Shown piece by piece: positions 1 through 64,000 of a DNA stretch of 64,000 nt. A model generated the notes under the pieces. It was not told the DNA's origin and did not search any database. It was given only the letters and a program-made list of their open reading frames with translations. This stretch comes from Larus michahellis. Lineage: Eukaryota; Chordata; Aves; Charadriiformes; Laridae. Within the stretch, counting starts at the first letter, position 1, and every line of letters begins with the position of its first letter. A program made the translations under genes and the position numbers. Where the stretch lies: NCBI RefSeq assembly GCF_964199755.1, contig NC_133910.1, forward strand, positions 10,176,711 through 10,240,710, given 5' to 3'.

Positions 1-141
1 CTTGCAGTGTTAAAGCAAGAAAAAAACCACATCAGTAGTCCAGATTCTGACTGGAAAGGCTTTGACATGGTTCATAACTATGTCATTTACCGACTGCCCT
101 TTCTTTCGAAATATACAAAAAGCATACAATCCTCCTCTTAC

Positions 142-316
142 CTTCCTCTTCATCATCCTCGGGAGGAGAAGGAATCATCGAGCCCTGTGACCCAGACTGG
201 GGCAGACGAAGAGAAGGACTTGCTGTTGTTTTTCTTCTCTCCCTCTCCGATTCACTTTCTAGGCACACAACTTCATATAACGTGTCCGAGTTATTCTTTC
301 TGTCCTTTTGCTTTAT
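142..316 (-). CDS. RABGAP1: RABGAP1 exon, residues 459-516 (linker before TBC domain)
   Basis: Starts [20 protein letters not shown] after acceptor tctctag, then a charged [16 protein letters not shown] stretch and PPEDDEEE, ending one base into the next codon before gtaaga. It is the phospho-site-rich linker leading to the TBC domain, whose exons lie to the left of the window. Positions 1-141 are intron. Confidence 0.94.
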
Positions 317-3300
317 CTAGAGAACAAGAAGTTTCATTTTACTGAGAAAAGCTATACGAATACCCTCATGACTTCCTAAGGCTCGACCTTCTCTTTCTGG
401 AATAGGAGAGCTGAGAAACAATTTTCATCACATTCTGCATGGAGGAATGTCCAGTCCTTGCAGCTCTGACTGTATCGGGCAGACCTGCAAGTGTTTCTAT
501 CCCCGATGCCCTAGAGCAAGCATAAGCGTGCTGCAGCCAGAGACATGAACATCTGACTATCTGTTCTAACAAAAATTGTTCAGTATTTATTTTCCCATCA
601 TGGTAATCGTCTTTAGTGATGCTTCCAAGTCATATCTCTGTACACATTGCTGCAGAAACACGAATTGTTGAGTCCCAAAGTCTATCATGTGGTTCTGTTT
701 TCTGCTTAATTTGCAATGCTTTGATATCTTCCTTTCCTTTAAAGGAACATTTTTCTTTGTGAAGTAGTTCTAAAATTTTAATACAGTCCAAGAACTTTTA
801 GAACTTTTTTTTCATAAATGAATAAAAATAGAGAGTAAAAAAGCAAAGGTGAAGAAAAGAGGGAAATAAGATTTATAATTATACTCTACGCTAAGCTCCC
901 AGGGCTCAATTTTATCCTGTGGAGTATTAAAAATGAAGAGAAATGCATCAAAACTAAAAATGACTAAATCACTGAATGTAATCTGAGCAAATAAAATCCC
1001 TCTGCTTTCACCATTTCCGAATAAAGAAACACTGCCAAAGTAAGATAAGCCAATTCTACACAGCTGTATTTTTAATAGGCTAATCATGACTCCATAGAAA
1101 CAGGTTTCCCTTCCAGGCTTATCAGGCAGCACATTCTATATTTGTTGCTTCCACTATGAATTTTTATAATCTTCCATTAGTAAACACTGGAAGTTGGATA
1201 ACCTGACAGTGGCTGTGGAAAAAGGAGAATTAGCTAAGATAAGTCACAATGCCTGTGAATTTGGTAAGACAAAAGATACAGAATTAGCTTACTAAGATAA
1301 GCTTCCTTTAAACTGCCAAACAGAAAAGCACCTTTTGGAGGTTGTAGAATATTTATAGCCCTACGGTCTTAACTGTTCAACATCTCCATGCTCAAAAATA
1401 TCCTTAATTAAAAGGCTGATCTCATCCATGAGGAATTTTTCCACCTTAAATTTTGAAGGAAAGTTTCCAAAACATGTATTCATATTTTATATAAAAAATG
1501 GGACATACACAAAAAAGAATCCTTCGTGAACTTCATCTTTGTTACTACCAAGATGCCATTATTTGCTAGCACTTTTAAGACAAGTGCAAAAAGAACTAAG
1601 AAAAGCTTCTTACTTATTCAAAACCTCTTTAAAAAAAAGAACACTTATCAAGAAATCAGGACTCCAACCTTGCTTTTTTGGGCTGCGTCCAGAATTATTA
1701 AACCTTGAGAGAGCGCATACATCCACATTGTTATTTGCTTCTACATATTTCCATTTCTTTAAACAGGACTTTTATTTCAGAGCAATAATTTCTAAAGCAG
1801 GAGAATGGCAGCTACTTCAAGTACATCATCTCTTTAATTGGACCTTTAACTTTCGAGCATTATTTTAAGACCAAGTTATTGCCCTGCACTGTTATTATGA
1901 CTATCCTGGACAGAAATAATCCTTTCCTTTACAGTAGATAGCATAAAAAAGTAAGTTGGAAAAAAAAACAGTAAAAGTTTTTAACAAGTTCTAGGGATTT
2001 TTTTGTGGTTGCCTGGATTTTTTTCCCCCCAGGGGAAACTTTGGGTATGTGTGAAATCTCTGCTTCCAGCCATGTACAAGGGGGAAAATAGACTTTCACA
2101 AAAAATACGTTTTTTTTTCTAATTTCAAGTAGATGTTTGCTCATCTAAAAAAAAATAAAATACTGGATTTGTATTATAAAATCAATTTAGTGACATACGG
2201 ATAGCATGTCACCAGGATTACATTAAAGCCTTTTTAAATCTTAACCCTTAATTTTACATACTCAGCCTACTATACCCTTACACAAGCAACTGTCATTATA
2301 GCCCCGGTTTGCAGATAAATCCTCTGCTCCTTTTATTTCTGTGGTTTGGCTGGAAAATCCACAAGCCTCTATAACTTTGCAGCCTCATCAAAGCTGTCAA
2401 AATTTGCTTTGAAATGAGGACATCCAGCTTTTATGGGAACTTTAGATAGCCAGCAACAATTGGAATAATGAAGGTGTGGTGGTGCAACACCCTCCATCCT
2501 CCCTGTGCCACTGGGTGCTGGGTGTGATTCTCCCTCCTGGGCCACAGACCATGCTGGGGTAAATCAGACGTGGCTGGGGAAAGGCAGTGAACATCCATCA
2601 CCCCCAACAGCCTGGTACACCCCTACCTGGGTCGTGTCCCAAAGGGGAAGATACCAGAACTTCAAAAGTCTAGCAAGTTTTGGGCTTGCGCAACTGGCGG
2701 AAAGCAACAGAATATTTCATTGTCCAACTTGAGACAAAATGGAAAAGTACCTCACAAAAGCCAATTATCTCGGACTCTATAAATAGCGACTCCAAGCAAG
2801 ACCCTTTGAGCTCTCCGGGATCGCAGTGGGCTGTGACCAGCAGCTCCCCTGAGGTGGGACATCGCTCAGGCATAACCAAAGGCCAGGGCAAAGTCAGCCT
2901 TCTCGGGGCTCAATGACAGCCCATCGAGGAATGACGATGCATTTTGAGTATTTACTCTAAACTCGAAAAAAGGGAAATTTTAAATATAGACTAGCCTCTC
3001 TCATTCACCTCTCTACCTATCTGTTTGAAGACACACATTAGCCTTCACGAGTGTGGGTTTCTATATTTTAGTGGATCCAAATACTTCTGTTTGTGTGCGT
3101 GTGTGGGAAGTTGAAAGGGGCACCCATCGGCTCACTGGGGTCACCCACTGCGAAGGGACCCTGGTCTGAGCAGTAAAGACTCGGGTGGTGTGTGTGCGGC
3201 TCCTTGAATGGGGTGTGTTTGTATGATTTCTGTTTACACATACGTACGTACATGTATTTTGATTTAGGATGCCCTGTAGTAAGTTAGTGTGAATCTTGTC

Positions 3301-6300
3301 ATTCTCTAATCTGTTATTAAGTCACTGTTTAATTATTCTACTGAATCACCTTGTTAATCCTTAAATTGGTTAATGATTAAGTGTCACTAAAATTCAACCT
3401 TTTGATGTACCTCCAGCCATTAATAAATCTTAAATTGTTGCTAAATCATAACTGTGTCAAATATTTTCAACCACAACAGGACAGTTCTTCTAAAATTGAA
3501 GAGCATTTATTGTACCTCTTTGATTCAGGAGCAAAATGTTGAAATATGAACATTATATTAGTACGTGTTTTACCAATAATAAGGAGAAAAACACATAGTG
3601 AAATCCTGATCTGCCAAGAGGCACTAATAACTGCAATTCATCTTCACCTCCAAGGCATTTGTATTTATTCAGCATTATACCATAAGCCTACTTCTCAAGT
3701 CTCAAAATAATATAATTGACCGTACCACAGTTACATTTGAAAAACAACCTTGCCAAATCCCAAATTAACTGTAGATTTCATTTATTTCTTTATTTATTTT
3801 TAAAGTGTTACCTGTTTCAATTTTAGGAAAAAGTTTTCAGTAGAGCTACGTTTGCTGAAGGGCCAGAACAATCTCTCGTTAGGTGAACAAACTCTGACTT
3901 TAGTCTCCAGAATGAATCGAACAGGTTCCTGAACCTCAGTTATCACCAAATCCACCGCGGTCGTCATGAACAATACTTTATCTACGAGGAAGAAAACAAA
4001 GTGACAGTATTAAAAGAAATATTTCAAACAAAATATTCTCTAACCTTTTTCCTAATAACATGAAACAACGAAAGAAACTTTTTTGCAGATTTCAATTTTC
4101 CCCCTAAATTAACATCTCAAATCCCTAGAATTTTCAAAACAAGAAAATAAGATGACTATCCAGTATTCACTAGGGAATATGGAAACTTAAGTTTTCAAGC
4201 CAAGAGAATGATCTTGTTAAAGAGAATAAAAATTTTGCTTTTTCAAATCCCACTAAAATGTATCAAAAATCTTCATTAAACATTATAAGGGATCTGAATA
4301 CTTAACTCTACAGAGCAGATCTCTCGCCATCTAGGCTAACTACATTTTAGTTGGTTTTTTTGTTTTTAGACGTTACTGAGACAACACTTAAGTCCCACCA
4401 TATTAAAGGTAGCATTTAAGAGCATCTCGGCTCGTATTCTGAGATTCAGAAAATTGACTCTACAGTATGATGCTCCAAAAGGAGGCAACTGGCCTTGGTG
4501 ACCTCTGAGATCTCTTCTGGTACTGAACGATAAATTGTGTCCTTTAGGCAGGATGACATTCAATCTAGCAGCAGATTGTACCCAGCTGTACCCAGCAGCT
4601 GACTTTGATGACTTTGCCCAGTTAATTCCCATTAACTTCCCCAACCTTTGGCATGCAACTGTGACAATAGATTGAAAAGATGATAATTCATCTGACATCT
4701 TAAAAGAAGTAATGACAGATCTGTTGCAGGACTCAAGAGAGCAACGCAGCATCAGCTATTTTCAGATTACAGTTGGAAGTGTTTTAACTTTCATTTTCAT
4801 AGGTACGGGAATCCTTCTTTTTTAATTAAAAACTTGGATTCAGAAAATCTGCACTGACCACAGAAACTAAGCAAGGAAGGAATCTGCAACAGTCATTTAG
4901 TGCAATTCTCAATGGGATTCTTAAAAAGCTCTAATGGTGTGCAAAGCATCTGCCTCCTGTCCCCACACCTGTACGCCCTTGTACTGGGATACAGTTCTTC
5001 TTACAAGGTATTATTACTGGTTTTCTTCTAGCTTTCTATTTCCTTTGGATTTTTGTGTTACATCTGGCATCCTACTTTCTGAGAATATATCCCATACTAT
5101 GAAGAAAGTCTTTTTGCGGGATTCATCTTAAAGAAAAGTCAATTGATCCGATACCCGCTATGTCAGCAATTTGCCCTGGCTAGGGACAACATCCGGCAAA
5201 ATTTTCATACCTTTTGGTGTTTCTTCATTTACAAATTGGAAGTGTGGAGATTTTTGATTCCAGCTCCCAGTGATCACGTATGATTTCCCATCAGAACTTT
5301 TACCCATGGACTCCTGGAAACAAGGTAAGTTTATGTATTTTGATTTAATTTAAATAAATTATTATGAAGTCTCAGCCCCATAAAAGAGCTACTGCACTGG
5401 CAAGAGAAGGGCAAGCATCTGAAGCCCCTGTGCCACAGTCCTGTAACAGAGATCATCTCTGAAGAAAAGAATACAGTTCCCATGCTGGGTCTCCTTGCTG
5501 ATAGAACAAAAAGGCCAATTAATATTAATTGTTATATATATATGTGGTGAACATCTGTCTCGTGAGACCTGAAGACCAATAGCTCATTTTGGCAGTGGCC
5601 ATTTTAAAGCAACTTTCGGCTCACACGTGCGTCTGTGAGATCACAGCCAAGTACTTGGAAAGACAGGACTCCAAGCTGCAAAGGCTTTGCTTTTTTGTTG
5701 CTCCGGTTTGAAACAAACAAACAAAAAACCTCAAACAACAAAAAAACCCCAAACAAAAAAACTTCCAACTTCTTTTAAATTGTTCTGGAAAACCCAAGGC
5801 AATCCAGTCTTTCTGGCCTCATTTTGCATCACTCAGTCTCTGAATGACAGCTGCCTGAGCAGTAAAGCTTTTAAACATATCAGACTTTAATCATGAACTG
5901 AGGGGATGTAGTTCATTGCCTCTAATACAAGAAAACAAATTAAATCAGAACAGTCTCTTACAAGCTGCTGAACTAGTAAACCTGGCAAATGTTTCACATT
6001 AACATACCTTCCACTTCGCTATGATGTTTTAATGCACCAGTAGCATTTTATTTTATCCTAAGTAGCTATTTTATAAAATAAATTTTCACTCTAAACCGTC
6101 TTGAGATCAGCTTCATTCAGCATACAAAACACAGGTTATTCAGCTATTAAGAAGCAATTCAATATTTTATCTTTAGTGTTCAGTGTGTCTGTCCACCAAC
6201 CTTATTTTCTGGGCAATCCAAAGCCTGGTAAAAAGCAAAATTATTCACATGGTATTGGACCAGCCTGGGTACTCACTACTGTAACAAGGATGTACTTTAT

Positions 6301-9300
6301 AAACACTAGCAAGCTTGTTTTCACAACACACCTGTGAAGTCAGATGATCTCTATCATCATTTTATAGATGTAAAAGTGAGTCCTAAAAATAAAGTGCCCA
6401 CTAATTCTCAGTAACATATTTGAAGCCGCTTAGGCCTTAATTTTTAGTGATAAGTAAGCTATAAAACTTTTGATATTCAGAGCACAGCTCTTTAGTCTTC
6501 AGCACTTCCAAAAATAAGGTTCCATGTTTCTTCTTCCAGGCCCTGAAATGAGAAGTCATGATTGACTGCAAAATTGGGCAACTCCCTTGACCAAGCATCA
6601 GGTTGTATTCTAAGCCTGTAGCAGAGGCAGGGATTCAACCCAGTTGCCCAGGGTCTCACGCCCAATAACATAAGCTACAGCATCATCACCAAGTGTGCAT
6701 AAGCGTCTAAATCTTTTCTGTCTATCCTGAGATCACAAACAATCGTAATCAAAATTATTACTGAATTTTGTTAATAAAAGATCCTTACCAAATCTAAAAG
6801 GTGCATGTCGCCACTCCGAACATCTTTCCCACGGCTAAGGAGAAGGCCAAAACATCTGCAAAGCCAGGCAAAACATTAAACCACAAAAATTAGACTTACT
6901 CATAAACAAACCATTAACATTCCTTATCTAAATATTCGCTGTCATACATCCCAAGCAGCCCATCAATCCAATAACAAATGCCAACAAACCTTGACATTTG
7001 AAAGCAGCATCAAGCATGTCAAGCAAAACAATGTCAAGCCAATATTAAAAACGTCGAGCAAGATTTCATAAGCATATTTACAACATGATTTTATCCTCCC
7101 TACAGCAGTCTGGAAAGTTGGTCAATTATCTTTGTTTGCAAGAACAGTGTAAACCAGACACTGCTAACAAGGGTTCCCTATCCCGCAGGACAACCTGGCC
7201 TGCATTCTTCTTCCCATCTTTTTTTTTTTTGAGACACGTTTGCATACAATTTACCCTTCGATACAGACAACAATCAGGAAATTCCAGATGAAGTGCAAGG
7301 ACCTGTCTTTTATGGTTTCATTTTGCAAAGACTGTTGGCCTACAAAGGTATATTCCACTTCGTCCTCTGGTTTACCACATTGTCCTGCATTTCACTGCAG
7401 ACTGCATCTTTTCTCTGTAGTATGAGCAGCCCTAAACGCTAGTTTGTTGCTAAACAGTGAAAGATTTGATGTCTGAGCTATCCTCTTCCCTACACAGCCG
7501 CTCCATGTTCTACAATTCCAGACTGTGGCAGATTCAAAGCGTACATACAACAATGTTCTCAGACGCAGCAGAGATGAAAGGAATGCAAATTGAAATAACT
7601 CAGTCAGTGATTATAGCTTCAGCATTTAAGACAAACTGGCCACTGAAAATAAAAACAAGATCTTTTTTAAAAAAAGATTTTGAAATGGGTATTTAGAGGG
7701 GATGCGACCACTGATCCCACAAACAGAGCTGTGCAAGATTTAATTGCACCTGTGTTGTGTCCCTGCCATACACACACTGAACAAACCACTCTGACCTTCT
7801 GCACAATCCCTCTCAAGATAGAAGCGTGGAGTTAAATTACATAAATGGAGTATCCATAGAACAGCTACTAATCTGCTGTCTCAGAGCAAAAAACCATCAA
7901 ACAGATAAAGAATTTTTTCAAAATCGATGAAATTACCTCTCAATAGCAAGTTCTTTATTAGTTGTCTGTTGGACGTAAATCACTATCTTCTTATCAATTC
8001 CTTGGCGGAGTTTAAAGCATTGTCTGTCCTTGTCTTTGGGAACTGCGCTGTTATTTACCAGGAAAGGGAAAAAAACTCAGTGTCATTTATCTGTATTCCT
8101 TGCGTGTATCAAAAACAGCTTCAGACACTTGGTGAAGCCAGCTTCTTACACAAAAGCACGCAAGACCCTTCTTTCTTGCACGCTGCAATCAGTAACATGA
8201 AAGAAATGGCAACATAATTGGGTGACGTTATTTTACCTTCATTAGTGAAAACTAAGTGTCCTTGGTTTTCACAAATAAAACCAGTGTTTTTATACTGTGT
8301 GGCTTAGTGTTGTTAAGACTTCCGGCAGCATTTCCATAAAGTTTCTAAATATTGATTCCCCACGTAACATGCAAGTATTATCCGTTAAGCAATTACTTCT
8401 AAGAAACTGCATATTGCTTGCTTTCACAAGGGAGGTGACTGCTGGGACCCACAATAAGCCAAAAGCCAAGAGAGGGCACCAATCTTTAGACTATTTCTGT
8501 TATTTTTCCTCTAGAGCTGCTGCAAAAAGAGCAGATAGTATGCTGTGGTGGAAAAACCTAAAATTACACTTCAACGCTAACACACAAGCTATTCCCTGTA
8601 GAGCAGCACAGTTGCACTAAATACTGGACAAACTGAGACTGTTGGGTTTAGACTCTCTTTTCAAGTCAACCACATGTTCACTTTTCCTTTGGATATAAAA
8701 ATAATCCTTATTTTATTTCAGACCTTCAAACTATGCATGGTTACCCCCAGGAGTTCCAAAATGGAGTGTGGAGTATTGCCCATAATTTAACACCTAAAAT
8801 TTGGGTTTGTTTTCTGAGAGCAGGTGCTTTCCCAGGACAGGGAATGGCAGGCTGCCATTAGCTGTCAGCAGGAGTTTTGTCTCCGGGTCCAGGACAGCGG
8901 ATTTACAGACCTACAGCCAGTATGTGCAGTCAGACTCATTTCCCTGGCGTGACAGAAATGCACTACTAGTGACCCAGGGTGACAAGTGACGGTAGAGATG
9001 AGCCAAGACAGGGTCAGGTACTTTAAAGACTGAGACCAGATGCTGAATATGTGAAAGTGTTCTCTCAACTTCCAGGTGAGTGTGGCTCTGCCCACGAAGG
9101 GTCATACAAGGATTAGTGCCAAACTGCTAAAGCTTCCTATTTGAACTAAAACCTGTACTGTACGCCCAATGTTGGTAGGATTCTGCTTAGCTGGAGACAA
9201 AAATCCACTTTTCTTCACTTTGTATAGAGTAGGTACGTAGCTTTTAAACAAATGCACCACCCCTAATGCAACTGTATTTTATTTTGTGGCTGAGAAGATT

Positions 9301-12300
9301 TTTAGATACGTGTCCATAGCAAAGGCTGAGGCTCCAGCCGCGGCCCATGCTGACATACCCGAGCTGGCTATGACCAAAACAGGTCTTAGCAGCACAACTT
9401 CTGGAAACCACATAAGCATCAAATCCTAGGCTGGCTTACACTACCTGTGCTGCCGTGGCTGTGCTGACATTGGTACCACGCCAGCAGGACTGAGCTTCAC
9501 CCAGGGTACCACTGCATGCTGAGCCGTGCTTCCTCCACTGGGCACCCAGCAGCTGCTGCTGCAGCCAAGCCCAAGAACCGTCAGCATCTTTCAGGCTCAG
9601 GCCCTGAGCTAAATCATTTTTCAGTTTCAACACTTGAGCAGTCCTTTCGAGTGCCAAATAAATATTGGATTAATAAATGGGATTTATTTATTTATTTATT
9701 AAATAAAACTTGAGTTGGATGTAAATCCATGAAGAGAAACATCTCTGAAGCTGTGGCTAGGAGCCAATGTGCTCAACAAGTCAGAGCACTTGGCAGACAC
9801 GCTGTACTGAAATAAAGACACTTCAGCAATTACAGAACACTGTAAATGGTTATATAAAATATCTAAAGGCAATGTGTACAGGCTAAGCAGAAAAAAAATC
9901 AACTTTTTAGCATAGAAGCATAAACTAAAAAAGGTCTTTTTAGCAACCAAGGTTATCCACCATCAGACTGAACATGGGAACAGCATTAGCTGATGCAATG
10001 TGAAAAGCTGATCTAACACCCTCACCTTACAACACCACTTGCTAACACCTGGTTCAGGAAAACAAAGGAGGAAAAATTCATTTTAAGAACTGGGTCAGAA
10101 AATAGAACCAGTTAGAAACAGATGCCAGCTTTGTTCATAAAGCTTTTTGATACTGATAAAGAAACACTATTTTACAGATCAGAACAGGTGAGTATTTTAA
10201 TGAAACAGATCATAGCAAAACTAAGGAGAACTAATATTGATGATCTTTGATAACAAATTTGAATTCTGCCTTCTCAACTACACCTCTACTGAGTTCTGGC
10301 ATAGCTATGTCGGCACAAGTTGGAGATCTTGATCATCAAGCACTCGTCTCATGAAGCAGTAATAGGCCTGTACTAGGCATTAAAAGTTAACGTGTCTTAT
10401 GACAAACAGATTTGGCTGAATACTTCTCTAGAGAGCAACTTATCTTTTGGGATCAGAAAAGTTATTTCACAAATTGAATTTTTCAGAGTTTTAATTTTCT
10501 GTGCCTCGTCTCATGAGACTTTATTAAAAATATGCACCCTTATGCCTCCTGCAGTATTCACACCTTTAAAAATTTGCCGCATCTCAGCACCTTTGAAAAC
10601 CTGGCCGAAAATGCACATAACTCTGGATATGAGAGCACAATGACACATTTCAGCTTTAGCAGGAATTCAGCTGAACGTGACTTAAAACACATTGCATAGA
10701 AAAAGGTTTAACGATGAAAGAAAAATACAAAATATAAAAAGCACTTCGCAGGTAGTACAGATTCAGTTCAATGACCAAGACGAAATAGTTCAGAGGGTCA
10801 TCACTGTTTTACTTCCCAAAATGTTTCTGTCTGGGATTCATTTAAAATAGAATAGGAAGCTTTCAAAAAGGGAATTTAGGGACCACCCCAGACTCGCACT
10901 CCCTCTTCACTAACTTTCCAACAGAAAGAGAGGCTGTATGCACAGGAATGAAGAATCAATACCTGAAATAACCCTTCCCATCATCTTCTTTGATTTCCAG
11001 TGACACGGAGAAGGTGAAAATATCACTGTCTGGAGTTTGTGGGGTGGCAATGGCTGAGAGTGGAGTTTGTTTGGCAGAACGACGGAAGGCAGTGGCAAAG
11101 CTGTACAGTATTCGGCTCACCTGCATTTAAATGGCACCAAAGAAGAATCAGAAAGCTACAGACATACAGAACGCTGCAGCTGCAACCTACCTGAATTTTC
11201 ACTAAATAATAGAATGAGAAGTAACTGTAGGAAACACATCTTAAAAGAATAAACTATTAAATCATGTGCATTCTTATTTCCTATCTAAGGTTTCTACAAT
11301 TATCTTAACTTGGGGCAGAAAAAAGCCAAAAGTGATGAATTACATTACTTCTAAAGTGCTGGAAATACTTCATTTTCGTTTCAATAATAATATTTAGATG
11401 TACATAACTATAATTCGACAAAAAGATTCAACTTACAGCCTCTTGGATTTCACATCGGAAGACATGAATCCTGAAGAGTTCTGCATTGTAGTGGCTTTCA
11501 GTGAAAGCAAAGCAATCACTTTCAGGGGTTCCATCATGCCCTCGTACACAGAAAAGGATTTTATAGATTGGATAATTTGCTATTTCTGTATTTGTCTGAG
11601 GATCTAAAAGTCTGTTAAAAGAAAAAGAGGAAAAAAAAAAACCCAAAGCTTGAAGCCTTAGAAGAATTATTTCAGCCTGATATTAACTTACGAGCTTTAA
11701 CAATTTCATAGCTACTGGAGAAACTACATCACAAAGAAACTAGCTCCTGACTATCATTTATTACAAAGCTTGACCAGAATAATAATATTTAAATTGAACA
11801 GTATAAAGAAGTACAACACAACAGCCGTTTCCACCAATAATTTCCTCATAGCTTTCAGGGCTTAGCCTTCAAAACGCTAAAGTAATATGCAGCAGTGGAT
11901 AGCCTCATCCCTGTTAAGCCTCCTGTATCAGCCATTTTCCAGCCCTACAAATTAAATACTTTACAGGCTATTTCCAAAGTGCCATCAATAACCGCTCCCA
12001 CTACGGCTTTTGGGACACCCTTGATCATCACAATGTTTCATACTGATCTTTGGACATAAAATGTCTTTGGTAAACAATTCAGAGCATTACTCTTCTCAGA
12101 TCTCTTTAAAACCCACTTTTTCCAGTAAACAAAACCCCAAGTCGCTCACGTCTCCTCCCAGGTAAACTGATCGCTTGTTTCCTTTGCTAAAAGGAAATAA
12201 GATTAAATGAACAAAGTCACAGAGTGCACCTGAATGAGCTTCGTACCTCACTGTTCCTTCAGAGACATTAGGCACTGACAGTGTCACATCTAAAGAAATC

Positions 12301-15300
12301 TGGCACTGGCTTCGTAAGATGGACATCATTCTGAGGGCTTCCACTTCACTCCGGGGAGCGTTCACAGAGGCGCAGCCTAAGTAGGTAAGCTTGCTGAACA
12401 CCACGCTGTCCTCATCCGTCACAGGTGTGAAAGGGCTCAAATCCTCACAGTCTAGGGTGAGACACAAAGTTGAACGTTAGAAGCAAGACAAGACATATGT
12501 AAGTAAGTTACCAGAGACCGACTCATCACTAACCTAATGACAAAAGTGACCAAGAAACCCATTACAGAAAGTCAGGTCAGGCTTTATAGGAAAACCCTGC
12601 CTGAAAGTGAGTTACCGATGGCAGACAGCAACTTGGCTATCCCAACTCTACAACCAGTTCACTCAGAAGACTCCTTTTAAATACGAGTGCACTGATTTTC
12701 ACTACAGCAATAAGATGCATAGACAAGCTAAGCAGACTGGTATTTTGTACCGCCAGGCAAGTAAGCATAGTATGCCTGCACACATCTTGAGGCTCGAATA
12801 GCAAGTGTTTTCAAAAGAGAGGATAATTCAGCATACAGTAATGGCATCACATAACCTGGCATTCATCGCACTAGGTGATTATAATGGAAGAAATGGGGAA
12901 AGGTGGGTGGACGCACCTGTACCTAAATTTTTCCTTTCCCACATAAAGCTAGTTCATAAGATACTACCAGGCATTTGCCATTTTTTTCTAACCTCCCTGG
13001 GATGGTTTCACAGGCAAACTCATGTCTGGTTTCTGGAGTCCTGCCACCGACACTGGATTAATGGTGGAGGATGCTGAAGCTTCAAGAACAACGGGTTCTT
13101 CCCCATCTCCATCAGTCCTAACTTCTTCTCCATGGTCCCGGTCACTTGACTGATCTTCCATGGGTGGGTCCATCAGCACGTCTTCAAGTTCCCTCTGCAG
13201 CTGCTGTTCGCTTCCATTCCCCACAATCTAAGAGCCACAAACAGAGTTGGGACACAAAAAAAAGACCGTTCAAATGAAAAAAAAATACCCCTTGGGCACA
13301 GGGTCATTCATATGGCTTTTTCTGCCAACCAAAGCAGTAGTTAATAAATTTAACCTAGTTACAACCGTAAACACAAACTGCAATGTGCAAATGCTCACCA
13401 GTACAAATTAGATCCTCCCTGCTTTAACGAACTAACAAAAGGAGCTCAAAGCAGGAATTTTCTAGTACTAGAAAAAGTGAGATTACTTTAAAACTAGTCT
13501 TTAATCACCAACTACAATGACTAGATTACAACAGGGGTAACTTACAAACGTCCACAGTACAGTGGTCTATAATAATTCTCAGAATATTACCAGAAAGGGA
13601 CAAATATGATTAAACATGCTACGTGGTTCACAGGTAAGATAGGAAGGTTTCACATATGAGAAGAGTCTGGAACAGGATCATGCCCTCGTGCTGAGGAGAA
13701 GAGATAGTGTTGTTTTGTACCCTAACACTCATCTACAGCCTGACTTCGCCCTCACTGAAGTCAACATGAAAGCATGAGGCAACCTGAAGGGTGCTAAGCT
13801 AGAAAGAGAATAAAGGCATTAATTTCAGAAAACTCTTAGATACTGTATCTAAGGAAGCTTTGTCCATTCCTCTGCAATTAATAGGGAAGTGACCAGTGCT
13901 TTACACTGTTTAGAAATTAAGCACGGAAATGGAGTTTACGGAAGCATTTTACCAGATGGCAGTCAGAGGAAGGCACCCGGTTCCAAGACTTCAGCTGCTG
14001 CGTATTATTGCTGGCACCAAAACTCAATCCCATAAGCAGATACGCATTTCTATATCCTTACCTCTCTGTAAGCTTACTGACTTGAGACACTACATGCAAG
14101 CTAATAAAATCCAAATTGTGCATCTACCCCAGGTTCATAAGATGACTGTAAATGAAGTCTTATTAAAGAAAATTTTCTTTTTTTTTTTTAATCTTTAAAA
14201 TAAGATAGTAAAGGAAGAAAGTGGTTAAAATCAGGAGGAAGAATATAAAGCTGACAGAAATCTGCCCGTAACACCATCTCAGTATTGAAGCAAATTCTAT
14301 CTGCCTCAAAACTGGCATCCAATAGCAGAAAATTAAATTATCTTGAAAGTACGTAAAGCAATGGCCAAAGTTCTCACATTTTAACAGTGAATAAATCAAT
14401 CTGAAGTCCAGTTAAGATTGCTGAAATAACACCGGATCAGACAACAGAACACCTCCATGCACACATGGATGAGCCTTGCAATGAGTTAAATATACTATGA
14501 GCAAAAGATCAGATGTCACTTAAGTACTCTTACGCTCATTTCCACCAGGTGTGTCTCCGGAATAATTACAGTGAGATTAGAGATTTCTCACCCAAGTCTG
14601 AATTCTGATTTATGGTCATTTCTATTGCATCCCTAAATACAAACTTCTCCGTTCAGAGGGAAAAGGAAGAAACATGACGTTTACTTACTGTCTTCTCTTT
14701 CACATTCAGACCCATAATCTCCAACTAATTATCTGTATCTGCAGCCTCCATTTACATTGCACTAAAGGTGTAAACTGCATATTAGTTTTCTGGTGAAAAA
14801 TAACTATTTAATATACAAGAATATTAACAAAGAACAGAAACCGCTGACCTGGAATTACTCTAGAATAGAGCAGAATACAATCCCTTTAAGAGAAACGAAA
14901 ATAATCCCAGAACCCTATACTTCAGAAGAAAGTATGCAAAAAGTGAAAATCACAGGTAATGAAAAAATTAACAGGCACACAAGATCCTAGAGGCAGAAAG
15001 GACATAAAAAAAATAACCTAGTGAATGTTTTACAGGTTTTTTTTGTTGTTTAGATTCTGTAGCGAGATGTCTGTGCTCTTGCAACTCACGCTCAAACAGG
15101 AAGTATTTTTTTAGTATGGATTAAAATACATTCATGTGCTATCTGGGATCACCTGCCAGGAGTAGGACAGAATAACTGCCTTACTCAGCTGTACATCCAC
15201 AGAAGTATCGGTAACCTGTAACTAGTTACAGGAATCCAGACATTTGCATGTCATCCCAATAATTTTAGTCTGCATGATTCATCATGGAAGCAATGAAAAG

Positions 15301-18300
15301 TCTTGCACAAGCATGTGGTCATCAACGGCATAATCCCTTGAAGTATCAAGTTTGTTATTCAGGTCTTTGCAGGCATTTGTCAGAAAGATGATGATGCACC
15401 ATGTCACTTTACACAGTTCACGTTTTGCAACAAAATATAATGAATCAATTATAATGTCCTACCAGCCCCATTAAAGCCTATATATTAAAAGAAAATTAAA
15501 CTTGTAGTTTACAGGATTTGTTTTCTATGAAACTTGAAGTTAAAATTCATTCTGGCAAAACCCCGCATCTCATATGCTTTTGCTCACGGTTATTAAACAG
15601 ACTTCAGTTTGGGTGTGGGAAAGAAAGGTGAGGAATTTATATTCAGTGAAAATTAAATGTTGTAATGGTATTAACGTTAAATGTACATGAAAAATGTGCA
15701 GGATCATGATTCCATCAAGATTACATGCCAAAAAGTCTCAATGGTGATACACTGTATTTGGTAAAATAATCAGTATCATAACTTATAGGTACATATTAGC
15801 CTATAAAATATGATCTTGAAAATAAAAGTTCCTAAAAATAGTAGTGGCAGGTAAAACACAAGTCCAAGTTGTTTATGGTGTGACAGGAAATAGGCACGTA
15901 AAAAGAAAAAAAAAAGGTTCACAAATATTCTAAAACTTCATCATCAAAATCATCATTTAAAAAGTAATTTAAAAGAATCCCTCCAAGAAACCCTTCCTTC
16001 TCAGCCTAGACTACCCTCAAAAAAGAATTCTAAAAGACACAGCGAATAGACTTTTGGACTGGAGGAGCTCTGCTGTTCTCACTGCCCGAACAGTGAAGTG
16101 CCCCAAGCCAGCTGCCCAAGAAACGAGCCCAAACTAACACGAACTTCATGTCAACCAAAGTCTCTCACCTATAAATTCACCACATCGTGTGAACAGTGCA
16201 CATTAAGATGTAAACATGTCTGAAACTTTGCTGCAACCCAAAAAAGCAGCACAAGGCAGCGTGACAGTGCAGCAGAACTAAGGGCAGAAAGGAAGAAGAA
16301 ACTAGGTGGATCTAATAAATGCTTCATGTAGGTTTCCCTGAGATAGAGGAAAGAAACCATTTACCCTAGTCATTGTTTTCTCTGCTTCTCACAAACTAAT
16401 TTTACTTAACCTCTAAACGAGGATGTAGCCTCGTTTAAAACTTCCTTCACAGCAACACGAGGGATTTATTAGAACTGTAGTTCATTGCCTTCTCCCGACG
16501 CATGTGCTGCTGGCCTCTGCTGAGAGAGGTCTCCTTGCACCGTGTAGTTCAAGAGCTCCCATTCTACACTGTGCTCCAGAAACAAGGCTTTCGTAAATCC
16601 AGCGCAGTCCCACTGGCAGTAGGCAAAAGCAGACACACAATACAGGAAAGCAGAGACAGCTAGCAAATTATATTTCTGGAAAACAATAACTGACAACCCC
16701 CTTTTAAATTGTTTGAACCATGTATTTCAGCACAGACAAAAAGCAAAAACACATTTATGAATTATGACCAACTGAAGAAAGAATATGGTTCATTAATTGC
16801 ATTCAGAATAAATATTTATCTGGCTGGACTTGAAAAAGAACAAAAATAAAAACATGAGTTAATGCAGTCCACAGCACTATTACTTAAAACTATAGCACAG
16901 CAACAAATTTGAAGTGAGAGCCTTAGGTATGATGCACAAATTTCACATTCTGTCACAGTCAGCAAACACAAGCCTAAACTTCTAGCACCATCCTCAGACT
17001 GTGCTTAGCAAATGTAAGATCCTCAAATTGCTTCTCTAAAGCAGCAGAACATCAGAAAAAGACATCTGCTCAAATATGAACCCGAACTTATTTTCTGCTT
17101 TTCTTAGTGAGCACATCAACGCAAATGGGTTTTGAAATATACAAATTAACTTAGTTATAAATACCAAAGCAATTGCTTCTCCATGAAAAAACTCATCTCC
17201 TTTGTTCCTATGAAATACATTATCTCAGTTGTCATGTTGCACTGTTAATATCAATTTTCCATATACTGCCTAAACACTTTCAGATATCACTGTGACAGTA
17301 CTTTTAAGATACCACCAACAACCTTCACAATTCCACTTATCCGTGCACACAGATAAAGTTTAATAATACAGTAAAACTGGATACTGAATTTTTGCAAGCT
17401 GAAAAAAAAAAAGGTAGCAAGAAAAAGCCATATTCTAGTGTAGCATCTCTCTTTTCTTGAAGAACAATTCCAAAAGACAATTTCTGTCCCTAAGATCAGC
17501 TAGAAAGTCTTCCCATTTCCTCTATTAAAAGTTTTCACCTCCTTAAGCAGAAGGAAGGAGGTTAACAGGCAGATCCCTGTATGGGAGAATTTAGACCGCA
17601 CTGACGGCTTATCTAAGGTATAATGTTTCCATTAATCATTCAGCTCCCAGCCAATAACCAAACAGCACAGACTCTCCAACACTGGAATACCGAAAGGCTC
17701 AAGGTAAATCACTTTGTTCAAGGATTGTACTCAGTCTTGGCACCAAATTCATAAAGCAGCTTATCTTTAAGACCTGCAAAGCTCTGTGACATTCAGTGCC
17801 AAATCAAGGAACTGTATAACTTTATTTTACAATTGTTGGCGGTCAGCAGGCAGCAGTACTGATGTTGTTCTTTTCTCATCAAGAGAAACAGCCTACCTGT
17901 AGCCAGCATTTTATAACCGTTTTGGAAGGAAACACATGAGGAAAACTTAAGGAAAGTAAGTTTCAGGAGTCAGTTTGAAATTGATTAAGGATATTCTTCT
18001 CCGAAATAGTCTCAAGCTTTATGAAAAAGACATTACATACAAGTCTCTTCAATTTCTTTGATTGCACTACACAAGATACAGCGTGTCATACGAACACTGC
18101 AGGACGGCCACAAGGCAATCATTAGACCAGCAGTACAAACAGCTCCCATGCGGAGTGACAAGTGTTGCAGACTACAGCATTTCATGTTTCCAAATTTTCT
18201 TTGGAAATAACAGGACGGAATGGAAAATCTGGTTGCCCGTGTCTGTCTCCTGGGGTCTCAAATGATGCATCACAACTTTGGGAGCTAATCCTGTGCACTG

Positions 18301-19742
18301 CCACATAAGCACTCTTGGGGTAAGCACCACTATGGAGACTGTTCTGAATTCTGAAGTATTTATAGCTGCTGGTATTTGCAGCACCTAGAAAGACAAGCGT
18401 GAGGTTACAGTCTTTCAGCAGGTCTTGTAGATCACCGGCCTGATTGTTCAAGAAAATTTCAAATTTTTTTAGACTATCCTATGATGCGAAGAGGCAATCT
18501 TCTGCAATAGCAATAAAACATAAGTGAACATTTTTGCCAGATTAAGCAAAAGTAAGATCTTGAGACTCTCAACTAACAGAATTAGCTTGAAGTCCTATGT
18601 AAAAGAAAATAGCCACTATAACAGTATGTCTTGTCTAGGACTCAAAGGAATGCAAGAAAACCAACCAAAGCAGCTGGGAGGTAAAAGCAAGATGAGCAAA
18701 AGCATCAAGAAATGTTCAATAGAGTCTCTGTTACAACTGCTGCTAAGGAAAAGAGGAACACCCAGTCCAAAAGCCAGAACACGTTACTTTTTATCATCGT
18801 TAAAGACATTATTTTGAAGACATAAATGTGACTGTAGACTTCAGTCTGTTGTGATGGTGGAACATCTCTTTCCATCTCCCACAAAGAACACACTAACTCG
18901 ACTCAACCGAAAAGATACGGTTTTCAACATATTAAAAGGATGGAATTTGGAGTGGCCACCTTACTTGTGTCACTTTGCTTAAAGACTGCTGAAATACAAA
19001 CCGGGATGAAAGATTTTTAAGTAGCCAAAAAAAAAAAAAAAGGAGAGTGACAAGGGCCTCTTTTCAGAACAGCACTTTTAAAAGTTTAAAAGTGGGAAGA
19101 TGTCAATGCCCTTCCACTTCACACAAGCCTACCACATAGGCTTGTATTCTCAGATTCATGCCAAGTTGTTAGTTGTAACTACACTTCTACGTTTCTTAAA
19201 GAGAACATTTCACATTGGGGAAAACTTTAATATATGTTTGAATTAACAAATATGGTCAAATCAAGTGTATGTTACTATTACTTTCTATCTGAAAGCTGTG
19301 ATAAAATCACAGCTCCAAGTTCTTGACAGCCTGTTTCATCCTAAGCATTTCATGAAGGATTCTGCAAAGTGGGAAAAAACCCCACAGGTAGTGATGGAGA
19401 GAGCTCCTACTCAAAACCTAATTATCACCTCTGACATCAGCAAAAGTAATGCAGAAATTACTGGCAAAATCAATTCTTGAATAAGTTCTCCCTTCTGTCA
19501 AGTTTTCCACAATAAAGAAGTCCCTCTTTAAGCTCTCTACGGTTAGTTTGAGTTAGAAGAATAGGGAACAAACTCAGGTTATTGATTCTTACCTTCAGTC
19601 CTGTTTTTTCATCATCACTACCATTATTTGTAGATGGTGTTTCATCCCCTTGCCTGGAAACCAAGACAAAATCTTCACTGTTAAGAGTGGATACCGAGTC
19701 TGAAGAGACACTGATTTTTCCAACAGAAGCCTTGTCATCCAT
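142..19742 (-). CDS. RABGAP1: RABGAP1, N-terminal half (coding exons 1-10; continues off the left edge)
   Basis: Rab GTPase-activating protein 1 (GAPCenA/TBC1D11), a cytosolic and centrosome-associated TBC-family GAP acting on Rab GTPases. Ten minus-strand exons: 19593-19742, 12993-13227, 12247-12451, 11437-11611, 10963-11120, 7937-8047, 6789-6855, 5211-5313, 3812-3981 and 142-316. Each has AG/GT borders and the phases join without a break, giving 1549 nt (516 codons plus 1 nt). The start MDDKASVGK matches the vertebrate protein. Residues about 130-300 form the PTB (PID) domain, about 309-458 the DUF3694/kinesin-like region, and 459-516 a Ser/Arg then acidic linker ending EDDEEE. The TBC catalytic domain and coiled coil, which follow in the full protein of about 1070 residues, are not in the window. 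Family identity is certain. RABGAP1L is excluded because its N-terminus differs. Confidence 0.96.
317..3811 (-). other. RABGAP1: RABGAP1 intron (between residues 458 and 459)
   Basis: A 3.5-kb intron. It contains a GC-richer block at about 2480-2900 with TATAAATAG at 2778-2786, a GT-rich stretch at 3090-3215, and an AT-rich homeodomain-motif cluster at about 3270-3480. No repeat family recognised. Confidence 0.6.
3812..3981 (-). CDS. RABGAP1: RABGAP1 exon, residues 402-458
   Basis: Encodes [40 protein letters not shown] and NFFLKLKQ, ending in phase 0 at gtaaca. The acceptor is cgtag, with a weak pyrimidine tract. It closes the DUF3694-type region. Confidence 0.94.
3982..5210 (-). other. RABGAP1: RABGAP1 intron (between exons 5211-5313 and 3812-3981)
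   Basis: Contains a 128-codon open frame on the minus strand (4366-4752) with no recognised homology, and a short tandem duplication (GTACCCAGCT repeated) at about 4578-4598. Otherwise featureless. Confidence 0.5.
5211..5313 (-). CDS. RABGAP1: RABGAP1 exon, residues 368-401
   Basis: Encodes [19 protein letters not shown] and [15 protein letters not shown], ending with the first base of an Asp codon before gtatga. Acceptor ttccag. It is a central part of the DUF3694 region. Confidence 0.94.
6285..6690 (-). mobile_element. Ancient MIR-like SINE, split by about 170 bp
   Basis: On the plus strand, 6310-6385 (tcacaacacacctgtgaagt ... cattttatagatgtaaaag) and 6575-6690 (gggcaactcccttgacc, then gcagaggcagggattcaacc) resemble in order the two halves of a reverse-complemented MIR consensus (TCCTCACAACAACC..., CATTTTACAGATG, CTTGCCCAAGGTCAC, GCAGAGCCGGGATTCGAACC). 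About 170 bases between them do not match. It lies in the RABGAP1 intron between exons 5211-5313 and 6789-6855, in the same sense as the gene. Judged by eye from a remembered consensus. Confidence 0.55.
6789..6855 (-). CDS. RABGAP1: RABGAP1 short exon, residues 345-367
   Basis: A 67-nt exon: last base of Arg345, then [22 protein letters not shown], ending in phase 0 at gtaagg. Acceptor tttgcag. It is recognised by its exact fit between neighbouring exons and by the conserved CFGLLLS and DMHLLDL segments. Confidence 0.93.
7937..8047 (-). CDS. RABGAP1: RABGAP1 exon, residues 308-344
   Basis: Encodes [20 protein letters not shown] and [16 protein letters not shown], the start of the DUF3694/kinesin-like region. 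Acceptor taacag, donor gtaatt. It begins by completing the Ser codon and ends with AG of an Arg codon. Confidence 0.95.
8048..10962 (-). other. RABGAP1: RABGAP1 intron (between exons 10963-11120 and 7937-8047)
   Basis: A 2.9-kb intron. It has a GC-richer patch at 9440-9600 and an (ATTT)n run at 9682-9700. Nothing else recognised. Confidence 0.5.
9682..9700. repeat. (ATTT)n microsatellite
   Basis: About 4.75 perfect ATTT units within a wider AT-rich stretch in a RABGAP1 intron. Confidence 0.9.
10963..11120 (-). CDS. RABGAP1: RABGAP1 exon, residues 256-307 (PTB C-terminal helix)
   Basis: Opens [17 protein letters not shown] after acceptor atgcag, which is the long C-terminal PTB helix. It continues through a Thr/Pro-rich stretch and [16 protein letters not shown], and ends with AG of a Ser codon before gtattg. 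Confidence 0.94.
11437..11611 (-). CDS. RABGAP1: RABGAP1 exon, residues 197-255 (PTB core)
   Basis: Starts with the last base of Arg197, then [17 protein letters not shown], and includes [19 protein letters not shown] and [13 protein letters not shown]. It ends in phase 0 at a gtaagt donor. This is the central beta-sheet of the PTB domain. Confidence 0.95.
12247..12451 (-). CDS. RABGAP1: RABGAP1 exon, residues 129-196 (start of PTB domain)
   Basis: Completes the Asp codon of the previous exon and encodes [17 protein letters not shown] then [13 protein letters not shown], the first strands and helix of the PTB/PID fold. It ends SEGTV plus AG of an Arg codon before gtacga. Acceptor ccctag. The match to vertebrate RABGAP1 is essentially complete. 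Confidence 0.95.
12993..13227 (-). CDS. RABGAP1: RABGAP1 exon, residues 51-128 (disordered linker)
   Basis: Begins [11 protein letters not shown] after acceptor cttag, runs through [10 protein letters not shown] and SASSTINPV, and ends KPSQG plus one base of the next codon before gttaga. It is the variable acidic linker between the N-terminus and the PTB domain. The middle (about [16 protein letters not shown]) is the least conserved part relative to my recollection of the human protein. Confidence 0.93.
13228..19592 (-). other. RABGAP1: RABGAP1 intron after the start-codon exon
   Basis: A 6.4-kb AT-rich intron with several A/T homopolymers (14181-14190, 15908-15917, 17402-17412, 19027-19040). 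No mobile element, RNA gene or coding exon could be supported. Confidence 0.55.
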
Positions 19743-19744
19743 GA
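19593..19744 (-). CDS. RABGAP1: RABGAP1 exon with start codon (residues 1-50)
   Basis: The ATG is at 19742-19740, only two bases after a pyrimidine-rich acceptor (tttttaag), so the rest of the 5' leader lies in one or more upstream exons. It encodes the Ser/Asp-rich start of the protein, with [13 protein letters not shown], and ends in phase 0 at GLK before a gtaag donor. No folded domain is visible. Confidence 0.95.
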
Positions 19745-22700
19745 CTTAAAAAGGAAGTTCGATTCATGAATGAGATTAAATATTTTATAAACTCCTGAAA
19801 AACAAAAATCATAGAAATACTTATATAAAACTTCATGCTAAAATGCTCAAACGTTTCTTTTCAGAAACCTGCTGACTAGTTATAAAAAGTAACACATCTG
19901 ACAGCATCACCAAGTTCCAGCTCTTCTGCCAGTGTACACTCATGGCCCTGCTTTGATTTTGCCAAGAAATTAAGAGCACTGGTTTCCACAGCTCACAAAA
20001 GGGAAGTTAATAAATCTTTTAAAGCTTTTTGCAGTATTTCATGATTATGGCAGGCACCATTTTCTACACATAGCATAAAACAGGCCCTTGGAACATACAC
20101 CATGCCTGCTGACAAAGGACTCGCATTAAGGCCAGAACTATAAAGTCTATTTACTTTCTTCAGATAATCTGTTTGCTTTCACCTATGTTCACGCAAAAGT
20201 TACTTTTGTAGCTATCAGAGCTCACTGCATGCTGCAGTCACATTCTTTTCCCCCAAAACAAGAGTTAAATCTAACTCTTGACATTTTGTGGTAAGGATGC
20301 TCTAAAACCTTGGGACATACACCATTTTATGAATCTATGCTGAATTTTCTGTACTGTAAGGAACAATAAAAGAAAAGACTTCCAAGAAGCAGGAAGAACA
20401 GTGTAGGCTGGATCAGTACTGAGAATCTGAGCCAACAGAGGATTTTAAAAAGCTGGAACTGGCACTGGGAGGCGTTTGAAGAAAGGAACAAAAGGTGAAG
20501 TTCAGCTGCACACCTTGAACTCTACAGCACAGATTCTCAGAATCCGTGGCTCAAAACAGACTGCCAGTGATAAAAATGGGTGATTAAATTTCCCAGAAAC
20601 CCAAATATACCCTTATCACAACGGCTCGGCTCTTTACATACTCCCAAGCATGACCAAATCCAAGTGCTTTTTCAGCCTCAAGTTATGTCTCCCCTTCGGT
20701 AGAGCACTGTCCCAACCTGGCTTCCAACAGAGCAGCCACACAATGGAGAAACCTGGCACATCCACAAGCGCGGCTCATCGCATTCCTCACTAAACCAAGA
20801 ACAATGCACCAAAAATAGCAAAGCCTGCTTTTATGTCTATCAATACCCTTCTCTCCACAGCCACCAATATGATTTGAAAACCTGCCAGGAGGACAACAAT
20901 TTTTTTTTTCTCTCTAGGTTATTTTTAACCTGATTGCTTTCCCAACAGAGTCACTTTAGGGTCCTGAAACATGTTTCACTGGACAACTGAAGCAGCGTGC
21001 AAGAGAAAGAACGGATGTGGGTTGTTCATGAATAACATACATCTATGATGTTCGGGTTTTGTTTTTAAAAGCATGTAAGATACTTAGATACCCTTTTCAA
21101 AAAAACGTTTTAAGATCCACTGACTTTCAATGAGAACTACCAGCTGAGAAATTTAGATATTTTGTAAAGTTTTACCCACTGTATATGTCTATCTGGTACT
21201 ACTCACATGTACCTTAAAGGTAGGGCAGATTCTTGTTTTTAAAGATGCTTTTGTTTAAAGAATTCATATTGAAAGATTTCTATAGACATTCCTTATTGCC
21301 CCTCTACCTAACACACAGATCATCTGAAAATGACTAAATCAAATATATTGAAACACAGACTAAAAATAAGCTTCAAACACTTAATATCCCTTTGGCTTTA
21401 CTGTTTTCATTCAAACAGTGCAAACTCATCTGCCACACTAAGACAGCACAAGTAGAAAAACGGGCTTTGATCACAAGCAGCTGTAAAGATCATCTAAGCA
21501 CGGATCAATTTAGCAATTTATTTTGATATAATGCATCTGTCTCGAAGTGTTAATTTCACCTATTTCCAAAATCTTTCAATCTGATACCTTTCACTGAGGT
21601 TAACTTCAATTAAAGACAAAGTATGCTGTGCTTTTGCGTACTACTTGTTTAGTAGCGTGGTGTAAACAGAGACCACACTTGATCCCGGAGCCCAGCAGGC
21701 TTGGCCTAACCCCTGCAGCAGTTTCATAATACAGAATTGCAACAGCAGAAGGTCCCAATTAGCCCAACTTTGCCAACCTTCTGTTGAGCAAAAGTCTTAC
21801 TGAAATTACACAAGATAAGAGAGCACAGGAAAGGGGACAAGTAGCAGACTACTGTAAGCTTTTGTTTATTAGTGATGTATCAGCAAGCAAGGCTCGATTA
21901 CCCAGCTGCGCTGGAATCAGCCACAGAGGTTGATCAGATTAACGCTCAAATAGTGGAGGTGCAAAAGCACAGGCTTAAAATATTAAAAATGCTACAATAC
22001 TACCTGAAGTTAACCAAAAATTCCTTAATCCCATACTTTACTTTGCATGTATTTTATTTCCTCTGGTCCTTGCTGTCACTTTGTTCCATGCAGACTGGAA
22101 TCATGGACCATTTTACCTGAATCAGAAAACTCACGTTGAAGGAACTCAACAAGAGAAAGTCTACGAGCTCATTAAAACATGGGCCAGCCTGGAAGGGCAC
22201 ACATCAAAGACCAGCAGAGCAATTACCTGTGGCAGGCTTATGACTCCTCTGGAATCAAAACGCAAGAACAAACAGCAGCAGTGACAGTGCTCTTTAGTAA
22301 TACCTGCAACTTGTCTAAGAACTGAAGGTTTCTGTTCTCACAGTTTAAGAGTGGTAGGAGAAAGTTTTAATGTTTCTCAGAATAAGTCAACGTCTCATCC
22401 TTTAGAAGGAAAGAGACTTTCCTTTGTTTCAACATAAATAAAATAGGAGCTTTTGAATTCAGCATACTTTAGTTCCTGACAAAAAACTACACACAATAAT
22501 GTAGTATTAGCCTCAAGGGGTCTTTACACCTCTACAGGAGACGGAGTGTCTAGGTAAAACGTATACTGAGGCAAATTTTTATTAACTTATTTCTTTGCTT
22601 GCCTGTGTAATTAAATGGGTATCCTGGCCTCTCCTCACACAAAAGACCACTGGAAAAAGCTGCAAAATGAGAAAAGGCAACACGGCTGGCTCTTGGGTCA

Positions 22701-25700
22701 CTGCTTTCAGTTTTATTTAAAATTCTAATTCTCAGTGCAATTCACCTTCACTCTATGCTTGCTGTTGCTATACAGCGCCAGTGCAAGAATCAAACTATCT
22801 TTTTTAAAAGTGTTCTTTTTTTAATCTTTAAAGCAACCAAACAACAGTAGCAACATACCTTACTCTCAATTCAAGATAATGTGCAAAGGAACAGCAAAGG
22901 CACCATTCACCGTGCTAAAATCTCAAACAACTGGAAAACAAACCTATCAAAGTTCAAGATTAGTTACATAGATTTACAAAACATTTACCCTTTACTTTCC
23001 TATCCTCCCCCGAGTAGTTGGCACCTGACCTGCAACTCGTGATCAAAATTTTCCTTGTTAAGTACTGCCAGGATGAATTTAAAAGAGCTTAAAGCAAACA
23101 GTATATAAAAAAGAAAACCAGAAACCCTTCTATTTTATATTACTGTAATAGACTGAGGCTTGAATGCCACCTTGAGACACGCGCAACAAGTGAAGCAAAG
23201 CACTCGTAACTACGGCTGGTCTCACTCCATTTCCAAGGGGCACCCATTTTCCAAGTGTTTAGAACATCCACAGCCACACAAAAAGCCAGAGGGTGAGCAG
23301 AAAAATCAATGTTCCAGCTGTGAACTTCTCAGACTGCTTAAAACAGCAGTTACCTTTAAGTCAACAGCAGACATAGCAGCCTTTGCGCTGAATTCAGAGG
23401 GGAATACAACACACAATACAATTAAGTCTTGGGTTTCCAGGGCAGAAAAGAGAATGAGCATGAAAACAGGTATGCGAACTAGAGAGGAAAGAGATTTTCC
23501 CCCCCCTTCATATCTTTCTCAGCTTTTGTACTTCAGCAGCAGCTCCTATAGCGACTCCACAAAGTTACTGTATATCTGATGAAGAATGCACCAGATATAG
23601 AAGAACAATAGTGGAATATTAACTAAATTACTGAAGAATAATATAATACTGAAGAATAGTATAATTCAAGAAGCTACCTTGAACAACAAAGTCGTAAAGC
23701 TTGGCATGCAACGTATATCCTCTATCTCCTAAAATATAAAACCATCTAAGTATAATGTTAAAAAAATAGAAAACAAGAAGGTAGCACACAGCCAAGACAC
23801 TGAGGTTACTGATTCAACGCAAATTGATTCACCGAAAATAACATATATTCTGTTTCTATTCCGCTGGCTTTATGCATAGCTTAACAATAATAACCATTAC
23901 TGTTCCATTTAATCATGCAAAGTTCTACTTTCTTAGTTTTCATCATTAGCATCTTAGTGTGGGTGAAAAGTGGAATTTGCAGCAGAATTCAGCAGCTTTG
24001 CAAAGCTGTGTTATGATAAATAAGCCAGCATTCTTTAGGATTCTGAGCTCTTTACAGTCTTTGACATTTGTGAGTTTTTTTACCTTTGCAATTCACATAG
24101 TGTACACTTATTGTTTTAAAAATACACAGTGAGTCCTGACAAAAGCCTGGAAAATGCTGCAGCCCAATGCCATCATTAGAGGTGGTTGTGCCAGCTGTTT
24201 CAGTCTGAGCAGCATAAGAAGTGTAAGAGCAAAAGTGATGTCACACCAACAGACATGCGGGAACGGAGCTGTGGTTTGACTTTTTCTGAGCACGTACCCA
24301 CCACCCATATTTTATTGCAGCTTTGGGGAAGAAAAAAAAAAAACAAAACAAAAACATACAAGAAAGATCAATCACTAGCAACCTTTCTCTTCTCACATAT
24401 CCCATTACTAGTCTGCATAATCATATGTTCGATATTTACCCACCTTCCCTGTGCAACACACACTCTCAAATGCAAAGAGATGTATTTTGCATTCAAAATG
24501 AAGCAAGAAAGCCAGTGGAATACTGCATGTGAAAATACAGAGTTAGGATGACTAGAAAGTCGCGACTACAACACCAACTTTTCTGTTCATTTTAGAATAC
24601 ACTACCAGCCACAGATGTTGCCATTATCCTCAAGAGCCAGGAAAAATTATATTTATTTGGAGATAATGCTGCCTCAAATTTCACCCTCCCTCCTCTTTTC
24701 AAGAGCGGAGGAGCGCAGAACTCAGGAAGCTGAGTGAATCATTAGACATTGTATGCAAAACCAGGAACCAGACAAAACACAAGAGCCAAATTAATGCAAT
24801 CTTTGTTAACAGTCCTTCACAGATCCACAGTTATTGGCAGCATAATTTTGCTTTTAATCTTAATTTGAACTATCTGCTCAGAGGACAAAACTCTAATCTT
24901 AGGCTCCTGTAATAAGTGAATTCTCCAACCCCAGAAACACGCAGCAGGTCCTGGGAAACCGTGGTTTATAAAAGAAATGCTGACACTGCCTTAGTGAGCC
25001 CATCACAAGAATGTCACTGGAATGAATTAACTATGAACGGGTGGTTCATCCATGCTCAGCGGCTGATGCTCCACCAGCATCGGGGACATCTATGTGCTGT
25101 CTGCACAGGGGAGCGGGACATGCAGGACACAACACGGGCTGGATGCTGAGATAAAGGCAGTGCAGCCAGAGGCTAAACAAACTCTGAAGAGGATGCTCTG
25201 TAGACTCTGGAGCTCCTCTCTCATTAGGATTCAAACAGAAACAGTCATGCTCACCAGACAAACACAGCACTTTAAAAATATGCTATGAAAGAAGTGAAAA
25301 AATGAGAGTTACATTCAGTGCATGCTACTAAAAGCTGTCTGCACTTGGATTTGGAAAACGAAAGGAAACCCCTATGCCAAACTCCATTTGTTAATTTGTT
25401 TACTATGTACACAAAACTAAGTTTGCTCAGTCCTTGACCTTTTAATGTTAAGTAGAGACCTTTAAAAAGAATACAGTGTTTCTGTAATTTAATGAGCAAT
25501 GGGGAAGTCCATGCAGTTACGCATTTTTTAAATAGCCAAAAATCTCAGAAATACCATGAAGTTGTACTTTAACAAAACATGTAAGTAGAATAAAATTGGA
25601 AATATAGATCAAGCTATATCTGTATATAAACAGCACAGGTAAGGAATACTTGATCTCCGACTTGTATCTAAGAAATAAACATGATCTTCTCCCTCTCTCC

Positions 25701-26593
25701 AAACCTCCCCTGAAACGCCTGGAAGAGGCAAAACTACACAGATGAAAACTACAAAGTCTACTTCTACCAGTTCGATTTTCACGTAATTTTTGCTGATACC
25801 CATTGTTAAACTACTTAGCGCAGTCTGTTTGTTTATACTTAATTTTCATCCCTAACTGACACAATCAGCCCTTAAAAATTATCGTCTGGGGATGTTTTAA
25901 GTGAAACAAACGTGTCCTTGCCAACAGGAAGGAAAAAAACCCGAGCAAAACACCGAGGTTACAGTATGTAAACCAAATAAAGATTTCTGGACGCAATTTT
26001 AGGCCACATTTTAAGATACACCTGGAAGCAACAGGCAACAACCGACACAGCTAAGCCACGGTGCGGAGAGCAGCCACCGGGCTGGTACATCATCGTCAGT
26101 CCCGAGGGAGCCCAGCGCAGCCCGGCACAGGACGGCCCCGCCGCGGAGCGAAGCCCGGCGGCCCCGGTACGGGAACACTGGCGGGTTTCTAGGCTGGAGC
26201 AGCGAGGCGAGTCCCTCCCGTCCCCCCACCGGGAGCCAGGGGAGCTGCCGAGGACAGACACGCCAGCGCCCGGCCCGGTGCGAACCGGGGCGGCCTCACA
26301 GCCCCGCTGCTGCCGCCGCCACCCACGCCGAGGCCGCGGCCGCCGGTAGGAAGAGGGGGCGGAAGGACACTGCACCGGGAGGGAGACACGGCTGGAGGAT
26401 AGGGACGCGCCGGTAATGGGGTACAGAACGGCCGCCAGCTCCCGCACGCCTCTCGCCGGTCAGGGGCGGGGAGCGACGGTAAAGCCCCGGAGCAACCAGC
26501 ACCTGGGAGGGAGCGCGGCGGCAGGCGAGAGGCGGCCCGAGGGCGGAGGGACGGGGCGGACGAGACCCCGCCGGCAACACGAGCCCCACCTAC
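19745..26593 (-). other. RABGAP1: RABGAP1 first intron (left of the CpG island)
   Basis: About 6.8 kb between the start-codon exon and the presumed leader exon. AT-rich, with no recognised repeats. Open frames such as 23160-23579 (139 codons, plus strand) are within chance expectation. An additional untranslated exon could be hidden here. Confidence 0.5.
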
Positions 26594-26690
26594 CCCGGCT
26601 ACCGCCGCCGCCGCCGCCTCCCGGTGCCGGGCCTGGGCCGCCGCTGCCGCCCACCACGTGACCGGGCGGAGAGGGCGGGCGCCCCGCCAG
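26594..26690 (-). other. RABGAP1: Probable RABGAP1 non-coding first exon
   Basis: The start-codon exon has only two bases of leader, so an upstream exon must exist. In the CpG island the minus strand has a good donor (CCGGG followed by gtaggt, junction at 26594/26593). The right edge given here is only a guess at the transcription start. The resulting first intron would be about 6.85 kb. Inference; other donors in this GC-rich stretch are possible. Confidence 0.35.
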
Positions 26691-27020
26691 GCGCTTCCGG
26701 GTGCGGGGCGGAGGGCGCACGAGCGCTTCCGGCGGCCGAACAATGCGGTTCCGAGTCGCCGTCCTGGGCTGCGGCGGCGGCTGTAGGTCCCGGCGGGCCG
26801 GCGGGGCGCGGGCGGCGGCCCTGGAGCGGGCCCCGGAGCGGGCCGCGCCTCCCGCTACCCCCGCCAGCCGGGTTCGGAGAACGGCCCGGCCCGGCCGGGG
26901 GCGCGGCGGGTCGCGGGGCCGGCCGGGGGGCGCGGCTGGCGGCCGGGCCCGGCCCGGCGGTGGGGCGGCGCGACCCCAGGCCCGGGCGGCGGCTTACGGC
27001 GGCTCTCCTCCCCTCTCTAG

Positions 27021-27101
27021 GTCCGTAGCCGGAGGCCGCGGCGGGCGCTGCGGTAGGAGCGGCCGCGGGTGCCAGCGGGGGGACGCGGCCCGGCGCTACA
27101 G
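27021..27101 (+). other. ZBTB26: Candidate ZBTB26 5' non-coding exon
   Basis: A pyrimidine-rich acceptor (cctctctag, ending 27020) is followed 81 bases later by CAG and a gtacct donor. ZBTB26 coding begins ten bases into an exon (acceptor at 29310-29311), so leader exons must lie upstream in the island. This is the best exon-shaped segment I can see. It is unproven, and the first exon could instead splice directly to 29312. Confidence 0.3.
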
Positions 27102-27350
27102 GTACCTGCCCCGTCCTTCCCGCGGGGCCGGGGAACGGGGCGGCGGGGCCGGGGCGGGCGGGCGCGGACAGCCGCCTCCCCGCCTTTGCAGAGGAGCTGG
27201 CGTTTGGGTATTGTTTTGAAAAGCTACGCCTGCTCTCGGCTGAGCTGTCCCGGAACATCGTTGTCCCGGTTACCGGCTGAACGGGAGTCGGGCCCAGTCC
27301 GCTGCCCTCCCGAGAAGGGAGCCAGGGGCGTGTGTGGTGGCTCTTGCGTC

Positions 27351-29311
27351 TCGGAGAGCGGTGGTAGTGGAAACTGAACCTGTGCCAAGGCAAGTCACTT
27401 CTTTTCTGTTTTCAGCCTCTCTCGTGATGTGTGCTGAGCGGCGGGGGTGGCTGTGCCTGGCTCACAGCATCCCCGTGGCACCGGCACTTCCACCACGCTT
27501 GTACCATATAGCCCCAACGTGGGAGGAAAAAGCAGGCTCACAAGTAGAGTTCTTTCATTTCCAAGAGAAAACACAAAAAGAAACCATTCAATAATGCCTG
27601 AAATTCACTGAAGGCACTTCACGATGATCTGTCGCTACCGATTATATTTGCCAAAGGCTATTGCTTCATAAAATTAAACTTTTTGTCCTAGAAATGGGGG
27701 TGAGTCAGGCAGTACTGAAGACGGGATGGCTGAGAGATTGTCAGCTCTACTTTCTGTAGATTCAGCAGAATTGGGCGTACTGCAGAATGATGCTACCCCT
27801 GTTTCCAAACTTTGTGATCCCTTGTTTCTGAAGGCTTTTGAAATCCTTTTCTGGCTTTTGCATGCCATACACTGGAAGATATACTTGAGGGACTTGAGTA
27901 CTGAGGAGGCCGAGTCTCCAGATGATGTCCGATCAGCAAACTGAAACAAGCCTGATTATCAACAGATACTTCTAAAAATGTTCTTCTTTACACCCTTGTC
28001 CTGTGTATTAATTCATTTACAGTAGGCACGACTCCATTTCCTGGTGTGTACACTGATCCGATATTTCATGCCCCAAGAGAGCAGTATCTGCTTTTATCTG
28101 TAAACTTCAAAGCTTCCTTTCAAGCTTTATGTGGTGTTTGTAATAGTTGTGAGGTGTAAGTTTTGCTTTGTTATTTTATCTCACCAAATCTTGCATCATT
28201 TAGTCTCCTGTGATTTCTTCACTTCCTGCAATCCCAGTTCTCTGGCAGGATTGCGTGAACAGTGTTTCATCGAGAATCAGTGTAGTCTTATAAATCCTTA
28301 AAAGAACTGTTGAAAGACAAAAGATTGATACTTGTTTTGTGGAAGATCCACTGTTCTTCATTCCAAATACTATCAAATAAAAACAAATTTCCTAGAGGGG
28401 TGATCTTCCAAAGAAGAAGACAAGAAACAAGACTTCTGACATTGACGAGGTATTCCAAACTGGGAGCTACAAGGCATGATTTATCCAATGAGGGGCCAGA
28501 CAGAAGACTTTTTTTCAGTGAACTTTTTTTTTTTAAAAAAAAACAAACAAAACCAACACACAGCAAACCAACCCCCGGAAAAAAACCTTAAAAAACCTTA
28601 AAAGACAATCTAAAATGATGCATTAAACCCAGTGCTGCGGATATCGCAAAGCTTGTGTAGTCCTTCCTGCTAAAAGTCTGGCTTGTTGAAATTACAGTTA
28701 CTGCCAGTGAGATGTGTCCTCTATCCAATTGTGGAGTGTCCTAGAAGAACTGCAGCTGTTGTGCCTGGGCTGCAACTCTTACGAGTATACAATAGAGGCA
28801 GAAGGTTAAGAGGGATGTTTGTATGTCTGGCAAGTGCTGGCTTCTGTCTCACCTTGAATTCATTTGTCATGAAAGCTATTTAGGCATTAAAGGAAATCGA
28901 GAACCAAAAGCTAAAGGAACGTCATTGTTATGTGGTAAAGACAAAATCTCTGCGTAACGAGAACTAAGGCTGCTAAAAATACTTCTGTGGTTTCCCTTTA
29001 AATTGCAGACAAGTACTGTGGAAAACTTCTTAACTCTTTAGGATACTGCTTCAGGAGAATTTCTGTCTTGTCACCTCTACTTTATAGTCAAGCTGCATTA
29101 AATTAAAAAAAGGTAGAAGATATTGTAAGGCGAGGTGTAAACTTGATTGTTTTTTTTCTTTTAACTTGTAACAGACTTTAGTATTTATCTAGCATAAAAC
29201 ATAACTTCTGATTAAATGCACACTTTATCTTATTACTTTAGACCCTTCTAATTTGCATTTTAGAAAACAAAAAAGTTCTCACTTGTTTTTTTTCTTGCTG
29301 CTTTTCCTTAG
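27351..29311 (+). other. ZBTB26 leader intron, no recognised element
   Basis: AT-richer intronic sequence between the CpG island and the ZBTB26 coding exon. It contains an A-rich stretch at 28537-28600. Two overlapping open frames on opposite strands at 27674-27949 resemble nothing I recognise. No repeat family was identified. Confidence 0.5.
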
Positions 29312-29321
29312 GTGTGCCAAA

Positions 29322-30638
29322 ATGTCAGAAAGATCAGATATTCTTCACTTCAAGTTTGACAATTATGGGGATTCGATGTTACAGAAAATGAACAAACTGA
29401 GGGAAGAAAACAAATTTTGTGATGTTGTGGTCCATATAGATGACGTTGAAGTTCGGGGGCATAAAATAGTATTTGCTGCTGGCTCTCCCTTTTTAAGAGA
29501 TCAGTTCTTACTAAATGACTCCAGAGATGTAAAAATCTCTATCCTGCAGAGTTCGGAAGTGGGGAGGCAGCTGCTTCTGTCCTGTTACAGCGGCATTCTG
29601 GAGTTCCCTGAAATGGAACTGGTAAACTACTTGACTGCCGCGAGCTTTCTGCAGATGAGCCACATTGTTGAGCGATGCACGCAGGCCCTCTGGAAGTTTA
29701 TAAAACCGAAGCAGCCACTGGAGAGCAAGGAGTGTGAACAGCAAAGTGACTCCTCTGAGCTGAAGGACCATCAAGGAGACGATGACTCTCTGCAGCAAGA
29801 TTCGCCTTGTATTCAACCTTCAGAAGACAGTATGGACATGGAGGATAGTGATATTCAGATCATCAAGGTGGAGTCCATTGGGGAGGTAACAGAAGTTAGG
29901 AACAAGAAGGATCAGAACCAGTTTATATCTTCTGAACAAACTGCACTGCATTCCTCAGAGCCTCAACACTTTCTTATCAACTCCACTGTTGAAAACAGAG
30001 CAAGTGAAATAGAGCAAAACCACCTCCACAACTATGCCCTTTCGTATGCTGGCAGCGATAACATCATTCTGGCCTCTAAAGATATGTTTGGGCCTAACAA
30101 CCGAGGTATAGACAAAGGCCTCCAGTGGCACCATCAGTGTCCAAAGTGCACAAGAGTATTTCGGCATCTGGAAAACTATGCTAATCACTTAAAGATGCAT
30201 AAACTATTTATGTGTCTACTCTGTGGCAAGACATTCACTCAGAAAGGCAATCTCCACCGGCACATGAGAGTGCACGCAGGCATCAAACCGTTCCAATGTA
30301 AGATCTGTGGGAAAACATTCTCTCAGAAATGTTCCTTACAGGACCACCTCAACCTGCACAGTGGGGACAAGCCCCATAAGTGTAACTACTGTGACATGGT
30401 TTTTGCGCATAAACCCGTTCTGAGGAAACATCTTAAACAGCTACACGGTAAAAATAGCTTTGACAATGCCAATGAAAGAAACGTTCAAGACATAACCGTG
30501 GACTTCGATTCCTTCACATGTAGCGCTGCTACAGACAGTAAGGTCTGTCAGCAAGGTGATGCAAGCCAGGTACTGGATGCAGGGAAGCTGCCTCAGGCTG
30601 TGCTCAGTTTAAGAAATGATAGTACCTGCGTCAATTAA
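29322..30638 (+). CDS. ZBTB26: ZBTB26, BTB zinc-finger protein (438 aa, single coding exon)
   Basis: Nuclear BTB-ZF transcription factor of the repressor-type family. The start is ATG 29322 (MSERSDILHF), ten bases after an acceptor (ttttccttag, exon start 29312). An in-frame ATG at 29253 lies in the intron and is rejected. The BTB/POZ domain spans residues about 8-125 (FCDVVVHIDDVEVRGHKIVF, SCYSGILEF, YLTAASFLQM). A Ser/Glu-rich linker follows, with a SUMO-type IKVE motif. Four C2H2 fingers occupy residues about 273-375: CPKC..H..H, CLLC..H..H, CKIC..H..H and a final CNYC..H-X4-H. The length is within a few residues of the human protein as I recall it (441). It belongs to a tandem pair with ZBTB6 on the same strand. 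The coding sequence is intact. Confidence 0.97.
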   Translation: MSERSDILHFKFDNYGDSMLQKMNKLREENKFCDVVVHIDDVEVRGHKIVFAAGSPFLRDQFLLNDSRDVKISILQSSEVGRQLLLSCYSGILEFPEMELVNYLTAASFLQMSHIVERCTQALWKFIKPKQPLESKECEQQSDSSELKDHQGDDDSLQQDSPCIQPSEDSMDMEDSDIQIIKVESIGEVTEVRNKKDQNQFISSEQTALHSSEPQHFLINSTVENRASEIEQNHLHNYALSYAGSDNIILASKDMFGPNNRGIDKGLQWHHQCPKCTRVFRHLENYANHLKMHKLFMCLLCGKTFTQKGNLHRHMRVHAGIKPFQCKICGKTFSQKCSLQDHLNLHSGDKPHKCNYCDMVFAHKPVLRKHLKQLHGKNSFDNANERNVQDITVDFDSFTCSAATDSKVCQQGDASQVLDAGKLPQAVLSLRNDSTCVN

Positions 30639-33050
30639 GCAATTAAAAACAGCCCTTTGCAGGGATCGTGACTGAGAGGAGCAAAGAGTTGGTTTGGGCT
30701 CTTACCTAAACTAGTGGTATGCCCTGAAAGGCTATGGATGGATGGATGGATGGCAGGTTGGATTGCAAAACCTGGCAGGTCTTCAGCCATCGTTCATAGT
30801 CTTACTTGATATTTTCTGTGAATAGCAATCTTCCTTCAGGTTTCTTTCTGTGTCTCTACTGTGGATTATGGGGTTAATTGTTTCATTTCTCTCTGATTAG
30901 GAGACTCAAGACTAACACCTTTTGAAAGACTGTTGCTGTGGGCTGCAAGTAAACCATCTGCTGAACAGTTAGAGGCCTCTCTGTGTCTGGGCAGATGGAG
31001 GAAAGAGCAAAGAGGACAAGTCTGTGAGATAACCCAATTATATTTTTTTTAAAGCACTGGATAACTGAAAGCACTCCATACAGTTAAATTTAAACTTACC
31101 TCTTAAAATTATCTTTCTCTGATCTTACCCCTAGACCCCTACAGTTGAAATGAAGTATTTTTGTGTCACTTTTTTGCCCTTTCTAAACTATTTCAAGAAA
31201 CTTCTGCTGCCAGTCAACGCTATCTTAAAAGCTCTCAGGGTTTTTAACCTCGACCTGCATTATGAAAAGATAAAACCCTAAATGATTTGGCAGGGTTAGC
31301 TGATCATTGCATAGAACTGTTCAAAATAAGAATAAATTGCAGCTCTGGAATGTGAGAGGCCAGTGCCTGGAGTGCAAGTATGACCTACTTCCTTTGCTGT
31401 CATACCTAGGATTTTTAAAGGGCACTTACCATTGTATGTGCTAAGATAAGCTAAACACTTCAAAACTAAAAATCAGCATCCATCTTCCATAAATTTTGCA
31501 TCACATAAACCACAACAATTGTTGGTTTTAGGGCAAAGCTGGAGTGGAAAAATAATTGCTTTTTGACACTGTGAAAACGACCTGTTTTAAAAGCTGCAAT
31601 GTATAACAACTCCATGCTTTGCTTTTTTTTTTTCCCTTTTTTTCCCCCTTAGTTCTTGTATATCTCTCCTTGATAAGGGCCGCAGTCAGTTAACTTGAAA
31701 AAAGAAACAAAAATACCTGCCATAAAAACATTAACAACATGAAGTTTTTTGATTTCTTGGACATTCAAATAATAGTTTGGTTTTGGTTTTTTTTAAGTGA
31801 CCTGCATAGTTCATGACCATTAGTGTTTTACAGAGCCTAGGGTGAGGTACAGGTAGCACAATTTCCATAGGTTAATATACAGCTATTGACTGTACTCAGC
31901 AATACCTCTTGTATACCGCCTTAAACATCAAATGTAGCGGGAATGGCATGTTAATTGGGATTTTGGGATTATACCATATTGCTTCTCAAAAGTGCCGTGG
32001 AATTATCCGCATCCCAATCAGGCTGAAAGAAACTAATTTATCTGAGGAACACCATTCCCAGTAGAACAGCACTCTTATTACATTGAAGTGTAGCATAGAC
32101 TAATAATCAAATGGCTGATCCTCGGTAGAGAACTGCTGTTTGTATTTGGAATAAGTATTTCTTCCAATGCAGCTCTTTTCCACAAGGTTTGCCGTGAGGC
32201 TGAGATTATGCTTCCTACCTAAAAGTAGTACTGTTTGTGTGTTTGAATGATGGGGTGGGGGTGAAAGGCTGCTATTGTATGGTTAAAAATGCTAAACAGG
32301 TATGACCAAAGGTGTGCTAGTGCAAAAAATGTTTTGTATGTAATTATCAAAAGTTGGTCTTGCTCTTCATATATGTGTGTTGTAGAAGCCAAGATTTCCT
32401 TATGCAGACATTACACTGATGGACGATAAAAAGTGTTAATGTTGCAGAACATTTTCAGAAATCCACATACTTTCAAGTAGAAAAGCAAGGTGATTCTGTG
32501 AATCGGTTTTTGCAATTGAGTTCTTAAACTACTGTACTTGACTGTTACATGAACTATTAGATGGACAGCTATGAAGTAAGCAATTGAAATGGAGTCAGGG
32601 CATTACATATTTCAAGTTGTAGCAAATATATTTAGGTCTAAAATCTAACTATTTGGAACGTTTTAAAATTATTGTTCAGGTTCCTGGGGCAGAAAATAGG
32701 CACGGGAAGAAAAACTGTTTTTCCTCTTAAAGCTACCCACTTTCAGAGTCGTTTTGAGGTAAAACTGACTGTGACAGTTGCATCTGACACTTGCATTCTG
32801 TCTTCAGGCAGAATCTTCTGTATTGTTCAAACATTTTGATAATAATCTATTATTCACTATATGGAAGGAAGTTCTAGCACTAACGTCAAAACGAAGATAG
32901 ACATGGAGAATAAGAGCTTGCAGAGCCAGGTCAACGTGCTGTAAGGGACTAGTGAATGATCTAACCAGATGTGAATATGGACACAATAAAGAAAATGGTC
33001 TTCTGCCAGAGAAAGGAATAAAACTGTACAAATGCTAGAAAAAGTGGCAG
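30639..33050 (+). other. ZBTB26: ZBTB26 3'UTR (end uncertain)
   Basis: AT-rich non-coding sequence after the TAA. AATAAA hexamers occur at 31331-31336, 32985-32990, 33017-33022 and 33341-33346. The close pair at 32985/33017 is followed by a GT/T-rich segment near 33075-33095 and is my best guess for the cleavage region. No transcript evidence is available, so the right end is tentative. Confidence 0.4.
30734..30753. repeat. (ATGG)5 microsatellite
   Basis: Five perfect ATGG units in the ZBTB26 3'UTR, 96 bases after the stop codon. Likely length-polymorphic. Confidence 0.95.
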
Positions 33051-34585
33051 CAAGATGGACAGTATTGAAAGCTTTGTCTGTCTGAGAAGTTTTTTTTCTG
33101 TGGCATCATGAAGCTGTAACATTACTGCAAGGAGAATACAGCTTGTTGAAGTAGCTGTGGGTGACCTGAAGCTGATACGAAGAGACAAGGGATTTCCTAA
33201 GAAACAAAAAATGATTTGGTCGAGTTATATAGGTTTTCAGCCCACCCTGTGCTGTGGAAATGTCAGTGTCTGAGAAGACTGAGACTGCTGTCTGTTCAAT
33301 TAAAAGGTTGCTTGTGGTCGTTTGGCGAGACTGTGGCAGAAATAAATAGGAAAAAGCAGAAATGAAGAAGACTGCTTCTTCAATGAAAATGGACGCATCT
33401 GTTGGATGAAAAGTGACTTCTTGCTAATGTTTGTGCTTTTGGCCTGGCAAAAGGGTGCAGACCAAAAGGTTTATGCAGGAGACAGTTGCATGACTCCAGA
33501 AACACTGGAGATCTGAGGGCACGACGCCGATGGCACGATGCAAAGTGCACTTGGTGGTAGAGTTCATCTAAGACTTGCCCCTATATGGAACAGACAAGCG
33601 AAGAGTATAAAAGAGGTATTAGAAAAGAAAAATCTGGCTAATGCTTCTTCTCTGAATTACAGATTAAAATGGAGTGAGAATTATTATAAATGGAATATAC
33701 AGAGGCAGCTTGATTATAGAATAAGATGAACTTAATTGTCCATGTATGTAAATTGTTGTCTTCATTGCAGTGTTCCGATTAGTGAAAGACTAGATCCATT
33801 GGTTGTTGCTACTGATGCTGCATATTCAGATGAGGACTATGGCAGTTATCATAATCTGTGTTAATGTGTAGAATACTATTTGCTGGTAAGTGGATAGTCT
33901 CACAATTTAATGTGCTGTACAAGTTCCTGCATATCCTAAAAATAACTGAAGTCTATTACAAAAATATTTTAATAACTCCTTGAATATATTAGGATTTTTT
34001 TTTATGTTGGCATTTTATTTATTTATTTTATATAGAAGAGGAGAATCGTAGAAGTCTTAGATTTACCAGAGGTTTAGGTTCACCGCTTTTCTGAATGGTG
34101 GTAGCTTGTGTAGCATGTGTTCCTGCAGCATACGGTGCAGCTGCACAGCCTCCTGTATAGATCAGGGATGAGTCTTTCCTTAATTTATTTTTCTTTTAGA
34201 AGACATGTTTTGCAAGTTAGTAACTGATAAAACTGAAGTGTCATTCTTTTTCTCCCCTAGCTTTTTGGCAAAACTTAAGCTATCTGCCGCTGAATTTTTG
34301 TTGAAATAATTTCAAAATTGTGTGGGGCTGATTCTGGTTCGAGTCATTGGGAGGAGTAAAGGTGAGGAGGGAGAATCAAATGTGATACAAACTGAAACTG
34401 TTGAAAAAATCCTAAAGTCACGTTAAATCTTGATTTTTTTTAAAAACCAAGGGAGGAAACTAGCTGGCCCTCCTGACTTGGTAAGGGTTGGGAAGGCAGA
34501 ACGGACGTTTTTCCTTTGAGATTGTATAATCGATGGACTGAGCATTAGCTACCTCTTCAGTGACTGGGCAAAAGTCTCATCCTAC
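33051..34585. other. Intergenic ZBTB26-ZBTB6, nothing recognised
   Basis: AT-rich sequence with a TTTA-rich patch near 34005-34035. Short open frames at 33538-33729 and 33771-33863 are within chance expectation. No mobile element was recognised. Confidence 0.5.
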
Positions 34586-35239
34586 GTGTGATTACCAAAG
34601 CAGGCGGGTCGGCGGCTGTCGGCGCAGCTCCCTCCCCGCTCCGGGGCCGGAGAGGAGCCGGCTGCCCGTCCCGGTGCCGGGGCATGGCGGCGCGCCTTTC
34701 CCTCGCTGAGGGCGCCCGCCCCCGCGGCGGGGCGCGGCGGAGCCCCCGGGCAGCCGTTCCTCCGAGATGCCTTACGGGGGCGGCGACCCCGGGCCGATAC
34801 GTTGCTACCTCTACCGGGCGCTTGGCGAGGCGCGGCGCGGTGTCCCCCGGCGGCAGCCGCTGTAGCAGTGCCGAGTCTTCTAATAAACGTGCTGCTAACT
34901 CTGTCTCCCGCCGCCTCTCATTTCCCGCCGCGGTAACGGCGCACGGGGGGCCGCGCCGGAGCCGCTTCCGGCGCCGCTACCGGAAGGGGCGGCCGGGCGG
35001 GGGGAAGCGCTTCCGGGGCGTTGCGGTACCGGCGGCGGAGTGCGCACCGGCTGCGGGGACCGGCCGGGCCGCGGCCGGTGAGTGGGGCCGAGGGAGGGAG
35101 GGGGGGGGGCGGCTCGGCGGGGCCCGTCAGCCGCTGGGGCGGGGAGCGAGGCCGCGGCTGGGCCCTGCCGGCGGGGGTGGCCCGGGCTCGGCGTGACTCT
35201 CCCCGGCGGTGCCGGCGCCTCCCCCGCGGGAGCGGAGCC
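34586..35239 (+). promoter_or_regulatory. ZBTB6: CpG island promoter and leader of ZBTB6
   Basis: GC/CpG-rich block directly upstream of the ZBTB6 start and extending into its coding sequence. Three ETS-type sites lie within 53 bp: GCTTCCGG at 34964-34971, ACCGGAAG at 34979-34986 and GCTTCCGG at 35009-35016. This suggests GABP/ETS control and a start site nearby. A strong donor CCG/gtgagt at 35077/35078 and a possible acceptor (cgggag) ending at 35232 would define a 155-bp leader intron. That intron is inferred only. Confidence 0.7.
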
Positions 35240-36523
35240 ATGGCGGCGGACTCGGAGGTGCTGCACTTCCAGTTCGAGCAGCAGGGTGATGCCGTCCTGC
35301 AGAAGATGAACCTCCTGCGGCAGCAGAACCTCTTCTGCGACGTCTCCATCTACATCAACGACACGGAGTTCCACGGGCACAAGGTGATCTTCGCCGCCTG
35401 CTCCACCTTCATGAGGGACCAGTTCCTGCTCAACCAGTCCCGGCAGGTGCGGATCACCATCCTGCAGAGCGCCGAGGTGGGCAGAAAGCTGCTGCTCTCC
35501 TGTTACACCGGCGCGCTGGAAGTCAAAAAGAAGGAGCTGCTGAAATACCTCACTGCCGCCAGTTACCTCCAGATGGTTCACATCGTGGAAAAGTGTACGG
35601 AGGCTTTGTCGAAATACTTGGAAATCGACGCTTCCATGGAGAACAGCGAGCAGGTGACAGAAAGATGTCATTCCTCAGATGCTGAACTGAGAAACGGGGA
35701 TGATATTTTAGATAAAGATTGTGAAATAATTGAGATTGCTGAAGACAGCCCAGTGAACGTGGAATACCCTGTGAAACAGGAGAAGGGGGACATTTCCCGG
35801 CCCGCGGTGCAGAGCTTGATCTCGGAAAGAAAGGACACAAAAACCCCAGAAATATCAACGGTTGAAATTGGATATAAGGACGATGAAATCTGTATCTTCA
35901 GAATGGATTCTATGAGCGTAGCAAACGTAGAAAATGATCATTTTCCTCAGCCTTGCACATCCTCTAAAACAAACTTGTATTTTCCGGAAACCCAGCACTC
36001 CTTGATAAATTCTACAGTTGAAAGCAGAAATACAGAAATGTCGGGAAATCACTTTCAGGCTTTTGTCAGTGACAATACAGAAGGAACTTCTAGTCTGATG
36101 AATGGGTTCCAGAGTCTGGACGATTCTGGCAATTCATGGCGGCACCAGTGTCCGAAGTGTCCGAGGGGATTTCTGCATCTTGAGAACTATCTCAGACATC
36201 TGAAAATGCACAAGCTGTTCTTGTGTTTGCAGTGTGGCAAAACATTTACGCAAAAAAAGAATCTCAACAGACATATCCGGGGGCACATGGGCATCCGCCC
36301 CTTCCAGTGCATGGTGTGCTTGAAGACCTTCACTGCCAAAAGCACGCTCCAGGATCACCTGAATATACACAGCGGCGACAGGCCCTACAAATGTCATTGT
36401 TGCGACATGGACTTTAAACACAAGTCTGCTCTTAAAAAGCACTTAACTTCTGTTCATGGAAGGAGTAGCAGCGAAAAGCCAAACCTGAACACTATTACGA
36501 AAGTTAAAATAGACTATGATTAA
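35240..36523 (+). CDS. ZBTB6: ZBTB6, BTB zinc-finger protein (427 aa, single coding exon)
   Basis: Nuclear BTB-ZF transcription factor, paralogue of ZBTB26. The start is ATG 35240 in a strong context (gagccATGGC) and gives MAADSEVLHFQFEQQGD, matching the family start. The frame stays open 73 codons upstream, but only through GC-rich leader. The BTB/POZ domain spans residues about 8-128 (FCDVSIYINDTEFHGHKVIF, SCYTGALEV, YLTAASYLQMV). The linker holds a SUMO-type VKQE motif and a QHSLINSTVE segment also found in ZBTB26. Four C2H2 fingers occupy residues about 304-406 (CPKC, CLQC, CMVC, CHCC; the last has H-X4-H). The C-terminal tail after the fingers is short and ends VKIDYD. Intact. Confidence 0.97.
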   Translation: MAADSEVLHFQFEQQGDAVLQKMNLLRQQNLFCDVSIYINDTEFHGHKVIFAACSTFMRDQFLLNQSRQVRITILQSAEVGRKLLLSCYTGALEVKKKELLKYLTAASYLQMVHIVEKCTEALSKYLEIDASMENSEQVTERCHSSDAELRNGDDILDKDCEIIEIAEDSPVNVEYPVKQEKGDISRPAVQSLISERKDTKTPEISTVEIGYKDDEICIFRMDSMSVANVENDHFPQPCTSSKTNLYFPETQHSLINSTVESRNTEMSGNHFQAFVSDNTEGTSSLMNGFQSLDDSGNSWRHQCPKCPRGFLHLENYLRHLKMHKLFLCLQCGKTFTQKKNLNRHIRGHMGIRPFQCMVCLKTFTAKSTLQDHLNIHSGDRPYKCHCCDMDFKHKSALKKHLTSVHGRSSSEKPNLNTITKVKIDYD

Positions 36524-37710
36524 CAGATGGGTGGTTGTGGAGCCAGGCTCCACAAACAGCTGCCTAGTGAAATTCTAGATGAAATTCTAGATACAGATCC
36601 CCACGTAATGGAGAGAAGCACAAATATGTGACTGGTGATCAAAGACAGGTCTCGCGAGCAGCAAACTTGCCTGCTGCATTTAGGCTCCTATTGTTGCAAG
36701 TGTGAAAAAGGTGTTTACTAGTTGAAAGTAAACTGCAAAATATGGGAAACAATTTCACGCTTCTCTTCTATTATCCTGGATGCATTCTGATTTCCACCCC
36801 CCCCCATTATGTTTTGCACTCCCCCGTTCCAAGGGCAGGCACTGACAATTTTCAAAGTATCATTGATATTGCAATAAGATGAAGCCAGAGCCATGATGTT
36901 CCTGATGTATAAAAGCTAAGGAAAGGGGATGTCTGTATTTATTCTGCAAGTCAGTCATTCCCACCCAGTTCAGGTATCATTTATGGTGAAATCAGCTCCT
37001 TATTTGCCCAAACTTTGTTAGATCTCTCAACAGAAAGAGGCATGTTTTCATACTGAAGTCTATGATATTTAAGAAAGAACACACAACAAACAAAAAATAA
37101 TCAAGGAAGCTTTCAAATTGCCTTTTGCAAATAGAGAATTGGTAAAAGAGAAAGAAAAAACCAGTATTTTCAACAGCATTGCCTTGCAGTTCATTTTTAA
37201 CTGGACAGTCTCATCAGGAGAACTTGTGTTCAGTTTTATGAATGAGTTCTGAATTTTTCTAAACTTTTTTCTGTTTGGTTTTTTTTTTCTGTCATGCCAG
37301 TGTTTTGCACCTGTATTTGACTAATTCTGATTGTTAGTCCTGTTTGTTGAGTTGTAACATTTGCCTTCATTTTTTACAAATCTTAGACTTGTACGCTAAT
37401 GTGAAAAATTAAGCTGTGTGCTGTTACGTAGTAGCAGTGTCTACGTTAATTTTGAAAAACAAACCTTTATATCTTATTAGGAACGGCTTAGACATAGAGG
37501 TTTTCACATGCTCTAATTCTGTGATACAGTAAAACAGTAACTGTGTGTTTGGATAGGTGTGTTTGTACTTTGTCAAAGGTCATTTCAGTTTCATCACAAG
37601 CATCGAGAGCCCTGTAATGCAGAATATTTATCCCGTACCTATCTTTGACTGGTATATGTTTCTTCCACTTAATGTGATATGAATAAAGAGTCTATTCAGT
37701 TGTTATTATG
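36524..37710 (+). other. ZBTB6: ZBTB6 3'UTR (end uncertain)
   Basis: Follows the TAA at 36521-36523. It contains a short perfect hairpin at 36537-36553 (8-bp arms around one A) and a 12-bp tandem duplication (GAAATTCTAGAT twice) near 36569-36592. The first AATAAA in it is at 37682-37687. Other hexamers at about 38954, 39055 and 39489 could give longer transcripts. Confidence 0.4.
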
Positions 37711-39840
37711 AGATAATGGTACTTACATTAGATTCTCTCCAATTAGCAAAATGCAGTAGTTCTTAATCTTGTCTGTATCATGAGGTACACTTTCCTTTAA
37801 GTTTCAGAAGTGCTGTTGTGAAGTTCTTGCTCTGAGTCCAGAAGTCTGGCCCGTGTGCTCCATAACCTGGCTGTTTTTAAAATACAATATTTTTTAATGT
37901 CAGTTAACAGGTTTCACTTATTTTCCTTCCCTGTGCCTGTGAGTGTGCCAGCCATTGCTTGGGGTTTTATTTATCAGCTATGCGAGGGGTTAGGCGTGAA
38001 TGGTATCTACCGTGCAGTTTCCTGTTATTATCTGTTATAGGCACGGTCAGCTGCGCCAGCTTTACTGCTGTCTTCATCTGTTGGAATTTCAGTTGAAGAG
38101 TTTTTAAAAGCTTGTTTCATCAGGGTTTTTTTGAGCTCTTCATCTAATATTATTAAGGCTTAAAGTACATATTAGTTGGATTGCAGCAATATTTGCAGGC
38201 CTCAGTTTATATTGGGCCCTGTTGTGGTAGGCAGTATATGTCTTCCTCAAAACCCCTCTAGTCTGAATAGGCAAATAGTGTGTTCGAAAGCTGAGCACAC
38301 CACTAGGGCCGTATTCTTCCAAAACCTCACAAAAATGCCTGACTGTGCACAAACAGTTGACTTGTGAAGAACCCCATTGCATTCAATCACTGGAAAGGTG
38401 TGCGTGCCAAATCTGTGCAGGCGTCCCTGTGAATGAGGACAGAAATGACAGCCCCTGAGTCAGTAGCTAGTGAAACTGTGAACTAAAATCACCTGGTTTA
38501 TCCAGTACTTTAAGCATAAAGCCCAAACTTTCACAATCTCTGCTATTACTTCATATTGTAAGTGGATCATTTGCTTCATTTTGTTGATTTTTAACTATAG
38601 TAATTGTCATGACAATTACTATAGTTAAAAGGTTTGTGAGTCATGTATGGTGCGACCACCTGACGTTTTGCAAAAAAAATTGCATTTTATAGCATTGTCT
38701 TCTGTTTGTGTTCATTAGTCTGTCACTGTTTACAGCCTTTTTGACCTTGTGATTAGTATTGTTTGCTTTGTTTTTCACAGAATACCATTGAGTTCTCATT
38801 GCATAAAAATGAAGGGTCTGATTTTCAAAAGCCTGCTAATACCTGCAGTTGCCCTTACTGTATATACAGATGTTACAGATGTTAACTTGGGTATATGTAC
38901 AGGTTTGTATGTAGCTTTTTATTTGTGTCTACAGACTGACTTAGTTACTTAAAATAAACTCCTCCATCCTTGAAAGAGGTCATAAAACAAGGAAAAAGTT
39001 TATTTCCCTCCCCCCATCCTTTTTACATTGGGCTGCTATTACTGTATTTCAGTAAATAAATGTATTGTGCATTTATGGGACAGATTTGGTTCGACTGTGC
39101 TTATATTTGTTCAGTTAATATGCATTTTTGGCATGTGTATGATTTTATCATTGATAACACTTCAAGAGATCATTCCTCAGTTTATTGTTTGACTGTTTTT
39201 TATAGGTGTATGCAGGGACATTTCCCTGTGTGTCAAAGGGGAAACAGGCTGATCTTTTGAAGTGCATCTTTGTGGGAGCAGGACTGCAAGTTATTTTGGT
39301 TTGCTGTTGTAATGCATGTAAACACGAGAGGGAGCTGTGTTGTGTGAGGGGCCAACAGCATATTCTGTTCAGTGTCTAGGGTGTCTTGGTAAGCTTTGTG
39401 AACAAAAACTGATTTTGTGGCCATTTCCCCATTAACGGTGTTTCCTCTCCCCTGTCCATACATGTGAGCACTTGTCCTGTCATAACACAATAAATGAAAT
39501 GCCAACAAGATGTTTCAGAAATACATACGCTTTCTTCTAATCACAGTTTAGTAATTCTGTGCATACCTTAGTATTTTGGCTTGCTATGATGAGTAAACAA
39601 GATGTTGTAAACAAAATATGGTGTTGAAGTGGCAGTCATTCAGCAACACGTGTTTTCTGTGGTTCAGAAGGGTCTATCAGCAGCGCCTACTTGTCAGATG
39701 AATGCTTTCTCCTCAGAAATCACAACTCTACATGGCCTCGGCCTTGAGTAAAACAAACGGTTTGATCTTTGTGAGCGAACAAGAGACTGAGGTGCAGCTC
39801 CCGGGCTTTTCTCTGGGGTGCCCTGTGGTAAAGCAGCAAC
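37711..39840. other. Intergenic ZBTB6-RC3H2
   Basis: AT-rich, with several potential poly(A) signals. The only structured element seen is the palindrome at 38589-38630. No coding potential or known repeat was recognised. Confidence 0.5.
38589..38630. repeat. Perfect 42-bp palindrome
   Basis: A 20-base arm starting TTTTAACTATAG and ending TTGTC is followed by AT and then its exact reverse complement. The centre is TCATGA, between 38609 and 38610. There is no spacer and no mismatch, and symmetry stops at the flanking T/G. It could extrude as a cruciform or fold as a 20-bp RNA hairpin if transcribed. It does not look like part of a larger known element. Confidence 0.97.
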
Positions 39841-40267
39841 CCCGGCACTCCCGCCACGGCTCTGAGGCGGCCGGGCCGGGCCCGCGGCCTGTGCGGCGCC
39901 TTCGCCTCTCACCGCCCCGCTAGGCCGCGGCGAGCGGCAGCGGGACAAGCGCTGTGACGGCCTCCAATCCCCTCATCCTCCGAGCGCTAATAATAATAAA
40001 GTTATTAATTAAAATTTGAAAAGGAAAATAAATACTCGACGCTGACACTGAAGACAGGGCGCCGCCCGTCGAGCAGCCGCCGAGGCGCCGGCGAGGCCGA
40101 TCGCGCCGCTAGGGGGCGCTGGCGGCGGCGTCCGCCGTTCTGCCACGCCCGTCTCTATGGCTGCGCCGGGGCACGTCCCACCCAGCCGGCTCCCGCCATG
40201 CCCCGCGGTAGTCACGTGCGGGGCGGCGGCGGCGCGGCCGTTGGGCTCTCGCGCGGCGGCGGGCGGG

Positions 40268-40277
40268 TCTCGCGAGA
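40268..40277. promoter_or_regulatory. TCTCGCGAGA element
   Basis: Exact 10-bp palindromic match to the CpG-island core-promoter motif, 43 bases upstream of the first upstream ATG in the RC3H2 leader. Binding by BANP is established for this motif in vertebrates. Use here is inferred from position. Confidence 0.75.
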
Positions 40278-40299
40278 GGGGGCGGGGCGGCGCTCCCGG

Positions 40300-40434
40300 C
40301 TGTCAGCGCGATGAGGAGGCGCCGCCGAGGCCCCCGCCGCTGCCTCCGCCGGGCCGCGCCGCGCTGCCCGCCCCATGGCGTGTGAGAGGCCGGGGCCGCC
40401 GCCTGCTCCCGGCCCCGCCGCCCGCGCCTCGCAG
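40300..40434 (+). other. RC3H2: RC3H2 exon 1, non-coding (5' end estimated)
   Basis: Ends with CTCGCAG before a consensus gtagga donor (40434/40435), which pairs with the acceptor at 48650-48651 (acttacag). The left border is only an estimate. It contains two upstream ATGs (40311 and 40375), treated as uORFs because the conserved protein starts in exon 2. Confidence 0.55.
40311..40385 (+). other. Upstream ORF 1 in RC3H2 leader (24 codons, Arg-rich)
   Basis: ATG 40311 to TGA 40383-40385, entirely within the presumed exon 1. The peptide is about 40% arginine (MRRRRRGPRR...), which partly reflects CGN-rich DNA. Whether it is on the mRNA depends on the true start site. Confidence 0.4.
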
Positions 40435-43400
40435 GTAGGAGCGGGCTGGGCGGGGGGCGGCTGGCGCCGGAGGGGGGACGACGACGCGGCGACCTGGCGG
40501 GGCCCCGCCCGCCTCCCCCCCCCCCCCCCTTCGCCGCCTCCCGGTGCCCTGCGGGGTCCCGGCGCTGTGGAATCCGGGCGGGGAGCGGGGCCGGGCCTCG
40601 CCCGCCCAGCGCGGCCTGTCGGCGCCCCCGCCCCGCCGGCAACCGGCCACCGCTGCGGCGCGGGGGAGGGGGCTGCCGGGTCCCGCCGCCGCCGCTAGGC
40701 CGCTGGGCCCAGCCGGGGGACGCGGGGCAGCCATTTGGTGGCGGCTCCGAAATGACGGCGAGAGCCGGGGCCGGGCAGGGCTGACAGCGGCCTGGCGGAG
40801 GGGGGCGAGGCTGCCGGGAGCCCCGCCGGGGCCGCGCCGTGCTCCCTGCGCTGGCAGCGGCGACCGTGAGGCGGTGAGGCCGCCGGTCACCTCGGCGGCA
40901 GCCCCCTCGGGCCGCCTCGGCAGACCGGTGTGCGGCGTCCCCCATTGCGGAGGGGAATCGCCCCGGTATCCCGAGCGTTCCCGCTCTGTGGAGCTCTACT
41001 TTAGGGTGATGGTGGAGAGCAGCCATGGTGGAAAACAGGCCGTAGGACTGCACCCTTCGTGTCACGTTTGAAGTGGCTTAAACAAAAAAACCAAAACAAC
41101 TGCGCAGGAAAAGCGTGTCTTGGCTCTGCTGATCCTTGAGGTGCGCTGGGGATTTTAAGTTAAGCATAGAAGTCAGCACAGCGCCCGGGAAAGGGCAGCA
41201 GTGTGACTGGAGAGGGATGAGAATTCAATTACCATCAGGGTTCGAAGTGGGATGGCATGCGTCTTTAGTGAGAGAAAATAATGACAAAATTTGGGCTGAC
41301 GACCAGGAAAATTTCTGATGTAGGGCTGTTTAAGTGCAAACTTAGGATTTTGTTTGGGTTTAATTGTAATTCCTGCAGCTACTCCTGATCATTCTTTCAT
41401 GCTCATTATATCTTAATGTTGAAACAAAAATTAAAAAGAGCCCTTCACATTACATGGATCTAAATTTGTAACTGTAGCAGAAAAGATCTTATTTTAAATG
41501 AGACCCTACAAGTACAATTGTAAATCTTTGAATCAAAATACTGTTCTTTGACCTTTGGTCTGTGTTAAACATCTGTGAAAATTCTAGAAATTAAGGCTTG
41601 TGTTGCTAGTATAAGTATTATTTCATGAAACACTAAATTCTTAATTTTTATAATTAATCACTTTCCCAAGACCTGCATGCCTTTTTAATGAACTTTTTCT
41701 TGTTTCTGCAATGTAAGCAAAGCTTTCCACAAGAAAAGGTTTCTTATTAACTTGTGTTCCTGTCTTGTTTGAGGTCATGGCCATTTCTCTCAAAAATATT
41801 AAATTCCAACAATTTCAGTGTCAGTGCTTGACACTGTTAAGTCCTAGTCTTGAGTATTGATCTCTTATTTAAGGCTTTGTTGATTTACAATAGATAGAAT
41901 ATTTACAGTATCCAGAGGGTAATAGCTAGTAGCATTTGTTTTGTTAGCTGTACGTTACATTTTGTTTGGTAAGATTTTGTCTACCCCTTAATGGGATGAA
42001 TAGAAGTGGTCTCTCCTTACTGACTTGACAGTCCTAACAGAAGGGAAAAACTTTGTGGGCATAGTAAGCTATTCTGTACAAACTTTAAAAGGGCTTTCTG
42101 ACTCCTATGGGACCCTCTGTTTTCTTGCTGATGTCTCAGAATGGAATTAGTATTTCATTAAAACTATTGGGAAAATGTTAGTATACGGAATTTCTCTTTT
42201 GTGAAATGCATAGTTTAAGCATGGGTCTTGATTTAAAAAAAAAAAAAAGGCATGGGGACCTAAGCCATACATGAGGGTTCTTATTCTCTGCAAATATTAA
42301 TGGAGAGCAAGGAATTCTTGGTGTCTCTCTTCTTGAAGTAATTGTGTCAAAATAGATCTGCTTAGAAGTAGATTCCCTTTCTCTGCATTCAGTGTAAGTT
42401 CAACTGATTTTGGTGGCAAAGGAAATCTTTCGTTTATTTTCCCTTCAGTTAGTCCTGAAAAGTCAATACTGTTACAGGAGCTGAATTCATATCAAACTTG
42501 TGGCAAGGACAAACTCTCCTTTCAGTGACACCTATGAAACAGGAAAAAAAAGCCCCACAGTGGTATTACATAAGTACATAGGAAACTTTTCAAATCTAGT
42601 GAGAGGATATCTGCGAGAAGCACCCGAACAGGGACAAGCGGGTGTGAACTGTTGAGGATACACTGATGCTGGTGCTGACTGGGGGGGGATTTACCTCTGA
42701 ATTGAATGAACTTTGGCAGTCACTGAGCAACTGTGAACTTAGATTTGTATCAGTGAATTGTACCACTGTTGATAGAGAATTATTCTTCAGCCACATGTTT
42801 TAGGGAAGGAGAGGGTGTGTAAGCTTTAATTTTTTAAGAAGGTAGCAAGTGAAGCATCCCATGGGTGTTTGGGTGAAACGTGGTCTGGATAAAGAGATAT
42901 ATTCTAGTGTGTCAGCGCGTTTTCTCTTGATGATAACTTTCTGGAGTTTAAATTGGTCTGTAGATATTCCCAATAGCATTAACATTCAGCGAAAAAATGG
43001 CATTGAAATACTCTCTTTAATAGTCATTAAAGACTCCACTTTATATATAGAATTTGCACGTGATTTAAAGAGATTTACATGTGACAGATATTATAGAATG
43101 TAGAAATAAGCAAGTCCGCTCAGTAAAGAGGATTTATTTTGATTTCAAGCCATCAAAGCTGAATGATGCAAAGCTATTACGGGGATGGCCCTTTTCTAAG
43201 CCTTAATGAAGCTAGTTTTTTATATCTGTAGATGATGGCTGTTGAAAAGAAATTAATAAAAGATTCTAGCCCTTTCAGAGAATAATTTAATACTGATAAT
43301 TTGATTATGTGGACATTAAGTTTTTTGACCCAGTCAGGATGCTTTCAGAACTATGTAACTTAGAAAGGAAGGCTTGAAAAAGGTACCTCCTTGTAGTGCA

Positions 43401-46400
43401 AACAAATTACTCATCTGCATAAACGGAAGATTATAATGGAGATCACTTCAAAAAAGATCTATGTGGTCAGTATCAAGGACTCTTTAATTTAGTGATTAAA
43501 AATCAACCAAATTCTAAGATTTTGGCTTAAATCCACAGTGGGATTGTAATTGCACTAGCTTAATTTGTGAAAATGCCATATAATCCCACAAGTTTTTCAA
43601 GATTTTCCCTCATCTGTAGAGAAGACTTTCCTTTGTTCAGTACTGACAGAACTGCTCCGTGTCACATTATGAAACTCTCCTTCGTGCGTATCCTGCGAGG
43701 GAGCTGATGGAATCGGCCTGAGCAGAGCAGACCTAATGTGGAGCTGCGAGGCCGCCTCTTCTGCTCAGAAACAAGGCTGCTGGCGGTACTGCTGCTTCTC
43801 TGCTTTTTTCTAGGCATTTGCCTAGCTATGGGGGAGCTGAGTTCAAGCCTTCAACTGTTACCTTGAAAAGGGGTGAAACTCGTGTAGCTCACATTTTGGT
43901 AAATGCCCTAACTCCAAGCAATGTGTGGCCCTGAAGGGGATCACTGCCTGCCTCGTGTTCAACCTGTTTGGCTTTGAAGAGAGGAAGTTTTCTGAGGCTG
44001 AGACCCACACTCGCCATGCTATCTAGGAACTGGGGCATGTAGCTGGGGAAGAGGCACTGAATTTTTGTTCCTTGCTCAAAGAAGCATACTTAGATTTAAT
44101 CCAATGACTGATTAGTAAAAATGCACAAATGATCTCTAAAAATGAAGTAAAATCCAAGTTGTCTGCTCGGGCAGCTGAAGACTAGGCCACGGTTGTCTTT
44201 TGATGAATATTCAGTCCTTTTATGTGTGAGGAATAGCTTCAAGGGGATGGACTGAAATTGCCCCATCTCTATACGTATGTGTTTGGATGCTTCTTTGTAA
44301 AATGGAAACATGGGTTAATACTATTTAAAAGTACTTGAGTTTGTATCTCTTAGTGAAGGTGGGAAATCTGGCCAGTAAATTAAAATGAAAGGCAACTCCA
44401 GCACCACTAACTAAAGAACTCCCTTTCTCTATTTTTGTGTCAAGTTGTTGGAACTACTGAGGTCGTTAACTTCTGGTGTGAAGTCTCTAAGCCTTGGATA
44501 AAGGTAGACTTTAAGATAAAGCATTGCCATCAGAATTTCTAATTAGCTAGTCCAGGCAATGTTCAGCTCAACATGCTGGCTCAGTATCGTGTCATGGGGT
44601 TCTGAAACCTCTCCTTGCCTTGCTTAATGAGTACCGATACTGAACTCAGGAGGCCAAGCGCCAGATGTTCGACATTGCTCTTCCTAGATCAAGCCCTCTG
44701 TCTTTAAAGGTTTGTTGGAATTCCTGCAGATTTGTGTCATGTCCCTGCCTTCAAAATAGCCCTTTATTATATCTGACAAAAATGTGCTAATTTTTGACTG
44801 GGTTTTGGTTGATTGGTAGATACTGATAGAACAGAAGAGTAGGCAGAACAGACGGATAAACTGCAGAGCCTGGTGCTGTAGCCTTTCCTGAGAAATGTGT
44901 GAATTTGGAAATTTTTCCAGATAGCAATTTTCATGGAATGTATATGTATTTGAGACATGAGGCATCTCTATCAGGTTTGCTCAAAATTGGTCCAGGTGTC
45001 CTGAGGTTTATGTGGGAGAGGAATATACTAATAAAACAGCATGATCACCTAAGCTTGGTTTCTTTAGGAAATCAGGATTAAATAATAGTTACCATGTCCA
45101 AAGGTTGCAGAGTTAAGTGCAATGACTTGGATTAGTTATAGAGAGTGTCATGGGATTAGGTAGCTAAAAGTTAATGTAAAATAAGAACATGTAAATCTTA
45201 CAACTTCCATCATTTGTAGATGGTACAGCTGTTTGAGGAAGATCATGGGGCTTCACCTTTCTCCTCTTCCACCCAATCTTCCAATTTCATCAAATATCCG
45301 GGTCTAAAATTATCATGAGAAAATCAATCATTTATCGTTGTTACTCCACTCCATTGCAACCAGTACCGCAGTGGGAAAATGTTGCTGTGTTAGAAACAGC
45401 AAGTTACTCAACTGTAATAGTTTTTATTTATTATGTAATTTCTGAATTTAGGTTTATGTGTTTTTCAGTTTGTCATCTGAACTATTGCTTCTAATAGTAT
45501 TACTATAAAATTTATTGTAATGGTACTATGTAAACATTTTTTTAAGTAAGGACTACCATGTCTTTTCAAACTGTTTACCTGGTATGTTTGGCCAGTTTCT
45601 GTACCGGCCATTGCTTTGGGATTTTTTTTGCAGGGTGCTTCTACTTTGACAGGGAAGAGAAGCCGCGCGTATGTTTAGAGACAGATAACGTGTCTGCCGG
45701 AAGGAACAGAGCGAGGGTAATTGCACTAACCGAGTATACTGCCCATTAAAAACAAACCCAAGCTGACTTGTAGTTGGCCTTCTTTATTACGCTCTCCTCC
45801 TTGTGTTTGCTCGGTGTAGAGCACTGGAGCAATTTGTTCTTCAAGAGGACATCCCTGAAATACATTGTTTCTGACAAGGAGCAAGAATCTATTAAACATT
45901 TGCCTTATGCTTTTTGTAGAAGTTGACATGATAATTAGGAGATGTGAGATTGTTTTCTGAACACACTGGAGTGCAAGAATGGCAGGGTAGCTGGCATGCT
46001 TAATAGAGTATGGAGACTTCCTCTGCATGGCTGCCTGAAGTTTTAGGAGTTGAGAGCTTTCCCCAGCTCTCTGCTGATTTAATTAGATTATTTTTCCTGT
46101 CAAGAAATCTGAAGGTCAACACATGCTCAGTAGAATCTGTCATTTATGATAATTAAACACACAGAGATAGATCTTTAAAAATTGGTGATGCACGCTTTAA
46201 GAATCTGTTGTGTTTCATTTCTATGCTGGTCGGGAAAACAAACTACTGTATTTTAAAAGCTTGTAAATAGAGAGGCGGCTGATCCTTGCAAGTCTCTGAA
46301 GTATCTGTGGAAACTGAATGTGGGTGCTGTCTCAGAGCAGGTTCCTGCATTTGAGGTAATTAATGAGCAGTGTGGAAATAGAGCCTGTTTATTAGGAGAC

Positions 46401-48651
46401 TGACAGTGACCAACAGTGTTTTAGCAATTGAGCTGTGTGCGTACGAGCCTCTTAAACTTTTCCCTGTGTGAGCTATGACAGTAGCACATTCCCAGAGTCC
46501 TCTTGTTTGGGCTCTTACCTGTGTCAGGCAGTCAGACAAGTGAAAAACCACCATCAGCAGTAGTGTTGGTGTTAGTATTTTGACATTTCTTGTAATGCTG
46601 GCGAAAAGCTTTAAGGGGAGTGTTTACTGTAAGGCTTTACAATTCCGCGCTTCTCTTGTCCTGCTGTTCTGGTAGGAAAGCTGAAGTAGATGTGCTAAGG
46701 AAATGGTGGGATTCTTTATAGTGGCGTTAAAAATCTTTCTAGGCGTGTTGGCTCATTGTTTGGTTTTGCTGTTATTTGTTTTCCTTTTGAATTTCCTTGG
46801 TTAAAAGGTGTACATAGCAATAGCAGATTAGAGGACTGCAATTTTTTTCATCCCTGCAAGAGCTTTGATTGTGCTTTCCTAGAAGTTGTATGAGAATCTG
46901 TTTTGTCCAATGCATGTGAATATTCTGGCTTATGTCGAAAGTGTTACCTCAGCAGTTTGGTTTTGAAGGGACAGGTTCAGCTTTCAGTTTGTTGTGTTTT
47001 ACACTTGCTATGGGAATTCATTTGGGGGAAAAATCGCTGCATAATATTGAAAAGCTCACTGAGATAAGGACATCTTGTACAAGTATCCTGTTACTTAAAG
47101 GGCACTGAATGTTCATAGTACTAAATAGAATGTCTAAACAGATGGTCATAATTAACATAAAATACATCACCGATAGTCTGTTTGGTGTTCTAGTAATTAT
47201 TTCAATGGTCCGATACTTCAGCATTAATTAAACTGTAGCACAGCCAACAATGGAATTGCAGTAAAGAGTTACCAAATTCAAAGCGGAGGGGCGATCTCAG
47301 CTTCAGCTTCCTCAAAACAATTACCATTTATTCCCATCATTGGAGGGGAAAAAAAAAAAAGGAAAAAAGAACGTTAAACATGTAATTAAAACAGTTGTGT
47401 ATGTGCATTTCTAACAAGCTGCTAGGAGAAGCTTGTTCCTAGCCTTGAAGTGAACTAACTGGTCTCGAGGTTGCCAGAAAGTCACCACCATTGCACATTG
47501 CAAGAGGGTGGGGCTGCTCCGCGCCGAGGGGAAGCTGTGGATTTAATTCTTCATGACGAAAGCTTGAATGTAAACAGTTTTGGTGGACTTCTTAGGCCTG
47601 TTACCTTTTTCGAGAACATGCATTATATAAGACGGGATGTCTTTCACAACAATTTCTATAAACCCGTGTTTTCTTTGCAATACATTTATGTAAATGATTT
47701 GCATGGCACTACTGCACAGAGTGAGATGTTTCAAGAGAAAAGACTTAATAGCAAGCCAACTGAAGTTATTGCTTGCCTTATCGTAAGTTTTGTTGTAAAT
47801 AGGTGGGTTTTCAACTCATCAGAGAGTTTCTCACTGGGAGTTCATGGAAGTGGAGTTGCGTTGTTGTGTCAGGCAGAGGTGTGAAAAGCAAAATTCAATA
47901 TGGCGATCTCTGTCCCTGAGGGCTCCGACAGGTCCTCGGGAGAAAAGGAGGAAGTAACTTGAGAGAATCATAATACTAGAAACTAATGTCTCATTCTTTT
48001 AGTGTTTTCTTATGATTCTTAACTTTTGTTAATTGATTTGTTAATGGATTTGTCTTTCACAGAAAAAGAAAATGTGTCTGGTTGTTTGTTTTTTTTTAAA
48101 AAAAAGCAAAGCTGTGTTTAGTTCAGTGGCTGAATAAGATCTGTAGAAGGAAGGCATTGTTCTACTTCACGGCAAATGGAAATAACATTTTAACTCCCCT
48201 GGGCCAAAAATAAAAATTTCTGTGTCTTCTCCCCACCCCAGGCCCGTTCTACAACCAGGGAGCATTTTCAGGGTTTTGAAAACTTGAGGTTAGATGAGAT
48301 AGTGTGAGAGATGGTTACTGTGATTCATGCCTTTATGCTTTCTGTGCCAATAAATGTCTTCCTCTTCCTACACTAAAGGTGTATTTAATCCTGTGAGAAG
48401 AATTTTAATGGCATTTATTGTGAATAGGTTCGACTACAATTTATGATAGACTGCATTAATTCAGTTCATGAGCCTTTTTTGGTACAATTATTAAACTAAC
48501 ACAAAGTTGAGTTTTTTGAGTACTTCAACGTAAGAATTTGGTTTTGATTCTGTAAAATATTTAAATAGCGGTTTGATGTTTGTTTTTCTAATTAAAAATC
48601 ATTCTAAATTACCAGAAAACATGTTTTAAATATTCTGTTATTCACTTACAG
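40435..48651 (+). other. RC3H2: RC3H2 intron 1
   Basis: An 8.2-kb intron. Its first 0.5 kb is still CpG island, including a 15-C run at 40515-40529. The remainder is AT-rich with A/T homopolymers (42235-42247, 47350-47361) and no recognised mobile element. A 137-codon open frame at 47471-47884 resembles no known protein and is probably chance. Confidence 0.6.
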
Positions 48652-48948
48652 CTGCCAAAACATAGTACAGTGAAATAATGGTCTGCTAGCCTGCTAAACA
48701 AGTGTCCAGCTTCCACAATGCCTGTGCAGGCAGCTCAGTGGACAGAATTTCTGTCCTGCCCAATCTGCTACAACGAGTTTGATGAGAATGTGCACAAACC
48801 CATCAGCTTAGGTTGCTCTCACACTGTCTGTAAGACCTGCCTGAACAAGCTTCATCGCAAGGCATGTCCTTTCGACCAGACTGCCATCAATACAGACATC
48901 GATGTGCTTCCTGTAAACTTTGCACTCCTCCAGTTAGTTGGAGCCCAG
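48652..48948 (+). CDS. RC3H2: RC3H2 exon 2 (leader end and residues 1-77, RING)
   Basis: Acceptor acttacag. The ATG at 48718 begins [20 protein letters not shown]. It carries the whole RING finger, whose last ligand is Asp53 as usual for Roquins. Ends in phase 0 at QLVGAQ before gtatga. The 66 leader bases hold the end of one uORF and a 3-codon uORF at 48678-48689. Confidence 0.96.
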
Positions 48949-51900
48949 GTATGATTTAAGCAGCTTTTTGTTTTGCCACTTCATGTTATTACCATTTACA
49001 TGCCAGTTGCAATATGCGTGCTGATCTTTTTCCCCTTGTTTTAGTCCAAAAAAAAAAAATGGTAAGACTTTAACTTTGTAATATTTAGAAGTCCATATAT
49101 ACTCTAAAAGCAACCACACCATTTTCAGGACCAACCTCTTCTCATAAAACAAAAGCATTCTAATTGAAAGCTGAATTCTGGTTTAAAAAGGCTCTTGAAC
49201 TGTGACTGGAGAAAAAAATATTAATTAGGAAACAGACAATTATCTGTCACAATTGTCATTAGAAAAGTGAACCTGCAGATTGCACTCATTTGTCTTATTC
49301 TCACAAGGAATCTCATTTCTACATGTCACATGTTCGAAAGTAGCTAGCTGTTTAACCAAGTTTCAGAAGTGTGTGTGTATAATTTTTTTTTTTTTTAAAT
49401 ATGCATGATGATGGCTTTTCAGTTGCGTTTTCAGACACTGGCTAATCAGGCCAGGAATGTTCCCGGTGCTGTCTCGTAGCAGTGGCAAAACAGCGATTAT
49501 ATAATCAGTACCGCACTTTATGGAGACTAAATAAGTCTGTTCACCTTCTGCTGATTCATATGCTTTTTCATGTTACTCGCTGTAACACCTGGGTGATGCA
49601 GTAAGAAGATGCTTTTTCCTTTGCTTTTTAATGTCTTATCACATGCCTTGATACAGCTATTGGCAATAACGCTATCAATGTCAAAGTGGTTTTGTTTCTC
49701 AAGTTCATATGTTCCTTTCATTTTTTGTTATTTCTAAGTTTGTGTCAGATCACTACCTTGATCTTGCAACATTCATTTTCCTGGTCTCCTGACTTGCAAT
49801 GTCTTTCAAACAATTTAATGTATTTTGGCTAACACTCCCTCTATTTTCATTGTCTGACCTTGTTACTCTACTTTGAGTTTTTTTTCCACCAAGTTAAGTT
49901 TGCTAGTTCTTCTCTTTGAAGATTTCAGCATGCCCAAATTATGCTTAAATTTTTTTTAACTTTGCTTTTGATTTTTTCCTATTATTTTCTTGCCAGTTAA
50001 TTTTGTCTTATAACTTCCATTGTCTCTCTGTAGTAAATCATGCTGATTTTGTACACTGATCATCCCCTCAAATCGTGTGTTCTTCATTCATCTTTTAAGT
50101 ACCTTCTCATTAGACCTTGGCTGTTGTTTTCAATGCTACTTTTGTTCTTAATGTGTTGAGTGCTAACAAAAATAACCTTTCATCACCCTGACCTCATCTT
50201 GAGTCCTTTTTGTATTGCTTATTACATTTTACTTACCTTGGGTGTGTGCTGTCTTTCACTTCTCTAAAAAGCAGTGTACATCTGCAACGTTATGTCCTTA
50301 ATGGTAGCGGTGTTGGTACCGTCATAGGCATATCAGATAGGTCAGCTGGGCATATGTAATTCTTTCCCCCCCCTCCTCCCCCTTGCATTTTCTTAGGTAC
50401 CTGATCATCAGACAGTGAAGTTGAGTAATGTAGGAGAGAACAAACATTATGAAGTAGCAAAGAAATGTGTTGAGGATTTGGCACTCTACTTAAAGCCATT
50501 AAGTGGAGGAAAAGGTAAGTCTCTACTGAACAATGGAATTTTGATATCGCTTACTTTTAACAGCATTGTGTTTTCAGCACTGATTTTAGATGTCAATGGG
50601 ATAATCCTCTCATTTTTGTAAGAAATTCTCTCTTATGTCTTTAAAAGCTTATTCACACCTGTGACACTTAATATCTTTTTATTTTAGGTTTACTTTTTTT
50701 TTTTATTTAAGGGGCTAGGCTAACTTTGTACTAAAGCTGAACTTTCCTCAAAGGATGGGCTTGATGTCAACTTAAGACTTTAATTAAAATTCTTTTTGAT
50801 AATGAATTACACAGAATTGCCTAAGAGAAGGGAAGATACCCGTGACTAGCATCCAAGTCCTGGAGAAAGACACATACTAGTAAACATTTTGTTTGTCTTA
50901 TTCAGAAAAATTTGCCTGATTAGAAGCAATTAGTTTGCCTTTTCTCCCTTTCTTTGAAGGTGTTGCAAGCTTGAATCAGAGTGCACTGAGCCGTCCAATG
51001 CAAAGGAAACTTGTGACACTGGTGAATTGTCAGCTGGTAGAGGAAGAGGGTCGGGTTAGAGCTATGAGGGCAGCTCGATCACTGGGAGAGAGAACCGTTA
51101 CAGAACTGATCTTGCAGCACCAGAATCCTCAGCAGCTTTCTGCCAATCTTTGGGCTGCTGTCAGGGCACGAGGATGCCAGTTTCTAGGACCAGGTAAGGT
51201 ACCTGTAGAATCTGCAACAGCTGTACCTTTATGTAGCTGTACCATTCCTTAACAGAAAATTATTTGGAAGTTTCTTCTGTTCAGTTGAAGATGTAATTAC
51301 TTCTGTTTTTCAACTTTTTGCCACAAAGAAAGGAGATGGGGAAAAAAAATAGACAAGTTAGTAAAATCTGCTGTTTTAAAGTTTTGAGGGTTCCCCCCCA
51401 CCTTATTAACTGTTCTTCAAAATTGTGAGAAGTATTTAAAAAATCCTGTCAAAGTAGAGTAAATAAGCATGCTTTCTGCACAGTTTGTAATGCAGTGTAA
51501 CTGTAACACAGGCTGAATGTACTGCTGCCTGTGATTAGAATTGGATAGGAAACGGCAAATGCTCTCTTGCTTACACTTTAGCTGTAAATACAGTGAGCCT
51601 AACTTTAGTTGCAGCATACTTTAATTTTAAAATTTATAATGAGCATGTTTATATCTTTGATAGAAACAGCAAATTCTTAGTTAAGAATGCTGCTGAAGCA
51701 AGCATAGAAATGAGAAGGAAACTCTTTTTAAACTGCAAGTAGTCCTCTTTTGATTCCAATAACTGATGATAGCATTCCTGTAGTGTTCCCATATCTATTT
51801 TATGCAGTTTCATATAATCATAGAATGGTTTGGGTTGGAAGGGACCTTTAAAGGTCATCTAGTCCAACCCCCCTGCAGTAAGCAGGGACATCTTCAACTA

Positions 51901-54900
51901 GATCAGGTTCCTTAGAGCCCCATCCAGCCTGGTCTTGAATGTTTCCAGGGATGGGGCATCTACCACCTCTCTGGGCAGCCTGTGCTAGGGTTTCACCACC
52001 CTCATCTTGAAGAATTTCTTCTGTATGTCCAATCTAAATCTACCCTCTTTTAGTTTAAAACCATTATCCCTTGTCCTATTACAACAGGCTCTGATAAAAA
52101 GTTTGTCCCTGTCTTTCTTATAAGCCCCCTTTAAGTACTGAAAGGCCACAGTAAGTTCTCCCTGGAGCCTTCTCTTCTCCAGGCTGAACCCTCTCTCAGA
52201 CTGTCCTCACAGCAGAGGGGCTCCAGCCCTTGGAGCACCTCTGTGGCCTCCTCTGGCCCCGCTCCAACAGGTCCATGTCTCTCCTGTGCTGAGGCCACAG
52301 AGCTGGAGGCAGCACTGCAGGGGGTCTCCCCAGAGTAGAGCGGAAGGTCAGAATCCCCCTCGAGTCCTGCTGGCCACACTGCTGGGGATGCAGCCCAGGT
52401 TGCAGGGGGCTTTCTGGCCTGCGTGAGCGCACATTGCTGGCTCATGCCCAGCTTTTCACCACCAGTAGTCATAGCTCTTTAAGTTTTCTGTGCTTAGAGC
52501 GCTTCTAAATACTTCGAAACTAGCAAATTTCTTAAAATGTTTAAAAAGCTTTTTTTTTTTTTTCTTATGATTAGTCAAATAAAAAGTAATAAGAATTTAC
52601 ATTCAAGGTGATTCAGATGCTCCTACTTACGGCGTTAATATATGATAGCCTGGCTGTTTCCTGGCAGAATATTTCACTTCCTATCTTTTATTTTTGTGCG
52701 TTAAAGCTATGCAAGAGGAGGCACTGAAACTTGTATTACTGGCACTGGAAGATGGCTCTGCACTCTCAAGAAAAGTTCTGGTACTTTTTGTTGTGCAAAG
52801 GCTAGAACCAAGATTTCCTCAGGCCTCTAAAACAAGCATTGGTCATGTTGTGCAGCTACTGTATAGAGCATCATGCTTTAAGGTAAAATACCAATGTTTG
52901 AAGTTTGTTCCTGTAAACTAGTGCAGCTCCAGAGAACCTGACCTAGAATTAGTATCTTTCACCTGTGAGATGTTATATAAATTCAGTTTCTACACATTTA
53001 AGTAATGTAGACTATAAGATTTTATCTAGAACTGTCATGAAGTATTTGTTGCATATTTAAAATTCCCTGCAAAAGGAACCAAGTGGTCACATGTGGAATT
53101 AGCCATTATAGATTCTGAAATTACTGCCCTCGTTATTAACTACTGCCCATCGTCTGGAAATTACCTGCCCTGAAAGAGGCGTGAAACCTGACTGTAGGCA
53201 CTCCTAGCCTGCTTCAGGAAGTAGTGAAGTGTTTTAATATAATCACTTTTGACTTGATTTAGATTCATAAGAGCTGGCCATAGCTAGACATGCCAGACTG
53301 GCCTGTGTGCCCTCAAAGCTTGGAATCCAATCCTAGCATTCTAAAGAAAACATTTGGAACACTGTGGTCCTGGGAGCTTCCCCAGCCCCAACAGCAGGTG
53401 TGAGAGAGGGACACCATACACAGAATGCTCTCAGCCTCAGCTCCAACGTTGTGTTCCCACACGTTTGTCATTCTCTCTCCTTTTTCTTTTGTCTGTATCT
53501 AGCCTCCTTGCACTCAAGAGGTGCTTTATTTTTGATATATAGGGGTAGGTTGTTTAAAATGAACAGTCCCAACTCTTTATATCTGGAGAAGAATGAAAAG
53601 TTAATTCAATGGGTCTTTTTTTTCTTTTGAATCACAGTTTAAAAACATGATTATCACATCACATCACTAAACATTAAAATAATGAGACCTGTTGCATTGC
53701 TCTCCTTTATGACAAATGTGTTCTGTAACCTAAGAATTATACTTAATATTTATAGTGGGCTCTCAGTTAAATATTCTGTTCTTTAAATGTCAATATCTTA
53801 AAATTTTTCTACCTTCTTATTATTTAAGTAACTTCTAGAGACTTTCCTTTTTCTTTAAGTCATCCTTTAGTAGCAAAAACTACTGGTAGAACTACTAAAT
53901 ATCTAACTGTATCTCCTGTGACTTAAGCAAATCTGATTACTTTCCTAGTTGGAAGTAGTGAGTTGGTATGGTTTTGCAGCTGTGATCCTGTAGAAGCTGG
54001 TGTTTCTGCCTGTGCACTGCTAGCTAAGTGGATGAATACATGGAAGAAAATGAAGTATATGCTAAATATACAAAAGCAATAATTTTGTAATTTGTGTTGT
54101 GTAACTGTCTTACGGACTTTGAGTTTTTTTGTTAAAGGAGGAGTATTTAGCTATTACTATTTATTAGGTCACTAAAAGGGATGAAGATTCTTCTCTGATG
54201 CAACTTAAAGAAGAGTTTCGGAGTTATGAGGCTTTGCGGAGAGAACATGATGCCCAAATTGTTCACATTGCCATGGAAGCAGGACTTCGAATATCACCAG
54301 AACAATGGTCTTCCCTTCTTTATGGTGACTTGGCACATAAATCCCACATGCAATCCATTATTGACAAGGTTCGTCAAAGGGATGATTTTAATATCTTTGT
54401 AGGGTTAGATTTCACTGTTAAATGTTATAATAAAAATCCAAGAACTGCTTGAGTTGACTTTTTGTCTTTAGTCATATTAATTAAAACTAGAATGAAGGTT
54501 TTTTTCACCATGGTAGTGTATTCTTCATATGAAGACATTTTGGTTTTCAGTAGCTTAAGATTAATTCTGGTTTTTGTGTCTTATGATGAAGCTTCATAGG
54601 GCAGATTCTGAGCTGAGAAATAAAATTTCTCTCCACTGATACTCTCTATATGCCATCTGAAGACACGCAATTGTGTAGGAACCACTGTAATGAAAATCTC
54701 TTTAAGATTAGTAGTTCACAGTTGTAAGATGCAGCACACTAATGCTCACTTTGTTTCCAGCTCCAATCTCCAGAATCTTTTGCAAAGAGTGTACAAGAAT
54801 TGACAATTGTCTTGCAGCGCACGGGGGATCCTGCAAACTTAAACAGGCTGAGGCCTCATTTAGAGCTCCTGGCAAATATAGATCCAAATCCAGGTATGCA

Positions 54901-57900
54901 AAGGAAGCTTTTTAAGCATTTCTTGATATTTTTCGTATCTAGCAAAGTAAATTATTAAGATGATAACCTCCATTCCTGGTCTCAAAATTCCCATTAATTA
55001 ACATAGTATATCATAAACTCTTCTTCAGGGCCCTCTGAGTTCTGTCCTAGTACTTGGCATTTTGAAGTACTACAAGAGTTACCTCTTATTTATGATACTA
55101 CTGGAGTTATTGACAGAAGCCTGCTTTTAATAATTTTAGATGCAGCGTCTCCAACATGGGAGCAGCTGGAAAATGCAATGGTCGCTGTAAAGACTGTGGT
55201 ACATGGGCTGGTGGATTTCATTCAGAATTACAGTAGAAAAGGCCATGAAACTCCACAGGTAACTATATTCGATGGTTGCATTATATGTCTAAATATATAT
55301 TTACTGAAAGATGTGACTGAAATATTTACAGCCTTTTCTGTGGAATAATTGATGACGCTGTTTTTTACTGTGTTCAAGTTTTGACAACTTAACATTTCTG
55401 AGTATGGAATGCAGCAGAGCTTGATGTAGTGAGATCCATACAATGGCATAGTACTTAGCCCATCAACGAGAAGTTTTCTTAGCTTTCTGATTAAAGGTGC
55501 AAAATATAAAAACATATCATGAATGTGTTTTGTGTGTTTCAAGCCTGTTTTTATGTAAATGTTTGTTAGATTGTAAGAGGAATGTCCTGTGCTTGTTTTT
55601 TTTTTTTTTCCTAAAGCCACAACCAAATAGCAAATACAAAACAAGTATGTGCCGAGACCTTCGACAGCAAGGGGGATGTCCAAGAGGAACAAACTGTACA
55701 TTTGCTCATTCTCAGGAAGAGCTTGAAAAGTGAGTGTGCAAGATTGCCTTTTTTTTTTACCTCTTTAATTTAAATCCGAGAAATCTCCATAGAATTTTGA
55801 AAACAATTTCTTCTGTACGTTTATTCATTTGGAAGGATTTGTGAATCTCTTGAAGTGACAACTCTTTACATGAAATTGAAAGTACAGTAAAGCAATGTCT
55901 GCAAACTAATTCAAGTTCTATTTTTCATTTTATGCCATATGAAGTAAAATTTCCTTTCCTGAAACTGAGTCTAGGCTCAGTGTCTGTCAGGGATTGGTTA
56001 TATCACCTACAAGAGAGAAAATGTAATTAAATTTTAATTGATTAAGGAATAAAGTGAGTTATTTGAAGAGTATGTAATGTCTGCATTCTTGAAGCTGTTT
56101 TCACCCAAATCCGTTTTCAAAGAACTGCAGAAGTGGATCTTCTAAGAGGGGAGGTGATCTTTGGTTACGAGGAAGACATTTGTGTTCTATTTGCAGATTG
56201 TTGAAAATAAGCACGAGTTCTTGAAGTCTTGTAGTTTTTGGATATCATGTTCTTCTCAATCCCTTCTTTTTGCTAATTTTGCAAATACATTAAACTTAAT
56301 AATAAGCACTTGTTAAATCATCTGTCTTTTGTGTGTGTTTGTATGTGTTTGTTTTTAGATATCGTTTGAGGAACAAAAAAATCAGTGCAACAGTGAGAAC
56401 ATTCCCCCTTCTAAATAAAGTTGGCGTAAATAGCACCGTCTCAACCACAACAGGAAACGTCATTTCTGTCATAGGAAGCCCTGAAGCAACAGGGAAGATG
56501 GTGCCAAGTACTAACGGAATAGCTACTCTAGAAAGTGGTGTTCCCCAGTTGATCCCTCGCTGTGCAGACACCTCCTTGAGAGCTTTGGAGAACACCAAGA
56601 AGGGAGGGAAGACTGGAGCCAATGGTCAGAATGTTTCTGGATCCCCTACAGAATCACTACCTGAAAAGTAGGTAACTTTTTTCATAAAGATAACTAAGCA
56701 CAAGATTTTGCTTTTAGACCATCATGGAGTTTGTAGATGGCAAACGAGATGCTGAATTCTGGTCCTGGCTTGCAGTTGTTGCTGGTCCTCACTGGCTGCA
56801 GAGTAGTGCAAGATCTCGTACTGCAGTACAGATATCGTTTTACAAAGTCAGTGGATTCAAGTTGTCAGAGCCAGCATCGGTTGTTTTAGCTATTGAATGC
56901 TCCCATGCAGTATAGATAAAATGGTAAAACTCTCTTTTTATCTTTTATTCTGTTGTTCTCGGCCTGGTATCTTGCTTACTGTTGGGTTATTACATAAAAA
57001 TAAAACAAAAATCTTGCACTCAAAATTTGACACTTCCTGAAACCGAGAAGGGTGCATGTAGTGCACAGTCCCTTAATAATCCTGGAAACCTCCTAGTTTT
57101 GGGGTTTTCCCTTAAAAAATTTCAGATGCTTCTGCAGAAAGCGCTGAGCCTCTACATAACTTTTCAAAGCCTTTGTCTTTACCAGAATACACTTTAAAAT
57201 GGTATGTAAGCTTCTGAGTACATACCAAAACATTTATATCCACTTTTGAGTTCTCTTAGGAGAAAGTCTGAGATGTAATAATACTGTCAGTTTCGGGTAC
57301 AAAAAATGAAATTCCAGAGGAAGTGACATGGCCCAAACTTTTACATTACATGGGAGTGTACAGAAAGAGATGACCAACTGAAATAAGTAAAGATCTGCTT
57401 AATGATTTCTTGGTAATCCTTTTCAGTAAAATTGGTTCTCCACCCAAGACTCCTGTAAGCCAGGCAGCAGCTACCTCAGCTGGTCCTCCTAATATTGGAA
57501 CAGAAGTTAATTCTGTGCCTCCAAAATCCAGCCCATTTGTTCCCAGAGTACCCGTCTACCCTCCACATTCTGATAATGTTCAATATTTCCAAGATCCCAG
57601 GACTCAGCTGTCATACGAAGTTCCACAGTACCCTCAGACAGGTGAGTGAGATAAGCAGTGTGCATGTTTATATTCAAGCAAAAATTAGGTGTTACAGCAT
57701 CAGGTCATTCACAAGCTCTCAAAAGAAAAGATAGAGGTGTTCAAACAATCCTCTCCGAAGAAAAAAGAGTAAGCCAAGTGTGAAATGGTTATTTATGGAC
57801 CTTTGGAAGTACTTTTTTTAGCAATATAGCTTTTTATTTTAGAGACAACTGTTACTATATAAAGAAGTGCTGAAGATGCTGTATTTTCAGTTACATAGTT

Positions 57901-60900
57901 ATACCATAGGATCAATGGCAGAGAAACTCCATTTTCCGAATTGGGTCAAGGTGGTAAAGGGTCAGCACTACGTCTGCAAAAATGGTTGTCATACATGAAA
58001 TTATATTCCACAGAAATACGATAGGGTCAGTAACAGGTTTGTAAAGTGTGACTCTTCGTTCTCTAAAGGTACTTATCAACACTATTTACAGTTTTAGAAC
58101 GTGTAAAATTCTGGGTCATTTGTGGTTACATTAAATATACCTTTTTCCAATTTTCAAGGATATTATCCACCACCTCCAACAGTACCAGCTGGTGTGGCTC
58201 CCTGTGTTCCTCGCTTTGTGAGGTCCAATAACGTTCCAGAATCCTCCCTCCCACCTGCTTCCGTGCCATATGCCGATCATTACAGTACATTTCCCCCTCG
58301 AGATCGACTGAATTCTCCTTACCAACCTCCTCCTCCGCAGCCGTATGGACCAGTTCCTCCTGTCCCTTCTGGAATGTATGCTCCAGTTTATGACAGCAGG
58401 CGCATCTGGCGCCCACAGATGTACCCACGAGATGATATTATTAGGAGCAATTCTTTACCTCCCATGGATGTGATGCACTCATCTGTCTATCAGACATCAT
58501 TACGTGAGAGATACAACTCTTTGGATGGCTATTACTCTGTGGCTTGTCAACCTCCAAACGAACAGAGGACTGTGCCTTTACCGAGGGTAAGTGAGAGCCA
58601 GAAAGGGAAGGATGTAGTCTTGGTTCTGAAGGTCATTACTGAGAAGTTGGTAAATAATTAGCATAGACCTCATCTGTTTATTTGGGGTTAGAGTGATCAA
58701 GACATGTGACCTGGACAAAGTTCTTGTTTTGTTTTTGAACTTAATAAAATGGGCTTGTAAAATAGACCGCTCAAATCTGCCTTAGTACCAGAGCCCCTCT
58801 GCCTCTTTAATTCCCATGCATGTTGCTTGAATTAGTTACATATTTAAGATTTGCTATACATAGGCCAGCTTCTCCTCCAAATCCTTGTGGAATTCTTCTA
58901 GTGATAGCAATGGAAGGTTACACACCCAAGGGAATTTGGGGGTCAAGTGTGTCCCCTGCAAGTATTTGCCTTCTGATTAGAGTACGATAGGATATACAGT
59001 CCTATATTTATTATTGCTAGGAGCCTTGTGGTCATTTGAAGACTGGTTATGATGAGCAATTAAGACGGAAGCCGGAGCAATGGGCACAGTACCACACACA
59101 GAAAACTCCTCTGGTATCGTCAACCCTTCCTATGGCAACACCATCTCCAACACCACCTTCTCCTCTCTTCAGTGTAGATTTCAGCACAGAGGTGGGAAGC
59201 CAGAGAACTTCTTTATTTTCCCTTCCTGTTTCTGTAAGATGCCATTTAATATTTCTAATAGAGAGTTACTACCTGCCATCTATTGTTCGTAAAATTAATT
59301 TAATCTTCTAGCAAAAGGAAAGTAGTATCTAGTAGTGAATGCATTCAATTTGGTGATCCTAAACACGATTGCTGAAAAAAGGTCAAGAAGTGAAGGGATT
59401 CAATTTAACCTTACTAAAGAAAATATAATTTTATTGAACCAGCTTTGTGAACCTCCACGTTTTTGTGTAGGGAACAACAGTTGTTTTCCATTAAGAAGGA
59501 CTTTCCCTTTTATACTCCAAATGGTATTAGGACATGATGAGTAGACTGAAACAAGCTGCAAATGCTTGTCAAGTCCCAGGGAGTACATATCCCTTAAAAG
59601 TGGCAAAAGGCATTGGTAGAACATTGTGTACGTGTGTGATAAGTTCTGTAAACAAGAATGGAATAGAAAAAAAATATCTTGTGACTTTTATTTTCTGTAT
59701 GTGTAAATTAAATGCATCCAAGAAACTAGTTTGAGACCCATGGTGCCAAGCACTCTTTGCTGTGATTTGACAGGTCCCTTGGTCATATTTGAGGTGTTTG
59801 AAAGTATTCAGAAAAGGTCCTGTAAGGTACTTGAAGTCCCTTATGGGTACATTCAGGGTAGATCAGGATTTAGTCCTTTTCATCCAGATTGGAGGGTTCC
59901 AAGTTGTACTTCTGTCTGCCACTGGCTTATACATTAAAGGGAAATGCATGGCTTCCTCTCAACTTAATTACTGTAAGTATTTGCCTGAAGAAACCTGCTA
60001 CTAACGTAGTGACACTGATTTCAGTCTCTCATCTTGGCAGACCAGGTAGTTACTTGCCTGCCTTTCTTTGACAGTTGTCAGCTGCAGTGGTTTAAAATTT
60101 GACAGAATGGTTATGTTGTCCCTGAATTGAGTCTTGAATACAGCTAGAACTCCTTGAGTGACTTTTGAGATAATTCAGTGAAATAGCAATAAATGTCTTT
60201 TCTTATTTTAAGACTGAATTCCCTATTTTTATTATTCACTGCTTATTTATTCCCTTTTCCATAGTTCTCGGAGAGTGTCAGTGATTTGAGTGGAACTAAA
60301 TTTGAGGAAGACCATCTCTCTCACTATTCACCATGGTCTTGTGGCACTATTGGGTCTTGTATAAATGCTATCGACTCAGAGCCCAAGGATGTGATTGCCA
60401 ATTCAAATGCCGTGCTAATGGTAGGGGTTTTCTGCATGTTATCTCATTAGTGTAATGATACTTACATGCTGAAACGTCTTCTGTTTGGTTAACAAGCCTT
60501 TTTTTTTTTTTAAGTTGATAGTTTCTATTCTTAGTATTTTAAAGTAGTTTTGCCCATTTGAAGTTGTTTGGAATATCTTTTCCCAGTTTTGTAAATAAAC
60601 AATCTGTTTACTTCAGTGACAGAATGTAGTGCCATGAATGAAATTCTCAGATGTCTGAAACAACTATATTAATAACAGATCTCTGTAAATCAAACTTGTA
60701 ACCAAAATATTTTGAGTAGATGGTCTGTAAACTGACAAGAATTCATTAATTTTAAGTATGTTCTCTGATTATTAGAATGGATACACATTTTTGACTTCTT
60801 AATTTTGTTTGTCGCTCTTCAGAGTTCTTTATATGAATGTATATGTGTACGCACATATCCTTACAATTTCTGAGGCACCTAAAACAGTCTCAGAATACGT

Positions 60901-63900
60901 TGCAGTGGCAGTCTTGACTGGTTAATACAAGGTCATTGTGGCCACTTCAGAGCACGTGTTTCCACTGCAGGAACACGTTTTCTATTTGGCTTAAGTACGA
61001 TGGTCCATCCTGTATGAATGAATCACTGGCCTTTTCAGGATTCTATGATTCATTACGTTGCCATTATTTCAGAAAATCTTTGATTTGAAGCTAATCCCAA
61101 GAGCAATATACACTCACAGAGAAAAGCTGAAATACTGTGGACCCAGGATAATCAGCGTGAACTTAATCTTGACTGCTTTGTACCTACAGAGAATCTGTAT
61201 GAACTGTTTTCCTAGATTATACCTCGTACTTGGTTGGAAGGCACTTTCTCCTTTAATAAACAGTTTAATGCCAACAAATCTGTGAAAATAAAATGCAACT
61301 TATTTTTTGTCACCTAATTTCCATGAGAGAAAAAAAGCTAACTGAAAGACTTCAGGGGACAAAAAATATGTAGTATGAATCATGGAATACATCTTCCGTC
61401 TGGAGGGGCAAGAGCTCATGCTTTTTGGAGACCTTCTGCTATATAGGGTAGCAGGTTACCTTTATGTTCTATGAAACAAGCGTAACCAAATCTCATCCCA
61501 AGCCTTCTTTGATACTGCCTCCTTCAAGTATAGGAAACAGTACTGAAGGAAGCATACTAGAACTTTTTCTACCTGGAAGCAAAAGCTTGGAAAAGCAAAA
61601 TTATTTCGTCTAATACTGTCAATAGCTTTCTTATGGTCAGTTTGCCATTAAAGGGCAATAGTTAAACCATTGAGGGCCATCTTGGCTCTCCAGTTGGACA
61701 GATTTTCAGCATTGTATTCAGCAACAATAGTCAGAAAGTTACTGACTTATGAATCTGAATAACTTCAAATGAGTCCATGTATCTTCTGTGTCCTAAATGT
61801 GTAGGATTTGGACAGCGGGGATGTTAAAAGGAGAGTACATTTGTTTGAAACTCAGAGAAGGGCAAAGGAAGAAGATCCTATAATCCCATTTAGCGATGGA
61901 CCGATTATCTCCAAGTGGGGTGCAATCTCCAGGTCATCCCGCACGGGTTATCACACGACAGATCCTATTCAGGCCACTGCTTCCCAAGGAAGTGCTACGA
62001 AGCCCATCAGTGTATCAGGTACAAATACGCTTTGTATGACAATGTAGCACACATCATGAGTGTTTCATCCTGTTCATGCTTACTACAGCAATGAAGATGC
62101 AAAGAGATAAAACACCCGATTATCCCACTTTAAGAACAGAGAAGATAGTGAACGGTATCTTAATTTGTTACAGATTATGTCCCTTATGTCAATGCTGTTG
62201 ACTCAAGATGGAGTGCCTATGGCTCAGATTCTCCTTCATCAGCACGTTATGCGGAACGGTATGGAGTTTTTTTCTCTTAAAAGCATTTTCCACAGCTTGC
62301 TGTTCTTCAAAATCCTGCATGTGGGGGGAAAAGAATCTGTAACTATTAATAGACGGTCTTAATTTTAAAGATTTTTTTCCGATCCAGCATAAAGCCTTGG
62401 AAAAACTACATTAAAACTTGTGTAGTCTTTAATACTTAATGCAGCTAGTAATACCCAATTACAAGCAACATATTCCTTGAGAGAACTAATCAAAGAATTG
62501 GAGTCAGTACTCCCAAGCTGTCATGTTAGAATCTGCGATCTTGAGTAGTTTCCCTGAAGTTTTCTTGCCACATCTTACCCATATATAAAATAAAGATGTT
62601 TGCTTCATGTAATGTCTTGGGGTATTGTGAGCCCCAGTGAAGATGAAGAGTGCTTTATCTTAGTCACACGGTTTCTGTCCAGAAGTCTATAACATCAACA
62701 GACTAATGAAGTTTATGGGGCCTTTGATGTAGAGAACTTGTTTTTAATTCCTATTTTTGCCTTCTTTCTCTTAAAGGGACAGGTTCATAGTTACAGATTT
62801 GTCTGGTCACAGAAAGCATTCCAGCACTGGAGATCTACTGAGTATTGAGTTACAGCAGGTAAGACCAGATATTATACCATGTGAGTTTTTTTTAATTTAA
62901 AAAAAAAAAATTAGTAAAATGAACAGAAAACTGTACAATTGTCAAAATGATCAATAAGGGTTAACTAGATGCTAGTACTGCAGCACTTAGTATGATACAT
63001 AAAGACTGCTAATATGAGCTGTTCCATTGACATCAGTGAGGCCATTTTTGGGAGAAAGTGGTGGGCCTGATAAATGTCAGCAAATGCAGAACAAAATAAA
63101 TGCGGTGCATGAAAGGAATACATAGTTATCCATCTAGCAAAAGAACTGTTCTTTTTGTAAGCTGGTTTATTTTGCCATTTGACAACACGTGGTTTAAGTG
63201 TAGTTGTTGGTAATGGATATGTTTCTTTCCATAGGCCAAAAGTAACTCGTTATTACTTCAAAGAGAGGCGAATGCACTAGCCATGCAGCAGAAGTGGAAT
63301 TCTCTAGATGAAGGCAGTCGTCTTACCTTAAATCTTTTAAGCAAGGAAATTGATTTGAGGAATGGTGAGGTAAAGAAAGGGGTAATTGGGATGAAACAAA
63401 TCTTTGTGGTTTTTTGTATATGCATAAGTGCATGCATTTTAACTAAGAGTTAAAATTCTTAGTCCTAACATTCCCAAATATTTATAACACGTTTTGTGCA
63501 AGTTAAGTCACAGTTGTTGTTGCACCTAGTTATTTCCCTGAGATCAAGTAGGTGCACCTGCTATGCTGCTGCTCTAATCATCCATTTACAAAATTGGAAG
63601 AATGTGACAATCCATTTTCATGCAATCATTACTTTTAGTTCTATTTGTACGTGTTATAAATCTAAACATTCTTTCCATGGACTATATAGAAATTTCTACT
63701 TCAGTAGCTTTGTATCCTGTGCTGTCTATGCCCAAAGTTCTATTTATGTCTGAATAGCTCTTTTGTATTGTAGAAATATTGCGTCCTAGAAATGCATCTT
63801 CTGTCTTCACTTTAATACTTGAGTGTTGTGTCAAACAGGTGAAAAGCCAACTTGATATTTACAGAACATATGAATTCTTTTTTTAGACTGATTATACTGA

Positions 63901-63994
63901 AGATTGTGCAGACGCAAAGCCAGATCGAGACATTGAATTGGAGCTGTCAGCCCTTGATACAGATGAACCTGATGGGCAAGGTGAACAAATTGAA
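48718..63994 (+). CDS. RC3H2: RC3H2 (Roquin-2/MNAB), coding exons 2-19; continues off the right edge
   Basis: RNA-binding RING-type protein that recognises stem-loop (CDE/ADE) elements in 3'UTRs and promotes mRNA decay in cytoplasmic granules. Eighteen exons: 48718-48948 (coding part), 50397-50514, 50960-51193, 52707-52882, 54168-54368, 54761-54893, 55140-55258, 55617-55729, 56359-56667, 57427-57641, 58159-58586, 59021-59191, 60265-60420, 61805-62018, 62174-62258, 62777-62858, 63235-63369, 63887-63994. Phases join exactly to 1076 codons. RING residues 14-53 (C3HC3D ligands C14 C17 C33 H35 C38 C41 C50 D53); HEPN-ROQ about 90-400; CCCH finger C416-X8-C425-X5-C431-X3-H435; proline-rich region about 545-760. 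The residues equivalent to Roquin-1 R219, K220, K239, K259 and R260 are present at 216, 217, 236, 256 and 257. About 115 C-terminal residues lie beyond the window. Confidence 0.97.
48949..50396 (+). other. RC3H2: RC3H2 intron 2
   Basis: A 1.45-kb T-rich intron with a T-run at 49383-49396 and a C-rich pyrimidine tract (50362-50383) before exon 3. A C-box-like ATGATGA at about 49406 lacks a correctly spaced D box and stem. Confidence 0.55.
50397..50514 (+). CDS. RC3H2: RC3H2 exon 3, residues 78-116
   Basis: Encodes [20 protein letters not shown] and [11 protein letters not shown], the first HEPN helices, ending one base into Gly117 before gtaagt. The polypyrimidine tract before the acceptor is unusually C-rich. 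Confidence 0.95.
50960..51193 (+). CDS. RC3H2: RC3H2 exon 4, residues 117-194
   Basis: Encodes [20 protein letters not shown] through [13 protein letters not shown] to [13 protein letters not shown] and the start of the ROQ winged helix. Ends one base into Ala195 before gtaagg. Confidence 0.95.
51815..52475 (-). mobile_element. CR1 LINE, 5'-truncated, in RC3H2 intron 4
   Basis: The left end ATCATAGAAT (51817-51826), followed by ggtttgggttggaaggga and tcatctagtccaaccccc, is the reverse complement of the avian CR1 3' terminus with its ATTCTATGAT tail. Sequence typical of the CR1 3' region continues to about 52475, where the element is truncated. It is antisense to RC3H2. No ORF survives. Non-LTR retrotransposon copies of this type are characteristic of bird genomes. 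Confidence 0.92.
52707..52882 (+). CDS. RC3H2: RC3H2 exon 5, residues 195-253 (ROQ winged helix)
   Basis: Encodes [33 protein letters not shown] and [20 protein letters not shown], ending in phase 0. It contains the stem-loop contacts R216, K217 and K236, and M196, the residue equivalent to the Met mutated in the mouse sanroque Roquin-1 allele. Confidence 0.96.
52883..54167 (+). other. RC3H2: RC3H2 intron 5
   Basis: A 1.3-kb AT-rich intron with no recognised element. Confidence 0.5.
54168..54368 (+). CDS. RC3H2: RC3H2 exon 6, residues 254-320
   Basis: Encodes [20 protein letters not shown] through [19 protein letters not shown] to MQSIIDK, in phase 0 at both ends. It holds K256 and R257 of the RNA-binding surface. 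The donor is AAG/gttcgt, a poor match to gtragt. Read-through adds 27 codons before a stop. Confidence 0.95.
54575..54667 (+). ncRNA. SNORD90: Box C/D snoRNA SNORD90 (U90) in RC3H2 intron 6
   Basis: C box ATGATGA at 54583-54589 and D box CTGA at 54657-54660. The flanks GTGTCT (54576-54581) and AGACAC (54661-54666) pair perfectly, with an extra U-G pair outside, giving the closed terminal stem of a C/D snoRNA. D' box CTGA is at 54608-54611, with a C'-like CTGATAC at about 54636-54642. The D' guide ATAGGGCAGA (54596-54605) is complementary to UCUGCCCUAU in 18S rRNA. The fifth base upstream of D' (A54603) pairs with the second U of UCUG. Established knowledge: SNORD90 is hosted in an RC3H2 intron and is assigned to 18S Um354. 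The D box ends 100 bases before the next exon, close to the usual spacing for intronic C/D snoRNAs, which are released from the spliced intron. Confidence 0.9.
54761..54893 (+). CDS. RC3H2: RC3H2 exon 7, residues 321-364
   Basis: Encodes [20 protein letters not shown] and [17 protein letters not shown], the C-terminal HEPN part. Acceptor tttccag, donor gtatgc. It lies 94 bases downstream of the snoRNA in the preceding intron. Confidence 0.96.
55140..55258 (+). CDS. RC3H2: RC3H2 exon 8, residues 365-404
   Basis: Encodes [20 protein letters not shown] and [15 protein letters not shown], ending in phase 0 at gtaact. It completes the HEPN helices before the CCCH finger. Confidence 0.95.
55617..55729 (+). 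CDS. RC3H2: RC3H2 exon 9, residues 405-441 (CCCH zinc finger)
   Basis: Encodes [18 protein letters not shown] and [16 protein letters not shown]: the C-X8-C-X5-C-X3-H finger, C416 to H435, which contacts AU-rich RNA. The acceptor follows a run of 14 T. Ends with AA of a Lys codon before gtgagt. Confidence 0.96.
56359..56667 (+). CDS. RC3H2: RC3H2 exon 10, residues 442-544
   Basis: Opens [20 protein letters not shown], then a Ser/Thr/Gly-rich disordered stretch, ending LPE plus AA of Asn545. This is the least conserved part of the protein relative to my memory of human RC3H2. Confidence 0.93.
57427..57641 (+). CDS. RC3H2: RC3H2 exon 11, residues 545-616
   Basis: Encodes [40 protein letters not shown] and EVPQYPQT, start of the proline-rich region. 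Acceptor tttcag, donor gtgagt; ends one base into Gly617. Confidence 0.95.
58159..58586 (+). CDS. RC3H2: RC3H2 exon 12, residues 617-759
   Basis: The largest coding exon: [20 protein letters not shown], a [19 protein letters not shown] core, the RSNSLPPMD motif (a potential phospho/14-3-3 type site), and [15 protein letters not shown]. Ends in phase 0 at LPR before gtaagt. Confidence 0.95.
59021..59191 (+). CDS. RC3H2: RC3H2 exon 13, residues 760-816
   Basis: Encodes [37 protein letters not shown] and [16 protein letters not shown], in phase 0 at both ends. The donor gtggga is weaker than consensus. Confidence 0.93.
59192..61804 (+). other. RC3H2: RC3H2 introns 13 and 14 flanking exon 14
   Basis: Two introns of 1.07 kb (59192-60264) and 1.38 kb (60421-61804). 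A T-run lies at 60500-60511. A short ATTCTATGATTC at about 61039-61050 resembles the CR1 tail but has no CR1 body beside it. Nothing else seen. Confidence 0.5.
60265..60420 (+). CDS. RC3H2: RC3H2 exon 14, residues 817-868
   Basis: Encodes [39 protein letters not shown] and [12 protein letters not shown], in phase 0 at both ends. It appears to carry a few extra residues (DLS) relative to human [10 protein letters not shown] as I recall it. Confidence 0.94.
61805..62018 (+). CDS. RC3H2: RC3H2 exon 15, residues 869-939
   Basis: Encodes [40 protein letters not shown] and [14 protein letters not shown], ending one base into Asp940 before gtacaa. Highly conserved. Confidence 0.95.
62174..62258 (+). 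CDS. RC3H2: RC3H2 exon 16, residues 940-967
   Basis: An 85-nt exon encoding [18 protein letters not shown] and SPSSARYAE, ending with CG of Arg968 before gtatgg. Supported by exact phase fit and by its neighbours. Confidence 0.92.
62777..62858 (+). CDS. RC3H2: RC3H2 exon 17, residues 968-995
   Basis: Encodes [20 protein letters not shown] then LSIELQQ, ending in phase 0 at gtaaga. Acceptor cttaaag. Confidence 0.94.
63235..63369 (+). CDS. RC3H2: RC3H2 exon 18, residues 996-1040
   Basis: Encodes [39 protein letters not shown] and DLRNGE, likely helical. In phase 0 at both ends; acceptor ccatag, donor gtaaag. Confidence 0.95.
63887..63994 (+). CDS. RC3H2: RC3H2 exon 19, residues 1041-1076
   Basis: Encodes [20 protein letters not shown] and [16 protein letters not shown], an acidic segment, ending in phase 0 at gtaagt six bases from the window end. 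The remaining C-terminal exon(s) and 3'UTR are outside the window. Confidence 0.93.
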
Positions 63995-64000
63995 GTAAGT

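Follow-up and report, generated by a model that had tools for sequence, protein, structure and literature searches.

The fifth coding intron of RC3H2 in Larus michahellis raises the question of whether it carries an orthologue of SNORD90, an RNA that has been described both as a guide for methylation of 18S rRNA and as an orphan. An earlier note on this DNA had placed an intronic SNORD90 here and had credited it with C and D boxes, a perfect terminal stem, an intact 18S rRNA guide and a correct position ahead of the 3′ splice site. The same stretch of sequence also bears on which of the roles reported for SNORD90 is the older one.

Identity and parts of the intronic RNA

Rfam covariance models, whose use on this region the note had proposed, were run on both strands of the window, that is, the whole 64-kb stretch of DNA that was analysed, with 4227 families. 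The SNORD90 family (RF00579) matches positions 54563–54674 (+) with a score of 57 bits and an E value of 2.3e-7, above its gathering score of 41, and the alignment runs end to end (model positions 1–111 of 111). This full-length match bears out the proposed identity, and no other Rfam match in the window reaches its gathering threshold. The note had further remarked that protein-gene annotation would miss this gene, which is true but carries little weight because the Rfam scan finds it.

The snoRNA core measures 93 nt from stem to stem (54575–54667, +) and carries all four boxes of a box C/D RNA together with a terminal stem. The C box AUGAUGA (54583–54589, +) and the D box CUGA (54657–54660, +) lie where they had been placed, and the interval between them contains a D′ box CUGA (54608–54611, +) and a C′ box UGAUAC (54637–54642, +). 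In the terminal stem, a 5′ arm GUGUCU (54576–54581, +) pairs with a 3′ arm AGACAC (54661–54666, +). The description of this stem as perfect holds for its six Watson-Crick pairs but not for the outermost pair that flanks them, 54575–54667, which is U-G. An apical hairpin (GAGAAAU/AUUUCUC, 54615–54631, +) is predicted to form in the interval between the D′ and C′ boxes; compared with the Rfam consensus, this hairpin has a longer predicted stem, rich in A and U, and inserted letters.

Chance occurrence of such an arrangement was assessed with a plain rule that specifies a C box, a CTGA starting 50–110 nt further on and at least six Watson-Crick pairs in a terminal stem. Applied to both strands of the window, the rule returns a single candidate, which is SNORD90; 100 first-order Markov windows of equal length yield no candidate. 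The predicted fold of the 93-nt element has a z score of −3.78, and none of 200 shuffled sequences is as stable.

Host gene, neighbouring genes and the chicken homologue

Six RC3H2 coding exons, all on the plus strand, were delimited manually, with the ATG as the start of the first and AG and GT as the bounds of the rest. They span 48718–48948, which encodes a RING finger (Pfam), 50397–50514, 50960–51193, 52707–52882, 54168–54368, which encodes the Roquin II domain (PF18386, E 2.7e-34), and 54761–54893. The joined exons encode 364 residues, of which residues 86–364 match Roquin-2 chain 4z30 (E 3e-179; residues 1–85 lie outside that chain) with two differences, one at the chain's opening residue and the other a V/L substitution. 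All 364 residues also match Roquin-1 (4txa), in register from residue 1, with many more differences. The short exon 6 alone returns no Pfam family at E 0.001, and 44 of 44 of its residues are identical to Roquin-2 chain 4z31. A CCCH finger is found by Pfam in 55494–55730.

These matches to Roquin-2 place the snoRNA in the fifth coding intron of RC3H2 (54369–54760, +; GT...AG, 392 nt), flanked by coding exons 5 and 6, and so confirm the proposed host gene, which is also that of mammalian SNORD90. The acceptor lies 100 nt beyond the end of the D box, in agreement with the position claimed ahead of the 3′ splice site. The donor of this intron (54369–54374) reads GTTCGT, a weak match to the usual donor consensus GTRAGT.

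Upstream of RC3H2, Pfam identifies two long BTB/C2H2 zinc-finger frames at 29313–30635 (+) and 35237–36520 (+), which from their position we take to be ZBTB6 and ZBTB26, probably. A PDB search with both frames leaves these names unconfirmed, because the best 60 matches shown were other zinc-finger and BTB proteins. Two open stretches on the minus strand, 12099–12476 and 19473–19745, are presumably exons of RABGAP1. Pfam returned no match for three minus-strand stretches that included these two, nor did a PDB search with 12099–12476 (−), the single stretch tried. The neighbours of RC3H2 in the window fit the mammalian order; in the available part of a horse study, a table lists ZBTB26, RABGAP1, PDCL, RC3H2 and SNORD90, with SNORD90 inside the coordinates of RC3H2 (PMC8515666).

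The SNORD90 gene is already known in birds and is not new, because a chicken homologue was published in 2009 and the RNA has an entry in a chicken expression table. The name HBII-295, used for the mammalian counterpart of that homologue, we take to be an alias of SNORD90. According to the available part of the 2009 report, the chicken homologue of HBII-295, GGoCD3, resides in intron 5 of RC3H2 and gave an RT-PCR product in embryos at stage HH34, as in that study each of the 20 orphan snoRNAs, of which ten are C/D RNAs, yielded a product of the size predicted for it in chicken embryos (Shao et al. 2009, PMC2653536). The second source is the expression table in PMC7206725, likewise available in part. 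The gull RNA thus shares with GGoCD3 its mammalian homologue, its RC3H2 host and its intron number, and differs in that GGoCD3, whose letters were not aligned with it, is listed as 109 nt long and as one of ten orphan C/D snoRNAs, with no rRNA target (PMC2653536, same part). We count this orphan listing against a guide function.

The D′ guide and its 18S rRNA target

Upstream of the D′ box, the guide AUAGGGCAGA (54596–54605, +) is complementary to UCUGCCCUAU of 18S rRNA over ten Watson-Crick pairs, with a further possible G-U pair at 54606, and the duplex is predicted at −18.6 kcal/mol. The nucleotide A54603 occupies the D′+5 position and stands opposite a base that we take to be U354 in human 18S numbering. 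With D′+5 on this base, the ten-nucleotide Watson-Crick guide in the D-plus-5 register proves to be as the earlier note had described it.

Additional CTGA motifs occur at 54613 and 54636, and the 18S register is obtained only from 54608. Among the 707 CTGA sites of the window (362 on the plus strand and 345 on the minus strand), the one at 54608 is the only one with a 10-mer complementary to human 18S rRNA that ends 0–3 nt upstream, in a scan that covered the 5′ part of that rRNA. The target itself appears in published 18S primers, as given in the available parts of two articles: a primer in a HepG2 study contains TCTGCCCTAT whole (PMC10513270), and a primer that served as the general control for eukaryotes in work on meats, chicken among them, carries the target from CTGCCC on (PMC10418471).

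Methylation of U354 in human 18S rRNA has been assigned to SNORD90, with RC3H2 as its host (PMC8210301, in part). In the table of that article, the U354 row is positive for mouse and negative for zebrafish and yeast, and the D/D′ column is blank for SNORD90; because the table names neither element, the assignment to D′ is taken from the register seen here. Methylation at SSU-U354 and the level of SNORD90 fall together (PMC8210301, in part), and both rise together in SH-SY5Y cells without FUS (PMC9941101, in part). The site is variably methylated; the available parts of the same two articles tentatively call it growth-related (PMC8210301) and report Um354 as nearly absent in some cells, with a score of 0.02 in wild-type HEK293T (PMC9941101), which weighs against a guide function, as does the blank D/D′ column. 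The gull RNA and human SNORD90 therefore have the RC3H2 host and the U354 guide register in common, whereas methylation was measured in human cells and the guide alone is seen here (PMC8210301 and PMC9941101, both in part).

For birds, no rRNA methylation profile (RiboMeth-seq) was found in literature judged by titles and abstract openings. The parts of articles available likewise yielded neither methylation of the U354 site in birds nor an explicit statement of a U354 guide for a bird, and such a statement may exist in print.

Judged from its sequence, this locus is very probably an orthologue of SNORD90, that is, an RC3H2-hosted box C/D snoRNA with a D′ guide for the equivalent of 18S U354. 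As such it is real and ordinary, a case for routine snoRNA annotation. In Larus michahellis, SNORD90 would be transcribed as part of RC3H2, and once the fifth coding intron had been spliced out, trimming as far as the terminal stem would set it free. The C/D core proteins would bind it to assemble a snoRNP, as expected from the family, and the D′ guide would pair with UCUGCCCUAU of 18S rRNA. Fibrillarin would then methylate the 2′-O of the uridine that faces the D′+5 base, which would be the equivalent of human Um354.

Role and age of the guide

The gull sequence was compared with the printed Rfam consensus, leaving out gapped columns and unprinted loop positions, and is identical to it at 80 of the 106 columns compared. 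Identity is complete in the D′ guide segment CAUAGGGCAGAUU (13/13), the C box (7/7), the D′ box (4/4), the C′ segment CUGAUAC (7/7) and the D box with the next two letters (6/6). It is lower in the letters flanking the apical loop (8/12 and 5/7) and in the segment upstream of the D box (54643–54656, +), where 7 of 14 letters agree. The RNA therefore resembles RF00579 in its end-to-end match above the curated cut-off, and differs from it in a diverged D-side segment and apical loop. Retention of the D′ guide amid such drift is the pattern that would be expected from selection on the guide. Bird sequences may have contributed to the Rfam consensus, so birds and mammals are not cleanly separated in this comparison. 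The same point qualifies the earlier claim that host linkage and guide have been kept since these lineages split, a claim that the consensus and the published hosts support but that a consensus including non-mammals would weaken.

Also set against a guide function are a 2011 paper in which the target of SNORD90 is listed as unknown (PMC3349704) and a 2023 paper, available in part, that calls human SNORD90 an orphan (PMC10335830). The latter forms the basis of a different reading, in which the gull RNA is a SNORD90 orthologue with a mainly mRNA-directed role, for instance bringing the m6A writer to NRG3, a role suggested for human neural cells. In the part of that study available, human SNORD90 shows more association with RBM15B than with fibrillarin, lowers NRG3 while raising its m6A, and loses its effect on NRG3 when its central region is scrambled; the predicted sites in mouse are conserved, although less robust than in human (PMC10335830). 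That article locates the complementarity to NRG3 within this central region, a location compared here by region and not by letters. In the gull RNA, the D′ guide in its 18S register is kept letter for letter, whereas the apical-loop flanks and the D-side segment are the parts that have drifted. Moreover, U354 methylation parallels the level of SNORD90 in human samples (PMC8210301 and PMC9941101, both in part). We consider it improbable, on this evidence, that the mRNA-directed role is the main one here. Retention of the guide speaks for the rRNA role as the older of the two, and an m6A role may exist beside it.

It is less probable still, and by our estimate very much so, that this copy of SNORD90 is decayed or silent, with its processing lost: boxes, terminal stem and guide are all intact at 54575–54667, and the host gene and intron number are common to the expressed chicken homologue (PMC2653536, in part). 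Membership of a different box C/D family, such as snoZ118, is scarcely credible and is rejected on score, since RF00142 matches the same place at 21.7 bits (E 0.2), far under its cut-off of 48, whereas SNORD90 reaches 57.

Other Rfam matches were taken as chance. With E allowed up to 1 across the window, the one additional match is SNORA25 at 43440–43519, whose score of 28.4 bits compares with a cut-off of 85. Matches to SNORD111, FTX_2 and HOTTIP_2, obtained in 48000–64000 at E up to 5, each fall far under their own cut-offs.

What a SNORD90 orthologue with a U354 guide adds in a gull is modest, namely an intact guide for a site that is unmethylated in zebrafish according to the published table (PMC8210301, in part). 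SNORD90 has at times been called an orphan; the intact guide supports a role on rRNA, and its presence outside mammals argues against regarding SNORD90 as an orphan. Taken with the unmethylated zebrafish site, it suggests, at the level of sequence, that the U354 guide is older than the split between birds and mammals. A fuller history, which we hold tentatively and rate at slightly less than an even chance, is that the guide arose before this split, after the zebrafish line diverged or independently of it, and was held by selection as the remainder of the RNA diverged. Finding the U354 guide intact in a non-mammal bears on when the site came under guidance. If this history is true, methylation of 18S rRNA would be the conserved job of SNORD90, and the reported m6A role at NRG3 would be a later, mammalian addition.
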